DNA from: Alloalcanivorax marinus
GTDB taxonomy: Bacteria; Pseudomonadota; Gammaproteobacteria; Pseudomonadales; Alcanivoracaceae
DNA: 64,000 bases
Direction of reading: 5' to 3'
Assembly (NCBI RefSeq): GCF_016906305.1
Contig: NZ_JADDOL010000009.1
Coordinates: 62,001 to 126,000 of the forward strand
Shown here: positions 1 through 64,000 of the stretch, piece after piece
Layout: every line of letters begins with the position of its first letter
How positions within the stretch are numbered: the stretch's first letter is position 1
Notes under the pieces: generated by a model
What the model was told of the DNA's origin: nothing
Database searches by the model: none
Seen by the model: only the letters and a program-made list of their open reading frames with translations
Position numbers and translations under genes: made by a program

Positions 1-114
1 CGTCCCTCCCGGGGACCGGGTTGCCACAAGGCTCGGTGGGCTTCCAAACCCTGGTTTGTGGCAGCCGCGGCAGGGAACGATTCAAGTCACCAAGTGGAAG
101 ATTCCGAGGATCCT

Positions 115-864
115 ATGAAGGTTCTTGTACCCATCAAGCGAGTCATCGACTACAACGTTAAGGTTCGTGTCAAAGCGGACCACTCCGGTGTCGATCTCGC
201 CAATGTCAAAATGGCCATGAACCCCTTCTGCGAAATCGCCGTGGAAGAAGCCGTGCGCCTGAAGGAAAAAGGCGTGGTGTCCGAAATCGTGGCCGTGAGC
301 ATCGGTCCGAAGGCCGCCCAGGAACAACTGCGTACCGCCATGGCGCTGGGCGCCGACCGCTCCATCCTGGTGGAAACCGACGAAGACGTGCAGCCGCTGG
401 GCATCGCCAAGGCCCTCAAGGCCATCGTTGACGAAGAGAAGCCGGAACTGGTTATCCTCGGCAAGCAGGCGATCGACGACGACAACAACCAGACCGGCCA
501 GATGCTGGCCGCGCTGACCGGCATGCCCCAGGGCACCTTCGCTTCCGAAGTGAACGTGGAAGAAGGCAAGGTCAAGGTTACCCGCGAGATCGACGGCGGC
601 CTGCAGACCGTTGAACTGAAGCTGCCGGCGGTGGTGACCACCGACCTGCGCCTCAACGAGCCGCGCTACGCCTCCCTGCCCAACATCATGAAGGCCAAGA
701 AGAAGCCGATGGACGTGAAATCCCCGGCGGACCTGGGTGTCGACATGACCCCGCGCGTCACCATCGAGAAGGTGGAAACCCCGGCCGAGCGCAAGGCCGG
801 TGTCATGGTGGGCTCCGTGGATGAGCTGGTCGACAAACTGAAGAACGAAGCGAAGGTGATCTGA
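115..864 (+). CDS. etfB: Electron transfer flavoprotein, beta subunit
   Basis: Beta subunit of the soluble FAD/AMP electron-transfer flavoprotein, which takes electrons from acyl-CoA and similar dehydrogenases and passes them to ETF:ubiquinone oxidoreductase. The 249-residue product has the usual family length. It starts [10 protein letters not shown] and carries [14 protein letters not shown] and the family signature [18 protein letters not shown] near residues 181-198. ATG 115 is chosen because GAGGA lies 4 bases upstream and gives the canonical N-terminus; an in-frame upstream extension would add 19 atypical residues. It overlaps etfA by one base (TGATG), so the two are translationally coupled. 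The isovaleryl-CoA dehydrogenase at 40-41 kb is a plausible electron donor. Confidence 0.97.
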
Positions 865-1793
865 TGAGTGTTTTAGTCTACGCCGAACACGACAATGCCG
901 CGCTGAACAAGGCGACGCTCAGCGTCATCGCCGCCGCCAAGGAAATTGGCGGTGACATCACCGTTCTGGTCGCCGGCAAGGGCTGCAACGCCGTGGCCGA
1001 GCAGGCCGCCAAGGCCGAGGGCGTGAGCAAGGTGCTGTGCGCCGACAACGACGCCTACGAGCACCAGCTGGCCGAGAACATCGCCGAGCTGGTGGCCGAA
1101 GTGGGCGCCGATTACAGCCACATCCTGGCCGCCGCCACCACCACTGGCAAGAACTTCGCGCCGCGCGCCGCCGCGCTGATGGACGTGGCCCAGATCTCCG
1201 AGATCTCCGAAGTGGTCGATGGCGACACCTTCAAGCGCCCGATCTACGCCGGCAACGCCATCGCCACCGTGAAGTGCGGTGACGACAAGAAAGTGATCAC
1301 CGTGCGTCCGACTTCCTTCGACGCGGTGGCCGAGGAGGGCGGTTCCGCCTCCGTGGAAAGCTGCGACGTGGTCAAGGACGCCGGCATCTCCTCCTTCGTG
1401 GGCGAGGAACTGGCCAAGTCCGACCGTCCCGAGCTGGCCAGCGCCGAGATCGTGATCTCCGGTGGCCGCGGCATGGGCAACGGCGACAACTTCGAGATCC
1501 TCTACAAAGTGGCCGACAAGCTGGGCGCCGCCGTGGGGGCCTCCCGCGCCGCCGTGGACGCCGGCTTCGTGCCCAACGACATGCAGGTCGGTCAGACCGG
1601 CAAGATCGTGGCGCCGAACCTGTACATGGCCGTGGGCATCTCCGGTGCCATCCAGCATCTGGCGGGCATGAAGGACTCCAAGGTGATCGTCGCGATCAAC
1701 AAGGACGAGGAAGCCCCGATCTTCCAGGTGGCCGACTACGGCCTGGTGGCGGATCTGTTCGAAGCGGTGCCGGAGCTGGACAGCAAGCTCTGA
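864..1793 (+). CDS. etfA: Electron transfer flavoprotein, alpha subunit
   Basis: Alpha subunit of ETF, which carries most of the FAD-binding site. The product has 309 residues, normal for the family. The C-terminal FAD domain is easy to see: [19 protein letters not shown], then [22 protein letters not shown], whose core is [13 protein letters not shown], then [20 protein letters not shown]. The start codon overlaps the etfB stop by one base, and a strong hairpin terminator follows about 20 bases after the stop, so etfBA looks like a complete two-gene transcription unit. No quinone oxidoreductase gene (etfD) is present in the window. Confidence 0.97.
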
Positions 1794-1815
1794 GCCCGAT
1801 TCGACCTCGGTTCCG

Positions 1816-1843
1816 AAAAGCCCGGCCTCGCGCCGGGCTTTTT
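1816..1843 (+). terminator. Rho-independent terminator after etfBA
   Basis: An 8-bp stem (AGCCCGGC / GCCGGGCT) with a five-base loop is followed by TTTTT. It lies just downstream of the etfA stop and before the promoter region of the ATP-grasp gene. Confidence 0.85.
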
Positions 1844-1964
1844 CGTTTCCGGTGCACCAAAGCGGCGCACGTTCCCTTCGCAAAGCTTTACAATTTCTGG
1901 CACGCGCTTTGCTCATACTGAGACAGGGACCGGCAAGGAGCCGGGCCGTGCCAGTGAGAGCGCC

Positions 1965-3401
1965 ATGGGGCCACTATCCCTGCCGGACGTGTCCGGTTAC
2001 GACGAGATGATTCTGCCGGGCGGCAAGGTCCGGGACGCCTACAAAGGTTATCACCGCTGGCTGCTCGGCCAGGCCCACGACGGCCTGCTGCGCAAGCGCA
2101 AGGAGGCCGAGCTTCAGTTTCACCGGGTCGGCATCACCTTCAACGTCTACGGCGAGGAGAGTGGCACCGAGCGGCTGATTCCCTTCGACGCGCTGCCCCG
2201 GGTGATCCCCGCCGCCGACTGGCGGCGCCTGGAGCAGGGCGCCATCCAGCGGGTGCGTGCCCTGAACCTGTTCCTGCACGACATCTACCACGACCAGACC
2301 ATCGTCCGCGCCGGGCTGGTGCCCGCCGAGCAGATCTTCGGCAACGCCCAATACCAGCCCTGCATGCAGGACCTGGACCTGCCCAACCGGGTCTACTCGC
2401 ACATCAGCGGCGTGGACGTGATCCGCGACGGCGCGGGCACCTGGTACGTGCTGGAGGACAACCTGCGCACCCCGTCCGGGGTGAGCTACATGATCGAAAA
2501 CCGGCGCATGATGATGCGCCTGTTTCCGGAGCTGTTCGCTCACCAGTCGGTGGCGCCGGTGGAGCACTACCCGTCGCTGCTGCTGGAGACGCTCCAGGAA
2601 AGCGGCGCCGTGCCCAATCCCACGGTGGTGCTGCTGACCCCGGGCCGGTTCAACAGCGCCTATTTCGAGCACGCCTTCCTGGCCCAGCAGATGGGCATCG
2701 AGCTGGTGGAAGGCGCCGATCTGTTCGTCAAGGACGGCTTCGTGTTCATGCGCACCACCGCCGGCCCGCAGCGGGTGGACGTGATCTACCGGCGCATCGA
2801 CGACGATTACCTGGACCCCCTGGCGTTCCGCCCGGACTCCATGCTCGGCGTGCCGGGCCTGCTGTCGGTGTACCGGGAAGGCAATGTGATTCTGGCCAAC
2901 GCGGTGGGCACCGGGGTGGGCGACGACAAGTCCATCTACCCCTATGTCCCGGACATGATCCGCTTCTACCTGGACGAAGAGCCGATCCTGGCCAACGTAC
3001 CCACCTGGCAATGCCGCGACCCCAAGGCGCTGGACCATGTGCTGGCCCACCTGCCGGAACTGGTGGTCAAGGAGGTCCACGGCGCCGGTGGCTACGGCAT
3101 GCTGGTGGGCCCGGCGGCCAGCCACGCCGAGATCGAAGCGTTCCGCGAACGCCTGCGGGCGCGGCCGGCCAACTACATCGCCCAGCCCACCCTGTCGCTC
3201 TCCACTTGCCCGATCTTCGTGGACGAGGGCATCGCGCCCCGGCACATCGACCTGCGGCCCTTCGTGCTGAGCGGCAAGGACACCCGGCTGGTGCCCGGCG
3301 GCCTGACCCGGGTGGCGATGAGCGCCGGCTCCCTGGTGGTGAACTCCTCCCAGGGTGGCGGTACCAAGGACACCTGGGTGCTGGAGGACGGATCATGCTG
3401 A
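1965..3401 (+). CDS. Circularly permuted ATP-grasp protein (Anbu cluster)
   Basis: A 478-residue protein of the circularly permuted ATP-grasp type 2 family (the former DUF404/DUF407 pair). These are predicted amidoligases that form peptide-like bonds; the substrate is unknown. Recognisable blocks are RVRALNLFLHDIYHDQ, FGNAQYQPCMQDLDLPN, the nucleotide-binding region around VLEDNLRTPSGVSYMIENR (residues about 163-181) and, near the C-terminus, KEVHGAGGYGMLVGP and HIDLRPFVL. It is the first gene of a tight run: the next start lies inside its last codons (7-base overlap). The four-gene context with alpha-E, transglutaminase and Anbu is the known arrangement for this family. The annotated ATG has only a weak purine-rich ribosome site (GAGAG); a slightly later start cannot be excluded. 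Confidence 0.88.
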   Translation: MGPLSLPDVSGYDEMILPGGKVRDAYKGYHRWLLGQAHDGLLRKRKEAELQFHRVGITFNVYGEESGTERLIPFDALPRVIPAADWRRLEQGAIQRVRALNLFLHDIYHDQTIVRAGLVPAEQIFGNAQYQPCMQDLDLPNRVYSHISGVDVIRDGAGTWYVLEDNLRTPSGVSYMIENRRMMMRLFPELFAHQSVAPVEHYPSLLLETLQESGAVPNPTVVLLTPGRFNSAYFEHAFLAQQMGIELVEGADLFVKDGFVFMRTTAGPQRVDVIYRRIDDDYLDPLAFRPDSMLGVPGLLSVYREGNVILANAVGTGVGDDKSIYPYVPDMIRFYLDEEPILANVPTWQCRDPKALDHVLAHLPELVVKEVHGAGGYGMLVGPAASHAEIEAFRERLRARPANYIAQPTLSLSTCPIFVDEGIAPRHIDLRPFVLSGKDTRLVPGGLTRVAMSAGSLVVNSSQGGGTKDTWVLEDGSC

Positions 3402-4324
3402 GCCGCACCGCCGCCGACCTGTATTGGCTGTCGCGCTATTTCGAACGCGCCGAGAACACCGCGCGCATGCTCGACGTGGCCTGGAACCTGTCGCTGATTC
3501 CGTTCGCCGTGGACGCCCGCGAGGAGATCACCGCGCCGCTGGTGATCACCGGCAGCCTGGCCAGCTATCAGGCCAGCCACGACGACATCCGCGTGGATGA
3601 AGTGATGCATTTTTTCACCCTGGACGACGGCAACCCGGGGAGCATCTTTCACTGCCTGCGCGCCGCCCGCGAAAGCGCCCACGCGGTGCGCGGCAAAATC
3701 ACCGCGGAAATGTGGGAAAGCGTCAACAGCACCTGGCTGGAACTGCGCGAGATCCGCGAGCTGGGACTGGAGGGCTACGGCGCCAGCGAATTCTTCGACT
3801 GGGTGAAAAACCGCTCGCACCTGTTCCGGGGCGCCACCTACGGCACCAGCATGCGCAACGACGCCTTCCGGTTCCTGCGGCTGGGCACCTTTATCGAGCG
3901 GGCCGACAACACCGCCCGCATCCTCGACGTCAAACATCAGATCGGTCGCGCCGCCGGCGACGGCGCGGTGGACTTCTACCGCTGGCACGCCCTGCTGCGC
4001 TCGGTGGGCGCCTACGAGGCCTACCGGGAAATCTACAGCGAGCCGATCAACGCCGAGCGGGTCTCCGAGCTGCTGATCCTGCGTCCGGAGGTGCCGCGCT
4101 CGCTGCGCTCCTGCATGCAGATGCTGTGCGAACTGCTGCCCGCCATCGAAGGCCACGCCGGCCAGCAATCCAAACGGCTGGCCGCGGTGCAGTTCGCCCG
4201 CCTGCAGTACGGCGACCTGGACCATATCGTGGACACCGGGCTGCACGAATACCTCACCGACTTTCTGCGCCGCGTCAACGAACTGGCGGACACCATCCGC
4301 GAGGAATACCTGGAGGTGGTATGA
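3395..4324 (+). CDS. Alpha-E domain protein (DUF403)
   Basis: A 309-residue all-helical alpha-E protein, the standing partner of the permuted ATP-grasp enzyme encoded just before it. It begins MLSRTAADLYWLSRYFERAE, the family hallmark, and carries the second hallmark RLGTFIERADNTARILDVK near residues 162-180. The helices repeat Glu-Arg-Ala-(Asp/Glu)-Asn-Thr-Ala-Arg twice, suggesting a duplicated active-site helix. ATG 3395 overlaps the preceding stop by seven bases, and the stop overlaps the next ATG, so the genes are probably coupled. The biochemical role is not established; the family is predicted to act with the ATP-grasp protein in making or modifying a peptide. Confidence 0.88.
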   Translation: MLSRTAADLYWLSRYFERAENTARMLDVAWNLSLIPFAVDAREEITAPLVITGSLASYQASHDDIRVDEVMHFFTLDDGNPGSIFHCLRAARESAHAVRGKITAEMWESVNSTWLELREIRELGLEGYGASEFFDWVKNRSHLFRGATYGTSMRNDAFRFLRLGTFIERADNTARILDVKHQIGRAAGDGAVDFYRWHALLRSVGAYEAYREIYSEPINAERVSELLILRPEVPRSLRSCMQMLCELLPAIEGHAGQQSKRLAAVQFARLQYGDLDHIVDTGLHEYLTDFLRRVNELADTIREEYLEVV

Positions 4325-5112
4325 AACTCTCGATCCGGCACCGCACCGAGTACCGCTACTCCGAACGGGTCCGCCACAGCACCCAGTACCTGCGCCTGAC
4401 GCCGAGGCCCTCGCGCCGCCAGCGCATCCTGGACTGGCACCTGGACCTGCCGGAGCACGCCACCCGCGCCGCCGACGGCTTCGACAATATCCTGCACGTG
4501 CTGACCCTGGACCACCCGCACCAGAGCATCGAGCTCACCGCCCGGGGCCAAGTGGAGATCGTCGACGAGGACCGGGAAGACGACGACGCCCGCCTGTCGC
4601 CGCTGGTGTTCGCGCGCACCTCGGCGCTCACCGCCACCGACGAGGCCCTCGCCGACCTGGCCCGAGACTATGAGGGCGCCGGCTCCCTGGACAGCCTGGA
4701 ACGGCTCAGCCAGCGCATCCTCGACGACATGCCCTTCGCCGCCGGCGTCACCGACGTGGCCAGCGACGCCGCCGCCGCCTACCGGGGCGGGCAGGGCGTC
4801 TGCCAGGACCACACCCACGTCTTTCTGGCCTGCTGCCGCGCCCTGGGGATACCCGCGCGCTACGTGAGCGGCTATCTTTACAGCGACGACAGCGAACACG
4901 TGGCCAGCCATGCCTGGGCCGAGGTCTGGCGGGACGACCGCTGGCACACCTTCGACGTCACCAACCAGACCCGCCGCCCCCGGCATCACCTGAAGCTGGC
5001 GGTGGGTCTCGACTATCTGGATGCCTGCCCGGTACGCGGCGTGCGTTACGGCGGCGGCGTGGAATCGCTCAACGCGGTGGCCCACGTGCGCCTCACCGGC
5101 GCCGAGCAATAG
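4321..5112 (+). CDS. Transglutaminase-like cysteine peptidase (Anbu cluster)
   Basis: A 263-residue member of the transglutaminase-like superfamily with the N-terminal beta domain found in this cluster (MKLSIRHRTEYRYSERVRHS). The papain-like triad is visible: Cys161 in GQGVCQDHTHVFLACCR, His197 in SHAWAEVW and Asp212 in HTFDVTNQ. No signal peptide is seen, so it should act in the cytoplasm, presumably cleaving or cross-linking a peptide made by the ATP-grasp/alpha-E pair. ATG 4321 overlaps the previous stop (ATGA). The Anbu peptidase follows 25 bases after its stop. Confidence 0.9.
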   Translation: MKLSIRHRTEYRYSERVRHSTQYLRLTPRPSRRQRILDWHLDLPEHATRAADGFDNILHVLTLDHPHQSIELTARGQVEIVDEDREDDDARLSPLVFARTSALTATDEALADLARDYEGAGSLDSLERLSQRILDDMPFAAGVTDVASDAAAAYRGGQGVCQDHTHVFLACCRALGIPARYVSGYLYSDDSEHVASHAWAEVWRDDRWHTFDVTNQTRRPRHHLKLAVGLDYLDACPVRGVRYGGGVESLNAVAHVRLTGAEQ

Positions 5113-5137
5113 GGCGGGCGGCAACGGGAGTTCGGCA

Positions 5138-5854
5138 ATGACCTATTGCGTGGCCATGGCGCTCAAGGACGGGCTGGTGTTCGCGGCGGACTCCCGCACC
5201 AACGCCGGCGTCGACCAGATCGCCACCTACCGCAAGCTGCACAAATTCGTCATCGAAGGCGAACGCGTCATCCTGATGATGACCGCCGGCAACCTGGCCA
5301 CCACCCAGAGCGTGCTCAGCCTGATGCGCATGCGCCTCAACAGCGACCGGCCCAACCTGTTCGGCGCCGCCACCATGTACGACGTGGCCACCATCGTCGG
5401 CGCCACCGGCCGCGAAGTGGTGGCCCGCGACGCCGGCCAGGGCCAGGGCGTCGACTTCGGCAGCAGCTTTATCGTCGGCGGCCAGATCCAGGGCGAACCC
5501 CCGCGCCTGTTTCTGATCTACCCGGAAGGCAACTTCATCGAATGCACCCCGGACACCCCGTACTTTCAGATCGGCGAAACCAAATACGGCAAACCCATCC
5601 TCGACCGGGTGATCGACTACCACACCTCCCTGGACGACGGCATCAAATGCGCCCTCATCAGCATCGACTCCACCATCCGCTCCAACCTCTCGGTGGGCCT
5701 GCCCCTGGACGTCCTGCGCTACCGGCGCGGCAGCTTTATCGCCAGCGAACACTTCAACCTGGACGAGCACCACGAAGGCTTTCACCAGCTCGGCGAAGCC
5801 TGGTCCGTGGGCCTGCGCGATGTGTTTCATCGCATTCCGAATTTGAAGTGGTGA
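5138..5854 (+). CDS. Anbu / proteasome-type N-terminal nucleophile peptidase
   Basis: A 238-residue bacterial proteasome homologue of the Anbu (ancestral beta subunit) type, an Ntn-hydrolase related to HslV. It begins MTYCVAMALKDGLVFAADSR, so removal of Met leaves Thr as the catalytic N-terminal nucleophile. The characteristic SRTNAGVDQIATYRKLH follows at about residues 19-35. ATG 5138 is preceded by GGGAG at a good distance and gives the exact Met-Thr start; a longer reading from 5021 would bury the nucleophile and is rejected. No HslU-like ATPase is nearby. The operon partners suggest a role in a dedicated peptide pathway rather than general proteolysis. Confidence 0.92.
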   Translation: MTYCVAMALKDGLVFAADSRTNAGVDQIATYRKLHKFVIEGERVILMMTAGNLATTQSVLSLMRMRLNSDRPNLFGAATMYDVATIVGATGREVVARDAGQGQGVDFGSSFIVGGQIQGEPPRLFLIYPEGNFIECTPDTPYFQIGETKYGKPILDRVIDYHTSLDDGIKCALISIDSTIRSNLSVGLPLDVLRYRRGSFIASEHFNLDEHHEGFHQLGEAWSVGLRDVFHRIPNLKW

Positions 5855-5913
5855 AAGGTGACTCCTACTTGTTCAAGCACTGTCAGAAGGGAGAAACCTG
5901 GGAGGCTTATACG

Positions 5914-5936
5914 AAAAAGCCCGCTGGGAAGCGGGC
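5914..5936 (-). terminator. Terminator of the minus-strand small membrane protein gene
   Basis: A 6-bp GC stem (GCCCGC / GCGGGC, six-base loop) has an A5 run on its left on the plus strand, so read from the minus strand it is a stem followed by T5. It sits 10 bases beyond the stop of the 90-residue membrane protein gene and may also stop read-through from the Anbu operon. Confidence 0.7.
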
Positions 5937-5945
5937 TCGGGCCAC

Positions 5946-6218
5946 CTAGAATGAGTTGTACGGACCAAGAGCGCCGGCCAGGGCGAGAACGAATACCACC
6001 AGCAGGCCGAGAATGATGGCGGCGGGAATGGACGCCAGAGCCCACTTCACCATAAAGGTCACCATGGAACTGAATGGCATCTGGATGTCGGTGACGACGA
6101 CTCGCTGGGGTGGCGGTTGGTCCTTGGTGCGGCGAGCCTCGACAGCCCGTGTGATGGCGGCGATGACAATGATCGCCACGGCGACCAGCAGCAAACCCAG
6201 AACGGTACTTACCGTCAT
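5946..6218 (-). CDS. Small two-helix membrane protein, unknown function
   Basis: A 90-residue protein with two clear hydrophobic segments: about residues 5-25 (TVLGLLLVAVAIIVIAAITR) and about 58-84 (ALASIPAAIILGLLVVFVLAL). They flank a polar, proline-rich linker (KDQPPPQRVVVTD). The start is supported by a perfect GGAGGA two to three bases beyond the usual distance (6222-6227), and a terminator follows the stop, so this is very probably expressed as a single gene. I recognise no family. It lies convergent with the Anbu cluster and divergent from the 63-residue gene at 6353. Confidence 0.7.
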   Translation of the reverse strand: MTVSTVLGLLLVAVAIIVIAAITRAVEARRTKDQPPPQRVVVTDIQMPFSSMVTFMVKWALASIPAAIILGLLVVFVLALAGALGPYNSF

Positions 6219-6352
6219 GTGTCCTCCTTGAGTATTGTTATGGATTAAGGAGTCGACAAACCTAGGGCATGCGGGTTTTTTCGGAAATGACCGGTGAGCC
6301 CGTCGGCACGGGTCAAGCAGTTATTGGCATGGCCCGTCAGGAGGTGTCTGTC

Positions 6353-6544
6353 ATGGAAAAAACGGCATTATCCGAGAAAACGTATCCGAAAAGCTGGGCA
6401 GGATTTTTAGATGCGCTGGCCCGAAGGGGTGCACTGGATCACGACCTTCTCACCACCCATGAACGCGAAGCGCACGACAAGCATCGCGATCCTCTTGAGG
6501 ATGAGCCGGTACGCTGTCTGAGGCCAAACGGGAACGTTTTTTGA
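6353..6544 (+). CDS. Small hypothetical protein (63 aa)
   Basis: A 63-residue reading frame beginning MEKTALSEKTYPKSWAGF. The start is chosen because AGGAGGT (6339-6345) lies seven bases upstream, an almost ideal ribosome site; an in-frame ATG further upstream (6269) lacks one. The product is charged and has no membrane segment, signal or cysteine motif. The C-terminal half is rich in Asp/Glu/His/Arg (DHDLLTTHEREAHDKHRDP). The function is unknown. The local base composition is less GC-rich than its neighbours. Confidence 0.55.
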   Translation: MEKTALSEKTYPKSWAGFLDALARRGALDHDLLTTHEREAHDKHRDPLEDEPVRCLRPNGNVF

Positions 6545-6581
6545 TTCGTTCGGAATCACTAATCAAGGACGGTGCGCGTGT

Positions 6582-7676
6582 TCACCCGGCCGCGATGCGC
6601 TCCGCCAACGCCAGCGCGGCGGTGAGGCCGGGGGATTCGATGCCGAGCAGGTTGATCAGGCCGTCCAGGCCGTGGAGGCGATGGTCCTGGATCAAAAAGT
6701 CCGGGTGGGGCTGGCCGTCGATCATCAGCTTGGGGCGCACGCCGGCGTAGTCCGGCTGCAGGGCGCCGGCGGGGAGCGCCGGCCAGTAGCGGCGCACGGC
6801 GGTTTCGAAGGCGGTGCGGCGGGCGTCGTCGACCCGGTAGTCCGGGCGGTCCACCCATTCCACGTCGGGGCCGAAGCGGGCGCGGCCGGCCAGGTCCACG
6901 GTGAGGTGCACGCCCAGGCCGTGGGCTTCGGGGAGCGGGTAGATGAGCCGGTCCGTGGGGCTGGGGCCGGCGAGGCGGAAGTAGTTGCCCTTGGCGAAGC
7001 GCTGGTCCGGGCGTTGCGCGTCGGGGAAGCCCCGCATCTTTTCCACCAGCGGCACGGCGCCCAGGCCGGCGGCGTTGAGCAGTCGGTCGGCGCGCAGCGT
7101 GAACCGTTGGTCGCCGGTCTCAACGTCCAGGTCGAAGCGGCCGGGGTGGCAGTCGATGTGGGTGACCCGGTGGCGGGGGCAGAGCAGGGCGTCGTGGTCT
7201 TCCGCGTCGCGGGCCAGGGCGGCCATCAGGCCGTGGCTGTCGACGATGCCGCTGTGGGTGGAGTGCAGGGCGGCGGTGCCGCGCAGCCACGACTCCTCCC
7301 GGGCCAGTTGGCGGGCGCTGATCGGTGTCAGCCCGGTGGCGCCGGCGGCGCGGGCGTTGTCCAGCAATTGCGCCAGGGCGTCCCGCTGATCGGGGCCGGC
7401 CACGATCAGCTTGCCGCAGCGGCGGTGGTCGATGCCGCGGGCGGCGCAGTATTCGTAAAGCAGGGCGTTGCCGCGCAGGCAGCTTTCCGCTTTGAGGGAG
7501 CCGGGCGGGTAGTAGAGGCCGGCGTGGATCACCTCGCTGTTGCGCGACGACAGATGTTCGCCGAAGCGCGCCTCGCCTTCCAGGATCACCACCGTTTCCC
7601 CGGTCCGCGCCAGGGCCCGGGCCACCGCCAGGCCCACCACGCCGGCGCCCACCACCACGGTGCCGACGCGCTCCAT
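6582..7676 (-). CDS. FAD-dependent oxidoreductase, L-2-hydroxyglutarate oxidase-like
   Basis: A 364-residue member of the D-amino-acid oxidase/glycerol-3-phosphate dehydrogenase flavoprotein superfamily. The N-terminal dinucleotide fold GTVVVGAGVVGLAVARAL (residues 5-22) and the motif RNSEVIHAGLYYP near residues 45-57 closely resemble L-2-hydroxyglutarate oxidase (LhgO). It would oxidise a 2-hydroxy acid using FAD. The substrate is inferred from resemblance only; the family includes other 2-hydroxyacid and amino-acid oxidases. It has no signal peptide. Its ATG overlaps the stop of the upstream phosphotransferase gene by one base, so the two form an operon although no metabolic link is obvious. 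Confidence 0.82.
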   Translation of the reverse strand: MERVGTVVVGAGVVGLAVARALARTGETVVILEGEARFGEHLSSRNSEVIHAGLYYPPGSLKAESCLRGNALLYEYCAARGIDHRRCGKLIVAGPDQRDALAQLLDNARAAGATGLTPISARQLAREESWLRGTAALHSTHSGIVDSHGLMAALARDAEDHDALLCPRHRVTHIDCHPGRFDLDVETGDQRFTLRADRLLNAAGLGAVPLVEKMRGFPDAQRPDQRFAKGNYFRLAGPSPTDRLIYPLPEAHGLGVHLTVDLAGRARFGPDVEWVDRPDYRVDDARRTAFETAVRRYWPALPAGALQPDYAGVRPKLMIDGQPHPDFLIQDHRLHGLDGLINLLGIESPGLTAALALAERIAAG

Positions 7677-9757
7677 CAGGGTTCCGCGCCGTCCGTGGTG
7701 GCCCGGCTCTGGCGGTCGCGGATGGCGTTGTCGTAGAACAGGTAGCGGGAGGTTTCGTAGAAACCCCGCGCCAGATCGAACAGATGGTTGAAGGTGTCCG
7801 GGTCGGTTTGCGATCGGTCCTGTTCCGGGTTATCGCTGTAGAGCGTGTGCAGGCTGGCGGCTTCGCCGTCGTGGTTGAGCCGGGCCAGATGATCGGCGGT
7901 GACCGCGCCGATTTGCGGGCGGGGCCCTTCGCGCAATACCACGAAGGCGGTGCGGTCGCCCTCCGGGGCGGGCTGCTGGATGTCCCGGCCCAGGGTGGTG
8001 TTGTCGTAGTCCAGGCCGATCAGGCCGGCCACCGTGGGCATCACGTCGATCAGGCTCACCGCTTCGCGGATGCGGCGCGGTTCCAGCAGCTTGGGGGCGT
8101 AGATCATGTGCGGCACATGGTGGCTTTCCAGGCGCAGTGCTTCCTGGAAGCGCGGCATGTGCGGCAGGGTGGTGATGCGGTTGTTGTGGTCGCCGAAGAA
8201 CACGAACAGGGTGTTGTCGAAGTAGTCGCTTTGCCGGGCCAGGTCCATGAAGCGGCCCACGTTGTAGTCGAGCAGGCGCACCGCGTTGTACTGGGCGGCG
8301 TTCTTGAAGCCGTTGCCGTTCAGTTGTTCCTCGCTGAGGTCGTCGCGCACCTGGAAGTCGTCGTTGTTCGGCGGAATGGTGAAGGGCCGGTGGTTGCCGG
8401 CGGTCTGGATAAAGGCGAAGAACGGCTGGTCGTCGGGAATCGCGTCCAGGATGGCGTGGGATTCCTTGAACAGGGCCAGGTCGGAGATGCCCCACACGTC
8501 CACGTTGGGGCTTTGCCAGTCGCCTTCCTCGTACAGTTCCAGGCCGTCGATGCTGCGGGTGAGCAGGCCCTCCAGATTGGCCCAGCCGGCGTTGCCGCCG
8601 ACCATGTACAGTTTCCGGTAGCCGTCCAGTTGGTCGACGATCATGCGCTGGTGGCCGATCAGCGGATTGCGGCTGGCGGTTTCTTCCGGAGCCACGTCGG
8701 GGATGCCGGTGAGAAACGCCCAGATGCTTTTCGCGGTGCCGGTGACCGGCACGTAGAAATGCTCGAAGAACCAGCCGCCCTCGGCGATGCGGTCCAGGTT
8801 GGGGGTCGGGTCGAACGGGGTGCCGTAGGCGCCCACCCGGCTGGCGCCCAGGGATTCCAGCATCACCACCACGATATTGGGTGGCCGGTCGGTGTCCAGG
8901 CGGTGGGGTTGCACGGTCACGTGGCGGCGGTAGTTCAGGTCGCCGCGGCGGTCGGCGGGCAGCGCCAGAAAGTCCGCCATCATCGGGTAATAGCGGCGCA
9001 CCGCCTCCAGGTCGTAGGGCTCGGTGTCCAGCTGGCTGGTGTCGTAGAAGAACAGCACCGGGTTGAGCCCCAGCGCCGCCACCGCCTTGTCGCCGGAGGC
9101 GAAGGCGTCGCTCCAGCGCAGCGGCACCGGGTTCTCCCAGTTGATGTCGGTGGCCCGGCCGAGCAGCCCGAAGGCCAGCACCAGCACCACCACCACGCCG
9201 CCGGCCCACAGGGAGCGGGTGCGGATGGGCGGCTTGTCGCGCAGCAGAAAGCGCGCCGACAGGCGCGCGAACAGCCAGACCATCAGCGCGCTCAGGGCCA
9301 GCCAGCCCAGGGTGATCCACACCACCGGGTAGCTCTCCCAGACCATCTGCGTGGACATGCGCGTGTCCTGGAGAAAACGCAGGGCGGTGATGTTGAGCCG
9401 GTCGCCCAGATAAACATAGTGGCCGAAGTCCAGAATGTAGGTGAGCAGCAGCAACAGCGTGGCCAGGCCCAGGTAGACCAACGCCAGACCCCGGGCGGCC
9501 CGGGAACGGACCAGATTGAAGCGCGGCAGCCAGGCCAGCACCGCCAGCGGCAGCACCATCAGCAGGGTCAGGCGCAGGTCGAAGCGCAGGCCCACGCTCA
9601 GCGTCCGCCAGACCTGGCCGGCGGGGGCGTCCACGGTGTCGCCCACTTCGGAGAAGAACAGATAGAACACGGCGCGCAGCAGCACCATCAGAATCAACAG
9701 CGCCGCCGCGCAGGCGGTCAGAAAGCGAAGCCGGCGGGAATGCCACCACCCCATCAT
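7676..9757 (-). CDS. LTA synthase-family membrane phosphoglycerol transferase/sulfatase
   Basis: A 693-residue inner-membrane protein of the LtaS/OpgB alkaline-phosphatase superfamily. Five predicted membrane helices occupy about residues 12-35, 57-78, 88-110, 143-165 and 182-200. The periplasmic sulfatase-like domain follows, starting NIVVVMLESLGASRVGAYG. Likely catalytic residues are Glu301 (MLES), nucleophile Thr341 (VTGTAKS) and the Asp-His of FFGDHNN. Such enzymes move phosphoglycerol or phosphoethanolamine from lipid to a glycan; transfer onto the periplasmic glucans made by the opgGH genes in this window is possible but unproven. GGAGG seven bases before ATG 9757 supports the start. 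Confidence 0.85.
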   Translation of the reverse strand: MMGWWHSRRLRFLTACAAALLILMVLLRAVFYLFFSEVGDTVDAPAGQVWRTLSVGLRFDLRLTLLMVLPLAVLAWLPRFNLVRSRAARGLALVYLGLATLLLLLTYILDFGHYVYLGDRLNITALRFLQDTRMSTQMVWESYPVVWITLGWLALSALMVWLFARLSARFLLRDKPPIRTRSLWAGGVVVVLVLAFGLLGRATDINWENPVPLRWSDAFASGDKAVAALGLNPVLFFYDTSQLDTEPYDLEAVRRYYPMMADFLALPADRRGDLNYRRHVTVQPHRLDTDRPPNIVVVMLESLGASRVGAYGTPFDPTPNLDRIAEGGWFFEHFYVPVTGTAKSIWAFLTGIPDVAPEETASRNPLIGHQRMIVDQLDGYRKLYMVGGNAGWANLEGLLTRSIDGLELYEEGDWQSPNVDVWGISDLALFKESHAILDAIPDDQPFFAFIQTAGNHRPFTIPPNNDDFQVRDDLSEEQLNGNGFKNAAQYNAVRLLDYNVGRFMDLARQSDYFDNTLFVFFGDHNNRITTLPHMPRFQEALRLESHHVPHMIYAPKLLEPRRIREAVSLIDVMPTVAGLIGLDYDNTTLGRDIQQPAPEGDRTAFVVLREGPRPQIGAVTADHLARLNHDGEAASLHTLYSDNPEQDRSQTDPDTFNHLFDLARGFYETSRYLFYDNAIRDRQSRATTDGAEP

Positions 9758-9943
9758 GCGCGTGCCTCCAGAAACGATCAGGTTCGGTGTCTCGACAAGC
9801 CGCCCATGCTACCGGCCGGGCCGACCGCCGTCATCGCGCCGTGCCCGGCACGGCGGCTACCGCCTACCGACCCCGGCGCGGCGGCACGGTTCCCGCGGAT
9901 TTCCCTTGATGGCGCCGGGGGTGCGATCATCGGGGGTCCGAAC

Positions 9944-9991
9944 CCGATGCCGAGTCCATCCCATGCCGAGTCGATCCCACGCCGAGTCGAT
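9944..9991. repeat. Three tandem 16-bp repeats at the start of the DUF2244 gene
   Basis: Three consecutive 16-base units with core (A/C)GCCGAGTC(G/C)AT run 9944-9959, 9960-9975 and 9976-9991. The units differ at one to three bases. They surround the chosen ATG (9963), and because 16 is not a multiple of three each added unit would shift the frame. Confidence 0.85.
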
Positions 9992-10505
9992 CACGGTGCT
10001 GAGCGAACACCGGGCGGACACCACGGTGATCACCCTGCGGCCCCATCTGTCCGCCGATTGGCGCCAGGTGAAGCGTTTCATGGCGCTGATCGCGGCGGTG
10101 GTGTTCGTGGTGGCCGCCGCCTGGAGCGCCGCCGGCATCTGGCTGGCGCTGCCGTTCGCCGGCTTCGAGGTGGGGTTGCTGTGCTATCTGATGCACCGGG
10201 TGTGCTTCCGGCTCAGCTATCTGTACCAGCGCATCACCATCGAGCCGGGCCGGGTGCTGATCGAGCAGGGCGTGCGTGGTCCGCCGCGCCGGCGCTGGGA
10301 ACTGAGCCGGCCGGACGCCCATCTGCACGTGATCCTGCCGGCCCGCTCCGTCGACCTGATGCGCCTGACCCTGCGCGACGACCGCACCGGTCTGGAAGTG
10401 GGCGCCTTCCTGCACGCGGACGCGCGGGAGCAGGCCCGCCGGGCGCTGCGCGACGCCGGCCTGATGGAAACCTCGGACCGCTGGTGGCAGACCGCCCGAC
10501 CCTGA
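9963..10505 (+). CDS. DUF2244-type integral membrane protein
   Basis: A 180-residue protein with two adjacent hydrophobic segments at about residues 40-64 and 66-80 (ALIAAVVFVVAAAWSAAGIW, then GFEVGLLCYLMHR). A soluble C-terminal half contains RITIEPGRVLIEQG and LRLTLRDDRTGLEVG-like strands. This pattern matches the DUF2244 integral membrane proteins found in many proteobacteria; the function is unknown. ATG 9963 lies in a tandem repeat and has no strong ribosome site, so the exact start is uncertain; reading further upstream would add an arginine-rich, non-family N-terminus. A 113-residue gene follows 28 bases later. Confidence 0.72.
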   Translation: MPSRSHAESITVLSEHRADTTVITLRPHLSADWRQVKRFMALIAAVVFVVAAAWSAAGIWLALPFAGFEVGLLCYLMHRVCFRLSYLYQRITIEPGRVLIEQGVRGPPRRRWELSRPDAHLHVILPARSVDLMRLTLRDDRTGLEVGAFLHADAREQARRALRDAGLMETSDRWWQTARP

Positions 10506-10533
10506 ACCCGCCCCTGTTAAGCAAGGAACCGTG

Positions 10534-10875
10534 ATGAAGTACATCTTCGAAGTCCGCATGAAGGACGGTTACACCGTGGAGGAGTACGCCGAGGCCTGGA
10601 TCGAGGCCAGCCGCGTGATCCAGCAGACCCCCGGCGCCCGGGGCACCGATCTGCACCGCAAGATCGGCGAGCCGGATACGCTGCTGGCCATCGCCCATTG
10701 GGATTCCAAGGCGCACCGGGACGCCAAGGACGACAGCCGCAGCGCCCGGGTCAAGGCGATCCTGGAAAAGCACGCGCGCACCTGCGAGATCACCCCGCTG
10801 GGCGAGTTCGAGGAGCCGGAGTGGCGGGTGCCGCCGCAGCCGGGCAGCGGTAACGAGAGTGGTCATGAGCGGTAA
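10534..10875 (+). CDS. Small ABM-like (dimeric alpha/beta barrel) protein
   Basis: A 113-residue soluble protein beginning MKYIFEVRMKDGYTVEEYAE. The layout of a beta strand, an amphipathic helix with EEYAEAWIEAS, then GARGTDLHRKIG and LLAIAHWDSKAHRDA resembles antibiotic-biosynthesis-monooxygenase/Dabb-type ferredoxin-like proteins, which form small dimeric barrels. Substrate unknown. ATG 10534 is preferred over the GTG three bases earlier because AAGGAA lies six bases upstream of it. It overlaps the next lipoprotein gene, suggesting an operon from 9963 to 11206. Confidence 0.68.
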   Translation: MKYIFEVRMKDGYTVEEYAEAWIEASRVIQQTPGARGTDLHRKIGEPDTLLAIAHWDSKAHRDAKDDSRSARVKAILEKHARTCEITPLGEFEEPEWRVPPQPGSGNESGHER

Positions 10876-11206
10876 TGCGCGCCGGATCGCGGCACCGGCC
10901 CTGGCGGCCATGCTGTTGCTGGCCGGCTGTGATTACCGCGACGCGCCCCAGGGGGCGCCGCTGCGGGCCCTGGCCGCCGAACCGGAGAGTTACCAGGGCA
11001 GCCTGGTGGCCACCAGCGGGGTGGTGCGGGGCTTCGACGATCCGGAGCATTACTGGATCGAGGATGACGACCTCAACCGGGTGGAACTGACTCCCTTGGA
11101 AGAGGCCCGGGGCCATCTTGACCAGCGGGTTCAGGTGGTGGGCACCTTTCATTACGAGGCGGGCCGGGGGCGCTGGCTGGAGATTCGCAGCCTCGGGCCG
11201 CTTTGA
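10865..11206 (+). CDS. Small predicted lipoprotein, OB-fold-like
   Basis: A 113-residue protein with a lipoprotein signal: a basic N-terminus, a hydrophobic core and lipobox LLAGC near residues 17-21. The mature part (LVATSGVVRGFDDPEHYWIE, then QRVQVVGTFHYEAGRGRWLEI) looks like a small OB-fold nucleic-acid/ligand barrel, as in YgiW/tRNA_anti-like periplasmic proteins; this is inference. The start overlaps the previous gene by 11 bases. A GTG six bases upstream is an alternative. An inverted repeat just downstream may end transcription. Confidence 0.7.
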   Translation: MSGNARRIAAPALAAMLLLAGCDYRDAPQGAPLRALAAEPESYQGSLVATSGVVRGFDDPEHYWIEDDDLNRVELTPLEEARGHLDQRVQVVGTFHYEAGRGRWLEIRSLGPL

Positions 11207-11212
11207 TCGTGG

Positions 11213-11271
11213 ATCGCGGTGGAACCACCGCTCCTACGGAAACGGGGTAGGAGCGGCGGTTCCGCCGCGAT
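11213..11271. repeat. REP-like inverted pair
   Basis: Two 25-base arms (11213-11237 and 11247-11271) are inverted copies with two mismatches around a nine-base spacer. The outer part of each arm reads GTAGGAGCGG and the inner end CCGCGAT. This is the shape of bacterial REP/BIME elements. It lies between two convergent genes and could also act as a bidirectional terminator. Related single copies occur at 20323-20360 and 22002-22023. Confidence 0.75.
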
Positions 11272-11286
11272 GGCGCGGCTGGAAAT

Positions 11287-12456
11287 TCAGCCTTCCACCT
11301 TGAACTTCAGGCCGGCGTGCTCGGTGAGTCGCCGGATCAGCTTGTCGCCCATGGCCGGCGCCGTGGTCCAGATGCCGCCGCCGGTGTCGGTGGCGTCGCG
11401 CAGCAGGCACAGGGCGCTCTCGCTGATCATTCGCGAGGTGGAGCCGTAGCCCGGGTCCTTGTCGCCGGACACGCTCACCGCCAGGTGCTCGCCCTGGTCG
11501 TTGCCGCCCAGGAACAGCACATCGTAGAAACCGTTTTCCCGCTCTTCCTTGCTCGGTCCCTCGCCGGGTTTGGGGGCGTCCTCGCCGGCCAGGGAGCGGT
11601 CCTGGGCCACCGCCTCGGCGGTGGCCTTGCCCTTGTCGCCGTCGCCGGTGAGGATCATCTCGTCATAGGTGAAGTCCTCGCCGTAGGCGTGGCCGAGCAG
11701 AAAGTTGGAGCGGTGCACGTTGCGGGTGTTGATGGCGGCCATGATGAACGGCGCCGCCCAGGTACCCAGGGCGTCGTCGTATTCCGGCTTCGCCGCCGGC
11801 GGCTGGGCCGGCCCGCTGAAGCCCGGGGTCAGCGCGAACGGGTCCACCAGCAGATCGCGGATGGCCGGGTCCTTGGCCGCCGCCAGGGTGGCTTTCAGGC
11901 TGGCGGCGGTGCCGCCGGAGAAGGTGCCCTTCATCTTGCGCACCCGGCCCTTGACCCGGCTCATCGGCGCCAGGCCTTTCGCCTTCGCCTGCTGTTGCAG
12001 GAAGAACACGCCCAGGTCGAAGGGGATGGAATCGAACCCGCACGAGAACACGATGCGCGCGCCGGTCCGTTGGGCGGTGTCGCCGTAGCGGTCGATCATC
12101 TGCCGCATCCAGGCCGGCTCGCCGCACAGGTCCACGTAGTCGGTGCCGGCTTCCGCGCAGGCCTTCACCAGCGGCTCGCCGTACAGCTGGTAGGGGCCCA
12201 CCGTGGTCAGCACCAGCCGGGTGCGCTCGGCCAGGGCCTGGAGGGTCTCCGGCTGGTCCGCGTCGGCGGTGACCACCGGCACGTTTTCACTGATGCCCAT
12301 TTCCGCGCGCACCGCTTCCAGTTTTTCGGCGTTGCGGCCGGCCAGCGCCCAGTTCAGGTCGCCACCATAGGTTTGATCCAGGTATTCCGCCACCAGTCGG
12401 CCGGTGAAGCCGCTGGCGCCGTACACGATCAGATCGAACTCTCTCCCGTTGCTCAT
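11287..12456 (-). CDS. Saccharopine dehydrogenase-like NAD(P)-binding oxidoreductase
   Basis: A 389-residue protein with an N-terminal Rossmann fold (FDLIVYGASGFTGRLVAEYL, residues 7-26) and the domain order of the saccharopine dehydrogenase/trans-acting enoyl reductase family. CGEPAWMRQMIDRY and FSCGFDSIPFDLGVFFLQ are typical of this group. Members reduce lipid or polyketide intermediates, or are of unknown substrate; the true substrate here cannot be read. There is no signal peptide. It is transcribed in the same direction as dnaE2 but about 100 bases downstream of it, and is probably independent. Confidence 0.8.
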   Translation of the reverse strand: MSNGREFDLIVYGASGFTGRLVAEYLDQTYGGDLNWALAGRNAEKLEAVRAEMGISENVPVVTADADQPETLQALAERTRLVLTTVGPYQLYGEPLVKACAEAGTDYVDLCGEPAWMRQMIDRYGDTAQRTGARIVFSCGFDSIPFDLGVFFLQQQAKAKGLAPMSRVKGRVRKMKGTFSGGTAASLKATLAAAKDPAIRDLLVDPFALTPGFSGPAQPPAAKPEYDDALGTWAAPFIMAAINTRNVHRSNFLLGHAYGEDFTYDEMILTGDGDKGKATAEAVAQDRSLAGEDAPKPGEGPSKEERENGFYDVLFLGGNDQGEHLAVSVSGDKDPGYGSTSRMISESALCLLRDATDTGGGIWTTAPAMGDKLIRRLTEHAGLKFKVEG

Positions 12457-12498
12457 GATCGGCTGTCCATTTCGTAATGAGTGTGGCCGTCACTATAG

Positions 12499-12515
12499 CC
12501 CCCCGACGGGGGCCC
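12499..12515 (-). terminator. Possible weak terminator after dnaE2
   Basis: A short all-GC hairpin (CCCCC, three-base loop, GGGGG) lies 45-60 bases beyond the dnaE2 stop on the minus strand and is followed only by CTATAG, not a clear U run. It may be factor-dependent, or simply upstream sequence of the next gene. Confidence 0.3.
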
Positions 12516-12559
12516 CGTGCAGGGGCGGGAACGGCCTTTTGATGGCGAGGACGGTCGTT

Positions 12560-15500
12560 TTATTTAAAGTCCCGGGAGCGCACCACCAGCTCGTCCAGGG
12601 CGTCCCGGGCGTCGGCCAGCTGCCCGGCCATCAGGTGCACGATGCGCTCCGGGCTGATCTCCACGGTGCCGGTGACGATCACCAGCGGGCTCTTCAGCAG
12701 GGTCTGCCGGTAGCGTTCCTGGATCGAGGTCCAGACCACCACATTGGTGTTGCCGGTTTCGTCCTCCAGGGTCATGAACAGGGTGCCCTTGGCGGAGCCC
12801 GGGCGCTGGCGGTTGGTGACCAGGCCCGCCACCCGCACCAGCTGGCCGGGGCGGGCCCGCTTCAGGTCCCGGGCCCGGTAACAGCGCTTGAAGCGGGGCA
12901 AATGGCGCACCAGGGCCATGGGGTGGCGGCCCAGGGTCAGCCCCAGGTGGCGGTAGTCCTCGATCAGTGAGGTGTGCTCCGAGGGGGCGTCCAGGTAGAC
13001 GCCATCATGGTCGTCGTGAACGGCGTCGCCCTCGCCCTGACCGCCGAGCAGCGGCCGCCGGGCCTCCAGGCCCTGCACGTCCCAGTGGGCCTGATGGCGG
13101 TGGCCGCTCAGGCCACGCAGGGCGTTGCCGGCCACCAGGGCCTCGCGCTCGCGGCTGCCCAGGGCGGCCCGCTCGCACAGGTCGCGCACGCCGCGAAACG
13201 GCGCCTGGTCGCGGGCCGCCACCAGCCGCCCGGCGGCGTCCTCGTTGAAGCCCTTGATCTGACGCAGCCCCAGCCGCAGGGCCGGCTGCACGCCCAGCTT
13301 CTCCCGGTGGGTATCCTCCAGGGTGTGGTCCCAGTGGCTGTGGCGCACGTCCGGGGGGCGCGTTTCGATGCCGTGGCGGCGGGCGTCCTGCAGCAGTTGC
13401 GAGGGCGAATAGAAGCCCATCGGCAGGCTGTTGAGCAGGCCGCAGAAGAAGGCGCTGGTGTGGTGCCGCTTGAGCCAGGCGGACACGTACACCAGCAGGG
13501 CGAAGCTGGCGGCGTGGGATTCCGGAAAGCCGTAGCCGCCGAAGCCCTTCATCTGCTCGAACAGGCGGCGCGCGTAGTCGCCGCTGTAGCCGTTGGCGCG
13601 CATGCCCTCGATCACCTTGTGCTCGAACTGCATCAGCTCGCCGCTCTTGCCCCAGCGTGCCATGGCCCGGCGCAGCCGGTCCGCCTCGCCGCCGGAAAAG
13701 CCGGCGGCCACCATCACCAGCTGGATCACCTGCTCCTGGAAGATCGGCACGCCGTAGGTGCGTTCCAGCACGCCTTTGACCTTTTCGTCCGGGTAGTCCT
13801 CTTCCTCCAGGCCGTCCCGGCGCCGCAGGTAGGGGTGCACCATGTCGCCCTGGATCGGCCCCGGGCGCACGATCGCCACCTCCACCACCAGATCGTAGAA
13901 GGCGCGTGGGCGCAGGCGCGGCAGCATGTTCATCTGCGCCCGGGATTCCACCTGGAACACGCCCACGCTGTCGCCCTGGCAGAGCATCTCGTAGGTGGCC
14001 TCGTCGCCGGCGGGAATGTCCTGCATGGCCAGAGGGCGGCCCCGGTAGCGGCCGACCTGGTCCAGGGTCTTGCGGATCGCGGTGAGCATGCCCAACGCCA
14101 GCACGTCCACTTTCATCAGCCCCAGGGACTCCAGGTCGTCCTTGTCCCACTGGATCAGGGTACGGTCGGGCATGGCGGCGTTTTCCACCGGCACCAGGGT
14201 GTGCACCGGGTCGCGGGTGATCACGAAGCCGCCCACGTGCTGGGACAGATGGCGGGGAAAGCCCACCATCTCCTGGACCAGCTCCCGGTAGTGGCGGCCC
14301 AGGGTGGAGCCGCCCAGGCCCAGCTCCCGGAATCGTTCCACCAGGGAATCCGGCCGGTCCCACCAGGCCAGGTTGCCGCTGAGGCGCTCGACCACGTCCT
14401 GGTCCACGCCCAGGGCCCGGCCCACGTCGCGCACCGCCGAGCGGGTGCGGTAGCGGATCACGGTGGCGGCCAGGGCGGCCCGGTCGCGGCCGTACTTGCG
14501 GTACAGGTACTGCATCACCTCCTCGCGGCGCTCGTGCTCGAAGTCCACGTCGATGTCCGGCGGCTCGTCCCGCTCCTGGGAGATAAAGCGCTCGAACAGC
14601 AACTGGCTGCGCCCCGGGTCCACCTCGGTGACCCCCAGGCAGTAGCACACCGCGGAGTTGGCGGCGGAGCCGCGCCCCTGGCAGAGAATGCCCTGGCCGC
14701 GCGCGAAGGCGACGATGTCGTGCACGGTAAGAAAATAATGGGCGTAGCCGAGCTGGCGGATCAGCCCCAGTTCCTTGTCGATCAGGGCGCGCAGGCTGTC
14801 CGGCACGCCCTCCGGATAGCGGGCCTCGGCGCCTTGATGGGCGAGGGCGGCCAGGTACTGGTCCGCGTCCTGGCCCGGCGGCACCACTTCCTCCGGGTAC
14901 TGGTAGCGAATCTCGTCCATGCCGAACTGGCACTGATCGGCGATCCAGGCGGCTTCTTCCAGCAACGCCGGCGGGTAAATCTCCGCCAGCCGCGCCGGCG
15001 CGCGCAGGTGGCGCTGGTCATTGCGAAAGCGGCGGTCGCCAAGCCGCTGCACGGTGGTGTTCAGCCGCAGGGCGGTGAACACCTCCTGCAGGCGCTGCCG
15101 TTCCGGCACGTGGTAATGCACGTCGTTGCTGGCGGTCATGGCCAGCCCGTGACGCCGGGCCAGGTCGTGCAGCGCGCGGTAGCGCAGGGCATCGTTGCCT
15201 TCCTGGAGCAGTTCGCAGGCCAGCCACAGCCGCTCGCCGAAGTGCTCGCGCAGCAGCGCCGCGTGGGCCTCGTCGCGCTCGTCGCCAGCGGGCAGCCACA
15301 GGCACAGGGCGTGGCGCTCGATGCGCGCCAGATCCCGCCAGTGCAGCTGGTAGTGGCCCTTGGGCGCGCGCCGGCGGCCCCGGGTGATCAGGGTGGCGAT
15401 CTCCCCGTAGGCCTGCCGGTCGCGGGCCAGCAGCACCAGACGGAGCTCGCCCCGTTCCTGGTCGAGGCGAAAGTGGCTGCCGACGATCAGCTTGAAATTC

Positions 15501-15703
15501 AGTGGCTTACCTTCGTTTTTGCAAGCGGTTTCGAGGTCTTTCCAGGCCTGCCAGGCGCGCGCCACCCCGGCCAGGGAGCCGTCGTCGGTGATCGCCAGCG
15601 CCCGGTAACCCAGCCCATGGGCCCGCGCCACCAGCTCCTCCGGATGGCTGGCCCCGGTCAGGAAGGTGAAGGCGGAAGTGCAATGGAGTTCGGCGAACGA
15701 CAT
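12560..15703 (-). CDS. dnaE2: Error-prone DNA polymerase DnaE2 (ImuC)
   Basis: A 1047-residue C-family polymerase of the DnaE2/ImuC type, the catalytic subunit of the SOS mutasome that performs translesion synthesis with ImuA and ImuB. It has an N-terminal PHP domain (FAELHCTSAFTFLTGASHPE), palm aspartates in PDIDVDFEHERREE around residue 385, and a C-terminal OB fold near LVRVAGLVTNRQRPGSAKGT. The length is typical for DnaE2 and about 100 residues short of replicative DnaE. ATG 15703 gives the family N-terminus MSFAELHC and overlaps the imuB stop by one base; an upstream in-frame start would add eight residues. It is co-transcribed with imuA-imuB and so under LexA control. Confidence 0.96.
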   Translation of the reverse strand: MSFAELHCTSAFTFLTGASHPEELVARAHGLGYRALAITDDGSLAGVARAWQAWKDLETACKNEGKPLNFKLIVGSHFRLDQERGELRLVLLARDRQAYGEIATLITRGRRRAPKGHYQLHWRDLARIERHALCLWLPAGDERDEAHAALLREHFGERLWLACELLQEGNDALRYRALHDLARRHGLAMTASNDVHYHVPERQRLQEVFTALRLNTTVQRLGDRRFRNDQRHLRAPARLAEIYPPALLEEAAWIADQCQFGMDEIRYQYPEEVVPPGQDADQYLAALAHQGAEARYPEGVPDSLRALIDKELGLIRQLGYAHYFLTVHDIVAFARGQGILCQGRGSAANSAVCYCLGVTEVDPGRSQLLFERFISQERDEPPDIDVDFEHERREEVMQYLYRKYGRDRAALAATVIRYRTRSAVRDVGRALGVDQDVVERLSGNLAWWDRPDSLVERFRELGLGGSTLGRHYRELVQEMVGFPRHLSQHVGGFVITRDPVHTLVPVENAAMPDRTLIQWDKDDLESLGLMKVDVLALGMLTAIRKTLDQVGRYRGRPLAMQDIPAGDEATYEMLCQGDSVGVFQVESRAQMNMLPRLRPRAFYDLVVEVAIVRPGPIQGDMVHPYLRRRDGLEEEDYPDEKVKGVLERTYGVPIFQEQVIQLVMVAAGFSGGEADRLRRAMARWGKSGELMQFEHKVIEGMRANGYSGDYARRLFEQMKGFGGYGFPESHAASFALLVYVSAWLKRHHTSAFFCGLLNSLPMGFYSPSQLLQDARRHGIETRPPDVRHSHWDHTLEDTHREKLGVQPALRLGLRQIKGFNEDAAGRLVAARDQAPFRGVRDLCERAALGSREREALVAGNALRGLSGHRHQAHWDVQGLEARRPLLGGQGEGDAVHDDHDGVYLDAPSEHTSLIEDYRHLGLTLGRHPMALVRHLPRFKRCYRARDLKRARPGQLVRVAGLVTNRQRPGSAKGTLFMTLEDETGNTNVVVWTSIQERYRQTLLKSPLVIVTGTVEISPERIVHLMAGQLADARDALDELVVRSRDFK

Positions 15704-17136
15704 CAGAAGAACCCCTGCAACCACCACCCCTTATCCCGCTCGTCCTGAAACACCCAACAACACAATCCGTCCGGGTGATGGGCCACGTGGTAGCGGCGGG
15801 CGGCCTGGTGGTGCCAGGGCTGGCTGAAACGTTCCTCCTGGGGAAACAGGGTCAGGGGCCGGTCCCGCCAGTGGGGCACGCTGTCGCGCACCGCCAGGGG
15901 GCGCGGCGGGTCGAGCAGCCACAGGGGCCGGTCCTCCGGCGGGGCCGCCGTGTCCGGCGGCGGCGCGGGGCGCGCGGCTTTCTCGAAGGGCGGCCGGCCC
16001 CGTTCGGTTTCCTCGGGCAAATGGCCCGGCGCGCGCTCCGGCCGGTACAGCCGCAGAGCCGGCTCGGCGGCCAGCTTCTCCAGCAGCCCGGACAGCGGCG
16101 CCCGCGCCCCCGGGTCCGGGAACAGATCCGCCAGGCCCGGGTTACGCGGGCGCGGCCGGCCGCCGTCCAGACCCAGGCCCAGCACCGGGGCGTCCAGCAC
16201 CTGATGTTCCAGGCGCCGGCGGGTCAGGTCCAGCCAGGTGGCGGCGTCGTGGCCGGCCTGGGCGCGCCGCACCACCAGGGTGTCCCGGTGGCCATTGTTC
16301 AGGTGCAGGTGCCAGCGAATCGCGGTCAGGCTCTCCTGATGGCGCTCCAGGTCGGCGCTCAGCCGCGTCAGCAGTTCGCTCATGGGGCCGTGAAGGTGGT
16401 CGAGGCGGTCCAGGGGATCGTCGAACTCCAGCCGTTCACGGAACGGCCGGGGCGGCGTCAGCGGCCGGCGCGGGTCCGGCTTCTCGCCCAGCAGCCGCTG
16501 CAGCCAGTCCAGGAAGCCGGCGCCGAAACGTTTGCCCAGGGCCGCCCGGGGTAGCGGATAAAGATCGCCCAGGGTACGGAAGCCCGGCGCCCGCAACCGC
16601 TCGCGCAGGCGCGCGTCCAGATCCAGGTCGTCCAGATCCAGCGCCGCCAGCCAGGCCTGGAACCGAGCCGGTTCCGGTACCGTTTCCAGGGGCGGCGGGT
16701 CGCTGAGGTGCCAGGCGGCCAGCGGCGTGGGCCCCAGGCCCAGGCGGGTGGTCAGCGGGCAATGCAGGCGGTAGCGGTCCACCCGCGCCATCAGCCCTTG
16801 AAAACCGCCGTGGAGTTTCAGGCAGCTGCCCACCTCCAGCAGCAGGCTGGCCGGCGGCGCCGCGCACACCTGGGGGGTAAGCGCCAGCAGGTGCTGGCCC
16901 TGGCGCCGCAGGGCCGCTTCCCGGGCGCCGTCGTCCGCCTCCAGCACTTCCAGGTCCTCGCACAGGGCGCGGGCGGTGGCCAGCCGCAGGCCGCCCTCGA
17001 CGCCAGCGGCGCGGGCCGCCCCGTTGGCCAGCTGCACCCGGTGCTGGTGCACCAGCACCCGGGGCCGCTCCACCGGGCCGTCCCCGGCCTCCAGGGCCAG
17101 CAGGGGAAAATGCAGGGCCAGCCACAGCGGGGTCAT
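15703..17136 (-). CDS. imuB: ImuB, inactive Y-family polymerase of the mutasome
   Basis: A 477-residue Y-family polymerase homologue. ImuB proteins are catalytically dead hubs that bind the beta clamp and recruit ImuA and DnaE2. Here the usual N-terminal catalytic DxD block is replaced by LALHFPLLALE, and the second acidic motif reads LLEVGSCLKL, lacking the Asp-Glu pair, consistent with loss of activity. Near the C-terminus RPLWLLDPPRPLAV is the region that in the family carries the clamp-binding motif. The start has AAGGAGAGAGA just upstream. The stop overlaps the dnaE2 ATG. Confidence 0.94.
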   Translation of the reverse strand: MTPLWLALHFPLLALEAGDGPVERPRVLVHQHRVQLANGAARAAGVEGGLRLATARALCEDLEVLEADDGAREAALRRQGQHLLALTPQVCAAPPASLLLEVGSCLKLHGGFQGLMARVDRYRLHCPLTTRLGLGPTPLAAWHLSDPPPLETVPEPARFQAWLAALDLDDLDLDARLRERLRAPGFRTLGDLYPLPRAALGKRFGAGFLDWLQRLLGEKPDPRRPLTPPRPFRERLEFDDPLDRLDHLHGPMSELLTRLSADLERHQESLTAIRWHLHLNNGHRDTLVVRRAQAGHDAATWLDLTRRRLEHQVLDAPVLGLGLDGGRPRPRNPGLADLFPDPGARAPLSGLLEKLAAEPALRLYRPERAPGHLPEETERGRPPFEKAARPAPPPDTAAPPEDRPLWLLDPPRPLAVRDSVPHWRDRPLTLFPQEERFSQPWHHQAARRYHVAHHPDGLCCWVFQDERDKGWWLQGFF

Positions 17137-17158
17137 GCGGTCTCTCTCCTTGGGGCGG

Positions 17159-17203
17159 CTCTCATGGGCACGACTTTCATGGACGCAGCTTTCATGGACG
17201 CAG
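17159..17203. repeat. 15-bp tandem repeat at the imuA stop codon
   Basis: Two perfect copies of CTTTCATGGACGCAG lie at 17174-17188 and 17189-17203, and a diverged third copy (CTCTCATGGGCACGA) at 17159-17173. Read on the minus strand each unit contains CCATGA, so the imuA stop (17192-17194) is repeated in the next unit. Confidence 0.85.
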
Positions 17204-17938
17204 TTCGGGCGGCGGTGGCGCCGGCAAGCGCGGTGGCGGTGCCACCAGGGCGGGACGCGGACGCCGGGTCAGGGCCGGCAGGGTGGCGGTGGCCGGCGGC
17301 GCCCGGCGCAGGTGCTCGGGCAGCACCGACAGCCGGCACTGGTCGCCGGGGCGCCCGCCGGGCTGCTTGTGCACGGTCACCGTCAGCTCGCCGGGGGCCG
17401 GGCAGTCCAGGGCCAGCCGCAGGGGCGCCGGGCTGGGCTGGCGCGCCGCCCGCCGTGGCCGGGCCAGCATCAGCAGGCAGCGGCCCTGCTGGGCGCCCAG
17501 ATGCAGCCGCCGCAGGGTGCCGGTGGGCAGGGCGCCGCCCGGGGCCCACAGCAGCAACAGGCTGAGCGCGTCGCTGGCGGCGGCCTCGTAGCAGGCGCGC
17601 AGCAGCCCGTCCCGCTCGCCGCGCAGCACCAGAAGCTGAGCCAGCGGCACCCCGGCCCGGGCCAGGGTGTCGGCGCTGGGCCGTTCCGGGGGGTTGGCGA
17701 TCAGCCGCGCGCCGGGCTCGTCACCGGCCAGCAACGGCAGCACCAGATGCAACAGGGGCGGGCAGGGCAGTGGACACAGCAATTCCACCAGGCCGTGCCG
17801 GGGCCAGCCGCCCAGGCTCAGCAGCCGGTCCAGGGCGGCGAAGCCGGTGGGCCGGCCGCCGTGGGCGGCGCCGTCGGGGTCGCGCCCCCACCAGGTGTCC
17901 CGGCGGGCGAGCAGTTGTTGCAGAGAGGCGGAGGACAT
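17192..17938 (-). CDS. imuA: ImuA, RecA-like mutasome accessory protein
   Basis: A 248-residue protein of the ImuA/SulA-RecA-like family that works with ImuB and DnaE2 in SOS mutagenesis. The N-terminus SLQQLLARRDTWWGRD followed by GRPTGFAALDRLLSLGGWPR is the hallmark of ImuA, resembling the RecA/Rad51 core start; LVELLCPLPCPPLLHLVLPLL corresponds to the degenerate Walker A region. The C-terminal 40 residues are proline-rich. ATG 17938 is chosen because it gives the family N-terminus and lies 12-35 bases from the LexA palindrome; an in-frame codon at 17998 would lie beyond the operator. Imperfect tandem repeats overlap its end. Confidence 0.9.
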   Translation of the reverse strand: MSSASLQQLLARRDTWWGRDPDGAAHGGRPTGFAALDRLLSLGGWPRHGLVELLCPLPCPPLLHLVLPLLAGDEPGARLIANPPERPSADTLARAGVPLAQLLVLRGERDGLLRACYEAAASDALSLLLLWAPGGALPTGTLRRLHLGAQQGRCLLMLARPRRAARQPSPAPLRLALDCPAPGELTVTVHKQPGGRPGDQCRLSVLPEHLRRAPPATATLPALTRRPRPALVAPPPRLPAPPPPELRP

Positions 17939-17949
17939 CAGGAAAGACA

Positions 17950-17981
17950 CTCGGATACTGTACATAAGGACAGTATCCGAG
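17950..17981. promoter_or_regulatory. LexA (SOS) operator of imuA-imuB-dnaE2
   Basis: CTGT-N8-ACAG (17958-17973) matches the gammaproteobacterial LexA consensus exactly. It is embedded in a longer perfect palindrome with 12-base arms (CTCGGATACTGT and ACAGTATCCGAG). It ends 12 bases upstream of the imuA ATG, so LexA would block transcription of the whole mutasome operon until DNA damage. Confidence 0.92.
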
Positions 17982-18116
17982 ATGGCTTCCGCCTGCAAGG
18001 TGAAGGCTTGTGGCCATGTCCCCCACGGTCAATCCGTCCTGTGCGGGTAAACATATTGTATTCCCCGGGACGGTTGAGTAGCTTCAAAGGCTTGTTTCCG
18101 AGCGCCGAGAGACCCC

Positions 18117-18767
18117 ATGACACCACAACACCGCGCCCGCCGTGTCGCCGCCGTTTGGCAGCGTGGCCTGAGCCGGCGCCGCTTTCTGGCCTGGACCCTG
18201 GCGGGGACCGCCGGGGTGGCGGCGGTGGCCGCCGGTGGCTTCGCTTTGCTGCGCCGTTCGCCGCTGGACGAGCAGGCCAAACCCGCCTGGGCCGAGGGGC
18301 TGAGCCGCCAGGAATACCATCTGTTCGACCGGGCCCGGGTGGCGCTGCTGCCCACCGAGGGCACCGACCTGCCGGGCACCGACCAGGTGCCGGTGGTGGC
18401 CAATGTGCGGACCACCCTGGGCTATATGGCGCCGCCGTTGCGCGACCAGCTGGCCACCGGGCTGAGCCTGTTCGACAACGCGGCGGTGGTGTTTCACGGT
18501 CGTCGTTTCGTGGACCTGGACCCGGCCACCGCCCGCGACTATTTCGACGCCTGGAGCCGGGGCAACGCGATCCAGCGCACCCTGGCCACGGTGATCAAGC
18601 AACTGGTGTACAGCGCCTACTGGAGCGACCCGGCCACCTGGCCGCCCATCGAGTTCGACGGGCCGGTGTCCGAGCGGTGGGGGCTGGCCTATCTGGGTAA
18701 CGCGCCCCTTCCTGATGAAGGGCCGAATGAAGAGCCCGGCAAAGAGCGCACGGAGGAAAGCACATGA
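18117..18767 (+). CDS. TAT-exported small subunit, gluconate 2-dehydrogenase subunit 3-like
   Basis: A 216-residue protein with a twin-arginine signal (LSRRRFLAWTLAGTAGV, residues about 18-34). The mature part resembles the gluconate 2-dehydrogenase subunit 3 family: LSRQEYHLFDRARVALLP, a helical middle and DYFDAWSRGNAIQR. These small subunits accompany GMC flavoproteins and let them be exported. The stop overlaps the ATG of the following GMC oxidoreductase (ATGA), strongly supporting a two-subunit enzyme. The C-terminal 20 residues are rich in Glu/Pro. No cytochrome subunit is encoded next to it. Confidence 0.75.
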   Translation: MTPQHRARRVAAVWQRGLSRRRFLAWTLAGTAGVAAVAAGGFALLRRSPLDEQAKPAWAEGLSRQEYHLFDRARVALLPTEGTDLPGTDQVPVVANVRTTLGYMAPPLRDQLATGLSLFDNAAVVFHGRRFVDLDPATARDYFDAWSRGNAIQRTLATVIKQLVYSAYWSDPATWPPIEFDGPVSERWGLAYLGNAPLPDEGPNEEPGKERTEEST

Positions 18768-20323
18768 CGGCAACGCAAAACGGCCAGCCGCTTCGAGCGT
18801 CCGGCCTGGCGGTAACCCGCGCCGAGGATGTGCGCGAGTCGCGGCTGACCCTGGACGCGGACGTGGTGATCGTCGGCTCCGGTGCCGGCGGCGCGGTGAC
18901 CGGCTACGAGCTGGCCCGGCGCGGCAAGAAGGTGGTGATTCTGGAGGCCGGCCCCTACATCCCCTCCAAGGACTTCACCGAACGTTTCACCCACAGCCTG
19001 GAAACCCTCTATCAGGACCACGGTGGCCAGACCAACAAGAGCGGCGATCTGCTGGTGCTGCAGGGCGCCTGCGTGGGCGGCTCCACGGTGGTCAACGGGT
19101 GCGTGTGCTTCCGCACCCCGGACTTCATTCTGGAGGACTGGCGGCGGGATTTCGGGCTTGCCGAGCTGACCCCGGAGGCGATGATCCCGTACTTCGAGCG
19201 GGTGGAGCGCAACCTGGCGATCCACGAAAACGGCGAACACGAAATCGCCCGGCACGGCCGGCTGATCCGCGCCGGCGCCCACAAACTGGGCTGGTCGGTG
19301 AAGCCGTTCAAACGCAATATCCGCGACTGCGCGCTCACCGGCCACTGCCTGTCCGGCTGCAAGACCGAGCGCAAGCAGTCCATGCTAGTCAGCTATCTGC
19401 CCTGGGCCAGCGCCCACGGCGCGCGCATTTTCGCCGACACCCGGGTCACCGAGGTGCTGGCGGAGAACGGCCGGGCCCGGGGCGTGCGCGCCCAGGTCAC
19501 CGGCCACGACGGCGCCAAGGTGGCGGACCTGACGGTCAACGCGGAGCGGGTAATCCTGGCCGCCGGCGCGGTGCAGACGCCGCTGCTGCTGCTGAAAAGC
19601 GGCCTGGCCAACAGTTCCGGCCAGGTGGGGCGCAACTTCGCCTGCCACCCGTCCTTGTACGTGTCCGCCCGCTACCCGGAACCGGTGCACCCCTGGCGCG
19701 GCGCCATGCTGGGGGTCTACGTGGACGAATTCCTGCACCCGGACAAGGGCGGCTTCGTGCTGGAGGACGGCGGCGCCGGCCCGGTGGAACTGAGCATGAC
19801 CGCCGAGCCCGGCAGTGGCGAACCGTTCATGACGTTCATGCGCGACAGCAAGTACCTGGCCGGGCTGGTGACTCTGATCCACGATCACAACGTGGGCACC
19901 ATCCGCTGGGAAGACGGCCAGAAGGTGATCGACTACCAGCTCGACAACGCCGACTTCCCGTCCATGAAACGGGCCCTCAAGGCCGCCGCCCGGCTGCACC
20001 TGGCGTCCGGCGCCGAGGAAGTCTATGTGCCGTCCAGCGACCGCCGCGTGATCCGCTCCGAGGCGGACATCGACCGCGCCGTGGACGGCCTGGAAAACGC
20101 CCCCCAGCATCTGCGCATGGTCAGCTACCACCCCCAGGGCAGCACCCGCATGGGCGCCGACCCGGCCACCAGCGTGGTCAATGTGGACGGCGAATGCCAT
20201 GACGTGAAAGGGCTCTATATCGCCGATGCCGGCCTGCTGCCCACCTCGATCATCGTCAACCCGCAGGTCACGGTGTATGCGCTGGCCACGCGGATCGCGG
20301 AGAGGATGGTCGGTAAGGGTTGA
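18764..20323 (+). CDS. GMC-family FAD oxidoreductase
   Basis: A 519-residue glucose-methanol-choline oxidoreductase. The FAD fold is at residues 29-55 (VVIVGSGAGGAVTGYELARR, then VVILEAGP), and the GMC block GGSTVVNGCVCFRTPD follows near residue 104. The C-terminus has YHPQGSTRMGADPATSVV, with the His usual for the catalytic pair, and DAGLLPTSIIVNPQVT. A cysteine cluster DCALTGHCLSGCKTERKQS lies near residues 187-205, at the place where the second GMC protein in this window (59030) has a CxxCxxCxxxC motif. It has no signal of its own; export may occur by hitch-hiking on the TAT subunit encoded upstream. Substrate unknown, probably an alcohol. Confidence 0.85.
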   Translation: MTATQNGQPLRASGLAVTRAEDVRESRLTLDADVVIVGSGAGGAVTGYELARRGKKVVILEAGPYIPSKDFTERFTHSLETLYQDHGGQTNKSGDLLVLQGACVGGSTVVNGCVCFRTPDFILEDWRRDFGLAELTPEAMIPYFERVERNLAIHENGEHEIARHGRLIRAGAHKLGWSVKPFKRNIRDCALTGHCLSGCKTERKQSMLVSYLPWASAHGARIFADTRVTEVLAENGRARGVRAQVTGHDGAKVADLTVNAERVILAAGAVQTPLLLLKSGLANSSGQVGRNFACHPSLYVSARYPEPVHPWRGAMLGVYVDEFLHPDKGGFVLEDGGAGPVELSMTAEPGSGEPFMTFMRDSKYLAGLVTLIHDHNVGTIRWEDGQKVIDYQLDNADFPSMKRALKAAARLHLASGAEEVYVPSSDRRVIRSEADIDRAVDGLENAPQHLRMVSYHPQGSTRMGADPATSVVNVDGECHDVKGLYIADAGLLPTSIIVNPQVTVYALATRIAERMVGKG

Positions 20324-20360
20324 TCGCGACGGAAGCGGAATGCCGCCCAGTCGCTCCTAC
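20323..20360. repeat. REP-like element, single copy
   Basis: It begins at the GMC stop codon with ATCGCGAC and ends CGCTCCTAC, matching the outer ends of the 11213-11271 elements, with a small internal hairpin GCGG-AATG-CCGC (20335-20346). It lies between convergent genes. Confidence 0.55.
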
Positions 20361-20374
20361 GAAAGAGGGCGAGG

Positions 20375-20881
20375 TTACTGCCCGCGCGTGATGACGACCC
20401 GATACACCTCCCCGGGCACCCGGTAGCGCAGAATGTCGCTCTCCCGGGCCAGGCAGGTGCCGTGTTGGGGGTTGAGGCGGCACCAGCGCACCTGCTGGTC
20501 CACGCTGGGGGGCACGCTGAAGCGGGTCAGGTAGTTGTCGCCGGCGCGCAGGGCAATGAACAGCTGGTTGGCCTGCCAGCCGCAGCGGGGGTCGTTGAAC
20601 AGGTCCAGGGCCACCCGGAACACCAGGCTCTGGCCCCGCCGCTCCGGCGTCACCAGGGTGCCGGCCTGGGTCACCGGGCATTCCGGCTTGCCGGCCCGGT
20701 AGACCACCTCCACGCGCACCTGCTCCGGCGGCAGCGGCGGGTCGATGCGCAGTTGATAGGCGCGCAGATCCCGGGGGGCCGGGTTGGGGCTGGGCTGATA
20801 ATCGCCGGCCGGCGCGGTCACGCAGCCGCCCAGGGCGAGGGCGGCGGGCAGAACACCGGCGAGCAGGGCGCGGGGTCCCAT
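20375..20881 (-). CDS. Predicted lipoprotein, unknown function
   Basis: A 168-residue protein with a lipoprotein signal peptide: MGPRALLAGVLPAALALGGC, lipobox LGGC with Cys at residue 20. The mature part contains an Ig-like or beta-sandwich-like stretch (LRAYQLRIDPPLPPEQVRVEV), several cysteines (ECPV, DPRCGW, WCRLNPQHGTCLA) and ends in VYRVVITRGQ. Four mature cysteines may form disulfides in the periplasm. ATG 20881 is chosen because GGAG lies upstream and it creates the signal sequence; a longer frame is possible but unlikely. It is 19 bases downstream of the AsmA-like gene, so co-transcription is likely. Confidence 0.65.
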   Translation of the reverse strand: MGPRALLAGVLPAALALGGCVTAPAGDYQPSPNPAPRDLRAYQLRIDPPLPPEQVRVEVVYRAGKPECPVTQAGTLVTPERRGQSLVFRVALDLFNDPRCGWQANQLFIALRAGDNYLTRFSVPPSVDQQVRWCRLNPQHGTCLARESDILRYRVPGEVYRVVITRGQ

Positions 20882-20900
20882 GGGCGTCTCCTGTGGGCTG

Positions 20901-21971
20901 TCAGTCGTCGTTGTCGCCGTTCTCGAAACGCGCCGAGAAGGCTTCCACGAAGGCATTGCGCAGGATACCGAAAAGCGCCGCCCAGGTACCGGTTTCGCTT
21001 TGCTCCACCTGGCCGCTGATCGGCACCCGGGTGGCGAACTGGTCCTGGCGCTGGTTCTTGAACAGGGTCTGCACGGCGCCGGCCAGGGCTTCCCACAGGC
21101 CGCCCAGCACCGAGCCGTCCGGTCCGCTCACGTCCTGGCGCCAGTCGAACACGTCCAAATTCTTGAGCAGCGGTTTCAGGTAGCCGTCCAGCTGGCCGTC
21201 CCGGGCGCTCAGTTCCACCACCAGATCACCCTGGCCGGACTGCACGTCCAGATTGGCGTAGGCGCGGCTGAAGTCGTTCAGTCGGGTCAGGTCCACGTCG
21301 GTGACGCGCAATTGAAAGTCGAAGTCGCGCAGGTCGCTGAACGGGTCGAAGGCGGCGGAGGTTTCCAGGGGCGCCTCGCCGAGCACCCGGGCGCGCGCCT
21401 CCAGCGTGGCCACCCGGGTGCCCTGGCTGTCGCGGGTGTTGGTCAGGTTGGTGACCCGGGCATTGACATCGGTGGCCTCGATGGCCACCGGTGGGTCCGA
21501 ATGATCATTACGGAACACCAGACGCCCGTCCTCCACGCGCACTTCGTTGAGGGTGATCGGCACCAACTGCTGCAGCCGCGCCCGCCAGTCGGTGCCGGCG
21601 CCGGTCTGATCGGCGCCCTCGTCGCCGCCGTCCACGAAGGTCACGGTGGGCCGCTCGAACAGTACCCGCGCCACCAGGGCGTGGTCTTCCCACAGGGCCC
21701 GCCAGCTCACCGCCAGATCGATGGCCGGGGCGTCCAGCAGCGGTTGCGGCACGGCGCCGTCCACCCGCGCGATGGTAAAGCCCTCCAGCCGGTAGGCGCC
21801 GCGCCACCAGGCCAGGTCCACGTCCTCGATATGGCCCCGGTAATCGCCCATGTCGGCCATCTGCTTGTTGAGGTAATCGCGCACCAGCCAGGGCAGCGCC
21901 AGGTGCAGCACCAGCAGCAGGGCGACCAGGGAGAGCAGAACGGTGAGAGCGATACGGCGACGTCGTGTCAT
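20901..21971 (-). CDS. AsmA/DUF748-like single-span envelope protein
   Basis: A 356-residue protein with one N-terminal membrane anchor (RIALTVLLSLVALLLVLHLALP) followed by a long periplasmic beta-rich domain. The sequence GHIEDVDLAWWRGAYRLEGF and repeated (L/V)x-V-x-V strands resemble AsmA/DUF748 proteins, relatives of the lipid-transport AsmA-like clan. Function inferred only at the level of the outer envelope. ATG 21971 starts MTRRRRIALT with a typical positive-inside N-terminus; an in-frame extension to 22049 would run into a REP-like relic and is rejected. It is divergent from the thioesterase gene. Confidence 0.7.
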   Translation of the reverse strand: MTRRRRIALTVLLSLVALLLVLHLALPWLVRDYLNKQMADMGDYRGHIEDVDLAWWRGAYRLEGFTIARVDGAVPQPLLDAPAIDLAVSWRALWEDHALVARVLFERPTVTFVDGGDEGADQTGAGTDWRARLQQLVPITLNEVRVEDGRLVFRNDHSDPPVAIEATDVNARVTNLTNTRDSQGTRVATLEARARVLGEAPLETSAAFDPFSDLRDFDFQLRVTDVDLTRLNDFSRAYANLDVQSGQGDLVVELSARDGQLDGYLKPLLKNLDVFDWRQDVSGPDGSVLGGLWEALAGAVQTLFKNQRQDQFATRVPISGQVEQSETGTWAALFGILRNAFVEAFSARFENGDNDD

Positions 21972-22001
21972 GGGCAATGCCTGTCCTTGTGCTATGCGAA
22001 C

Positions 22002-22023
22002 GAGGAGCGGCGTTGGCCGCGAT
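22002..22023. repeat. Possible REP-like relic
   Basis: GAGGAGCGGCG followed by GGCCGCGAT resembles a shortened arm of the 11247-11271 element. It lies in the short divergent gap between the AsmA-like and thioesterase genes. Similarity may be chance in GC-rich DNA. Confidence 0.35.
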
Positions 22024-22069
22024 CCCGGGTTATCATCGCGCACCCGCACGATTTTCGCGAGGACTGTGC

Positions 22070-22510
22070 ATGAGTGAAAGCAAAGCGCGCCCGCTGCGCG
22101 ACGAATTCGGCTATCTGTGCCCGGTGGACAGCCGCTGGGCGGACAACGACATCTACGGCCACATCAACAACGTGGTGTATTACAGCTATTTCGACTCCAC
22201 CATCAACCGTTACCTGATCGATCACGGTGGACTGGACATCCACGATGGCGAAGTGATCGCCTATGTGGTCAGCTCCGGGTGCGACTATTTTGAGGCCGCC
22301 GCCTATCCGGACGCGCTCTGCGTGGGCCTGCGCGTGGACAAGCTGGGCAACAGTTCAGTGCGCTATGGTCTGGCGTTGTTTGGGGAGGAGGGCGCCGCCA
22401 AGGCGCTGGGGTTCGTGGTGCACGTGTTCGTGGACCGCGCCAGTGGCCGGCCGGTGCCGATTCCGGAAACGTTGCGCGCGGCGCTGGCGGCGTTGAGCAA
22501 GGCGGATTAG
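22070..22510 (+). CDS. Acyl-CoA thioesterase, 4HBT hot-dog family
   Basis: A 146-residue hot-dog-fold thioesterase. RWADNDIYGHINNVVYYSYFD (core WADNDIYGHINNVVYY, residues about 23-38) is the catalytic block of the 4-hydroxybenzoyl-CoA/YbgC-type family, with Asp in the active site. FVVHVFVDRASGRPVPIPE near the end is also typical. It would hydrolyse an acyl-CoA; the acyl group is unknown. GAGGA seven bases upstream supports ATG 22070. Its stop overlaps the stop of the convergent AraC-type gene by four bases. Confidence 0.85.
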   Translation: MSESKARPLRDEFGYLCPVDSRWADNDIYGHINNVVYYSYFDSTINRYLIDHGGLDIHDGEVIAYVVSSGCDYFEAAAYPDALCVGLRVDKLGNSSVRYGLALFGEEGAAKALGFVVHVFVDRASGRPVPIPETLRAALAALSKAD

Positions 22511-23451
22511 CGCGACTGCCGCCATTCGCTGGGGCTGACGCCGAAGGCCGCCTTGAAGGCGCGGCTGAAGGTGGCGCTGTCGGTGAAGCCGTAGTCCAGA
22601 GCGATGTCCAGAATGCCGCGGTGGGCGTTGTCCGGCGCCGCCAGGGCCTCGCGGATGGCGTCCAGCCGCACCTGGCGGATAAAGCGGCCCGGGGTGAGCT
22701 GGTGCTCTTCGAACAACCGGTACAGGGCGCGCCGGGACACGTGCAGGGCACCGGCCAGTTCGTCCGGGCTGAGCTCCGGATCGTCGATGTGCGCCAGCAC
22801 ATGGCGGTGGGCCACGTCCAGGCTGATGGCGCCGCCGGCCCGTTCCGGGGCGGAGGCGCCGTGCAGCAGCGCGGACAACATCATCTGCACCGCCTGGAAC
22901 ACCGGGCTGGCGCTGCCGCCGGGGCCGTCCGGCTGATCCATCAGCGCCATCACCGCGGCCAGGGCGGCGCGGGCGGTGGTGCGGTCGTTGAGCGTATGGG
23001 CGCAGACCCGCTGGCTGAGCCGTTCCCAGCCGGGAATCGCCTCGTAGGGCAGCATCAGCACGGCCAGCTGGGCGTGGTCCTGCATGGCCAGCTGGTAGGG
23101 GCGGGCGGTGTCGCAGATGGTGACGTCGCCGGTATTGAGCAGGGTTTCCCGGCCATCCTGTTCCACGGCGGTGCGACCGTTCTGCTGCCACATGACCTTG
23201 AGCAGGCCTTCCTCGGCGCGGCGCGCGCCCAGGCCGGTGCGGCGCACCCGGCAGGAGTCGGAGCGGATCACCGCCACCGCCCGGTGGTCGAAGTTGCACA
23301 GCTGCACGTCGGCGCGGAAGTCCTGCTGCTTGTTGGCGCTCATCTCCAGCCAGGGGAAATTGCAGTTGACGAAGTTCTGCCAGGGGCGAAAGCCTTCGAT
23401 CACCTGATGGCCGGGCGAGGGAACCGGGTTGTGACTGCGTATTGCCTGCAC
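22507..23451 (-). CDS. AraC-family regulator, FeaR-like, of the amine-utilisation cluster
   Basis: A 314-residue transcription regulator. The N-terminal 200 residues form an AraC-binding-like sensing domain (NFPWLEMSANKQQDFRADVQ, then LCNFDHRAVAVIRSD) as in FeaR, which activates phenylacetaldehyde dehydrogenase and amine oxidase genes in enterics. The C-terminus has two HTH motifs, SPDELAGALHVSRRALYRLF and DIALDYGFTDSATFSRAFK, ending GVSPSEWRQ. It starts with GTG (23451), with GGAGAG four bases upstream. It is divergent from an aldehyde dehydrogenase and close to the amine dehydrogenase genes, so it is the obvious candidate regulator; the inducer would be an amine or its aldehyde. The gap upstream holds repeats and two palindromes. 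Confidence 0.85.
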   Translation of the reverse strand: MQAIRSHNPVPSPGHQVIEGFRPWQNFVNCNFPWLEMSANKQQDFRADVQLCNFDHRAVAVIRSDSCRVRRTGLGARRAEEGLLKVMWQQNGRTAVEQDGRETLLNTGDVTICDTARPYQLAMQDHAQLAVLMLPYEAIPGWERLSQRVCAHTLNDRTTARAALAAVMALMDQPDGPGGSASPVFQAVQMMLSALLHGASAPERAGGAISLDVAHRHVLAHIDDPELSPDELAGALHVSRRALYRLFEEHQLTPGRFIRQVRLDAIREALAAPDNAHRGILDIALDYGFTDSATFSRAFKAAFGVSPSEWRQSR

Positions 23452-23459
23452 GGTGCTCT

Positions 23460-23506
23460 CCGTTAGGCTGTGGGCCGTTAGGCGACGGGGCCGTCAGGCG
23501 ATGGGG
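23460..23506. repeat. Tandem 15-16 bp repeats in the regulator leader
   Basis: Three units beginning CCGTTAGGC or CCGTCAGGC and ending in a G run lie at 23460-23474, 23475-23490 and 23491-23506, just upstream of the GTG start of the AraC-type gene. They fall in its mRNA leader or promoter. Confidence 0.75.
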
Positions 23507-23514
23507 TCGTTCGT

Positions 23515-23541
23515 GTGACATGCACGGTGCGTGCCTGTCAC
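23515..23541. promoter_or_regulatory. Inverted repeat, candidate operator
   Basis: Eleven-base arms GTGACATGCAC and GTGCCTGTCAC (one mismatch) are separated by GGTGC. It lies in the divergent gap between the AraC-type regulator and the aldehyde dehydrogenase. A protein-binding site is likely; the protein is unknown. Confidence 0.5.
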
Positions 23542-23561
23542 GAAGCGGCCCGGGCCGGCCC

Positions 23562-23590
23562 GTTATTATTCGACTGAGGTCGAATATAAC
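23562..23590. promoter_or_regulatory. AT-rich palindrome, candidate operator or promoter core
   Basis: GTTATTATTCGAC and GTCGAATATAAC are inverted copies apart from one inserted base, with spacer TGAG. This is the only AT-rich island in the 279-base divergent gap, so it may overlap the -10 regions as well as bind a regulator. Confidence 0.5.
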
Positions 23591-23629
23591 AGATTGAAGG
23601 CACCGGACAACAAAGGCGCCGGCTCGCCC

Positions 23630-23663
23630 GGCACGCAGCGTCAACATCTTTGCACCCGCTGCC
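23630..23663 (+). promoter_or_regulatory. 34-bp motif shared with the quinohaemoprotein promoter
   Basis: Starts GGCAC, contains GTCAACA and CTTTGCAC, ends CGCTGCC. It matches 30245-30278 at 29 of 34 positions without gaps. It ends 67 bases before the aldehyde dehydrogenase GTG. Most simply it is the binding site of the AraC-type regulator encoded at 22507-23451. Confidence 0.7.
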
Positions 23664-23730
23664 ATGCGGGCGCGGCGGGCGGCGGCGGACAATGCCAGGA
23701 TCAGAAAAACCGACATCCTGGAGGCATTCC

Positions 23731-25179
23731 GTGACAGCTCAGCGAGGACACTTTATTGCCGGACGCGACGTTCCGGCTTCCGACGGCGCCACCATGAAGG
23801 TGGTCAGCCCGGCCAACGAGACGCTGCTGGCCGAGGTGGCGCGCGGCACCACCGACGACGTGGACGCGGCGGTGGCCGCCGCCCGCGCCCAGCTCGACGG
23901 CGGCGACTGGAGCGCCCTGTCCGGGGACCAGCGCGGCCAGCTGATCAACCGGCTGGCCGACCTGGTGGAGCGCGACGCCGACCTGCTGGCCGACCTGGAC
24001 GCCTCCTGCATCGGTCGCCCGGGCATGGAGCCGCGCCTGCTGGATCTGCCCAACACCATCGCCACCCTGCGCACCTGCGCCGGCTGGGCCGACAAAATCG
24101 AGGGCCGCACCATCCCCACGCCCGGCTACATGGGCACTCCTACCCTGTCCTACACGGTGCGCGAGCCGGTGGGCGTGGTCGGCGCCATCACCCCCTGGAA
24201 CACGCCGTTGATGATCACCAGCTGGAAGCTCGGTCCGCTGCTGGCGGCGGGCTGCACGGTGGTGATCAAGCCCTCCGAGGAAACGCCCCTGTCCGCCCTG
24301 CATCTGGTGAAACTCTGCCAGGAGGCCGGTTTCCCGGACGGCGTGGTGAACGTGGTCACCGGCGAGGGCGCGGTGGTGGGCGAGGCCCTGTGCGTGCACC
24401 CGGACGTGGACAAGATTTCCTTCACCGGCAGCCCGGAAGTGGGCGCGCGCATCCAGACCACCGCCGGCGCCCGCTTCAAGCGCGTGGCTCTGGAGCTGGG
24501 CGGCAAAAGTCCGCAGATCGTGTTCGAGGACGCCGACCTGGACGCCGCCGTGCAGGGTTGCGCCATGGGCATCTTCTTCAACAGCGGGCAGGTGTGCGCC
24601 GCCGGCAGCCGCATTCTGGTACACAACAGCCGCCTGGCGGACTTCGCCGAGCGCCTGGCGGCGGTGGCCGAGGGCATTCAGGTGGGCGACCCCTCCGCCG
24701 GCGAGGTGCAGATGGGGGCCCTGGCCAGCGCCGATCAGAAGGCCAAGGTGGAGGACTACATCCGTCGCGGCGTCCAGGAAGGCGCCAAACTGCTCAGCGG
24801 CGGTGAGATGCCCACCGACAAAGGCTGCTATGTGCGGCCCACGGTGTTCGTCGGCGGCAACGATCTGAGCATCGCCCGGGACGAGATTTTCGGTCCGGTG
24901 GCCACGGTGATCGGCTTCGACGACGAGGCGGACGCCATCCGCATCGCCAACGATACCCGCTATGGCCTGGCCGCCACCCTGTGGACCGGCGACGTGGGCC
25001 GCGCCCACCGGGTGGCCCGGGCGGTGCGCGCCGGCGCCATCGGCATCAACGGCTGGGCGCCCATCGACGCCCACCTGCCCTGGGGCGGCATGAAGTCCAG
25101 CGGCATCGGCCGCGAGGGCGGCCTCAGCGGCGTGCTGGCCTACACCGAGGAGAAAGTGATCACCGTCGTTACCGGTTGA
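23731..25179 (+). CDS. Aldehyde dehydrogenase (NAD(P)-dependent), amine-pathway type
   Basis: A 482-residue ALDH-superfamily enzyme that would oxidise the aldehyde released from an amine (for example phenylacetaldehyde or 4-hydroxyphenylacetaldehyde) to the acid. Visible hallmarks: the cofactor motif VGAITPWNTPLMITSWKLGP, catalytic Glu255 in LELGGKSPQI, catalytic Cys289 in NSGQVCAAGSRI, and EIFGPVATVIGF. The GTG at 23731 is chosen because GGAGG lies six bases upstream and earlier in-frame codons give a non-family arginine-rich extension. It is divergent from the FeaR-like regulator and preceded by the 34-bp motif. A strong terminator follows. Which aldehyde is inferred from context. Confidence 0.92.
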   Translation: MTAQRGHFIAGRDVPASDGATMKVVSPANETLLAEVARGTTDDVDAAVAAARAQLDGGDWSALSGDQRGQLINRLADLVERDADLLADLDASCIGRPGMEPRLLDLPNTIATLRTCAGWADKIEGRTIPTPGYMGTPTLSYTVREPVGVVGAITPWNTPLMITSWKLGPLLAAGCTVVIKPSEETPLSALHLVKLCQEAGFPDGVVNVVTGEGAVVGEALCVHPDVDKISFTGSPEVGARIQTTAGARFKRVALELGGKSPQIVFEDADLDAAVQGCAMGIFFNSGQVCAAGSRILVHNSRLADFAERLAAVAEGIQVGDPSAGEVQMGALASADQKAKVEDYIRRGVQEGAKLLSGGEMPTDKGCYVRPTVFVGGNDLSIARDEIFGPVATVIGFDDEADAIRIANDTRYGLAATLWTGDVGRAHRVARAVRAGAIGINGWAPIDAHLPWGGMKSSGIGREGGLSGVLAYTEEKVITVVTG

Positions 25180-25200
25180 TCCAAGGTCCCTCCACTAAAA

Positions 25201-25226
25201 AGCCCGGCTCAGGCCGGGTTTTTTTT
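25201..25226 (+). terminator. Terminator of the aldehyde dehydrogenase gene
   Basis: Stem CCCGGC / GCCGGG with a four-base loop, preceded by an A run and followed by T8, 20 bases after the stop. Confidence 0.9.
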
Positions 25227-25240
25227 GCTTTCAACTCCCA

Positions 25241-25266
25241 TAAAAAACCCCGGCCGGAGCCGGGGT
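25241..25266 (-). terminator. Terminator of the outer-membrane protein gene
   Basis: Stem ACCCCGGC / GCCGGGGT with a four-base loop; on the minus strand it is followed by T6. It ends the convergent minus-strand unit. Confidence 0.88.
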
Positions 25267-25294
25267 GGCACAACGCTACAAGGTGCGGGCAGCG

Positions 25295-26623
25295 TCAAAA
25301 ACCGAAGGCGACGATCAGCTGGGTGTAGAGGTTGTCGTCGTCGCCGCCGAGCTGGGTGCCGCCATCGGCGGCGGAGGCGTCCGGCTGGTACAGGCCGATC
25401 AGCGGGATGATCGCCAGGTTGGCGGTGACGCCCCATTCCGCGTACAGGTCGAACTCGCGGGCATCCAGATTGACGCCAGCGTCCTGGTCCAGGGTGGCGA
25501 AGTCGTAGGCGAGCAGGCCGATGGACAGGTTTTCCCGGGGCGTGGCGCCGAGAGCGATGTTGTGCACCTTGGTATTGGTGTTGAACGGGCCGGCATAGTT
25601 GGCCGCCACTTCACCCTGGAACCAGGTGCCCAGGCTGCGGCCGTTGCCGTAGAACAGCGGGTCGAAGCCCTCGGAGAAACGGCTGTAGCGATAATGGACG
25701 CTGGGCTGCCAGGGCGCGTCGGCGAAGGTCCAGCCGGCTTCCAGGTACCAGGCGTCCTCGTCGCCCTGGTCCTGATCCTGCCAGGCGTATTCGCCGGACA
25801 GGAACAGATTGTCCACGCCGGCGTCGCCCTGGTAGCGCAGGCTCCAGGTTTCCTCGCCGTCCCGTTGTGGATACAGAAACGCGAAGTCTTCCTCCACATC
25901 GTCCACCTTGATGTAGGTGAGGCCGAAGGTGCCGGCGTCGCCCACGTGTTCCAGGTTGCCGACTTTCATGGCGGCTTCCGCCTGGGCCGGGTTGTCCGAC
26001 TCGATCCACATGGCGTCGCCGCGCCAGCCGCTGTCGCCGCCCAGGCTCAGCACGGCGGTTTTGTCGAACGCCTGGCGGGCGGCCAGATAGTAGGCGCCGC
26101 CCCGGTTCAGGTCGCCGCCGGCGATGCCGTTGCCAAAGTTGAGGGCGTCGCCGGAGATCAGGAAGCCGTCGCCGATCTTGATGGCCTGGCGGCCGGCGGA
26201 GAACGCCAGGCCGTTTTCGCCCAGCGCCGGGAACAGGTCGCCGGAGCGCCAGCCCAGATAAGCGTCTTCCACATCGGTCTCGCGCTCGCTGCCGTCGCTG
26301 AAGCCGGCGGCGTCGCCGTCGTCCCAGGTGCCGCTGCTGAGCGCGTTGACGGCGCCGAACAACTGGCCGCCGCCGAGCTGCTGCTCCAGGGCCAGGCCGT
26401 ATTTCAGGTAGCCTTCCTGCCAGCTGGAGGAGCCTTCGCTTTTGCTGCCGGCGGTGGCGTAGTTTTCCTGGCTGTGGAAGACGCCGCCGACGCCCTCGAG
26501 GGTCAGGTCCAGCCGGGTCTGGTCGTTGGCCACCAGTTCCAGCGCCTGGCTGTGCGCCCCCAGGGCGGTCAGTGAACAGGCAAGCAGCGCCCGTTTCACG
26601 GCTTTTGAGTAAGCGGTGATCAT
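25295..26623 (-). CDS. Outer-membrane beta-barrel protein (alginate-export/porin-like)
   Basis: A 442-residue protein with a signal peptide (VKRALLACSLTALGAHSQA, cleavage near residue 27) and alternating strands throughout, ending in the C-terminal Phe (LIVAFGF) required for outer-membrane barrel insertion. The sequence (WQEGYLKYGLALEQQ, EDAYLGWRSGDLFPALGEN, FSAGRQAIKIGDGFLISGDA) resembles the alginate-export/OprD-like barrels of gammaproteobacteria. It lies between the aldehyde dehydrogenase and the cytochrome c/amine dehydrogenase genes, transcribed with the latter, so it may carry amines across the outer membrane. That role is inference. GGAG precedes the ATG. Confidence 0.82.
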   Translation of the reverse strand: MITAYSKAVKRALLACSLTALGAHSQALELVANDQTRLDLTLEGVGGVFHSQENYATAGSKSEGSSSWQEGYLKYGLALEQQLGGGQLFGAVNALSSGTWDDGDAAGFSDGSERETDVEDAYLGWRSGDLFPALGENGLAFSAGRQAIKIGDGFLISGDALNFGNGIAGGDLNRGGAYYLAARQAFDKTAVLSLGGDSGWRGDAMWIESDNPAQAEAAMKVGNLEHVGDAGTFGLTYIKVDDVEEDFAFLYPQRDGEETWSLRYQGDAGVDNLFLSGEYAWQDQDQGDEDAWYLEAGWTFADAPWQPSVHYRYSRFSEGFDPLFYGNGRSLGTWFQGEVAANYAGPFNTNTKVHNIALGATPRENLSIGLLAYDFATLDQDAGVNLDAREFDLYAEWGVTANLAIIPLIGLYQPDASAADGGTQLGGDDDNLYTQLIVAFGF

Positions 26624-26679
26624 GGTTGTGTCTCCATTCAGGTGAAGCCCGCGCTGGCGGCGCGGGCGGCGGGATCAGC

Positions 26680-27234
26680 TCATCGGCTGTCTCCGTTGTT
26701 GTGGTTGTCGTGGGGCATGCCGTCGTGGATGGCGATGCCCTGGTCGCGCATGCGCTGGATCAGCCGGGCGCGGGTGTCGGGCAGGTTGTGCAGCCGGGTG
26801 GCGCGGATGCGCGCCACTTCGGCGCCGGTGTAGGGCGCCGCGTCTTGCGGGGTGCTGGCGCCGGCCATGCCGTCACGGGCCAGGATCCAGTTGAGCAGCT
26901 CGGCGAGCTGGTCGTTGTCGAGCGCCGCCTGGGCCACGCCGGGCACCCGCACCAGAAATTCCCGGCCGCCCTCCACGCGCAGGAAGTTGCCGACGAACCC
27001 GGTCATGCGCGGCACGTCGTTGCGCGGCGCCCCCTGGCCCTCGGGCAGGTGACAGCCGGCGCACTGCAACTGGTAGTTCACCGCCGGGCTGTAACCGGCC
27101 CGGGACAACGGAATCTGCGGTTGCTCGTTGCCCGGCGCCGGCGTTTGCGACGGGTCCGGCATGGCCCGGGCGTGGACGCCCGGGGCCGCGACGGTGGTCG
27201 CCAGCAGGACGGTGAACAGCAGGCCAGGTCGCAT
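26680..27234 (-). CDS. Periplasmic monohaem cytochrome c of the amine dehydrogenase cluster
   Basis: A 184-residue exported cytochrome c. A signal peptide (MRPGLLFTVLLATTVAAPGVHA) is followed by a haem-binding CAGCH at residues 58-62; Met77 (PRMTGF) is a possible sixth ligand. A long C-terminal extension rich in Arg/His/Asp/Asn follows the haem domain. ATG 27234 gives a normal signal; the gene starts five bases after the light-chain stop, so it is co-transcribed. A likely job is taking electrons from the TTQ amine dehydrogenase, replacing the blue copper protein (azurin or amicyanin) used elsewhere, since no copper protein is encoded nearby. Confidence 0.82.
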   Translation of the reverse strand: MRPGLLFTVLLATTVAAPGVHARAMPDPSQTPAPGNEQPQIPLSRAGYSPAVNYQLQCAGCHLPEGQGAPRNDVPRMTGFVGNFLRVEGGREFLVRVPGVAQAALDNDQLAELLNWILARDGMAGASTPQDAAPYTGAEVARIRATRLHNLPDTRARLIQRMRDQGIAIHDGMPHDNHNNGDSR

Positions 27235-27239
27235 GCGTC

Positions 27240-27767
27240 TCAACCGGCCTTGGCCACGCCGCGGATCACCGCCACGGTGCAGTTGTAGACGTTGGCGTCG
27301 GCGCCCAGGCACCAGTTGATGTCGTTGTTGTTGAACGGCCGGTACATGGGTTCCTCGCTGTCGTTGCGGGTACAGGCGCACTGGGCGCAGCTGTGCTTAC
27401 CGCAGCAATCGTTGTAGGAAATGATGTAGTCGATGCCGTCCGCCGGATTACGGCAGGTGCCCACCCAGGTCACCTCCGAGCCCTGGGTGCCCGGCGGGCA
27501 GCTGTTCACGGTGCCGCCACAGCAACTGCAAAGAAAGCCGTCCACGGAGCAGTAGCGCCAGTAGTCACAGCTGGTGGGGTCACCGGGGTCGCCGGCTTTC
27601 GGCGATTCGGCGGCCAGTGCCTTGGCGGTGCGGTCCACCGGCAGCAGCACCGGCATGGCGGCGCCGGCCACCAGGAAGGAGCCGAGGCGGCCCAGGAAGC
27701 GCCGCCGGGAGGTGGTGCTGGCCACGTGGCGCGTGGAGCGCTCGAAGAATTGATCGAGGAATTTCAT
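27240..27767 (-). CDS. aauA: TTQ amine dehydrogenase light chain (aromatic-amine type)
   Basis: A 175-residue catalytic small subunit of a periplasmic quinoprotein amine dehydrogenase. The cofactor tryptophan tryptophylquinone would form from Trp101 (TWVGTC) and Trp152 (INWCLG), 51 residues apart as in known enzymes. Asp120 (SYNDCCG) and Thr164 fall at the spacings of the catalytic Asp and Thr of aromatic amine dehydrogenase. DGFLCSCCGGT and ISYNDCCGK favour the aromatic-amine over the methylamine enzyme. Fourteen cysteines lie in the mature domain, matching a disulfide-rich fold. The N-terminus carries a twin-arginine signal (TSRRRFLGRLGSFLVAGAA). The gene sits between the maturation gene and the cytochrome c gene, two and five bases away. 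Confidence 0.93.
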   Translation of the reverse strand: MKFLDQFFERSTRHVASTTSRRRFLGRLGSFLVAGAAMPVLLPVDRTAKALAAESPKAGDPGDPTSCDYWRYCSVDGFLCSCCGGTVNSCPPGTQGSEVTWVGTCRNPADGIDYIISYNDCCGKHSCAQCACTRNDSEEPMYRPFNNNDINWCLGADANVYNCTVAVIRGVAKAG

Positions 27768-27769
27768 GG

Positions 27770-28405
27770 TCAGGCGCTCCCTTTTTCGGTGGGCAGGTTG
27801 TCACCGGGATGGTGAATGTGCGGGGCCTGGCCACGGAGATAATCCTGCAGGGTGGCGGCGCCCAGGAATTCGGTTTCGAACAGGCTGTCCAGGTGCTCCC
27901 GGGAGTTCACCAGGCCCTTGGCCTTGAGCGTGCCTTCGCGGTCGATCAGCACCGCGTAGGGCAGTTTGCCGATCTGGTAGGTCATGCCCACCTGCGGGTC
28001 CACCACGTAGTGGGAACGCTCCAGTTTGAAGTCGGCGATGATCTTGTCCTGCTCGGCCATATCGCCGTCGCTGACGTAGATCACCTCCAGGTCGTCCCGG
28101 GAACGCTCGATGGCGCGCACCGCCGGCAGCAGGGATTTACAGATCGGGCAGGTGGGCGACAGGAAGAACAGCATCTGCGCCCGTTCGCCGGAGTAGCCCA
28201 CGTTCACCGGGCGGCCCTGGCGGTCCTCGGCGGTCAGTTTCGGCGCCGGCTGATTCACCGCCACGCCCTTGTCCACCATCAGTGCCCCGGCCGGGGCGAT
28301 ACGGGCGTGCAGCACGCCGATCTGGCGGATCAGGCCCACCACCACCAGGGCCATGGCGATCAGCAGACACCAGAGAAGTACATTGGAAACGATCAAGGCT
28401 TGCAT
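27770..28405 (-). CDS. aauD: MauD/AauD-like thiol-disulfide protein for light-chain maturation
   Basis: A 211-residue membrane-anchored thioredoxin-like protein. An N-terminal helix (LLWCLLIAMALVVVGLI, residues about 10-26) is followed by a periplasmic domain with the redox motif Cys86-Pro-Ile-Cys89 (FFLSPTCPICKSLLPAV). In methylamine dehydrogenase systems MauD and MauE are needed to form or isomerise the many disulfides of the light chain. Position between aauE and aauA, two bases before the light-chain ATG, fits that role. AAGGGGA precedes the start. Confidence 0.9.
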   Translation of the reverse strand: MQALIVSNVLLWCLLIAMALVVVGLIRQIGVLHARIAPAGALMVDKGVAVNQPAPKLTAEDRQGRPVNVGYSGERAQMLFFLSPTCPICKSLLPAVRAIERSRDDLEVIYVSDGDMAEQDKIIADFKLERSHYVVDPQVGMTYQIGKLPYAVLIDREGTLKAKGLVNSREHLDSLFETEFLGAATLQDYLRGQAPHIHHPGDNLPTEKGSA

Positions 28406-28430
28406 GGAAGTCCCCTTATTGTGTGTTGGG

Positions 28431-28970
28431 TTATCGTCCGGACAGACCGAGCAGACGCGGCTGGTTGGCCAGCCACACCTCGATCGCCGCGTACAGCAAA
28501 ACGGTCACCGCCGTGGCGGCCAGTACCACGAAGCCGTCGAACACGCCCAGCGCGCGGGGCGCGGCGGGGGCGGCGGCCATCAGGGCCAGCCCGGCGAGCA
28601 GCAGGTTGCGCAGCAGCAGCCGTGGATGCAGCGGCTGCGGGGCGCCGGGGCCGGCGCAGCCGCAGTCCAGATCGCGGCGGCCCCGGCTCAGGTTGATGCC
28701 GATGGCGGCGGCGTACAGCACCACCAGGGCCAGCGCCGCCAGGGCCGCCGGGCCGCGCGTGGCGGGCCACAGCAGCGCCAGCGCCAGGGTGCCTTCCAGC
28801 AGCGGCAGGGCGCGCGCCGCCGGGCCATGCAGGGCGCCGGGCAGCAGCCGGTACTCGGCCACCTGGCGGCGGAACCAGGCCGGCGCGCGCAGCTTGTGGC
28901 TGGCGGCGCTGGCCAGGATCACCGCCAGGGAGACGGCGCCGGCGGCGGTCAGAATCGGGTCCAGGCTCAT
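28431..28970 (-). CDS. aauE: MauE/AauE-like membrane protein
   Basis: A 179-residue integral membrane protein with four hydrophobic segments and the conserved DLDCGCAG near residues 80-87, the cysteine pair typical of MauE (DoxX/DsbD-like family). It is thought to supply or remove electrons for MauD during light-chain disulfide formation. ATG 28970 is chosen because AGGAGG lies just upstream and gives the family N-terminus SLDPILTAAGAVSLAVIL; a longer frame to 29129 would overlap the heavy-chain gene and is rejected. It starts eight bases after the heavy-chain stop. Confidence 0.88.
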   Translation of the reverse strand: MSLDPILTAAGAVSLAVILASAASHKLRAPAWFRRQVAEYRLLPGALHGPAARALPLLEGTLALALLWPATRGPAALAALALVVLYAAAIGINLSRGRRDLDCGCAGPGAPQPLHPRLLLRNLLLAGLALMAAAPAAPRALGVFDGFVVLAATAVTVLLYAAIEVWLANQPRLLGLSGR

Positions 28971-28978
28971 AGCGCCTC

Positions 28979-30124
28979 CTAGTGGGTGATGACCAGGGTC
29001 GGGGTCTTGCTGACGCCGTCCATGGTGTCCACGTATTCGCCCTTGGTCAGGTCGAAGATGTCCAGGCCGCCTTCCACGTTGGTGCCCAGCAGCAGCGGCT
29101 TGTCGTCGGAGGTGGCGTTGAGGCTCCACACCAGGCTGGGGGTCTCCAGGGTGCCCACCTTCTTGTGGGTTTTGAGATCAAACGCCCAGATGGTCTGGCT
29201 CGGGTCTTCCCATTTGTGCGGGGCGTGATCCGGATGCATCAGCACGTACAGACGGTTCAGCGCCGGCGCCACCGCCATCAGCTGCCAGCCGCCCGGGGCC
29301 CAGCCGTCCTGGCGTTCCTGCTCGGTGGTCAGCCACCACTCGGGGAGCTTTTTCGGCTTCTTGCCGGACAGGTCGACGCCGCGCACCCGGCCTTCGGTGG
29401 TCACGAAGTAGTAGGTGTCGCCGTCCCCGGCGGCCCGCTCCACCAGTTTTTCCTTCTCCGGGTCGAAGAAGGGGGTGGCGTTGCGGTCCACTTCCTGGCC
29501 GCTGTCGTCCAGGGTGATCATCTGCAGCTTGCCGTCGCCGCACAGGGACGCGAAGCGACGCTTGCCCACCGGGTAGTTGAGAATGCAGCCGGGAATGGCC
29601 AGCTCGTTGACCACCTCCTGCTTTTGCGTGTCCACCACGGTCACCGAGGTGGCCGGCGTGAAGTTGTAGATGTACACGAAGCGATCATCGGCGCTGGTGC
29701 TGAGGCCGTAGCGCTCGGTCAGCGTGGAGGCGCGCTTGGTGGGGATTTTCACTTCCCACTTCGGCGACAGGCTGGAAGTGTCCCAGGCGGTGAGCACATC
29801 GGTGCGTTTACCGCGCACATAGCGCTCGAAGAAGATGTCCGCGGTGTACACGGTCTTCTGGTCGTGGGACAGCACCGCCGGCGCCGCGCCGCCGGTGCTG
29901 AGCATGCCGAGCACCTTGCGCTGGTCCGGATCGACCACCACCACCCGGGTGGCCACCATGTTGTTGAATTCGAAATCGACGATGTAGCTGCGGTGCGGGT
30001 CCGGCGGGAACGGCAGGGTGGTGTTCTGCCCGAGCTTTTCCACCGGCAGTTGCGCTTGGGCGGTGGCGCTCACGGCCGCCGCCGCCAACAGCAAGCCCGT
30101 GCACAGGGGTCGTGAAAGTCGCAT
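28979..30124 (-). CDS. aauB: TTQ amine dehydrogenase heavy chain
   Basis: A 381-residue exported beta-propeller, the large subunit of the alpha2-beta2 amine dehydrogenase; it shapes the substrate channel to the TTQ of the light chain. A signal peptide ([15 protein letters not shown]) precedes the start of blade 1, [20 protein letters not shown]. Recognisable propeller strands include [20 protein letters not shown] (family-typical HMH/DxHK-like stretch) and [17 protein letters not shown]. It is the first gene of a tight minus-strand operon aauB-aauE-aauD-aauA-cytochrome c. The order matches the published aauBEDA/mauBEDA arrangement as I remember it. It is divergent from a quinohaemoprotein gene. 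Confidence 0.93.
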
Positions 30125-30190
30125 AGCTGCTCCGGTTGTAGGTGTGGTTATGGGCTGAGTGTGTGCCTCGCCGCCTCGGGTTGCATGGTT

Positions 30191-30200
30191 CTGAGTGCCA
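30191..30200 (-). promoter_or_regulatory. Half-site TGGCACTCAG upstream of the amine dehydrogenase operon
   Basis: On the minus strand this ten-base site lies 67 bases before the aauB ATG. It is nearly the inverse of TGGCACTGAG at 30244-30253 (one difference, plus orientation), the left end of the 34-bp motif. Two oppositely oriented half-sites would let one activator serve both divergent promoters. Confidence 0.45.
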
Positions 30201-30244
30201 ACCGCTTGTTATTTCTTGCCAGGGATGGGCCGCCGGGACCGGCT

Positions 30245-30278
30245 GGCACTGAGGGTCAACAACTTTGCACTCGCTGCC
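30245..30278 (+). promoter_or_regulatory. 34-bp motif upstream of the quinohaemoprotein gene
   Basis: Second copy of the motif at 23630-23663: 29/34 identical, sharing GGCAC, GTCAACA, CTTTGCAC and CGCTGCC at identical spacing. It ends 86 bases before ATG 30365. No other feature explains the conservation, because neither site is coding. Confidence 0.7.
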
Positions 30279-30364
30279 GGGCCCCGGGCGGACGGGATCA
30301 TCGAGAATGTCCCGAGCCCTCCCTCAAGGGGCCGGACCGCACAACAACAATAGCGAGGACCGAC

Positions 30365-32209
30365 ATGACCACAACCCTTCACGCCGGCGCCCGGGCGCTG
30401 GCCGTCGCCTGCCTGCTGCACGCCTGCACCTTCTCCGAACAGGCTTCGCCGCCGCCCACCGGGGCGGCCCTGGATGCCACCCGGCTCAACGCCGCCGCCG
30501 GCGAACCCGGCAATTGGATGACCCACGGCGGCACCTACGCGGAGCAGCGTTTCAGCCGCCTCGACCGGATCAACCGGGACAATGTGGGCCGGCTGGGTCT
30601 GGCCTGGACCTACAAGCTGGACATCGACCGGGCGGTGGAGGCCACGCCCATCGTGGTGGACGGCGTGATGTACACCACCGGCCCGTTCAGCATTGTCTAC
30701 GCCCTGGACGCGCGCAACGGCGAACTGCTCTGGAAGTACGATCCCGGGGTGGCCAAAACCCGCGCCCGGGACGGTTGCTGCGGCCCGGTGAACCGCGGCG
30801 TGGCGGTGTGGAAAGGCAAGGTGTTCGTGGGCGCCTATGACGGCCGGCTGATCGCCCTGGACGCGGCCAGCGGCAAGCCGGTGTGGAGCGTGGACACGCT
30901 GATCGACGCCAACCGCAGCTACACCATCACCGGCGCCCCCCGGGTAGTGAAGGGCAAGGTGCTGATCGGCAACGGCGGCGCCGAGTTCGGCGTGCGCGGC
31001 TACATCACCGCCTACGACGCGGAAAGCGGCGAGCAGGCCTGGCGCTTTTTCACGGTGCCCGGCGATCCGGCCCTGCCGCCGGAGAACGAGGCCATGGCCC
31101 GGGCCCGCGACACCTGGTTCGGCGACCAGTACTGGAAGCTGGGCGGCGGCGGCACGGTGTGGGATTCCATGGCCTATGACCCGGAGCTGGACCTGCTCTA
31201 TATCGGCACCGGCAACGGCAGCCTGTGGAATCGCCAGGCCCGTTCGGCGGGCAAGGGCGACAACCTGTATCTGAGCTCCATCGTGGCGCTGCGCCCGGAG
31301 ACCGGGGAGTACGTGTGGCACTATCAGACCACGCCCGGCGATCAATGGGACTTCACCGCCACCCAGACCATCACCCTGGCGGACCTGGAGATCGGCGGCG
31401 AAACCCGCCAGGTGCTGATGCAGGCGCCCAAGAACGGGTTCTTCTATGTGCTCGACCGGCGCACCGGCGAACTGCTTTCCGCCGAACCCTACGCCCCGGT
31501 GAACTGGGCCGACGGGGTGGACCCGCGCACCGGCCGGCCGCGCATCAATCAGGAGGTGGCGGACTGGAGCCAGGGGCCCCGAGTGCTGGTGCCCGGCCCG
31601 CTGGGCGCGCACAACTGGATGCCCATGGCGTTCAGTCCGGACACCGGCCTGGCCTACATTCCGGTGCAGGAAGCGCCGGCCCTGCTGGTGCCCGACAACG
31701 AGGCCACCTTCAAGGGCCGGGGGCGCTTCCAGGTGGGCAGCCAGCCGGTGGAACTGCCCGAGGACCCGGCCACCCTGGCGAAGACCGTGGCCGCCTACAA
31801 GGGCCGGTTGGTGGCCTGGGACCCGGTGGCGCAAAAGGAAGTGTGGCGGCAGCCGTTCCCCAGCATCTGGAACGGCGGCGTTCTGGCCACCGCCGGCGGC
31901 CTGGTGTTCCAGGGCAACGTGAACGGCAAGGTGGCGGCCTACGGCGCGGACGACGGCGAACCGCTGTGGGAGGCGCCGGCCAACACCGGCGTGGTGGCCG
32001 GCCCGGTGACCTACGAAGTGGACGGCGAGCAGTACGTGACCTTCATGGCGGGCTGGGGCGGAGCCTTCCCGCTGGCGTTCGGCGGGCTGGCCTCCAACGC
32101 CAAGGTGGTCCCGGAGGCGCGCATTCTTACCTACAAGCTGGACGGCACCGGGACCCTGCCGGCGCCCCGGCGCGTGGCCCGGGCCCTGCCGGACACCTAC
32201 CGGCGCTGA
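30365..32209 (+). CDS. PQQ-dependent quinohaemoprotein dehydrogenase, catalytic domain (frameshifted gene)
   Basis: A 614-residue eight-bladed propeller dehydrogenase of the type II quinohaemoprotein alcohol dehydrogenase group. PQQ-pocket features are visible: adjacent Cys138-Cys139 (RDGCCGPV), [21 protein letters not shown]-like blade motifs, [13 protein letters not shown], and [12 protein letters not shown]. The N-terminus looks like a lipoprotein signal (LLHACTFS). It would oxidise a periplasmic alcohol or related compound. The reading frame ends ALPDTYRR-stop exactly where the family continues into a cytochrome c domain, which is present in the -1 frame (32197-32490). Divergent from the aau operon and preceded by the shared 34-bp motif. 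Confidence 0.87.
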
Positions 32210-32490
32210 CCGCCGACGCGGACACCCTGGACCGGGGCCGCGACCTGTACAACGACAACTGCGGCATCTGCCACGGCTTCAGCGCGCTGGGGGGCGGTGT
32301 GATCCCGGATCTGCGCTATCTGGATGAGCAGGGTCACCAGGCGTTTCCCGCCATCGTCGCCGGCCTCTACGCGGACAAGGGCATGCCGTCCTTCGCCGGT
32401 GACCTGAGCCTGGAGCAGGTCGAGGCGATCCATCAATACCTGATCAAACGCAGCGGCGATCTGCGGCGCGAGCTGCAAAGCGCCCCCTGA
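32197..32490 (+). pseudogene. C-terminal cytochrome c domain of the quinohaemoprotein, out of frame
   Basis: About 97 codons in the -1 frame relative to the upstream gene encode [20 protein letters not shown], haem motif CGICH, GGGVIPDLRYLDEQGH and the axial-ligand region KGMPSFAG, ending RRELQSAP. This is the usual C-terminal domain of type II quinohaemoprotein dehydrogenases. It has no ATG/GTG start, ribosome site or signal peptide, so it cannot be a separate cytochrome gene. One missing base, or a -1 ribosomal shift, would fuse it to the 614-residue part into a protein of about 710 residues, the normal size. A GC-rich stretch with CCCC and CCCGGGCCC lies just before the break. Confidence 0.8.
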
Positions 32491-32503
32491 GCGCCGCCCA
32501 CGG

Positions 32504-33760
32504 TCAGCGCGGCTGCCAGTGGGCGGCCGGGCGGGCCAGGCGGCGGGCCGCGTAGGCCGCCGGGTCGGCGGCGCCGTCGCCGTCGGAGAAGTACAGTTCG
32601 GCGACGAAATAGAACTCCTGGCCGAACGGAATGCGGTCCAGGGCGAAGCCCACATTGGGCCGCTGCCCGGGGAAGCGTTCCGGTTCGTCGTCCAGGGACG
32701 GGTCGTCCTGGTAGATAAAGCGGGCGCCGGTATCGAAGCCCTCGGCGAAATACAGCCGCGCCAGCAGATCGAAACCGTCGCCGGTGCCGAACCACAGCCA
32801 GTTGTCGGTGGGCACCGGGGTATCGACCATGGCCTGTTCGGTGTCGTCCAGACGGCCGTCCACACGGGCCTCCCTGTCGCCGGTCCAGCTGGTGCGCAGG
32901 CGCGCGCCGGTCAGGTTGTTGCCGTCCACGGTGGCCCGGGCGCCGGGTTCGCGCAGCACGGTGGCGGCGAAACCGGGCAGGGTCAGGCGGCTGTGCACCG
33001 CCACCGCCCGGTCGCGGACCAGAAAGTAGTTGTGCAGCTTGAGCACCGGCAGGCCGGCCACCCGCACCCGGGTGGTCACATAAGCGCGGGTGGCCAGGGG
33101 GCCGTCCACCACCTGGCGGATTTCCGGGTCCAGGTTTTCGTTGGTCAGGGTGAGGCGGGCGCCGGCGCTGAACACCCCGGCGCTGAGGCGCAGCTTGAGG
33201 CTGTCCAGCAGGTTCAGCGGCTGGCCGTCCGGGCCGGTGCGGCCGGCGTAGAAGAAATCCCCCCAACGGAACAGGTTGTCGTCCTCGAACGCCAGCTGGA
33301 ACGCCGGGGTGCGCAGGGCCAGCGGCTCCCGTCGCAGGCGCTCGGGGGCGTGGCGGGCCGGCGGCCGCCGGGCCAGGGCGTAGAGGCTGCGGGCGTGTTC
33401 GCCGGTGCCCACGGTAAGCACTCCGAGCACCTCTTCGGGCAGTGGCGCGGGGGCGGCCCGGGCGGTGTCCGGCAGGTCCACCAGCAGGTGATCCTCGGCG
33501 GCGATGCGGTCCGCCGGCTGCGAGCGTTCGGCGTCGCCGTCCTCCTCGAACCAGGGCGCGCGGCCCTGGCTCCAGGGCAGCCACTGGTGGGGCAGGCTGA
33601 CGAAGTCGCCGTCCCGGTACACCGCCAGATCCACGGTGGCCGGGTCGCGGCCGGCGAGCCCGGCGATGGCCGGGCCCTGCAGTTCGACGATGGCCGCCGT
33701 GGCCGGGGCGCCAAGCAGCGCGAGGGTGAGCAGCGTGAAAATACGAAGGAGGGTGAGCAT
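32504..33760 (-). CDS. Secreted protein of unknown function
   Basis: A 418-residue protein with a clear signal peptide (MLTLLRIFTLLTLALLGAPATA) and a long beta-rich mature part. I recognise no family with confidence. Visible elements: FQLAFEDDNLFRWGDFFYAG, TRVRVAGLPVLKLHNYFLVR, DNWLWFGTGDGFDLLARLYF and FGQEFYFVAELYFSDGDG; there is a bias to aromatic and Asp/Gly residues, as in carbohydrate-active or outer-surface sandwiches. ATG 33760 has AGGA five bases upstream; another Met two codons earlier is possible. It is convergent with the quinohaemoprotein gene, 13 bases apart, and is preceded by a 200-base gap that holds only a hairpin. Confidence 0.7.
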   Translation of the reverse strand: MLTLLRIFTLLTLALLGAPATAAIVELQGPAIAGLAGRDPATVDLAVYRDGDFVSLPHQWLPWSQGRAPWFEEDGDAERSQPADRIAAEDHLLVDLPDTARAAPAPLPEEVLGVLTVGTGEHARSLYALARRPPARHAPERLRREPLALRTPAFQLAFEDDNLFRWGDFFYAGRTGPDGQPLNLLDSLKLRLSAGVFSAGARLTLTNENLDPEIRQVVDGPLATRAYVTTRVRVAGLPVLKLHNYFLVRDRAVAVHSRLTLPGFAATVLREPGARATVDGNNLTGARLRTSWTGDREARVDGRLDDTEQAMVDTPVPTDNWLWFGTGDGFDLLARLYFAEGFDTGARFIYQDDPSLDDEPERFPGQRPNVGFALDRIPFGQEFYFVAELYFSDGDGAADPAAYAARRLARPAAHWQPR

Positions 33761-33937
33761 GGGCATCCTGGCACCGGTGGTTCCGTTACCGGACAGGCTG
33801 AGGCAAAGCGCCGGCCCGGTCGAGGCCGGGCGGCGGGCGGTCAATGGCTGCGGAGCCGTTGGCGAGGTATCGGTCTCCAGCGGGGCCGCTCAGGTGCGAT
33901 CTCCAGCGTTGGGCCGGAGGGTCGCGGTGGGGGAGGT

Positions 33938-33960
33938 GGGCGGCACTGAGTGTGCCGCCC
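33938..33960 (-). terminator. Hairpin after the acetoacetyl-CoA synthetase gene
   Basis: A perfect 9-bp stem (GGGCGGCAC / GTGCCGCCC, five-base loop) begins four bases after the stop on the minus strand. No U run follows, so termination would be intrinsic-weak or factor-assisted. The rest of 33761-33937 shows no gene or clear motif. Confidence 0.5.
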
Positions 33961-33964
33961 CGGA

Positions 33965-35913
<1,949 letters not shown>

Positions 35914-35917
<4 letters not shown>

Positions 35918-37863
35918 TCTTCCTCCGTTTCAAAGTCCACCAACAAGGTGCCTTCAGAAACGCTGTCTCCGGCTTTCACGAGGAAGGCCCGCACGGTGCC
36001 GGGGGCACTGGCGCGCAGGGTATGTTCCATTTTCATGGCTTCCAGCGTGATCACGGCCGCGCCGGCGTCCACGGGGTCGCCTTCGGCCACATGGCAGGTC
36101 ACGATGGTCCCGCTCATGGGCGCGCAGAAATCCCCCGGGCCGCCGGCTCGCTCGCTCTCCCGAGCCGGGTGCGTTTCGATCTGATAGTTCTGTCCGTGGA
36201 CGAACACCGTCAGGCGCCGGTCATCAAAGGAAAAGAGGGCAAGACCGGAAAGCCTGTGCTCACCCCAGTGCAGGTCGAAGCGATCATCGTGCCGATGCAG
36301 CGTCCAGGGGGCGGAACGATCCGCCACGCTGGCCCGATCGTCGTCGAGCACCACGGTGAGGGCGTGTTCATCCACGCGCAGCGGCACCAGGGTACGCCGC
36401 CGGCCCAGCGGACGCCAGGCGTTCAGCGCGGTCCAGGGGTCGGTACCGTCGGCGGGCGCGGTGGCCACCAGGGCGGCGCCGGCCACCGCCAGCAGGGCCG
36501 GGTCCGTGGCCGGCGCCTCCAGCAGGTGCGGATGACGCTCCAGCAGGCGGGTGTCCAGCTCGGCGTCGGCGAAGGCCGGATCGCAAAGCACCCGGCGCAG
36601 AAAGGCGGCGTTGTGGTGGGGGCCGGCCAGCGCCAGCTGGTCCAGAGCGCGCACCAGCCGGCGCCGGGCCTGATCGCGGTCGTCGCCGTGGGCGATCAGC
36701 TTGGCCAGCATCGGATCGTAATAATCGGAAACACTATCGCCTTGCTCCACGCCGGCGTCCACGCGCACGCCGTCGGGCCAGCGCAGCTGCGTCACCGGGC
36801 CGGAGGAGGGCAGAAACTGCTGGTAGGGATTTTCCGCGTACAGGCGCACTTCCATGGCGGTGCCCTGGATGCGCAGGTCGTCTTGGGTCTTGGGCAGGGG
36901 CCGGCCCCCGGCCACCGCCAGTTGCCAGGCCACCAGATCCTCGCCGGTGATCAGCTCGGTGACCGGATGCTCCACCTGCAGGCGGGTGTTCATCTCCATG
37001 AAGAAGAACTCCCCCTCCGGCGAGAACAGAAACTCCACGGTGCCAGCGCCCCGGTAGTCGATGGCGCGGGCGGCGCGCACCGCCGCCTGGCCCAGATCAT
37101 GGCGTTGTTGCTCGCTGAGACCGGGGGCCGGGGCCTCCTCGATGATTTTCTGGTGACGGCGCTGCACCGAGCAGTCGCGCTCGAACAGGTGCACCGCGTT
37201 GCCGTGGCCGTCGGCGAACACCTGCACCTCCACGTGGCGGGCGGTGGGCAGGTAGCGCTCCAGCAGTACCCGGTCGTCGTCGAAGGCGTTGCGCGCTTCC
37301 CGGCGCGCGGCGGCCAGGGCCTCGTCGAACCCGTCAGCGCTCTGCACCGCGCGCATGCCCTTGCCACCACCGCCGGCCACCGCCTTGATCAGCAGCGGGA
37401 AGCCGACCCGGTCGGCCTCCGCTTTGAGGGTGGCGTCGCCGGCGCCTTCCCGGTCGAAGCCGGGCAGCACCGGCACGCCGCTTTCCGCCATGCGCTGGCG
37501 GGCGGCGGCCTTGTCGCCCATCAGGCGGATCGAGTCCGGCGAGGGGCCGACGAAGATCAGGCCGGCCTCGGCGCAGGCTTCGGCGAAGGCGGCGTTCTCC
37601 GAGAGAAAGCCATAGCCGGGGTGGATCGCGTCGGCGCCGCTTTGCCGGGCGGCGGCCAGCACCGCCTCGATATTCAGGTAGCTGTCCCGGGCGCTGGCCG
37701 GGCCCAGGCGCACCGCCTGGTCCGCCTCGCGCACATGGGGGGCATCGGCGTCGATGTCGGAGTACACCGCCACCGTGGTCAGGCCCAGGGCGCGGCCGGT
37801 GCGGATAATGCGCCGGGCGATTTCGCCCCGGTTGGCGATCAGAAGGGTGTCGATGGCGGGCAT
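35914..37863 (-). CDS. liuD: Methylcrotonyl-CoA carboxylase, biotin-carrying alpha subunit
   Basis: A 649-residue biotin carboxylase with a C-terminal biotinyl domain. It carboxylates biotin using ATP and bicarbonate for 3-methylcrotonyl-CoA, in leucine breakdown. The order is: biotin-carboxylase N-domain (IDTLLIANRGEIARRIIRTG), ATP-grasp with KAVAGGGGKGMRAV, HPVTELITGEDLVAWQL-type block, then the biotin site EAMKME with Lys611. The stop overlaps the next gene; liuC ends two bases before its ATG. Assignment to methylcrotonyl- rather than acetyl- or geranyl-CoA rests on the operon. Confidence 0.93.
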
Positions 37864-37865
37864 GG

Positions 37866-38651
37866 TCAGTTCCGGTCCGGTTTCCAGTTCGGTGCGCGTT
37901 TTTCCAGAAAGGCGCTCAGGCCCTCCTGGCCCTCGGCGCCGGTGCGCAACTCGGCGATCAGGTCGGCGGTGTAGTCGATCACCGCGTCGTCCACGGCGCT
38001 GCCGTCAGCCCGGTGCACCAGCTCCCGGGCGCGGCGCTGGGCCCCGGGGGCGCCGTCCAGCAGGGCGGTGATCAGGCGCGCCACGGTGGTGTCCAGGTCC
38101 ACCGCCGGCACCACCTCATGGACCAGCCCCAGCTGGCCGGCGCGGGGCGCGTCGATCACCTCGGCGGTCATGAAATAGCGGCGCGCCTGGCGCGGGCCCA
38201 TGGCGCGCACCACATAAGGCGCGATCACCGCCGGCAGAATGCCGAGCTTCACCTCGCTCAGGCAGAAGCGCGCGTCGTCGGCGGCCACCGCCATGTCGGC
38301 GGCGCAGATCAGGCCCAGGGCGCCGCCGAAGGCGGCCCCCTGGACCCGGGCGACCACCGGCTTGGCGGCGCCGTCGATGGTGCGCATCAACGTCGCCAGA
38401 CGGCGCGCGTCGGCGCGGTTGCGGTCCGCGTCCAGTTCGCCCATGGCGCGCATCCAGTTCAGGTCGGCGCCGGCGGAGAAATGCCGGCCCGCGGCGTCCA
38501 GCAGGATCACGCGGGTGTTTTCATCGTCGCCGGCCCGCTCAAACGCCTCGATCATGGCCTCGATCAGGGTGTCGTCGAAGGCGTTGCGTTTGTCCGGATT
38601 GTTCAGGGTGATGCGGGTCACCGGGCCCTGGTTGGTGCTGGTTATGGTCAT
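37866..38651 (-). CDS. liuC: Methylglutaconyl-CoA hydratase
   Basis: A 261-residue crotonase-family enzyme which would hydrate 3-methylglutaconyl-CoA to HMG-CoA. It has the CoA-binding DAAGRHFSAGADLNWMR (core GRHFSAGADL) and the oxyanion-hole block RVQGAAFGGALGLICAAD, followed by EVKLGILPAVIAPYVV. ATG 38651 has GGAGGAG just upstream and gives the family N-terminus; the reading frame continues open well upstream into liuB sequence but only as a shadow. It is 17 bases from liuB and two from liuD. Confidence 0.9.
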   Translation of the reverse strand: MTITSTNQGPVTRITLNNPDKRNAFDDTLIEAMIEAFERAGDDENTRVILLDAAGRHFSAGADLNWMRAMGELDADRNRADARRLATLMRTIDGAAKPVVARVQGAAFGGALGLICAADMAVAADDARFCLSEVKLGILPAVIAPYVVRAMGPRQARRYFMTAEVIDAPRAGQLGLVHEVVPAVDLDTTVARLITALLDGAPGAQRRARELVHRADGSAVDDAVIDYTADLIAELRTGAEGQEGLSAFLEKRAPNWKPDRN

Positions 38652-38668
38652 GGTTCGCTCCTCCGCCT

Positions 38669-40279
38669 TTACATCCGGAAAACGCCGTAGCGGGTGTCTT
38701 CGATGGGCGCGTTCAAGCTGGCGGAAATCGCCAGGCCGAGCACGTCGCGGGTGTCCGCCGGGTCGATAACGCCGTCGTCCCACAGCCGCGCGCTGGCGTA
38801 CCAGGGTTGCGCCATGGTTTCGTACTGCTCGGTCATGTCCGCCTGGAAGCGGCGCGCTTCCTCCTCGTCCCAGTGCTCGCCTTTCTTTTTCAGGGCCGCG
38901 GCCTTCACCTGGGTGAGCACGCTGGCGGCCTGCTCGCCGCCCATCACCGAGATGCGCGCGTTGGGCCACATGAACAGGAAGCGGGGGTCGTAGGCGCGTC
39001 CGCACATGCCGTAATTACCGGCGCCGAAGCTGCCGCCGGTGATTACCGTGAACTTGGGCACCCGGGCGCAGGCCACCGCGTTGACCAGCTTGGCGCCGTG
39101 TTTGGCGATGCCTTCCGCTTCGTATTTCTTGCCCACCATGAAGCCGGTGATGTTCTGCAGAAACAGCAGCGGAATCTTGCGCTGGTTGCACAGTTCCACG
39201 AAGTGGGCGCCCTTCAGGGACGACTCGGAATAGAGCACGCCGTCGTTGGCGAGAATGCCCACCGGAAAGCCGTGGATGCGGGCGAAGCCGGTGACCAGGG
39301 TGGTGCCGTAGTTGGCCTTGAACTCGTCCAGGTCGGAGTCGTCGACGAGGCGGGCGATCAGTTCCCGGGCCGGCATCGGCGAACGGGTGGTGGGCGGAAT
39401 CAGCCCGTACAGTTCATCGGCCGGATAGGCCGGCGGTCGCGCCGGGCGCACCTCAAGCTGATCGGGCTTGCGCCAGTTGAGCCGGGCGACGCAGCGCCGC
39501 GCCAGATCCAGCGCGTGGGGCTCGTCGTCGGCCAGGTGGTCGGCCACCCCGGACTGCTCGCCGTGCAGGGCGGCGCCGCCCAGTTCCTCGGCGGTGACGT
39601 CCTCGCCGGTGGCGGCCTTCACCAGGGGCGGGCCGGCCAGGAACACGGTGGAATGCTCGCGCACCATGATCACTTCATCGGCCATGGCCGGCACATAGGC
39701 GCCGCCGGCGGTGCAGGAACCGAGCACCACGCTGATTTGGGGAATGCCGGCGGCGGACAGATTGGCCATATTGAAGAAGATGCGGCCGAAGTGCTCCCGG
39801 TCCGGGAACACCTCGTCCTGGCGGGGCAGGTTGGCGCCGCCGGAGTCCACCAGATACAGACAGGGCAGCCGGTTCTCCGCCGCCACCGCCTGGCAGCGCA
39901 GGTGCTTTTTCACGGTGAGCGGGTAGTAGCTGCCGCCTTTCACGGTGGGGTCGTTGGCGACGATCATGCATTCCACCCCGGCCACCCGGCCGATGCCGCC
40001 CACGCAGCCGGCGGCGGGCACGTCCTCGCCGGGGTAGACGCCGTCGGCGGCCAGCGCCGACAGTTCCAGGAACGGCGAGCCCGGGTCCAGCAGGTGCTGG
40101 ATGCGCTCGCGCACCGGCAGCTTGCCGCGCTCGCGCAGGCGTTGTTCCGCGGCCTCGCCACCGCCGGCGGCGATGCGGTCCAGTTTTTCCCGGAGCGTTT
40201 CGCGCAGTGCCAGGTTGTGGTCCCGGTACGCGGCGTACTCCGGCGCGCTTTTGTTGAGTTGGCTGATGATTTTTGGCAT
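38669..40279 (-). CDS. liuB: Methylcrotonyl-CoA carboxylase, carboxyltransferase beta subunit
   Basis: A 536-residue carboxyltransferase that moves CO2 from biotin to 3-methylcrotonyl-CoA, forming 3-methylglutaconyl-CoA with LiuD. Family blocks are clear: [54 protein letters not shown], and [20 protein letters not shown]. Length and ending ([20 protein letters not shown]) are those of the MCC beta subunit. It starts three bases after the liuA stop. Confidence 0.94.
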
Positions 40280-40282
40280 GGC

Positions 40283-41446
40283 TCAGGCGGTCTCGTTGAA
40301 CAGCTCGCGGCCGATCAGCATGCGACGGATTTCGCTGGTGCCGGCGCCGATTTCATAGAGCTTGGCGTCGCGCAGCAGGCGGCCGGTGGGGTAGTCGTTG
40401 ATGTAGCCGTTGCCGCCCAGGCACTGGATCGCGTCCAGGGCCATTTGCGTGGCGTTCTCGGCGCAGTAGAGGATGGCGCCCGCGGCGTCCATGCGCGTGG
40501 TGCGGCCGCTGTCGCAGTTGCGCGCCACCTGGTAGAGGTAGCTGCGGCTGGCGTTGAGGGTGACGTACATGTCGGCGATCTTGCCCTGCATCAGCTGGAA
40601 CTCGCCGATCGCCTTGCCGAACTGCTTGCGCTCGTGCACGTAGGGCAGCACCACGTCCAGGCAGGCCTGCATGATGCCGGTGCAGCCGCCGGACAGCACG
40701 GTGCGCTCGTAGTCCAGGCCGCTCATCAGCACCTTGACGCCTTCGCCCACCCGGCCGAGCACGTTTTCCTCCGGTACCTCGCAGTTCTCGAACACCAGCT
40801 CGCAGGTGTTGGAGCCGCGCATGCCCAGCTTGTCCAGCTTCTGCGCCCGGGAAAAACCGGGGAAATCCCGTTCCACCAGAAAGGCGGTGATGCCGCGCGG
40901 GCCGGCGTCCGGGTCGGTCTTGGCGTAGATCACGTAGGTGTGGGCGTCCGGGCCGTTGGTGATCCACATCTTGTTGCCGTTGAGCACATAGCGGTCGCCT
41001 TTTTTGTCGGCGCGCAGGCGCATGCTGACCACGTCGGAGCCGGCACCGGGTTCGCTCATGGCCAGGGCGCCGATGTGCTCGCCGCTGACCAGCCCGGGCA
41101 GGTAGCGGGCGCGCTGATCGTCGTTGCCGTTCAGCCAGATCTGGTTCACGCACAGATTCGAGTGGGCGCCGTAGGACAGCCCCACGGAGGCGGAGGCCCG
41201 GGAGATTTCCTCCATCACCAGGGTATGGGCCAGGTAGCCCAAGCCGGCGCCGCCGTATTCCTCGCCCACGGTGATGCCGAGCACGCCCAGATCACCGAGC
41301 TTTTTCCACAGGGCATTGGGGAACTGGTTGTCGCGGTCCAGCTGTTCCGCCAGGGGCGCGATTTCGTTGCGGGCGAAGGCGCGGGCGCTGTCGCGCAGGG
41401 CCTCCAGGGTGTCGTCCAGTTGAAAGTCCAGGCCGCCGTTGAACAT
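40283..41446 (-). CDS. liuA: Isovaleryl-CoA dehydrogenase
   Basis: A 387-residue acyl-CoA dehydrogenase that oxidises isovaleryl-CoA to 3-methylcrotonyl-CoA, passing electrons to ETF (etfBA lies in this window). Signature blocks: [35 protein letters not shown] and [22 protein letters not shown]. The sequence [17 protein letters not shown] contains the Glu in the position used as base by isovaleryl-CoA dehydrogenases, separating it from other acyl-CoA dehydrogenases whose base lies nearer the C-terminus. GGAGACA precedes the ATG. It is the first structural gene of the operon. Confidence 0.94.
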
Positions 41447-41521
41447 CTGTGTCTCCTGTCGGGGGAGCCGCGCGGATTGTTGTGAGTATGCGGGCTCGGC
41501 GTGTCGGTAAAGTCGGGCTCG

Positions 41522-41896
41522 TCAGAGCGTGGTCAGGGCCTGCCGGGTGCGGGCCTCGGCGTCGTCCAGTTCGGTTTGCAGCACGCGGATGTCCGCCAGC
41601 TGCCGTTCCAGTTGCGCCCGTTTGTCGGCGATCCGTTCCAGCAGGGCTTCGAGCTGCTGGCGGTTGTCGCTGGCCGGGCGGTACATGCGGATCAGGTCGC
41701 GGGATTCCGCCAGGGAAAAGCCCAGCCGTTTGCCGCGCAGGATCAGTTTCAGGGTGGTGCGGTCCGCCGGCGAGTAGATGCGGGTCTGGCCGCGGCGCCG
41801 GGGGCTGAGCAGGCCCTGGTCTTCGTAGAAGCGGATGGTGCGCGTGGTGACGTCGAATTCCCGGGCCAGCTCACCGATTGAATAGGTCGTGGTCAT
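41522..41896 (-). CDS. liuR: MerR-family regulator of leucine/isovalerate catabolism
   Basis: A 124-residue MerR-type regulator. The N-terminal winged helix (YSIGELAREFDVTTRTIRFYEDQGLLSP, key part REFDVTTRTIRFYEDQG) and KLILRGKRLGFSLAESRDLI are typical, followed by a dimerisation coiled coil (RQQLEALLERIADKRAQLER). It has no metal-binding cysteines, so it responds to a metabolite. A perfect palindrome at 41917-41932 lies 20 bases before its ATG, so it probably controls itself together with liuABCD and the synthetase, all in the same orientation. It matches LiuR. Confidence 0.88.
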   Translation of the reverse strand: MTTTYSIGELAREFDVTTRTIRFYEDQGLLSPRRRGQTRIYSPADRTTLKLILRGKRLGFSLAESRDLIRMYRPASDNRQQLEALLERIADKRAQLERQLADIRVLQTELDDAEARTRQALTTL

Positions 41897-41916
41897 GGTC
41901 GGGAGAGTAGGGGAAG

Positions 41917-41932
41917 TTTACGTTAACGTAAA
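41917..41932. promoter_or_regulatory. LiuR operator
   Basis: TTTACGTTAACGTAAA, a perfect 16-bp palindrome, matches the operator known for MerR-type LiuR. It lies directly upstream of liuR, where a MerR protein would sit between -35 and -10. Confidence 0.85.
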
Positions 41933-42072
41933 GTACCTCCAGCAGGGGGAGCGCCGTTGCGGGTGCCGGGCAAACTTCCCGGGGGAGGGAAATGGGAGAG
42001 GGGGCGGGGCTCTGGTCTGGTGGGGTGGGGGGTGTTACCTTTAGCGCCCGCTGGTTCCAAGGGTAGGGAACG

Positions 42073-44292
42073 GTGATTTACCGTAAAGATCGCAAGGTCC
42101 TCAAAAGAGTGGATTTCGGGGCCGCCAAGAACTCCCTGATGGGGGTGCTGGCGGCCCTTGTGGTTTACGCGCTGGTGATCGCCTGGGGCCGGGTGTACGA
42201 GGCGTTTCAGCTGGAGACGCTGCTGGTCGGCGGCGCGGTGGTGGTGGTGACCGCCTTCCGGCTGTGGCTGGTGGCTCGGTTCGACGCTCTGTACGGCGCC
42301 GGGCCGGCCCGCTGGCGCAAGCTGTTCGCCTTCGGCCTGATCCTGCATGCCCTGGTGTGGGGCCTGCTGCCGGCCTGGCTGGTATGGCGGGTGGGCACCG
42401 GCTTCAACTTCTTCGTGGTGATTCTCTACAACGTGGGGGTGACCACCGCCCTGGGCAGTTCCTGGATGGCCGGGCTGAAGGTGCGGCAGTTCTATATTCT
42501 GCTCATGTTCCTGCCGGTGATCGGCGCCCTGTTCCTGGGCGGCGGGCTGCGCGAATGGCTGCTGGCGTTGCTGGTGGCGGCCTATACCTTCTACCTGTTC
42601 CGCTTGTACCGTGGCCAGTACGAGCTGTTCTGGCATGCCGTCACGCGGGAACGCCGCAGCGGCGGCGCGGAGCGGCGCCGGGAGCTGCCGGCGAGCACCG
42701 ATATCCAGCTCAGCCTGGTCTATCGGCTGGCCCATGAGCTGCGCACGCCGATGAATTCGGTGATGGGCATGATGTCGCTGCTGGAAGACACCCGCCTGGA
42801 CGATGAGCAGAAGGAATATCTGCAGGTGGCGGGGCAGAGCGGCAAGCTGATGATCACCCTGATCGACGATGTGCTCGATTATTCCCGCATTCTCACCGGC
42901 CGCATCACGTTGAGCCCCGATTACTTCGACCTGCGCGGCGCCATGGAACAGATCCTGGAGGCATTCGGGCCCATGGCCCAGGCCAAGGGACTGGAACTGG
43001 CGGCGGTGGTGGACCGGCTGCTGCCCAAGCGGGTGCGCGGCGACCGGGACCGGCTGATGCAGGTGCTCACCAATCTGCTCAGCAACGCGATCAAATTCAG
43101 CGAGCGCGGCGAAGTGCGCATGGACGTGGACTTCACCGCCGAAGGCGAGCACGACGGCGTGCTGCGGGTGCGGGTCAGCGACCAGGGCGCCGGCATGGAC
43201 ACGGACACCCTCAAGCATCTGTTCGAGGACCAGTTTCTGGACGGGGCGGTGGACGCCTTCGCGGTGCGCCACACCGGTTTCGGTTTGCTGGTCTGCAAGG
43301 GCCTGATCGAAGCCATGGGCGGTGCCATCGGCGCGGAAAGCGTGGAAGGCGAGGGCTCCACGTTCTGGTTCACGGTGCGCCTGGGCATGCAGGCGGACAT
43401 GAGCGAAAGCTCCAAGCTGAGCGGCGCCATGGCCGATATCCAGGGCGTGGTGGTGGGCGCCGGCGCCGGCTCCCTGGCCTGCCTGCAGGAAGAGTTCGAG
43501 GCCCTCGGCAGCCAGTGCCAGGGCGCCCGCGACTACGATCACGCGCTGCAGGCCCTGCGCGCCGGCCACCGGGAGCAGGCGGAGTTCGATCTGCTGCTGG
43601 TGGACACCCACGGCCGCCGCGAGCTGGCCCTGAATCTGTGCCGCAACGTACTCGAGGACCCCAGCCTGCGGCCGGTGAAGCTGATGCTGATGTGCACCAT
43701 CGAGGAACGGGGCGAGCCCACCGTGCAACGGCTGGTGGACAAGCACGGCCTGGTCACCCTGGTGCGTCCGGTGCACCGCACCGGCCTGCGCATCGCCCTG
43801 GGCCGCCTGCTGGGCGTGCCGCGTTCGCAGCCGGTCCAGGACCTGCCCACGGAAACCCCGGAGGAGCGCCGGCGGCGCAAGCTCTATCGCCTGCTGCTGG
43901 TGGAGGACAACGAGGTCAATCAGCTGGTCACCCGGGGCATGCTCAGCAAACTGGGCTACCAGGTAAAAACCGTGAACAACGCGGAAACCGCTCTGGCCCT
44001 GCTCGACCAGGAAAACTTCGACCTGGTGCTGATGGACTGCATGATGCCGGATCTGGACGGCTTCGCCGCCACCCGGGATCTGCGTGAGCGCGAGCAGCGT
44101 GAACAGCGCCCGCGCACCCCGGTGATCGCGATCACCGCCAACACCGCCGAAGGGGCCCAGGCCCGCTGTCTGGCCGCCGGCATGGATGACTTTCTCGCCA
44201 AACCCGTGCATCTTCAGGAACTGGAGACGGTGCTGCGCCGCTGGCTGTCCCGGGAAGACGACAGCGCGGCGGAGGAACCGGACAGCCAATAG
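42073..44292 (+). CDS. Hybrid histidine kinase with membrane sensor and two receiver-like domains
   Basis: A 739-residue membrane kinase. About six hydrophobic segments fill residues 20-178, an N-terminal sensor with no recognisable PAS or HAMP. HisKA follows with phospho-accepting His221 (LAHELRTPMNSVMG), then HATPase with the N box (LTNLLSNAIKFSERG), G1 (SDQGAGMDTDTL) and G2 (GFGLLVCKGL). The next domain (about 455-580) looks like a receiver without the N-terminal acidic pair. A full receiver closes the protein (LLLVEDNEVNQLVTRGML, Asp655 in VLMDCMMPDLDG, Lys in FLAKPVHL). The start GTG 42073 has AGGGAA very close; a later start is possible. No response regulator gene is adjacent. Confidence 0.88.
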   Translation: MIYRKDRKVLKRVDFGAAKNSLMGVLAALVVYALVIAWGRVYEAFQLETLLVGGAVVVVTAFRLWLVARFDALYGAGPARWRKLFAFGLILHALVWGLLPAWLVWRVGTGFNFFVVILYNVGVTTALGSSWMAGLKVRQFYILLMFLPVIGALFLGGGLREWLLALLVAAYTFYLFRLYRGQYELFWHAVTRERRSGGAERRRELPASTDIQLSLVYRLAHELRTPMNSVMGMMSLLEDTRLDDEQKEYLQVAGQSGKLMITLIDDVLDYSRILTGRITLSPDYFDLRGAMEQILEAFGPMAQAKGLELAAVVDRLLPKRVRGDRDRLMQVLTNLLSNAIKFSERGEVRMDVDFTAEGEHDGVLRVRVSDQGAGMDTDTLKHLFEDQFLDGAVDAFAVRHTGFGLLVCKGLIEAMGGAIGAESVEGEGSTFWFTVRLGMQADMSESSKLSGAMADIQGVVVGAGAGSLACLQEEFEALGSQCQGARDYDHALQALRAGHREQAEFDLLLVDTHGRRELALNLCRNVLEDPSLRPVKLMLMCTIEERGEPTVQRLVDKHGLVTLVRPVHRTGLRIALGRLLGVPRSQPVQDLPTETPEERRRRKLYRLLLVEDNEVNQLVTRGMLSKLGYQVKTVNNAETALALLDQENFDLVLMDCMMPDLDGFAATRDLREREQREQRPRTPVIAITANTAEGAQARCLAAGMDDFLAKPVHLQELETVLRRWLSREDDSAAEEPDSQ

Positions 44293-44334
44293 GACAGCGA
44301 ACAGAAGGACCACCAATAACAAGAGGAACGTGCC

Positions 44335-45030
44335 ATGAGTCGACGGGCCTTGCTGTTGGGCGCCACCGGGTTGGTGGGCGGACATTGCCTGCGAAAGCTG
44401 CTGGAATGCGACGACTATGAGGAAGTGCGGGTGCTGACCCGCCGGGCCGTGGGCCTGGATCATCCCAAGCTGGTGGAGCGGGTGATCGACCCGGCGGACA
44501 TCGAGCAACATGGGGATTTTTTCGCCGTGGACGATGTGTTCTGCGCCCTCGGCACCACGCTCAAACAGGCCGGCTCCAAGGAGGCGTTCCGGCGCATCGA
44601 TCTGGACCTGGTGATGCGCATCGGGCGCCTGGCCCGGGACGCCGGCGTGCAGCGTTTCCTGCTGGTGTCGGCGGTCAACGCCAACGCCCATTCGCCGTTC
44701 TTCTATGCGCGCATCAAGGGGCAGCTGGAGCGCGAGCTGAAAGCCCTGAAACTGCCGCTGCTGGCCCTGTTCCAGCCGTCGCTGCTGCTCGGTGAGCGGG
44801 AAACGCCGCGTCCGGTGGAAGCGTTCGGCATCCGCTTTTCCAAGATCGTCGACCCGATTACCCGCTGGACCGACGCCCACTGGCTGCCGGTAAGCGGTGA
44901 ACGGGTGGCCGAGGCGCTGCTGGGCATGGCACTGATGGGGCCGGACACCGGCACCTATCGGGTGCGTTTCCGGGATTTCGTGGTCTATGCCGGCAAGTAC
45001 CGGGACAAGTATCTGCGTTCGGCGTCCTGA
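44335..45030 (+). CDS. NAD(P)H-binding atypical SDR protein
   Basis: A 231-residue extended short-chain-dehydrogenase relative. The nucleotide motif is at the N-terminus ([20 protein letters not shown]), and the sequence continues [29 protein letters not shown] and [22 protein letters not shown]. This matches the NAD(P)H-binding oxidoreductase/HTATIP2-like group, whose reaction is not well known. The canonical Tyr-xxx-Lys is present as YARIK. AGAGGAA precedes the ATG. It follows the kinase gene by 42 bases and precedes rraA by 53. Confidence 0.8.
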
Positions 45031-45083
45031 TCCGGGCGCCGTCGTCCATTACCCCGCCATCCGCTACTCACAAAGGAGAAACC

Positions 45084-45566
45084 ATGAGCTTCGTCACCTG
45101 CGACCTGTGCGACGACAACGCCGACATCGTATCCGTGGTCACCGGGCTGCACTGGTTCAGCTACGGCGGCCGGGCCGCCTTTGGCGGTGAAATCGTCACC
45201 GTGAAGTGCTTCGAGGACAATTCCCGGGTCAAGGAGCATCTCGGCACCGACGGCAAGGGCAAGGTGCTGGTGGTGGATGGCGGCGGCAGCCTGCGCAACG
45301 CGCTGATCGGTGACATGATCGCGGAGAACGCGGTGAAGAACGGCTGGGAAGGCGTGATCATCCACGGTGCCTGCCGCGATGTGGACGAACTGGCGAAACT
45401 GGACATCGGCGTCCTCACTCTGGGCTGCGTGCCGATCAAATCCGTGCGCCGCGACGAGGGTCAGCTCAATATCGACATCACGTTCGGTGGCGTCACCTTC
45501 CGCCCCGGCGAATACGTTTACGCCGACAACAACGGCGTCATCACCGCCCCCCGCGCGCTGCTCTGA
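45084..45566 (+). CDS. rraA: RraA-family protein (RNase E inhibitor / HMG aldolase-like)
   Basis: A 160-residue protein with RraA-family features: [55 protein letters not shown] and [17 protein letters not shown], ending in [13 protein letters not shown]. In Escherichia coli RraA binds RNase E and slows mRNA decay; relatives also act as 4-hydroxy-4-methyl-2-oxoglutarate/oxaloacetate aldolases, for which the GxxRD motif (GACRD) is present. The sequence does not decide between roles. AAGGAG lies upstream of ATG 45084 and a strong terminator follows. Confidence 0.88.
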
Positions 45567-45572
45567 GCGCCG

Positions 45573-45602
45573 CCGGGGCCGCGTCCGCCGGCCCCGGTTT
45601 TT
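45573..45602 (+). terminator. Terminator after rraA
   Basis: Stem CCGGGGCC / GGCCCCGG with nine-base loop followed by T5. The remaining bases to 45747 are the opgG promoter/leader region, with an AT-rich patch at 45611-45628 and no gene. Confidence 0.85.
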
Positions 45603-45747
45603 CCCACGTTTTGCGAAAATTTATAGTTTCCGGCCGCCGCCCGGGAGCCAGTCGGTTGTCCGACGTATAGGATGTGACGGATTATTGTGCCGGGCGCTTG
45701 CCAACCAGGCGACGCCGTTATGTTGCATGCTCAAGGGGTGGACCTAC

Positions 45748-47307
45748 ATGGAGCGTTGTCGTCGTGGGCTGGTGCTGTTGCCGGCTTTGATGTGCTGGCT
45801 GTTTTCCGCCCAGGTGTCGGCCCAGGGGTTCGGCTTCCAGGACGTGATCGATAAAGCCCGGGAAAAGGCCGGGGAATCCTACCAGGCGCCGACACCGGTG
45901 CCTCAGTTCCTGCAGGAACTGTCCCAGGAGCAGTACCAGGGCATCCGTTTCAAATCCGAGAACAGCCTGTGGCGCGAAAGCGGCTCCCACTTTCAGGTGT
46001 CGTTGATGTCGCCGGGCCTGTATTTCAAACACGCGGTGAAGCTCAACGTGGTGGACGCCCAGGGCGTCCACGATCTGCCCTATGACAAGAACAACTTCAC
46101 CTACACCAGCGAGGAGCTGGCCCGCCGGGTGCCGGCGGACCTGGGCTATGGCGGTTTCCGCCTCACCTATCCGGACGCGGACGCGGAAAACGGCCGCCGC
46201 GCCTTCATGGTGTTCGCCGGCGCCAGCTACTTCCGCGCCATCGGCAAGAACAATCACTTCGGGCTGTCCGCCCGCGGCATCGCCGTCAACACCGGTCTGC
46301 CGTCCGGGGAACAGTTTCCATCGTTCACCGAATTCTGGCTGATCCGCCCCAATGCCAAGGCCGACACCCTGACGCTGTACGCGTTGCTGGATGGCCGCAG
46401 CCTCACCGGCGCCTATCAGTTCGACATTCGTCTCGGTGACGCGGCGGTGATGGACGTGAAATCCCGGCTGTTTATCCGCAACGATATCGAAAAGTTGGGC
46501 GTGGCGCCGCTCACCTCGATGTTCTTCTACGGCGGCAACACCGCCCGGCCGGTGGGCGAATGGCGCCCTCGGGTGCACGATTCCGACGGCCTGCTGATGC
46601 ACGACGGCGGCAGCGGGGAATGGCTGTGGCGGCCACTGCTCAATCCCAAGAACCTGAAAATCGACTATTTCAGCGCCGCCCAGGTACAGGGCTTCGGCCT
46701 GATGCAGCGCCAGACCCGCTTCGACGACTTCCAGGATTTCGGCGCCCACTATCATGAGCGGCCCAGTGCCTGGGTGCAGCCCAAGGGCGAGTGGGGCAAG
46801 GGCCGGGTATCGCTGGTGCAGCTGCCCTCCAACAACGAGGTCAACAACAACATCGTCGCCTTCTGGACGCCGGACGAGCCGGTCCGTCAGGGCCAGACCC
46901 TGGCCTACGACTATCAGCTCAAGGTGGGCGCGCCCACGGTCAGCGGCAGTGACCGGGCCAGCGCGGTGAAAACCTTCGTCGGCGACGGCAACCGGGCCGG
47001 CGGCGGCAACGTGGAAGGCGCCTACCGCATCGTGGTGGATTTCGCCGGCGGCCCGCTCAAGGACGTGCCCGGCAACGCGCCGGTGACCAGCGACGTGATC
47101 GCCGAGGGCGATGGCGAAGTGATCGAGCATTTCGTGGAGTTTCTGGCGCCGGTGAATCGCTGGCGCGTCTCCATCCTGGCCCGGCCCGCCGCCGATCAGC
47201 CGCTGTCCTTGCGCGCTTTCCTGAAGAAAGGCGAGGACACCGTCTCGGAAACCTGGTCCTACGAGATCCCGGTCAACAACGATATTCTCGGCGGAGATTC
47301 CCGATGA
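45748..47307 (+). CDS. opgG: Periplasmic glucan biosynthesis protein OpgG
   Basis: A 519-residue periplasmic protein (signal LVLLPALMCWLFSAQVSA) required to make osmoregulated periplasmic glucans; it may branch or process the backbone made by OpgH. Family blocks are plain: FGFQDVIDKAREKAGESYQ, IRFKSENSLWRE, FMVFAGASYFRAIGKNNHFG, SARGIAVNTGLPSGEQFP, and SMFFYGGNTARP. ATG 45748 is chosen because AAGGGG lies nine bases upstream; ATG 45727 has none. Its stop overlaps the next small gene's ATG. It lies in an opgG-small gene-opgH operon. Confidence 0.95.
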   Translation: MERCRRGLVLLPALMCWLFSAQVSAQGFGFQDVIDKAREKAGESYQAPTPVPQFLQELSQEQYQGIRFKSENSLWRESGSHFQVSLMSPGLYFKHAVKLNVVDAQGVHDLPYDKNNFTYTSEELARRVPADLGYGGFRLTYPDADAENGRRAFMVFAGASYFRAIGKNNHFGLSARGIAVNTGLPSGEQFPSFTEFWLIRPNAKADTLTLYALLDGRSLTGAYQFDIRLGDAAVMDVKSRLFIRNDIEKLGVAPLTSMFFYGGNTARPVGEWRPRVHDSDGLLMHDGGSGEWLWRPLLNPKNLKIDYFSAAQVQGFGLMQRQTRFDDFQDFGAHYHERPSAWVQPKGEWGKGRVSLVQLPSNNEVNNNIVAFWTPDEPVRQGQTLAYDYQLKVGAPTVSGSDRASAVKTFVGDGNRAGGGNVEGAYRIVVDFAGGPLKDVPGNAPVTSDVIAEGDGEVIEHFVEFLAPVNRWRVSILARPAADQPLSLRAFLKKGEDTVSETWSYEIPVNNDILGGDSR

Positions 47308-47558
47308 CCGACAACATCGTCGAGGACGCCCTGGGCCGGGTGCTGGCCTATCTGCGGCTGTCCGGCGTCACCGTTGGCACCGGCACCACCCGCGCCGCCC
47401 TGCGGCTGGTGGACGAGACCCTGGAAGCCGGCGAGGACGGCTTGCTGGAGCGCCTGATGGCGGCGGTGCCGGAGCGTTTCGGCCTGGATCATCCCGAGCC
47501 GCCGATGCTGGCGCCGCCGGTGCGCCACGGCTCCATTCACTACGCCCGGCGCTCGTGA
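47304..47558 (+). CDS. Small protein (84 aa) between opgG and opgH
   Basis: An 84-residue soluble protein (MTDNIVEDALGRVLAYLRLS...), mostly helical with a proline-rich C-terminal third. It overlaps opgG by four bases (ATGA) and opgH by four (GTGA), so it is firmly held in the operon. I recognise no family. Enterobacterial opgGH has no gene here, so it may be a lineage-specific accessory of glucan synthesis. It could bind OpgH or regulate it; this is inference. Confidence 0.7.
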   Translation: MTDNIVEDALGRVLAYLRLSGVTVGTGTTRAALRLVDETLEAGEDGLLERLMAAVPERFGLDHPEPPMLAPPVRHGSIHYARRS

Positions 47559-49657
47559 GCAGGTCCGTGACCGACGACACGCCCCGTCCGCGCCGCCACC
47601 GCTGGAAGCCGGTGGCGGTGCTGCGCCGCACCACCCTGATTGTGCTGGTGATCGCGCAGACCCTGGCCGGGCTCTACGGCATGCAGTCGGTGTTGCCGTA
47701 CCACGGCGGCAATCTACTGGAAAAGGGCATCCTGTTTCTGTTCGCGGTGCTGTTCGCCTGGATCTCGGTGGGCTTCTGGACCGCCTTGCTGGGGTTCTGG
47801 CTGCGCCGCCGCGGCGGCGACCCCTGGTCCCTGGTGCGTCGCTACGACGCCGCCACCGTGGCCGCCACGCCGCTGGCGCGCACCGCCGTGGTGATGCCGA
47901 TCTACAACGAGCCGGTGGACCGTACCCTGGCCGGCCTGCGCGCCACCATCCAGTCGCTGCGTGAGACCGGCGAGCTGGACCATTTCGACTTCTATCTGCT
48001 GTCCGACAGCCGCGACGCGGAACAGTGGCTGGAGGAACGCACCGGCTGGTACCGGCTGTGCGAGGAGCAGGGGCTGCAGGGCCGGCTGTTTTACCGGCAC
48101 CGTCCGGTCAATCTCAATTTCAAAAGCGGCAACGTGGCGGACTTTCTGCGCCGCTGGGGCCGGGATTATGAGTACATGGTGGTGCTGGACGCGGACAGCG
48201 TCATGGGTGGCCACACCCTGACGCGGATGGTGCGGCACATGGAGCTGGCGCCTCAGATCGGCATCCTGCAGACCAGCCCGTCGCTGATCAACGCCCACTC
48301 CGCCTTCGCCCGTTTCCAGCAGTTCGCCAACCGGGTGTACGGCCCGCTGTTCACCGCCGGGCTGGCCGGTATTCAGCTGGGCGAGGCGGCCTACTGGGGC
48401 CACAACGCGATCATTCGCTGCAAGCCGTTCATGGAGCACTGCGGCCTGCGGCACCTGTCCGGCTTCGGTCTGTTCCGGGGCCCGATCATGAGCCACGATT
48501 TCGTGGAGGCGGCCTATATGGGGCGCGCCGGCTACGAGGTGTGGATGGAACCGGAGCTGGACGAGAGCTACGAGGAATCGCCGCCCACCCTGGTGGACGA
48601 GCTGACCCGGGACCGGCGCTGGGCCAAGGGCAATCTGCAGCATGCCTGGCTGTTTCTGTTCGCGCCGAAACTGCGCTTCGCCCACCGCATGGCGTTTCTC
48701 AACGGCATTCTGTCCTACCTGTCGTCGCCGATCTGGCTGGCGTTTCTTGTGCTCACCAGCATCGAGGCCACCCGCCTGACCCTTTGGCCCATTGATTACT
48801 TTCCCGAACAGCAGAACAGCATGTTTCCGGCCTGGCCGGAGTGGCATCCCCACTGGGCGGTGGGGCTGATTCTGAGTACCTTCTTCCTGCTGTTCCTGCC
48901 CAAGTTCCTGGCCATTCTCGACGTGCTGCTCAGTGGTAAACGGCGCCAGTACGGGGGCGCCTGGCGCCTGTTTTTCTCAGTGTGCCTGGAGCTGCTGGTG
49001 TCCATGCTGCTGGCCCCGATCCGCATGCTCACGCACAGCCGCTACGTGCTGGAATCCCTGTTCAATGTGTCGCTGCACTGGGGCGGGCAGAACCGCACCG
49101 ATGAGACCGGCTGGCGCGAAGCCCTGGTCAGCCACGCGCCGGGCACGCTGCTGGCCGTCGGCTGGGCGGGCCTGGCCCTGTGGCTGGATCCGTTCTTCTT
49201 TTTCTGGTCGCTGCCGGTGGCGCTGCCACTGATTCTGGCCGCGCCCACTTCGGTGGTTCTCAGCCGCATGGCCCTGGGCGAAGCCCTGCGCCGGCACCGT
49301 TTTCTGCTGACGCCGGAAGAACAGCGGCTGTCCCCCCAGGTGGACGCCATCGCCGATCCTCGGCCGCTGAATCCCGGCGCGCTGAGCGCCTTCGACGCCG
49401 CCGTGGTGGACCCGCGCCTGAACCGTATGCACCGGGCCCTGGCCCGCCGTCGCCGTTGCCTGGACCCGGAAGCCCGGGAGGAATGGGTGCAACGGTGCCT
49501 GAAGCACGGCCCGGACGGGTTGAACCGCCGTCAGCTCAACGCCCTGGCCCGGGACGGCGAGGTGCTGGCGCGCCTGCACACGGCGGCCTGGGTGGCGGCG
49601 CCGGACAGCTACTGGGGCGAACGCATCGGGCTGGTGAAGCGCCGGGATTATGGGTAG
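47555..49657 (+). CDS. opgH: Glucan glucosyltransferase OpgH
   Basis: A 700-residue inner-membrane family-2 glycosyltransferase which polymerises UDP-glucose into beta-1,2-glucan and secretes it. Start is GTG, overlapping the previous stop. Visible elements: two N-terminal helices; catalytic stretch VMPIYNEPVDRTLAGLRATI, MVVLDADSVMGGHTL (the DxD), MSHDFVEAAYMGRAGYEV, and DRRWAKGNLQHAWLF with the RRW of the QxxRW class; then six or so helices to about residue 585. The cytosolic C-terminus ends in a charged tail. It should be under opgG control. Confidence 0.95.
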   Translation: MSRSVTDDTPRPRRHRWKPVAVLRRTTLIVLVIAQTLAGLYGMQSVLPYHGGNLLEKGILFLFAVLFAWISVGFWTALLGFWLRRRGGDPWSLVRRYDAATVAATPLARTAVVMPIYNEPVDRTLAGLRATIQSLRETGELDHFDFYLLSDSRDAEQWLEERTGWYRLCEEQGLQGRLFYRHRPVNLNFKSGNVADFLRRWGRDYEYMVVLDADSVMGGHTLTRMVRHMELAPQIGILQTSPSLINAHSAFARFQQFANRVYGPLFTAGLAGIQLGEAAYWGHNAIIRCKPFMEHCGLRHLSGFGLFRGPIMSHDFVEAAYMGRAGYEVWMEPELDESYEESPPTLVDELTRDRRWAKGNLQHAWLFLFAPKLRFAHRMAFLNGILSYLSSPIWLAFLVLTSIEATRLTLWPIDYFPEQQNSMFPAWPEWHPHWAVGLILSTFFLLFLPKFLAILDVLLSGKRRQYGGAWRLFFSVCLELLVSMLLAPIRMLTHSRYVLESLFNVSLHWGGQNRTDETGWREALVSHAPGTLLAVGWAGLALWLDPFFFFWSLPVALPLILAAPTSVVLSRMALGEALRRHRFLLTPEEQRLSPQVDAIADPRPLNPGALSAFDAAVVDPRLNRMHRALARRRRCLDPEAREEWVQRCLKHGPDGLNRRQLNALARDGEVLARLHTAAWVAAPDSYWGERIGLVKRRDYG

Positions 49658-49700
49658 GCTTGCGGCGTTCCTATAAAAAAACGCTTCCAAGGATGAAGCC

Positions 49701-50123
49701 ATGAACGATGTGCGACCCGGTTTGGCTGAACCGGTCAGGGATTGCATGAAGCCGGATCCCTTTTCCCTTTCCCCTGTCATGTCCGTTCACGAGGCCGCCC
49801 GAGCCTTGCTGGCGCGGGATCTTTGCGGGGCGCCGGTGGTCGACGACCGGGGTGTGCTGGTGGGGATTTTTTCCGAGGCCGACGCGCTGAAAAGCACGCT
49901 GGACGCCGATTATCACGGCATCGGAGCGGGCTGCGTGGCCGATTACATGAGCCGTGAAGTCCAGGGCGTGGCGGTGTCCGCCACGATTCAGGAAGCAGCG
50001 GAAATGCTCTTGCGCCATCACCGGCGGATTCTGCCGGTGGTGCAAGGCCCGCGGCTGGTGGGACAACTTAGCCGTGGGGATGTGCTGCGCAGGGTGGTGC
50101 CGGCGAGGGCGGCGACCTCCTGA
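49701..50123 (+). CDS. CBS-domain protein
   Basis: A 140-residue protein made of two CBS motifs in tandem (residues about 9-65 and 75-132). Typical elements: RDCMKPDPFSLSPVMSVHEA, GAPVVDDRGVLVGIFSEAD, VADYMSREVQGVAVSATIQEA and ILPVVQGPRLVGQLSRGDVL. Stand-alone CBS pairs bind adenine nucleotides and often control partner enzymes; the partner is unknown. AAGGAT lies upstream of ATG 49701. It lies between opgH and a DUF805 gene, in the same direction. Confidence 0.85.
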   Translation: MNDVRPGLAEPVRDCMKPDPFSLSPVMSVHEAARALLARDLCGAPVVDDRGVLVGIFSEADALKSTLDADYHGIGAGCVADYMSREVQGVAVSATIQEAAEMLLRHHRRILPVVQGPRLVGQLSRGDVLRRVVPARAATS

Positions 50124-50160
50124 CGCGGTGTTCCATGAGTCAGTGAAACAAGGAAAGACC

Positions 50161-50709
50161 ATGAACCAACCGTATCAATCCCCCGAGGCCGATCTGGGGA
50201 CGGCCGCCGTGGAAACCTATCAGCCACGCATGTTCCAGACCGCCGGCCGCCTGGGCCGGGCGCGCTATTTCGTCTATGTGATGGCGCTCACCATGATCCT
50301 GTACGTGGCCATGGGGCTGGCCATGGCGGCGGGGCTGGGCGTCGACCCGTCCGGCGGCGGCGCGATGATGATTCTGATGATGCTGGTGGTGGCGGTGGTG
50401 GGGATCTTCATGACCGTGATGAGCATCATCTACGGCATTCGCCGTCTCAATGACATGAACATGAGCGGCTGGCTGATTCTGCTGATGTTCGTGCCGATCG
50501 CCAACTTCGTGATCGCCATCATGCTGCTGTTCGTGCCCGGCTCCAAGGGCGCCAACAACTACGGCCCGAAGCCGGCCCCCAACAGCACCGGCGTGATCGT
50601 GGCGCTGGTGGTGCTGCTGGTGTTGTTCCTCGGCGGTTTCGTCGGCCTGGGCGCGCTGATGGGCTCCATGAGCGCGGGCATGGACCCGGCCATGTATCAA
50701 AGCTACTGA
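50161..50709 (+). CDS. DUF805-family membrane protein
   Basis: A 182-residue membrane protein with a soluble N-terminus carrying GRLGRARYFVYVMAL (the family start) and four hydrophobic segments at about residues 40-60, 63-86, 98-120 and 139-160. IRRLNDMNMSGWLILLMFVP is the diagnostic DUF805 stretch. Function unknown, commonly linked to envelope or stress. ATG 50161 is preceded by AAGGAAAG; the longer open frame upstream overlaps the CBS gene and is a shadow. A bidirectional terminator follows. Confidence 0.85.
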   Translation: MNQPYQSPEADLGTAAVETYQPRMFQTAGRLGRARYFVYVMALTMILYVAMGLAMAAGLGVDPSGGGAMMILMMLVVAVVGIFMTVMSIIYGIRRLNDMNMSGWLILLMFVPIANFVIAIMLLFVPGSKGANNYGPKPAPNSTGVIVALVVLLVLFLGGFVGLGALMGSMSAGMDPAMYQSY

Positions 50710-50732
50710 ACGCGGCTCTGGCCCAAAAAAAA

Positions 50733-50756
50733 GGCTCCCGGACGGGAGCCTTTTTT
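50733..50756. terminator. Bidirectional terminator between the DUF805 and mdh genes
   Basis: An 8-bp stem GGCTCCCG / CGGGAGCC flanked by A8 on the left and T6 on the right; it can serve the plus-strand DUF805 gene and the minus-strand malate dehydrogenase gene. Confidence 0.92.
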
Positions 50757-50791
50757 ATCGCCGGATGCCGCCGGAGCGGCGGCGAACAGGG

Positions 50792-51772
50792 TTACGGCAG
50801 CAGATGCTTCACCGCGTCCCGTTCCTCGGCCAGCTCGGTCTCGGTGGCGGTCATGCGCTCGCGGGAGAAGTCGTTGACTTCCAGACCCTGAACGATTTCC
50901 CAGTCACCGTTCTTGCACACGCAGGGGAAGGAGTAGATCAGGCCTTCCTGAATGCCGTAGGAACCGTCGCTGTAGATGCCCATGGACACCCAGTCGCCTT
51001 CATCGGTGCCCAGCGCCCAGGAGCGCATGTGGTCGATGGCGGCGTTGGCGGCGGACGCGGCGGAGGACGCGCCCCGTGCCTTGATGATGGCGGCGCCACG
51101 CTGCTGCACGGTGGGGATGTACTCGTCCGCGTACCAGCCCTGATCCACCTGCTCGGCGGCGTTCTTGCCGTCCACTTCGCAGTGGTGCAGATCCGGGTAC
51201 TGGGTGGAGGAGTGGTTGCCCCAGATGGTCATCTTCTTCACGTCGTTGACGGTCTTGCCCAGCTTCTCGGCCAGCTGCGCCATGGCGCGGTTGTGGTCGA
51301 GGCGGGTCATGGCGGTGAACTGACGGGGGTCGATGTCCGGCGCGTTGCGCTGGGCGATCAGGGCGTTGGTGTTGGCCGGGTTGCCCACCACCAGCACCTT
51401 GATGTCGCGGCTGGCCACCTCGTTGATCGCCTTGCCCTGGGCGGAGAAGATCGCCGCGTTGGCTTCCAGCAGATCCTTGCGCTCCATGCCCGGACCGCGC
51501 GGACGGGCGCCGACCAGCAGGGCGTAATCGGCGTCCTTGAAGGCCACCTTGGCGTCATCGCTCTGCACGATGCCGGCCAGCAGCGGGAAGGCGCAGTCGT
51601 CCAGTTCCATGGCCACGCCTTTCAGCGCTTCCAGGGCGGGGGTGATTTCGAGCAGCTGCAGGATAACCGGCTGGTCCTTGCCGAGCATGTCGCCGGAAGC
51701 AATGCGGAACAGCAGGGAGTAGCTGATTTGGCCAGCGGCGCCGGTGACAGCAACGCGTACAGGTGCTTTCAT
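50792..51772 (-). CDS. mdh: Malate dehydrogenase
   Basis: A 326-residue NAD-dependent malate dehydrogenase (malate to oxaloacetate, TCA cycle). Blocks: [20 protein letters not shown] (NAD fold), [48 protein letters not shown] (catalytic Asp/Arg) and [15 protein letters not shown] with the catalytic His. ATG 51772 has AAGGAG at a good distance; an in-frame start 17 codons earlier lies in the structured leader. A long inverted repeat lies 48-95 bases upstream. Confidence 0.96.
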
Positions 51773-51819
51773 GAAAAAATCTCCTTGGAGTCGTCGGGAG
51801 AAGCGAAGGAGCCTCCGAA

Positions 51820-51867
51820 TCACTCCCCGGCGGTGGCGCCGGACCGGCCGCCATCGTCGGGGAGTGA
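51820..51867 (-). promoter_or_regulatory. Long inverted repeat in the mdh leader
   Basis: Ten-base arms (51820-51829 and 51858-51867; TCACTCCCCG and its complement) enclose 28 bases of GC-rich DNA which itself contains GGCGGT/GGCCGCC-type complementarity. Read on the mdh strand it is a strong stem in the 5' leader, or a protein site in the promoter. Not an intrinsic terminator, as no U run follows. Confidence 0.5.
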
Positions 51868-51943
51868 CTCCAGGTTCCCTGGACGCGGCGCATTATAGAG
51901 GAGCGGCGGGGCGAGCGCACGGATCGTCGCCGGGAAGGTGGCG

Positions 51944-52987
51944 TCAGGGTTCGGAAGGATCCTGCTGATGGTCCCGGTAATGCACCGGCGTGACGCCGAA
52001 CCAGCGCTTGAAGGCCCGGTTGAAGGCGCTCTGTTCCGAGTAGCCCAGGTCCAGGGCGATCTGGTTCACCGAGCGGTCGCTGTGGCGCAGCCAGTCGCAG
52101 GCCAGCCGTCGGCGTTCGTCTTCCAGCAGGGTGGAGAAGTCGGTTTGCTCGGCGCGCAGGCGCCGGCGCAGGGTCCAGGGTTTGACGCCCAGGCGCTCGG
52201 CGATGGGCTCCAGTTGCGGCACGCCGTCCACCAGCCGTTGCTGGATTTCCAGGCGCACCTGTTCGAGCAGGTTGTCGCGGGCGCGGTACTGGCTCACCGC
52301 CCGCTGCACCCGGGAGCGGGCCAGGCGGTGCACTTCCGGGTCCGCGTCGCGCAGCGGGCGGTCCAGCACCCGGGCGTCCAGCACCACCGCGTTGAGTGGC
52401 TGGTCGAACAGGATCGGGCAGCCGAACACGCGCTGATATTCATCGTGCCGCCCGGGGTCGGCGTGCATCAGGTGCACGGCCAGCGGGTCGTAGTGTTCGC
52501 CCAGGATCCAGCGGCCGAACACCACCGCGCCGGCCAGGGTGGCGTCCACCCGGTGACCGCTGAGCGCGGTGTTGTCCAGGGTGTCCCAGATCAGCCACAG
52601 ATCGTCGTCGCGCCATTCGAAGCGCAGCTCGAAAAACTCCGAGGTGACCCGGGTGAAGGGAATCAGCAGTTCGATGGCGTCGCGCAGGGTGGCGCTGGAC
52701 ATGCTGGCGTAGCCCAGCTCGCCCATGAAGCGGGGGCGGATGCCTTCGCCCATGTGCAGGCCGAACAGGGGGTCGCCGCTGCGGGCCACGGCGTATTCCA
52801 GCAGCTTTTGTTCCACCTTGAGCGGCAGACGGGCGTGGGGGGATTCCAGCTCGGCCTCGTCGACGCCCAATCGCACCAGGGCATCACTGAGATCGACGCC
52901 GGCGTGCAACGCGGCGTCGAGCAGATGCTCGATCCAGAACGAGGCGACGGTCAGGGAACCGAACGACAGGGAAGCAGCGTGGGCCAT
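51944..52987 (-). CDS. AraC-family regulator with arabinose-binding-type N domain
   Basis: A 347-residue transcription regulator. N-terminal 200 residues match the 'arabinose-binding domain' AraC subgroup (FWIEHLLDAALHAGVDLSDAL, HMGEGIRPRFMGELGYASM). The C-terminal HTH pair is IAERLGVKPWTLRRRLRAE and IALDLGYSEQSAFNRAFKRW, ending GVTPVHYRDH. These regulators often control lipid or hydrocarbon genes; the target is unknown. ATG 52987 gives the family length but has a poor ribosome site; another Met 16 codons upstream is possible. Divergent neighbours are the phasin-like gene (same strand, upstream) and mdh (downstream). Confidence 0.87.
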   Translation of the reverse strand: MAHAASLSFGSLTVASFWIEHLLDAALHAGVDLSDALVRLGVDEAELESPHARLPLKVEQKLLEYAVARSGDPLFGLHMGEGIRPRFMGELGYASMSSATLRDAIELLIPFTRVTSEFFELRFEWRDDDLWLIWDTLDNTALSGHRVDATLAGAVVFGRWILGEHYDPLAVHLMHADPGRHDEYQRVFGCPILFDQPLNAVVLDARVLDRPLRDADPEVHRLARSRVQRAVSQYRARDNLLEQVRLEIQQRLVDGVPQLEPIAERLGVKPWTLRRRLRAEQTDFSTLLEDERRRLACDWLRHSDRSVNQIALDLGYSEQSAFNRAFKRWFGVTPVHYRDHQQDPSEP

Positions 52988-53111
52988 GGGCGCTTTTTTG
53001 TTATGCAAGCCACCGGAGCCCTCAGGAAACGCCAAAGCACCGACTCAAGTCAATGACAGGAGTGTTCGCCGGGGGGGTCATCGGCCGGGCCGCCCGGCCC
53101 GGCCGGCGCCT

Positions 53112-53435
53112 TCAGCCTTCTTTTTGCTCGCGGGCCAGTTTGTTGACCTTGCGGCTGATGCGGTTGAGTTTCTTGTCCAGGCTCTCCATTTCCTCGCGGG
53201 TGGGCAGGCCCAGGCCGTGGGCCAGACGCACGCGCCATTCGTCCAGCGGGCTGTCCTGGCGGGCGGCGGCGTTCTTGCCGGTGCCCTTGGCCTGTTCGGC
53301 GCGTTTGCTTTCGCCGGCTTCCACCAGGGTCCGGAACCAGTCGCGGCCGGATTCGGCCAGTCGATTGATCGCGCCCAGCGCGGCTTTGTTAAGCTTGTCC
53401 GCGGCGGTGTTCAGGTCATTCAGGGTCTCGTTCAT
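53112..53435 (-). CDS. Phasin-like helical protein
   Basis: A 107-residue, highly charged protein (starts MNETLNDLNTAADKLNKAAL) with helices through the first 60 residues and a Lys/Arg/Glu coiled coil at the end (REEMESLDKKLNRISRKVNK). The pattern resembles poly(hydroxyalkanoate) granule-associated or phasin-type proteins. AAGGAGA supports ATG 53435. It is divergent from an esterase gene. No PHA synthase is nearby, so the role is inferred from shape only. Confidence 0.65.
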   Translation of the reverse strand: MNETLNDLNTAADKLNKAALGAINRLAESGRDWFRTLVEAGESKRAEQAKGTGKNAAARQDSPLDEWRVRLAHGLGLPTREEMESLDKKLNRISRKVNKLAREQKEG

Positions 53436-53503
53436 GAAAAGGGTCTCCTTTTCCAAATGAAGTGGGAACGATGGTACCGGGGCGCCGCCGGGTGTTCGGC
53501 GAT

Positions 53504-53516
53504 ATTGTTCGACAAT
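53504..53516. promoter_or_regulatory. Palindrome between the phasin-like and esterase genes
   Basis: ATTGT-TCG-ACAAT in an AT-rich patch, between divergent genes and 44 bases before ATG 53561. Could be an operator or part of a -10/-35 region. Low specificity because short. Confidence 0.35.
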
Positions 53517-53560
53517 TAAACAACGTGTTCCGGCCGGGCCGGACCATTGGGAGATCAGCT

Positions 53561-55087
53561 ATGCGAGTCGTTTTGCCCCAGGGCAGCTATCAGTCGGTGG
53601 CCGGTGACGGTGTCCGGGAATTCCGTGGCGTGCCGTTCGCGTTGCCGCCGCTGGGCGAGCACCGGTTCAAGGCGCCACGGGCGCTGCCGGACGGCGACGG
53701 CGAGCACAACGCGGATCGCTACCCGACGCCGTCCCTGCAGATGCGTAATCCGGCCATGGGGATCGATGAGAGTGGCGAGGATTGTCTTTATCTGAATCTG
53801 TGGGTGCCGGAGGGGGAAGGGCCCTTTCCGGTGATGCTCTGGTATCACGGCGGTGGGTACATCGCCGGGTCCGCCTCCCAGTTGCTGTACAACGGCGCGC
53901 GGCTGGCCGCCGACCAGCAGGTGATCGTGGTCAACGCCGCCTACCGTCTGGGCGCCCACGGCTTCGCCGACTTCAGCGCGCTGGCGCCGGAGCTGGAGGC
54001 CGACACCAATCTTGGCCTGCGCGATCAGGTGGCGGCGCTGGAGTGGGTGCACCGGCACATCGAGGCGTTCGGCGGCCGGCCGGACCAGGTGACGATCTTC
54101 GGCGAGTCCGCCGGCGGCTTCAGCGTCGCCAGCCTGATGGCCACGCCCCGGGCACGGCCGCTGTTCCAGCGGGCCATCGTCCAGTCCGGCGGCGGTGATT
54201 TCGCGTTGGCCCCGGAAGAGGTGGCCAAGGTCACCCGCGCCTTCGTGGAGGCCCTGCCCGGCGACGGCAGCGCCGCCGACAAGCTGCGCGCGGCGGACGC
54301 CAAGGCCTGGGTCAAGGCCCAGGGCCAGGCCCTGCGTACCCTGGTGCGGCGCGGCTTGCGCGACACCACCCCGCAGTTCGCCATGAACTTCCTGCCGATG
54401 GTGGACGGCGACCTGCTGCCGCGTCTGCCGGTGGACGCCATCGCCGCCGGCGAGGCGGCGGACATCGCGCTGATGGCCGGGGTGTGCCGCGACGAGTATC
54501 ATTTCTTCCAGTACGCCGGGCCGCTGGCGGGCTTCCCCAGCGTGGAGGAACTGCGCGGCTACGACGACGAGGAAATTCTGCGCCGCTTCGAGCGCGCCCT
54601 GCCGGGCAACGGCGAGCGCGTGCTGGCGCATTACCGGCGCACCGTGACCCCGGATCCGGCGCGCAGCAACATGGATTGGTTTTCCGCCATGGAAACCGAC
54701 CGCCTGTTCCGCGTTCCCACCTTGCGCCTGCTGGATGCACAGGCCGCCCATCGCGCCGACACCCGGGGCTATCAGTTCACCTGGCCCAGCGATCAGTTCG
54801 GCGTGCCCATGGGCGCCTGCCATGTGGTGGACGTGCCGTTCGTGTTCGGCGTCACCGACACCGTGCCCGGGCAGTTTCTCACCGGCGGCGGCGCCGAAGC
54901 GGCGGCGCTGTCGGACCGGGTGCGCGCCGACTGGGGCGCCTTCGCCCGCGGCGAAGCCCTGGCCGGGCCGGCCTGGCGGGAGCGCCGCACGGTGCGGCAG
55001 TACGGCCCCGGCGAGCCGGAAGCACCGCTGTTCGAGGCCGACGACGAGGCCCTGTGGGCGGACCTGATCCCGGCACCGCGCGGCTAG
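53561..55087 (+). CDS. Type B carboxylesterase
   Basis: A 508-residue alpha/beta-hydrolase of the carboxylesterase/cholinesterase family. Clear blocks: FRGVPFALPPLGEHRFKAP, SGEDCLYLNLWVP, MLWYHGGGYIAGSAS (oxyanion hole) and the nucleophile elbow FGESAGGFS with Ser. The acid and His of the triad are present as EY...and ACHVVDVPFVFG. No signal peptide, so it is probably cytoplasmic. GGGAGA precedes ATG 53561. Substrate unknown. Divergent from the phasin-like gene. Confidence 0.9.
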   Translation: MRVVLPQGSYQSVAGDGVREFRGVPFALPPLGEHRFKAPRALPDGDGEHNADRYPTPSLQMRNPAMGIDESGEDCLYLNLWVPEGEGPFPVMLWYHGGGYIAGSASQLLYNGARLAADQQVIVVNAAYRLGAHGFADFSALAPELEADTNLGLRDQVAALEWVHRHIEAFGGRPDQVTIFGESAGGFSVASLMATPRARPLFQRAIVQSGGGDFALAPEEVAKVTRAFVEALPGDGSAADKLRAADAKAWVKAQGQALRTLVRRGLRDTTPQFAMNFLPMVDGDLLPRLPVDAIAAGEAADIALMAGVCRDEYHFFQYAGPLAGFPSVEELRGYDDEEILRRFERALPGNGERVLAHYRRTVTPDPARSNMDWFSAMETDRLFRVPTLRLLDAQAAHRADTRGYQFTWPSDQFGVPMGACHVVDVPFVFGVTDTVPGQFLTGGGAEAAALSDRVRADWGAFARGEALAGPAWRERRTVRQYGPGEPEAPLFEADDEALWADLIPAPRG

Positions 55088-55146
55088 CGCGGTACCCAAA
55101 GACCGTTATGTATCATAGAATATAGCCCGTAATGAAGGAGCACCCC

Positions 55147-55479
55147 ATGACCGTGGCCCAGGCCATTGAAAGCAAGGTGCGCGACGCCTTGCCCGTCGCC
55201 CACCTGCAACTCGAGAACGAAAGTCACAAGCACGGCGTGCCGCCGAACTCGGAAACCCACTTCAAGCTGGTGCTGGTGTCCGACGCGTTCCAGGGGCAGA
55301 TGCCGGTGCGCCGCCACCAGGCGGTGTACGGCCTGCTCGGTGAGGAACTGGACGGCCCGGTGCACGCCCTGGCCCTGCACCTGTTCACGCCGGACGAGTG
55401 GCGCGCCCAGGGCGGTGAGGTGGCGGCCTCCCCGGACTGCCGGGGCGGCAGCCAACACGACCCGGAGTTCGGCCGATGA
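55147..55479 (+). CDS. BolA-family protein
   Basis: A 110-residue BolA/IbaG-type protein ([20 protein letters not shown], then [19 protein letters not shown]). BolA proteins work with monothiol glutaredoxins in iron-sulfur trafficking and, in some cases, gene control. The His residues typical of the family are seen in SHKHG and RRHQAV. AAGGAG seven bases upstream fixes ATG 55147 over the ATG five codons earlier. The C-terminal 25 residues extend beyond the core. It overlaps trhO by four bases. Confidence 0.88.
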
Positions 55480-56444
55480 GTGGCGCCATCGTGGTGGCGG
55501 CCCTGTACCGCTTTACCCGCCTGGAAGGCCATGAGCAGCTGCGCGAGCCGCTGCTGGCGCTGATGCAACAGCACGACGTCAAAGGCACGCTGCTGCTCGC
55601 CCACGAGGGCATCAACGGCACCATCTCCGGAGACCGGGCCGGCATCGACGCGGTGGTCGGCTGGCTGCGCGCGGACCCGCGCCTGGCGGACCTGGAGTAC
55701 AAGGAATCCTTCACCGACGCCCACCCGTTCCTGCGCAGCAAGGTCAAGCTCAAGCGCGAGATCGTCACCATGGGCGTCGAGGACGTGGACCCCAACCGCA
55801 GCCGGGGCACCTATCTGGAAGGCGAGGACTGGAACCGGGTGATCGCCGACCCGGAGACCCTGGTGATCGACACGCGCAACGACTACGAGTACGAGGTCGG
55901 CACCTTCGAAGGCGCGCTCAACCCCAACACCAAAAGCTTCCGCGAATTTCCGGACTATGTGCGTGAGCACCTGGACCCGGCCCGCCACAAGCGGGTGGCC
56001 ATGTTCTGCACCGGCGGCATCCGCTGCGAGAAGTCCACGGCCTATCTCAAGGAGCAGGGCTTCGAGGAGGTCTACCACCTCAAGGGCGGCATCCTCAAAT
56101 ACCTGGAAACCGTCCCCAAGGAGCAGTCCCTGTGGCGCGGTGAGTGCTTCGTGTTCGACGAACGGGTCACCGTGGACCACGACCTGAAACCCGGCGTGTA
56201 CGACCAGTGCCACGCTTGCCGCCGGCCGATCTCTGAACAGGATAAGGCGTCGCCGCTGTACCGGCGGGGCGTGTCCTGCCCGCACTGCCATGACGAATCC
56301 TCGGCGGAGCAGAAAGCGCGCTTCGCCGAACGACAAAAGCAGATCGACCTGGCCCGGCGCCGGGGCGCGCCCCATCTGGGACACGACCCGCGCGGCCGGG
56401 ACCATCCTTCCCCCGACCAGAAACGCCCGAGCCCCGAGGAGTAA
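55476..56444 (+). CDS. trhO: tRNA uridine(34) hydroxylase TrhO (rhodanese-like)
   Basis: A 322-residue YceA/TrhO-type enzyme that makes 5-hydroxyuridine at tRNA position 34. It has an N-terminal ACP-like domain ([20 protein letters not shown]), a rhodanese domain with Cys in [13 protein letters not shown] near residue 183, and a cysteine-rich tail ([19 protein letters not shown]). Overlap with the bolA-like gene suggests co-expression. modA starts seven bases after its stop. Confidence 0.92.
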
Positions 56445-56451
56445 CGTTCGA

Positions 56452-57177
56452 ATGCGCGTGCTGTTGTTGCTGGCCAGCCTGATCCTGTCCGTCGCCGCCT
56501 CCGCCGCCGAGCCGGTGCGGGTGGCGGTGGCCGCCAATTTCGCCAAGCCCCTGGAAACCCTGGTGGCCCTGTACGGCAAGGATCACCCCGACGTCACCAT
56601 CGAGACCACGGTGGCGTCCACCGGCAAGCTGGCGGCGCAGATCCGGCAGGGCGCGCCGTTCGACCTTTTCCTGGCCGCTGACGACCGCCGGCCGATGGAA
56701 CTGGATGAAGAAGGCCTGGGCGTGACCGGCACCCGCCGGGTCTATGCTCTGGGCCGGCTGGCGCTGTGGAGCCCGGAGCAGGGCTTGGACCTGGGCCCGG
56801 CGCTGCTGGAACGCGGCGACCTCAGCCTCATCGCCCTGGCCAACCCGCGCCTGGCGCCCTATGGCGCCGCCGGCCAGGCGGTGCTGGATACCCTGGCCCT
56901 GCCGGCGTCGGTCAAGGTGGTGCAGGGCGAGAACGTGGGCCAGGCCTACCACTTCGTCAGCAGCGGCGCCGCCCGGGCCGGCTTCGTGGCGTTCAGCCAG
57001 GTGCGCGGCGCCGGCGGCAGCCTGTGGCTGCCGGACGGCGACCTTTACCCGACCATTGAGCAGCAGAGCTTGCTGTTGAAGGATCGGGCCGAGGCGCGCG
57101 CCTTCTATGAGTTCCTGGGCAGCGACGCCGCCCGCGCGCGCATCGAGGAAGCCGGCTACGGCGTCGCGCCCCGGTGA
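56452..57177 (+). CDS. modA: Molybdate ABC transporter, periplasmic binding protein
   Basis: A 241-residue substrate-binding protein (signal VLLLLASLILSVAASAAEPV). The family blocks VAVAANFAKPLETLVALY, ASTGKLAAQIRQGAPFDLFLAAD and NPRLAPYGAAGQAVLDTL are those of ModA, and the oxyanion-binding Ser/Thr are in the expected stretches (SVAA.., STGK). GAGGAG 10 bases upstream. Overlaps modB by four bases. Confidence 0.93.
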   Translation: MRVLLLLASLILSVAASAAEPVRVAVAANFAKPLETLVALYGKDHPDVTIETTVASTGKLAAQIRQGAPFDLFLAADDRRPMELDEEGLGVTGTRRVYALGRLALWSPEQGLDLGPALLERGDLSLIALANPRLAPYGAAGQAVLDTLALPASVKVVQGENVGQAYHFVSSGAARAGFVAFSQVRGAGGSLWLPDGDLYPTIEQQSLLLKDRAEARAFYEFLGSDAARARIEEAGYGVAPR

Positions 57178-57854
57178 CGGTGTCGCCGGCGGACTGGCAG
57201 GCGCTCTGGGTCAGCGTCAAGCTGGCCCTGATCAGTACCACTCTGTTGCTGATGCTGTGCACGCCGCTGGCCTGGTGGCTGGCGCGCCGTCGCCGCCGGG
57301 GCCAGGCGCTGCTGGAAGCGCTGCTGGCCTTGCCGCTGGTGTTGCCGCCCACGGTGCTGGGGTTCTATCTGCTGCTGTGGCTGGGCCCGAACGGCCCCGG
57401 CGGGTGGGTGGCCGGCCTGTGGGGCGCCCATAGCCTGGCGTTCACCTTTACCGGCCTGGTGCTGGGTTCGGTGCTGTATTCCCTGCCGTTCGTGCTGCAG
57501 CCTCTCAAAAACGCCTTTCTCGCCATCGACCAGGACACCCTGGACATGGCCGCCACCCTGGGGGCGCCGCCCTGGGACCGGTTCCGCAATGTGGTGCTGC
57601 CGCTGGCGCGGCCGGGCTATCTGTCGGCGGCGGTGCTGGGCTTCGCCCACACCCTGGGCGAGTTCGGCGTGGTGTTGATGATCGGCGGCAGCCTGTCCGG
57701 GGAAACCCGGGTGGCCTCGGTGGCGCTCTATGAACACGTGGAAGTGGGCGACTACGGCCAGGCCCACCAGCTCGCCCTGGTGCTCGTGTTGATGTCCCTG
57801 GTGTTGCTGTGGGGGCTGTTCCGCTGGCAGCGCCGGCCGGGGACGCTGACCTGA
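57174..57854 (+). CDS. modB: Molybdate ABC transporter, permease
   Basis: A 226-residue permease with five to six membrane helices. The EAA loop is ALDMAATLGAPPWDRFRNVV, and the N-terminus WQALWVSVKLALISTTLLL matches ModB. It starts with GTG at 57174, overlapping the modA stop. It is 13 bases before modC. No ModE regulator is encoded here. Confidence 0.93.
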   Translation: MTVSPADWQALWVSVKLALISTTLLLMLCTPLAWWLARRRRRGQALLEALLALPLVLPPTVLGFYLLLWLGPNGPGGWVAGLWGAHSLAFTFTGLVLGSVLYSLPFVLQPLKNAFLAIDQDTLDMAATLGAPPWDRFRNVVLPLARPGYLSAAVLGFAHTLGEFGVVLMIGGSLSGETRVASVALYEHVEVGDYGQAHQLALVLVLMSLVLLWGLFRWQRRPGTLT

Positions 57855-57867
57855 TGGGGGGCCGGCC

Positions 57868-58914
57868 ATGAGTCTGCAGGTGGACCTGAAGCTGCGGCGC
57901 GGTGACTTCCGGCTGACGGTGAACGGCCGGTTGCCGGAACGGGGCGTGACCATTCTGTTCGGCGTTTCCGGCGCCGGCAAAAGCAGCCTGCTGAAAGCCA
58001 TCGCGGGGTTGCAGCCCTGCCAGGGGCTGATCCGCTTCGGCGATCAGGTGTGGCAGGACGAGGGCGGCAGTCTGCCGGCGCACCGCCGTCCGGTGGGGCT
58101 GATGCTGCAAAAACCGACCCTGTTTCCTCACCTGGACGTGGCCGGCAACCTGCGCTTCGCCGCCCGCCGCTCCGGCGCCGACGCCGGCCGCTGGCGGGAG
58201 GTGGTGGCCCTGACCGAATTGCAGCCGCTGCTGACGCGGGGCGTGGCCGGCCTTTCCGGCGGCGAGGCCCAGCGCGTGGCCCTGGCCCGGGCCCTGCTCA
58301 CCGAACCGGATCTGCTGCTGCTGGACGAGCCGCTGTCGGCGCTGGACGCCGAGCGCCGCCAGGCGCTGATGGCCGTGATCGCCCGGGTCGCCGAACGCCT
58401 GCCGGTGCTGTACGTCACCCATCAGCTGGACGAGGTGATGACCCTGGGCGACCAGCTCTGGTGGCTGGACCAGGGCGGCCTGCGCGAGCAGGGCGAACTC
58501 ACCGAACGGCTGGCCGGGCTGCACGGTCCCCTGGCCGCCGGTGGCCAGGCGGCGGTGGTGCTGCACACCCGTCACCGCCACTACGATCCCCAACACCATC
58601 TGCTGGAACTGGCCCTGGGCGAGCGGGTGCTGCGTCTGCCCGCCGACGGCCCCCGGGGCGACGCGCCACGCCTCAAGGTGGCGGCCCGGGACGTGAGCCT
58701 GACCCTCACCGCCGCCCGCGATTCCAGCGTGCTCAACATTCTGCCCGCCCGGGTGGACGGGCTGCGCGACCTGGGCCACGGGCAATGCCTGGTGCGCCTG
58801 GACTGCGAAGGGCAGTGGCTGCTGGCGCGGCTGTCCACCCTGTCCCGGGACAGCCTGGATCTGCGCCCGGGCAGCACCGTCTACGCCCAGATCAAAGCCG
58901 CCGCCCTGGTCTAG
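57868..58914 (+). CDS. modC: Molybdate ABC transporter, ATP-binding protein
   Basis: A 348-residue ATPase: Walker A GVSGAGKSS (residues 32-40), signature LSGGEAQRVALARAL, Walker B LLLLDEPLSAL, then a C-terminal TOBE/Mop domain (LGHGQCLVRLDCEGQ) which in ModC binds molybdate. The set modABC is complete. A GC-rich gap of 115 bases follows before the GMC gene. Confidence 0.94.
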   Translation: MSLQVDLKLRRGDFRLTVNGRLPERGVTILFGVSGAGKSSLLKAIAGLQPCQGLIRFGDQVWQDEGGSLPAHRRPVGLMLQKPTLFPHLDVAGNLRFAARRSGADAGRWREVVALTELQPLLTRGVAGLSGGEAQRVALARALLTEPDLLLLDEPLSALDAERRQALMAVIARVAERLPVLYVTHQLDEVMTLGDQLWWLDQGGLREQGELTERLAGLHGPLAAGGQAAVVLHTRHRHYDPQHHLLELALGERVLRLPADGPRGDAPRLKVAARDVSLTLTAARDSSVLNILPARVDGLRDLGHGQCLVRLDCEGQWLLARLSTLSRDSLDLRPGSTVYAQIKAAALV

Positions 58915-59029
58915 CTGCGCGGCGGCTGCGCGGCGCGGCGGCGATCTGCTAACCTGCCGGCATCCTGAACGGAATAATAACGGGCGGCAAACCGCCTTTT
59001 GGGATCACCATGGACAGGGGGAAACAAGG

Positions 59030-60601
59030 ATGGAAAGCGTCAATACGCTGATCATTGGCAGTGGCTTCGGCGGTTCGGTGATGGCCTGCCGGCTGGCGGA
59101 GCGCGGCGAACAGGTGGTGGTGCTGGAACGCGGCCGGCGCTGGCGTCCGCAGGACTACCCCAGTGTCAGCCAGGACCACTGGTTCTGGGACGAGGACGAG
59201 CCCGAGCGGCAGAACGGCTGGCTGGATTTCCGCTACTTCGGTGACATGAGCATCGCTCTGGGCGCCGGCGTCGGCGGCGGCTCCCTGATCTACGCCAACG
59301 TCAGCATCGAACCGCCGCCCCAGGTGTTCGAACGGGGCTGGCCGGACGCCATTACCCTGGCCACTCTCAAGCCTCATTTTCGCACCGTCGGACGCATGCT
59401 CAATGTGCAGACCCTGCCGGACCGGCAGTGGACCCCGCGCACCCGCCTGATGCACGAATCCGCCGACCTGCTCGGCCACGGCCACCGTTTCCGGGTGGTG
59501 CCCCAGGCCGTCACCTTCGACCCGGACTGGCACGCCGGCCTGGACGACGCCTTCGACTACCGCCACAGCAAACCCTGGACCAATGAACAGGGCCAGCGGC
59601 AGGGCACCTGCGTGCACTGCGGCAACTGCGACCTGGGTTGCCCGGTGCAGGCCAAGAACACCCTGGATCTGAATTATCTGGCCCGCGCCGAGCAGAAGGG
59701 CGCCGACGTGCGCCCGCTGCAGCAGGTGCGCTGGATCCGGCCGATGGAAGGCGGCGACTACGAAATCGGCGTGCGCGACCTGGATGCCCGCGCCTGGCGC
59801 CGACTGCGTGCGCGCCGGGTGATCGTCGCCGCCGGCAGCGTGGGCTCCACGGAACTGCTGCTGCGTTGCCGCGACCAGTACAAAACCCTGCCGCGCCTGA
59901 GCCGCGCCCTGGGCCGGGGCTGGACCAGCAACGGCGACTTCATGACGCCAGCGTTTTACCCGGACCGGGACATCGCCCCCACCCGCGGACCCACCATCAC
60001 CTCGGCCATTGATTACCTGGACGGCAGCGACGGCGGGGCCCGCTATTTCGTGGAAGACGGCGGCATCCCCGACCTGCTCGGCAACTGGCTGGACCGGGCC
60101 GGCCGGCACCCGCGTCTGGCCCGCACCCGGCTGGGCGCGGCCCTGCTGGAATACGGCCGCGACAGCAATCCCTTCGCCGGCATGATGCTGTGGTTCGGCC
60201 AGGCCATCGACGGCCCCGGCGGCCGTTTTTCCCTGGGCCGGCGCTGGTACGCGCCGTGGAAGAGGGACCGGCTGCGTCTGAAGTGGGATTACCGGTTCGC
60301 CGAAAAAGCGGTGCAGGGGCTGGCCGACCGGCACCTGCGGCTCACCGAGGCCACCGGCGGCCGGGCGATGACGCCGGCCACCTGGCGCTGGTTCCGCAAC
60401 CTGGTCACGCCCCACCCGCTGGGCGGCTGCAATATGGCCAACACCGTGAAGCAGGGCGTGGTGAACCACGCCGGAGAAGTGTTCAACTATCCGGGGCTGT
60501 TCGTGGTGGACGGCGCCACGGTGCCTCGGGCCCTGGGGCTCAATCCGTCGCGCACCATCGCCGCCCTGGCGGAACACGCCGCCGAGCAATGGCGGGGCTA
60601 A
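59030..60601 (+). CDS. GMC oxidoreductase with four-cysteine motif (cholesterol-oxidase-like)
   Basis: A 523-residue GMC flavoprotein. FAD fold at the N-terminus (NTLIIGSGFGGSVMACRLAE); GVGGGSLIYANVSIEP is the cholesterol-oxidase-like GMC block. Cys194, Cys197, Cys200 and Cys204 form CxxCxxCxxxCP (CVHCGNCDLGCP), a ferredoxin-like iron-sulfur motif seen in this subgroup. VTPHPLGGCNMANTV near the C-terminus has the active-site His. Has no signal peptide. A steroid or long-chain alcohol substrate is possible but not shown. The next gene starts 29 bases later. Confidence 0.85.
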   Translation: MESVNTLIIGSGFGGSVMACRLAERGEQVVVLERGRRWRPQDYPSVSQDHWFWDEDEPERQNGWLDFRYFGDMSIALGAGVGGGSLIYANVSIEPPPQVFERGWPDAITLATLKPHFRTVGRMLNVQTLPDRQWTPRTRLMHESADLLGHGHRFRVVPQAVTFDPDWHAGLDDAFDYRHSKPWTNEQGQRQGTCVHCGNCDLGCPVQAKNTLDLNYLARAEQKGADVRPLQQVRWIRPMEGGDYEIGVRDLDARAWRRLRARRVIVAAGSVGSTELLLRCRDQYKTLPRLSRALGRGWTSNGDFMTPAFYPDRDIAPTRGPTITSAIDYLDGSDGGARYFVEDGGIPDLLGNWLDRAGRHPRLARTRLGAALLEYGRDSNPFAGMMLWFGQAIDGPGGRFSLGRRWYAPWKRDRLRLKWDYRFAEKAVQGLADRHLRLTEATGGRAMTPATWRWFRNLVTPHPLGGCNMANTVKQGVVNHAGEVFNYPGLFVVDGATVPRALGLNPSRTIAALAEHAAEQWRG

Positions 60602-60630
60602 CGCAACATCGAGACAGCGGGAAAGCAGGC

Positions 60631-61215
60631 ATGAACGACGACAACCGATTTCACGTGGTGGTGACCGGCGAAACGCTGGGTGGCGCGGACCCGGAGCAGG
60701 TGGCGGCGCGCCTGGCGCGGCTGTTCAAAATGCCGGACGGCAAGGCGCGGCAATTGCTCGGGGGTGGCCCGAGAACGGTCAAAAGAGACGCGGACGAAGC
60801 CACCGCGCGCAAATTCCAGGTGGCCCTGCGGCAGGCCGGCGCCCGCTGCGAACTGCGGCCGGTGGGGGCGTCCGCTAGGGGAGTGTCGGAGGAAGCGTCC
60901 GCCTCCGGTTCAGGCGCCGGTCAGGCGGCGACCGAGGCTGCCAAGGACACCCTGGCCCGGGGCGCCGAAGGCGCCGACCTGGAAACCGTGGGCACTCTGC
61001 GCACCGGCGGCACCGGTTTTACCGGGCCCTTCCAGGTGGCGCCGGTGGGGGCGGACATGGACCCTTCGGAGCGGCCCGCGCCACCGCCGGCCCCGGACAC
61101 CGGCCATCTGTCCATGGCCGAGCCCGGCGCCGTGATCGAAACGCTGAAGCGGGAGGCGCCGGCGGCGGTGCCGGACACCGGGCATCTTTCCCTGGTCGAG
61201 GAAGAGCGGGGCTGA
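60631..61215 (+). CDS. Hypothetical protein with repeated C-terminal tail
   Basis: A 194-residue protein. The first 75 residues resemble a small domain found at the N-terminus of gammaproteobacterial hypotheticals (FHVVVTGETLGGADPEQVAA, then LARLFKMPDGKARQLL), predicted alpha/beta. Then follow an Ala/Gly/Glu-rich linker and two copies of PDTGHLSM/L (residues about 153-160 and 182-189). No membrane helix in the N-terminal part is seen. Unknown function. Follows the GMC gene in the same direction and converges on the YecA-like gene. Confidence 0.65.
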   Translation: MNDDNRFHVVVTGETLGGADPEQVAARLARLFKMPDGKARQLLGGGPRTVKRDADEATARKFQVALRQAGARCELRPVGASARGVSEEASASGSGAGQAATEAAKDTLARGAEGADLETVGTLRTGGTGFTGPFQVAPVGADMDPSERPAPPPAPDTGHLSMAEPGAVIETLKREAPAAVPDTGHLSLVEEERG

Positions 61216-61218
61216 GGG

Positions 61219-61755
61219 TCAGCCTTCCGGGCCCTGGAAGTGCAGCAGGATCTCTTCCAGCACGTCGGGGATGCCCCGGCCCATCTGGCGCACCAGTTTC
61301 TCGTCGCGCCATACTTCGTCCAGCTCCGGATCCTCGTCGACGCCGGAAATCAGGATCATGGGCAGCAGCCAGTTGGCCATGGTGTCGTCTTCGTCGTCCT
61401 CGGTGAACCACTGCTGCTCGTGCAGGAACACGCCGCTGAGGAAGCCCGCGCACCAGGACGCCAGGTCATTGCCGTCGTCTTCCTGGTAGGGGTCCAGCAG
61501 GCAGGGCAGGGTGATGCGCTCGCCGGCCAGGGTGTCGGTGAGCAGGCGCGCGCGCAGTTCGTCCAGGGCCGCCGCCACGGTCTCCGGCAGGGGCATTTCC
61601 AGGGCCTCGCCGAAGTCCGCCGGGCCCTGGTAGGGGCCCACGGCGAAGGCGCACAGCAGACCGTGGGTTTCCACCCAGGAAGGCGCTTCCTCGCCCTGGT
61701 CGGCGAAATAGCGGGTGATGGTGTCCTTGAGCTGGGGATTGGCGATGGCGGTCAT
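61219..61755 (-). CDS. YecA/UPF0149-family protein
   Basis: A 178-residue acidic protein of the UPF0149 (YgfB/YecA) family, helical, with WVETHGLLCAFAVGP and LASWCAGFLSGVFLHEQQW as signature blocks. The C-terminus does not carry the SEC-C zinc motif found in YecA, so it is YgfB-like. Function unknown. ATG 61755 with AGGA just upstream gives the family length. The stop is four bases from the convergent hypothetical's stop. Confidence 0.78.
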   Translation of the reverse strand: MTAIANPQLKDTITRYFADQGEEAPSWVETHGLLCAFAVGPYQGPADFGEALEMPLPETVAAALDELRARLLTDTLAGERITLPCLLDPYQEDDGNDLASWCAGFLSGVFLHEQQWFTEDDEDDTMANWLLPMILISGVDEDPELDEVWRDEKLVRQMGRGIPDVLEEILLHFQGPEG

Positions 61756-61914
61756 GATGTCCTGGGGATGGCTGGCTCGGGCGGCCAGGATACCCGTTCG
61801 CCGCCGCCGCGCCCAGCCGTGGCCTTGCCCGGGCGGGCCGGGCCTTCTACTCTCGCTCTTCAATACGGATTATCCGGCCTTCCATCACTCATTATTGTTC
61901 AAGGAGAACCCGCC

Positions 61915-62715
61915 ATGCCCTCGTCGTCGTTAGCGGATCAGGTAGTCTGGATTACCGGTGCGTCCTCGGGCATCGGCGAGGCGGCGGCGGCGGAATACGC
62001 CCGTTACGGCGCCCGGCTGGTGCTCTCCGCCCGCCGCGAGGCGGAGCTGGAGCGGGTGCGCGCCGGTCTGGTCAATGCGGAGGAGCACCTGGTGCTGCCC
62101 CTGGACCTGGCCGACGAGGCGGCCATGGGGCCGGCCACCGAGCGGGTGCTGAACCATTTCGGTCGCATCGACCAGCTGGTGCACAACGGCGGCATCTCCC
62201 AGCGGGCCCTGGCCCGGGACACCAGCCTGGCGGTGGATCGGCGCATGATGGAAGTGAACTACTTCGGCACCGTGGCGCTGACCAAGGCGGTGTTGCCGGC
62301 GTTCCTGCGCCAGGGCGGCGGCCGCTTCGTGGTGGTCACCTCCCTGGTGGGCGAGCTGCCCACTCCCAAGCGGTCCGCCTACAGCGCCAGCAAACACGCC
62401 CTGCACGGCTTTTTCGAGGCGCTGCGCGCGGAGGAATACGACAATGGCGTGCGGGTGACCCTGGTGCTGCCCGGCTTTATTCATACCCGGTTGTCCTACA
62501 ATGCACTGGTGGGCGACGGCAGCGAGCAGGGCACCCTGGACGACGCCCAGGCCAACGGCATGGACCCGGCGGAGTGCGCCCGCAAACTGGTGGAGGCCGT
62601 GCAGCGCGGGCGCGATCAGGTTATCATCGCCGGCCGCGAGGGCGCGGGCGTCTACCTGAAGCGTTGGGCGCCGCCGCTGTACCGTCGCGTAATCCGCAAA
62701 ATCAAGGTGACCTGA
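61915..62715 (+). CDS. Short-chain dehydrogenase/reductase
   Basis: A 266-residue classical SDR: cofactor motif [18 protein letters not shown] (TGxxxGIG), [13 protein letters not shown] (NNAG-like), catalytic Ser in [22 protein letters not shown] with Tyr-xxx-Lys as YSASK. Resembles the DHRS7/YqjQ-like group. Substrate unknown. AAGGAG nine bases upstream fixes ATG 61915. It precedes ttcA by 13 bases and may be co-transcribed. Confidence 0.85.
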
Positions 62716-62728
62716 TCCGAGCCGTTCT

Positions 62729-63586
62729 ATGACCGCCGACGCCCTGGACGCCAAGCAACGCACCCGTTTCAACAAGCTGCAGAAGAAGCTGCGGCGTGAA
62801 ACCGGCCGTGCCATCGCCGATTTCAACATGATCGAGGAAGGCGACCGCATCATGGTGTGCCTGTCCGGTGGCAAGGACTCGTACACCATGCTGGAGATTC
62901 TGCGCAATCTGCAGCACTCGGCGCCGGTGCACTTCGAGCTGGTGGCGGTGAACCTGGATCAGAAGCAGCCCGGCTTCCCCGAGCACGTGCTGCCGGAATA
63001 CCTGGAGCGGGAAGGGGTGGCCTACCACATCCTGGAAAAGGACACCTATTCCATCGTCAAGGAGAAGGTGCCCGAGGGGAAGACCACCTGCGCGCTCTGC
63101 TCGCGTCTGCGTCGGGGCAGCCTGTACGGCTTCGCCGAGGAGATCGGCGCCAACAAGATCGCCCTGGGCCATCACCGGGACGACATCGTCGAGACCCTGT
63201 TTCTGAACATGTTCTTCGGCGGCAAGATGAAAGCCATGCCGCCCAAGCTGCGCAGTGACGACAACAAGCACATCGTGATCCGGCCACTGGCCTATTGCCG
63301 CGAGAAGGACATCGTCGAGTTCGCCGCCTTCAAGCAATTTCCGATCATTCCCTGCAACCTGTGCGGCTCCCAGGAGAACCTGCAGCGCCAGGCGGTCAAG
63401 GACATGCTCAATCAGTGGGACAAGCGGTTCCCCGGGCGCATCGAGAACATCTTCTCGGCGATCGGCAACGTGGCGCCGTCGCAGCTCGCCGATACCCGCC
63501 TGTTCGACTTCGAACACCTGGAGGACGGCCAGCAGCGCGGCGGCGCCGCCGCGCACCGGCTGGACGTGGTCAACCTGTTCCAATAA
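62729..63586 (+). CDS. ttcA: tRNA 2-thiocytidine(32) synthetase TtcA
   Basis: A 285-residue PP-loop ATPase which thiolates cytidine 32 in t[16 protein letters not shown] is the PP-loop motif (residues about 48-60). Cysteine pairs CALC ([12 protein letters not shown]) and CNLC ([15 protein letters not shown]) are the two motifs of the family; an iron-sulfur cluster is bound. [22 protein letters not shown] is the typical C-terminal block. Starts 13 bases after the SDR stop. Confidence 0.96.
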
Positions 63587-63746
63587 CGATCGACGGTGAT
63601 CGTTCATTTTCCGTGACCGATGCGTCACGACGGCGGCGTCCCACCGCATGATTCACGGCGGGGTTTCCGGTAAAATGCCGCCGCTTTCCGGCCAGCACGC
63701 GTTGCCCTGGCCTCGTATCGACTCTCGACCTGAAAGGTAGGAGCAC

Positions 63747-64000
63747 ATGACCGATCGCATCCAAAAAGGCGGCCTGGACGTCGCTAAAGAACTCCATGAT
63801 CTGGTGGCCAACGAGATCGCCCCGGGCACCGGCGTGGATCCGGAGCACGTCTGGGCCGAGCTGGAAAAAATCCTCGCCGACCTGGCGCCGCGCAACAAGG
63901 CGCTGCTCGCCAAGCGCGAGGACATCCAGAAAAAGATCGACGCCTGGCACCTGGATCGCAAGGGTCAAACGATCGATCCGGCGGAGTACAAAACCTTTCT
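63747..64000 (+). CDS. glcB: Malate synthase G, 5' part (cut by the window end)
   Basis: The first 84 codons of a gene that continues beyond the window. [20 protein letters not shown], then [22 protein letters not shown] and [16 protein letters not shown], match the N-terminal clasp of malate synthase G, which joins glyoxylate and acetyl-CoA to malate in the glyoxylate shunt. Full length would be about 720 residues; only the N-terminus is visible. AGGAG lies upstream. The 160-base gap before it holds no gene; a TAAAAT at 63671 could be its -10 box. Confidence 0.9.

Follow-up and report, generated by a model that had tools for sequence, protein, structure and literature searches.

A probable FeaR-controlled island for phenylethylamine-type amines with a TTQ dehydrogenase in place of TynA in Alloalcanivorax

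Introduction

The aau locus of Alcaligenes faecalis encodes aromatic amine dehydrogenase (EC 1.4.9.2), and its gene order was reportedly set out by Chistoserdov in 2001. The mau locus of Paracoccus denitrificans, whose enzyme acts on methylamine, has the order MauB-MauE-MauD-MauA and also encodes MauR, amicyanin, MauF, MauJ, MauG, and NapG/NapH-like proteins. In Escherichia coli, both feaB and tynA are activated by FeaR (PMC4640556), and in pseudomonads the pea system of Pseudomonas putida U converts phenylethylamine via phenylacetaldehyde to phenylacetate (PMC3644233).

The locus described here, from a marine Alloalcanivorax, lies in a window of 64 kb, by which we mean the whole stretch of DNA analyzed, and it shares features with each of these systems. 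As in aau, the order heavy chain-MauE-MauD-light chain is followed by a monohaem cytochrome c gene, the TTQ residues are present, and the cluster is without mauG; however, the enzyme belongs to a separate clade, and the locus is distinguished by its porin and its FeaR linkage. The order of the four mau genes is also kept, whereas the additional mau genes, the substrate methylamine, and an insertion in the light chain set the P. denitrificans system apart. With the E. coli feaR-feaB-tynA-paa region it has in common a divergent FeaR-type regulator, a phenylacetaldehyde-type aldehyde dehydrogenase (ALDH), the same operator repeat, and a paa pathway, which is adjacent in some Pseudomonas relatives and lies elsewhere in the window's genome. 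In place of the copper/topaquinone oxidase TynA there is a TTQ dehydrogenase that is unrelated to it and accompanied by a cytochrome, and the regulator is a divergent relative of FeaR. The route proposed here would match that of pea, which in P. putida U begins with an unrelated three-subunit CTQ quinohaemoprotein amine dehydrogenase.

Results

The genes that a sequence-only reading had listed were all found where it placed them (Table 1), with chance excluded by Pfam and PDB E-values of 1e-49 to 1e-236. The six-gene minus-strand TTQ operon is intact, with all frames open and all starting at ATG (heavy chain, MauE, MauD, light chain, cytochrome c, and porin). Translation of the ALDH may begin further downstream than listed, near 23731, as it does in the sister species.

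Table 1. Positions of genes and predicted regulatory elements in the window
Feature	Position	Strand	Evidence or remark
FeaR-like AraC-family regulator	22507-23451	-	NCBIfam FeaR 159 bits; Pfam AraC_binding_2 and HTH_18
FeaR-type operator, imperfect (predicted), 5' of ALDH	23629-23655	+	pattern scan of 64 kb
Aldehyde dehydrogenase, phenylacetaldehyde-dehydrogenase-like	23692-25179	+	Pfam Aldedh 556 bits; StyD-type 706 bits
Back-to-back terminator-like hairpins: ALDH (+), TTQ operon (-)	25197-25266	both strands	
Outer-membrane barrel, AlgE-like fold; last gene of TTQ operon	25295-26623	-	predicted model
Periplasmic monohaem cytochrome c	26680-27234	-	one CxxCH
TTQ light chain	27240-27767	-	Pfam Me-amine-dh_L 1.6e-49; PDB 2agl, 3c75
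MauD-like thiol-disulfide protein	27770-28405	-	TIGR02661 204.8 bits, exceeding the cut-off of 188.6
MauE-like membrane protein	28431-28970	-	Pfam MauE 1.6e-27
TTQ dehydrogenase heavy chain, first gene of operon	28979-30124	-	Pfam Me-amine-dh_H 5.8e-51
FeaR-type operator (predicted), TGGCA-N16-TGGCA	30195-30221	-	97 bases 5' of heavy-chain start
FeaR-type operator (predicted), 5' of PQQ gene	30244-30270	+	beside a copy of the ALDH promoter element
PQQ-dependent alcohol dehydrogenase, propeller domain	30365-32209	+	TIGR03075 640 bits; PDB 1yiq 3e-236
Cytochrome c domain of PQQ gene, out of frame	32206-32490	+	Pfam Cytochrome_CBB3 3.5e-10

The exception is the PQQ gene. Compared with three sister genomes it lacks a single base near 32196, and consequently it ends early and its cytochrome c domain is out of frame, so that the locus is not the complete one it had been taken for. 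The A. profundimaris homologue is intact (710 aa), and in a near sister (G312) little of the gene is left. A type II quinohaemoprotein alcohol dehydrogenase carries its PQQ propeller and its cytochrome c on a single chain, which the frameshift precludes here; the propeller domain has a lipoprotein-like signal. PqqE was not found in the window's genome or its near relatives. These observations speak against a working PQQ enzyme in the pathway, and the gene is probably non-functional here. It is rather unlikely, though conceivable in a draft of 56 contigs with only a single base affected and a propeller that shows no other damage and shares 85% identity with that of the sister species, that the frameshift is an assembly error and that a working quinohaemoprotein alcohol dehydrogenase forms part of the pathway; the missing PqqE and the loss in the near sister count against this, although PQQ could be taken up from outside.

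Both TTQ subunit families (PF02975 and PF06433) are represented, with the TTQ and catalytic residues in place. The light chain has a Tat-type signal (SRRRFLG), and its Trp101, Asp120, Trp152, and Thr164 are at the positions given earlier and align with those of the A. faecalis enzyme. Their 19/32/12 spacing had been read as a mark of aromatic amine dehydrogenase; in the light-chain alignment it is common to nearly all TTQ light chains other than those of methylamine dehydrogenase (MADH), of which a two-residue insertion is the peculiarity. As the spacing is general, we dropped this argument and do not file the enzyme as aromatic amine dehydrogenase on that basis. The heavy chain matches aromatic amine dehydrogenase in the PDB at 2.7e-50 versus 1.4e-40 for MADH, and it is 31% identical to the A. 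faecalis chain.

In the tree, the enzyme falls in a separate Pseudomonas/Marinobacter/Alloalcanivorax clade with 100% support, apart from the MADHs but also outside the clade holding the A. faecalis enzyme, which groups with enzymes from Paracoccus, a P. aeruginosa plasmid, and the second copy of G183 (a cassette-bearing Alloalcanivorax genome) at 99 to 100% support. Its identification as the known aromatic amine dehydrogenase is thus not supported. For sister-group placement, the AU test gave p values of 0.26 with aromatic amine dehydrogenase and 0.17 with MADH. At what we take to be substrate-pocket positions of the aromatic enzyme, the match is partial: the Asn that precedes the second TTQ Trp is conserved, and Phe169 is replaced by Tyr. 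Both chains miss the MADH equivalog cut-offs (TIGR02659 and TIGR02658; light chain 180.8 against 196.85 bits, heavy chain 181.9 against 454.45), and none of amicyanin, MauF, MauG, and MauJ is encoded beside the operon.

The AraC/FeaR-like gene expected for a FeaR-like switch is present, but at 159 bits its product misses the curated NCBIfam FeaR cut-off of 199, and it is 26% identical to E. coli FeaR. Its identity to the TTQ-linked orthologue of A. balearicus and A. xenomutans is 62%. The ALDH likewise scores below the phenylacetaldehyde dehydrogenase (StyD/FeaB) equivalog cut-off (706 versus 800 bits), which is still its top-scoring family; its identity is 40% to E. coli FeaB and 46% to a FeaB-like ALDH that a Pseudomonas locus encodes together with paa genes. 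Related Pseudomonas loci carry a true FeaR (373 to 375 bits in two loci, 42 to 49% identical to E. coli FeaR) and a FeaB-like ALDH (52% identical to FeaB of E. coli), and the Marinobacter FeaR scores 252 bits. Within the 9 kb fetched per Pseudomonas locus, PaaX, PaaY, PaaN, or PaaG is found at nine loci, and paa genes are missing at most. The window's own genome encodes paaZ and paaA-E on another contig.

The operator repeat suggests a connection with the FeaR regulon. Its first form was derived from promoters of the window and of the sister genomes and then tested elsewhere. Within the 64 kb the pattern matches only three times, once in the correct orientation at each of the promoters of the ALDH, the heavy chain, and the PQQ gene; the ALDH site is imperfect (CGGCA...TTGCA). 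The relaxed form TGNCA-N16-TGNCA is found 5' of both feaB and tynA in E. coli, and the window carries the repeat of these FeaR-activated promoters. Of the 85 loci in the clade, 74 have the relaxed form 5' of the heavy chain, and with redundancy removed 42 of 52 do, versus 0.4 expected by chance from shuffles; it precedes the barrel at 25 of 37; at the cytochrome start, used as a control, it occurs in 4 of 85 (3.9 expected). Outside the clade it is missing from all 39 TTQ promoters, including the aau-type ones of P. aeruginosa plasmids, Cupriavidus, and Burkholderia. Where Marinobacter loci lack a site at the heavy chain, this gene comes after barrel and ALDH, and at two of these loci the site stands in front of the barrel.

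Comparison of gene order shows the locus to be an assemblage of parts. The single locus proposed earlier, with the order ALDH-TTQ-PQQ, is peculiar to the window's genome. In A. profundimaris and A. marinus, FeaR, ALDH, and the PQQ gene are contiguous without the TTQ operon, which lies on a different contig beside a homologue of the gene at 32504; the operator is kept at both promoters, at the ALDH although the intergenic region has otherwise diverged. In other relatives the site is empty or bears the scars of deletions. Contigs of the window's draft end at breakpoints matching the sister rearrangement, and in view of these contig ends and the differences in order, arrival of the TTQ operon in one insertion was not adopted as the explanation.

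Discussion

Taken together, we consider it likely that this island is under FeaR-type control, that it serves the catabolism of phenylethylamine-type amines, and that a TTQ dehydrogenase from a clade of its own takes the role that TynA has in E. coli. The shared operator and the FeaR, FeaB-like ALDH, and paa neighbors in Pseudomonas make this replacement the most probable reading. In the proposed route, the amine would enter the periplasm through the AlgE-like barrel (model pLDDT 66.7; best PDB match AlgE, E 3.5e-12, TM 0.58 to 0.60), and the heavy and light chains, folded with help from MauE and MauD, would oxidize it to aldehyde and ammonium. The neighboring monohaem cytochrome c would accept the electrons and hand them on to an oxidase, so that no H2O2 would arise at that step. 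The aldehyde would reach the cytoplasm, where the ALDH could oxidize it to an acid that may feed the paa pathway. The FeaR-like protein, sensing the amine, would switch on both the TTQ operon and the ALDH gene by way of the TGGCA repeats with their 21-bp spacing. The sequence-only reading had already proposed that a FeaR-type switch governs amine uptake and deamination together with electron transfer and aldehyde oxidation; operators at three promoters agree with this, as does the repeat in E. coli and most relatives, whereas the PQQ enzyme it had included does not fit.

A different substrate deserves consideration. The enzyme's own clade, the 31% identity of its heavy chain to the A. faecalis enzyme, the pocket substitutions, the divergent regulator, and the scarcity of paa genes within the fetched Pseudomonas stretches would all suit a TTQ enzyme for another primary amine (aliphatic, diamine, or benzylic), with the FeaR-type site serving a related regulator that answers to another inducer. 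We regard this as unlikely, since relatives of the cassette adjoin a true FeaR, a FeaB-like ALDH, and paa genes, and the operator is that of tynA and feaB. Methylamine itself would be a very improbable substrate: the Pfam and NCBIfam names and a MauD above its cut-off point that way, but the subunit scores, the lack of adjoining amicyanin, MauF, MauG, and MauJ, all present in P. denitrificans, and the separate clade point elsewhere. It is also improbable, to a degree between these two, that FeaR, ALDH, and the PQQ gene form an operon for the oxidation of a 2-phenylethanol-like alcohol into which the TTQ operon merely landed. Their contiguity in A. profundimaris and A. marinus would be explained in this way, but one operator type on all three promoters would not, nor would the FeaR orthologue that adjoins the TTQ operon of A. 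balearicus and A. xenomutans in an arrangement unlike that of the window. As an alcohol and an amine of one series would share an aldehyde, the amine and alcohol readings could both be partly true.

If TynA has indeed been replaced, the island would have kept its switch, ALDH, and lower pathway while its first enzyme gave way to an unrelated enzyme that uses another cofactor, and electrons would be routed into a cytochrome chain rather than to oxygen and peroxide. It would also give many pseudomonads a testable role in amine degradation that the annotation "methylamine dehydrogenase" at present conceals.

The clade also bears on how TTQ is made. Searches for PF03150 and MauG (E 0.01) gave no match in the cassette-bearing Alloalcanivorax genomes G183, G081, and G307, of which G183 is closed in one contig and holds two TTQ systems, and no MauG match in G192 and G095, cassette-bearing single-contig genomes of other genera. 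The window's genome has a single MauG-family gene (C1:109830), beside a TonB receptor, whose product presumably has a Tyr at the position of MauG Tyr294; as related cassette-bearing genomes are without the family, a necessary role as maturase is not supported. On balance, we lean toward TTQ in this clade being built without any MauG-family di-haem enzyme. Another maturation route would then be needed, and genomes without the family put the old question of TTQ formation outside MADH within reach of direct experiment. The only conserved partners in the cassette are MauD, MauE, and the cytochrome, whose gene is kept beside the light chain at 85 of 85 clade loci; a barrel homologue is found at 40 of the 85.

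Gene content and operon layout

The reading frames that the sequence-only reading listed at 22507-32490 are present as described, and profile searches identified a FeaR-like AraC protein, a phenylacetaldehyde-type aldehyde dehydrogenase (ALDH), a PQQ alcohol dehydrogenase, the light and heavy chains of a TTQ enzyme, MauD, and MauE. The profile search assigned the barrel to no family above cut-off, with only a weak Alginate_exp match; its predicted structure, of middling confidence (pLDDT 66.7), best matches AlgE and porins. The operon's cytochrome has a single CxxCH motif and only sub-threshold Pfam matches. All six minus-strand genes are open, with short gaps between them, and because back-to-back terminator-like hairpins stand between ALDH and barrel, the operon is most simply read as heavy chain-MauE-MauD-light chain-cytochrome-barrel. 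It is real and intact and probably works within a FeaR-type regulon, in a locus that departs from the textbook aau locus of Alcaligenes faecalis.

Coordinates of features in the window and in compared genomes and loci
Feature	Position	Strand	Remark
Thioesterase gene	to 22510		left flank
ALDH promoter element	23629-23655		
Additional operator-matrix match	25266-25291	+	17.1 bits; just 3' of ALDH stop, beside terminators
TTQ operon	25295-30124	-	
Heavy-chain promoter element	30195-30221		
PQQ promoter element	30244-30270		near copy of ALDH element
Missing base, PQQ gene	near 32196		
End of propeller frame, PQQ gene	32209		
Secreted-looking protein	32504-33844		no family; borders island
TTQ dehydrogenases of G183 (L051, L052)	G183:C1:175704, 554496		
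MarR-type regulator, A. profundimaris	L054:6493-7122		
PAS-domain histidine kinase, Pseudomonas	L141:4895-6445		
Contig ends, own draft	G000:C33 (15936), G000:C37 (13059)		

A FeaR-type operator

Comparison of sister-species promoters brought out a 21-bp-spaced direct repeat with just three matches in 64 kb (0.5 expected), before the ALDH, heavy-chain, and PQQ genes; the same promoters had supplied the pattern, so the count by itself is no independent test, and the repeat was therefore tested elsewhere. In a 26-kb stretch of E. coli, the relaxed form TGNCA-N16-TGNCA occurs inside paaG and upstream of both feaB and tynA, three places in all; FeaR activates two genes, feaB and tynA (PMC4640556). 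Among the 85 loci of the Alloalcanivorax, Marinobacter, and Pseudomonas clade that includes the window's enzyme, 74 have the relaxed repeat in the 300 bases ahead of the heavy chain, as do 42 of 52 promoters once near-identical ones are removed (versus a shuffled mean of 0.4), a number that reflects kinship among loci and not 42 independent events. More telling is how strictly other TTQ lineages are set apart: the relaxed repeat is in 0 of their 39 nonredundant heavy-chain promoters (40 loci). The repeat or a close variant also precedes the barrel start in 25 of 37 loci; at the cytochrome start, the negative control, it occurs in 4 of 85 (3.9 expected).

Enzyme family and maturation

A tree built on concatenated light and heavy chains (55 rows, 485 columns) groups the window enzyme, at support 100, with those of Alloalcanivorax, Marinobacter, Pseudomonas, and Plasticicumulans. 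The A. faecalis enzyme lies outside in its own grouping (99-100), and the methylamine dehydrogenases (MADH) of P. denitrificans and Methylobacterium take a third, separate placement. The clade is thus separate from both types; the tree shows separateness and not sisterhood, because neither a constraint joining the clade to the A. faecalis type (AU p 0.26) nor one joining it to MADH (AU p 0.17) was rejected. The enzyme thus falls neither with MADH nor with the A. faecalis enzyme; the Trp-Asp-Trp-Thr spacing on which the earlier assignment to aromatic amine dehydrogenase drew is common to nearly all non-MADH rows.

No mauG was found in the cassettes, and a two-haem frame of suitable size occurs in only 2 of 85 loci. 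The PF03150 profile, under which P. denitrificans MauG scores 153 bits, was run on three cassette-bearing Alloalcanivorax genomes, G081, G307, and G183 (one contig, two TTQ light chains), and has no match in them; MauG as query (E 0.01) has none in these three or in G192 and G095. The own genome holds a single MauG-family protein, far from the TTQ operon. Chistoserdov, in 2001, reportedly described an aau cluster lacking mauG; beyond this, genome-wide absence of the MauG family is an added point. One dehydrogenase of G183, which is without a MauG-family protein, is of the aau type and the other of the window's clade.

Neighborhood and likely substrate

With about 9 kb fetched either side of each clade locus, a barrel accompanies 40 of 85, a FeaR-like gene 36, and an ALDH-family gene 51, the last a generous count in which about 23 matches are below 36% identity and some are PaaN-like. 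Nine Pseudomonas loci have strong matches to PaaX, PaaY, PaaN, or PaaG inside the fetched stretch; the FeaR beside these genes shares 45-49% identity with that of E. coli, and eight loci carry a FeaB-type ALDH. The neighborhood is that of E. coli feaR-feaB-tynA-paa, except that the TTQ operon stands where E. coli has tynA. On contig 34 of the own genome lie paaZ and paaA-E. We infer phenylethylamine/tyramine as the substrate class from the regulator and its operator, the aldehyde dehydrogenase, and the linked paa genes, and not from the active site. In 21 Pseudomonas loci, a PAS-domain histidine kinase lies shortly upstream of the heavy chain.

The PQQ gene and locus history

The proposed quinohaemoprotein gene proved to be broken: the propeller stops and the cytochrome c domain runs on in a different frame, one base being absent, in the window alone, on alignment with the intact genes of the nearest relatives, A. 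profundimaris and A. marinus, and the remnant kept by a close sister, G312. An assembly error could account for this frameshift. PqqE is absent above cut-off from the own genome, G044, G204, G308, and G312 and is found in the A. xenomutans group. A working quinohaemoprotein in the own genome is doubtful, and the PQQ part of the island is likely dead.

The locus is an assemblage. The thioesterase gene directly adjoins the 32504 gene in four relatives (three such junctions read); A. profundimaris and A. marinus have FeaR-ALDH-PQQ contiguous on a single contig and the TTQ operon on another, near the 32504 homologue and an AMP-ligase gene; and G312 and G044 show deletion scars with leftover pieces of FeaR and the PQQ gene. 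The window's gene order is therefore not general, the set having been rearranged and lost inside the genus. Two contig ends of the own draft carry the flanks bordering the split halves of A. profundimaris, which suggests rearrangement at a repeat. The window's PQQ promoter element nearly copies that of ALDH, although the PQQ gene of sister species comes straight after ALDH; the element may be a duplicate from rearrangement. The MarR-type regulator of A. profundimaris lies between TTQ operon and 32504 homologue, a position taken in the window by the PQQ gene. The 32504 gene itself shares 75% DNA identity with sister species, compared with 88% for its neighbors.

Follow-up and report, generated by a model that had tools for sequence, protein, structure and literature searches.

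The locus examined here raises the question of why an alcohol dehydrogenase gene is spread over two reading frames, and whether it is broken in the organism or only in the draft sequence. In the window (the whole stretch of DNA analysed, 64,000 nucleotides), an open reading frame at 30365..32209 on the plus strand runs for 614 codons from an ATG at 30365 to a premature TGA at 32207-32209. Its 614-aa product corresponds to the PQQ beta-propeller part of a putative type II quinohaemoprotein alcohol dehydrogenase. Directly after it, stranded in the -1 frame of the same strand, lies a cytochrome c domain with the motifs CGICH and GMPSF (about 32203..32490), which is contained in an open reading frame at 31225-32490 and closed by a TGA ending at 32490. 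A sequence-only reading of this DNA had put the end of the 614-residue propeller in frame 0 and the cytochrome c domain one base back, and both placements were borne out. It had also described the haem piece as lacking a start, and indeed no ATG, GTG or TTG in frame was found from 32146 to the CxxCH motif, the earliest being a GTG at 32299. Re-initiation at the haem domain was rejected on this ground.

The identity of the two pieces was assessed by searches against Pfam and NCBIfam profiles and by alignment to solved structures. The propeller piece scored 641 bits against TIGR03075, for which the cut-off is 480, and the haem piece matched cytochrome c (PF13442, E 3.6e-10). The best structural relatives of the propeller were quinohaemoproteins, with alignments running end to end to 1YIQ (E 2e-236) and 1KV9 (E 2.5e-209), and its adjacent cysteines and other conserved segments aligned with both. 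The Cys-Cys pair is presumably the disulphide ring of these enzymes, and we take the conserved segments to be those of the active site. By this measure of sequence, the earlier claim that a full catalytic domain is left holds. The C-terminal cytochrome c domain, which in a type II enzyme is part of the same polypeptide, is encoded here in the other frame. At 30365-30450 the N-terminus looks by eye like a lipoprotein signal, with LLHAC in the window and LLSAC in the A. profundimaris genome (G011). Type II quinohaemoprotein enzymes are soluble and periplasmic, unlike what the lipoprotein-like N-terminus in the window would suggest.

The arrangement in homologues showed that the two frames are a departure from the normal state of the gene. 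Among the best 80 of 590 encoding relatives, taken as named homologous loci, all 80 carry both domains in a single frame with no stop between them and with the CxxCH motif present. None of these 80 loci has a frame change at the joint between propeller and haem domain, and none has lost the haem domain. Because the loci were picked by the propeller alone, the frame of the haem domain was no criterion for their selection. Among these best 80 of 590, the closest named loci are those of Alloalcanivorax marinus (L034) and A. profundimaris (L035). At the DNA level a match to the gene was found in 37 of 114 genomes, and the frame was inspected in five of them (G002, G003, G011, G012 and G105). The gene is a single open frame of 710 residues in each of G011 and G012, and both domains also share one frame in the more distant G105. 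The window gene is therefore interrupted relative to all intact orthologues (80/80 loci, G011 and G012), and the earlier view that it is broken stands beyond chance.

These comparisons bear directly on programmed -1 frameshifting, which had been proposed as one of three causes and by which some full-length enzyme would still be produced. The relation between the frames is indeed -1, and upstream the haem frame stays open as far as 31180, its nearest in-frame stop being at 31177. However, no slippery heptamer of the form X XXY YYZ occurs in the reading frame anywhere in the gene (30365-32209), and all 80 homologues, together with G011 and G012, read through unshifted. The nearest genome (G003) is moreover one base longer at the site. 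Since there is no slippery heptamer, and at the site no stretch of at least four identical bases, programmed frameshifting and phase variation are both unlikely, and we regard the former as so improbable that it was dropped.

The position of the break was defined by alignment to G003, whose identity to the window across the locus is about 95-96%. At about 32190..32197 on the plus strand the window lacks one base that G003 has and the frame is lost, whereas in G003 the propeller tail and the haem domain share a frame. A break inherited jointly with G003 was rejected, given the extra base that G003 has there. The second proposed cause was an indel from sequencing or assembly in the C/G runs. An indel of this kind is possible, but the argument from C/G runs fails because the site lies in no run of at least four identical bases, the nearest being CCCC at 32165 and GGGG at 32234; a homopolymer slip was rejected for the same reason. 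Over 38,083 bases aligned to G003, gaps were listed and the open reading frames around 21 chosen sites were inspected. Of the single-base gaps, that at 32197 alone was judged to fall within the body of a clear gene. Most other frame-changing gaps relative to G003 are intergenic or at gene ends, as judged from the open reading frames; a cluster near 18001-18116, for instance, sits just before an ATG at 18117. Some clusters (for example 56406-56493, 58913-58965 and 60635-60960) fall in stretches where the choice of open reading frame is ambiguous, outside the clear-gene-body judgement. That the gap is unique in a clear gene body and lies outside any base run favours a real mutation, as far as the alignment can indicate.

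In close relatives the same gene is broken in other ways. G003 lacks 703 bases corresponding to window 31385..32087 (plus strand), a deletion that is out of frame there, and the matches flanking it overlap by 7 bases. This internal deletion probably arose between short repeats, for which a 7-base overlap is as expected. The G003 gene also lacks its 5' end: the match begins only at window 30447, downstream of the start codon, and from there the sequence is joined directly to a match ending at window 22853. In G002 the stretch 22628..32293 is missing from the locus, the left match ending at 22627 and the right one starting at 32283 with overlapping ends, so that nothing but a C-terminal portion of the haem domain is retained. 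The methylamine-dehydrogenase (mau) cluster described below may never have stood here in G002 and G003, so the missing stretches did not necessarily arise by one deletion each. In three genomes of the clade, the host (G000) among them, the gene is thus broken in three different ways. As G002 and G003 broke the same gene, a real break in the window is unsurprising. A true mutation separating the haem domain is accordingly the best supported of the three proposed causes, since relatives broke the gene independently and no other single-base gap was judged to be within a clear gene.

Selection on the two pieces was estimated as Ka/Ks (Nei-Gojobori) between the window and G003. For the propeller, the ratio was 0.073 over the shared N-terminal part (311 codons) and 0.090 over every shared codon (348); the haem domain gave 0.089 over 95 codons. 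The propeller tail and linker had a higher ratio, 0.39, a value resting on 31 codons with few changes. Three conserved neighbours gave 0.075 (a GMC oxidoreductase gene), 0.077 (the gene at 33965-35917) and 0.101 (the gene at 35914-37863). Because propeller and haem domain are at the level of these neighbours, both domains have been constrained for nearly all the time since the split from G003; the breaks are then recent, or the one in the window is possibly not real. Up to the recent past, the gene was subject to ordinary purifying selection. A further neighbour, at about 32504-33844, is conserved and has no Pfam match; its Ka/Ks against G003, measured for the gene at 32504-33766, is 0.30, clearly above the three others.

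A low Ka/Ks is equally expected of an intact gene carrying a sequencing error, in which case the organism would have a whole gene and the draft would be one base short. The host assembly (4.05 Mb) is indeed a draft of 56 contigs, with the window on contig C56, and each piece is well formed by itself, with ratios in both like those of a fully constrained gene. Against such an error speak the position of the gap outside any run of four or more bases, the lack of a second single-base gap judged to lie within a clear gene body over the 38,083 aligned bases, and the finding that two relatives have this very gene broken. We therefore consider an error unlikely, though it is the main rival to a true mutation.

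The same data were weighed for a truncation maintained by selection, in which the propeller alone would act as a haem-free quinoprotein alcohol dehydrogenase that, as in the type I (ExaA-like) enzymes, passes electrons to a separate cytochrome c acceptor. The stop lies within the linker and keeps the full propeller, with the Cys-Cys pair and the conserved segments aligned to 1YIQ and 1KV9, and the propeller is strongly constrained. However, the haem piece is constrained to the same degree, so it was in use until recently; none of the 80 homologues is without a haem domain; and the relatives, instead of retaining the propeller, have proceeded to lose the gene. A selected truncation is thus very improbable. 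We give equally little credence to a natural split into an active 614-residue enzyme and a separate cytochrome, which would amount to evolution from type II towards a type I-like state in a PQQ-scavenging bacterium. As the propeller appears complete by alignment to solved structures, some activity is possible; that the 614-residue propeller is of use in this truncated form is no more than a guess.

Taken together, the comparisons make it probable that a gene encoding a type II quinohaemoprotein (PQQ plus haem c) alcohol dehydrogenase has recently been inactivated here, through ordinary gene decay. A single base would have been lost in the linker joining the PQQ propeller to the C-terminal cytochrome c domain. 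Translation is predicted to end right after the propeller, as the position of the stop indicates, and the haem domain, having no start of its own, would not be made. From what is known of the family, an enzyme without its built-in haem would lose its normal exit for electrons and would probably be useless or poor. The loss of one base would then be part of a wider decay of the gene within one Alloalcanivorax clade, which is seen in three genomes, G000 among them.

The surroundings of the gene also differ from those of its intact orthologues. The window has an aldehyde dehydrogenase gene at 23650..25179 (plus strand), which adjoins an AraC-type regulator at 22507..23451 (minus strand); in G011 and G012 the intact alcohol dehydrogenase gene comes straight after this aldehyde dehydrogenase gene. 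In the window, the two dehydrogenase genes are separated by a mau-type cluster on the minus strand (25295..30124, in the block 25242-30221). It comprises the heavy chain, MauE, MauD, the light chain and a gene of 442 residues without a Pfam match. In G011 and G012 the mau cluster is at another locus, beside sequence that matches the window to the right of 32515. The blocks are interleaved in the window relative to these two genomes and, judged by their order, the locus is rearranged. The rearrangement may have helped the loss of the gene; as its cause it is without support.

The supply of the PQQ cofactor was considered across the 13 genomes of the genus. The synthesis genes pqqB, pqqC and pqqE scored above the family cut-off in 4 of them (G005-G008); in the profile search they were below the cut-off or absent in G000, G002, G003, G011 and G012. 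All 13 have a PqqU-like TonB-dependent transporter, which shares 31-36% identity with PqqU of E. coli. The copy of G000, identified by its match to E. coli PqqU, is at C4:112131-114065 (L145), and in G002, G011 and G012 the transporter and a TIGR03075 gene are no more than about 10 kb apart. In every one of the 13 genomes the transporter has F at position 99 and R at 304 and 365, residues that serve as a PqqU signature in PMC12124388. The absence of synthesis genes and the retention of the transporter suggest that the clade of G000 probably depends on imported PQQ.

At E 1e-30, G000 has no TIGR03075 match other than the broken gene. That this gene was the sole PQQ enzyme of the genome is nevertheless wrong, since G000 has two intact TIGR03074 dehydrogenases, as well as PF07995 matches. 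With a PqqU-like importer and two other PQQ dehydrogenases, G000 has not given up the use of PQQ. Decay through abandonment of the cofactor is likewise unsupported: the synthesis genes are likewise below the cut-off or absent in G002, G011 and G012, yet these genomes keep intact TIGR03075 alcohol dehydrogenases.

Among the titles listed in a literature search, none concerns this gene. Among characterised enzymes, the closest comparison is with 1YIQ and 1KV9, which we take to be ADH-IIG and ADH-IIB of Pseudomonas putida HK5. The window propeller aligns with them end to end, including the Cys-Cys pair, and the piece left in the other frame is likewise a cytochrome c domain; the difference is that the window domains lie in two frames and would form a single polypeptide only via a shift. 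The orthologues of A. profundimaris (L035, G011) and A. marinus (L034, G012) share about 85% DNA identity with the window gene and the same upstream aldehyde dehydrogenase gene, but are each one intact 710-residue gene with no mau cluster in between. Within this marine clade the enzyme would then have been lost several times in different ways, the broken gene being one instance. With PQQ synthesis missing, a PqqU-like importer kept and the enzyme broken in three genomes, the clade may offer a small natural case of dependence on imported PQQ. Type I quinoprotein ethanol dehydrogenase has a separate cytochrome partner, and 1FLG is presumably a propeller of this type without a haem domain, like the 614-residue product of the window. 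The window propeller scores only 297 bits against 1FLG versus 790 for the type II enzyme, and annotators should not read the 614-residue product as a new haem-free type of dehydrogenase.
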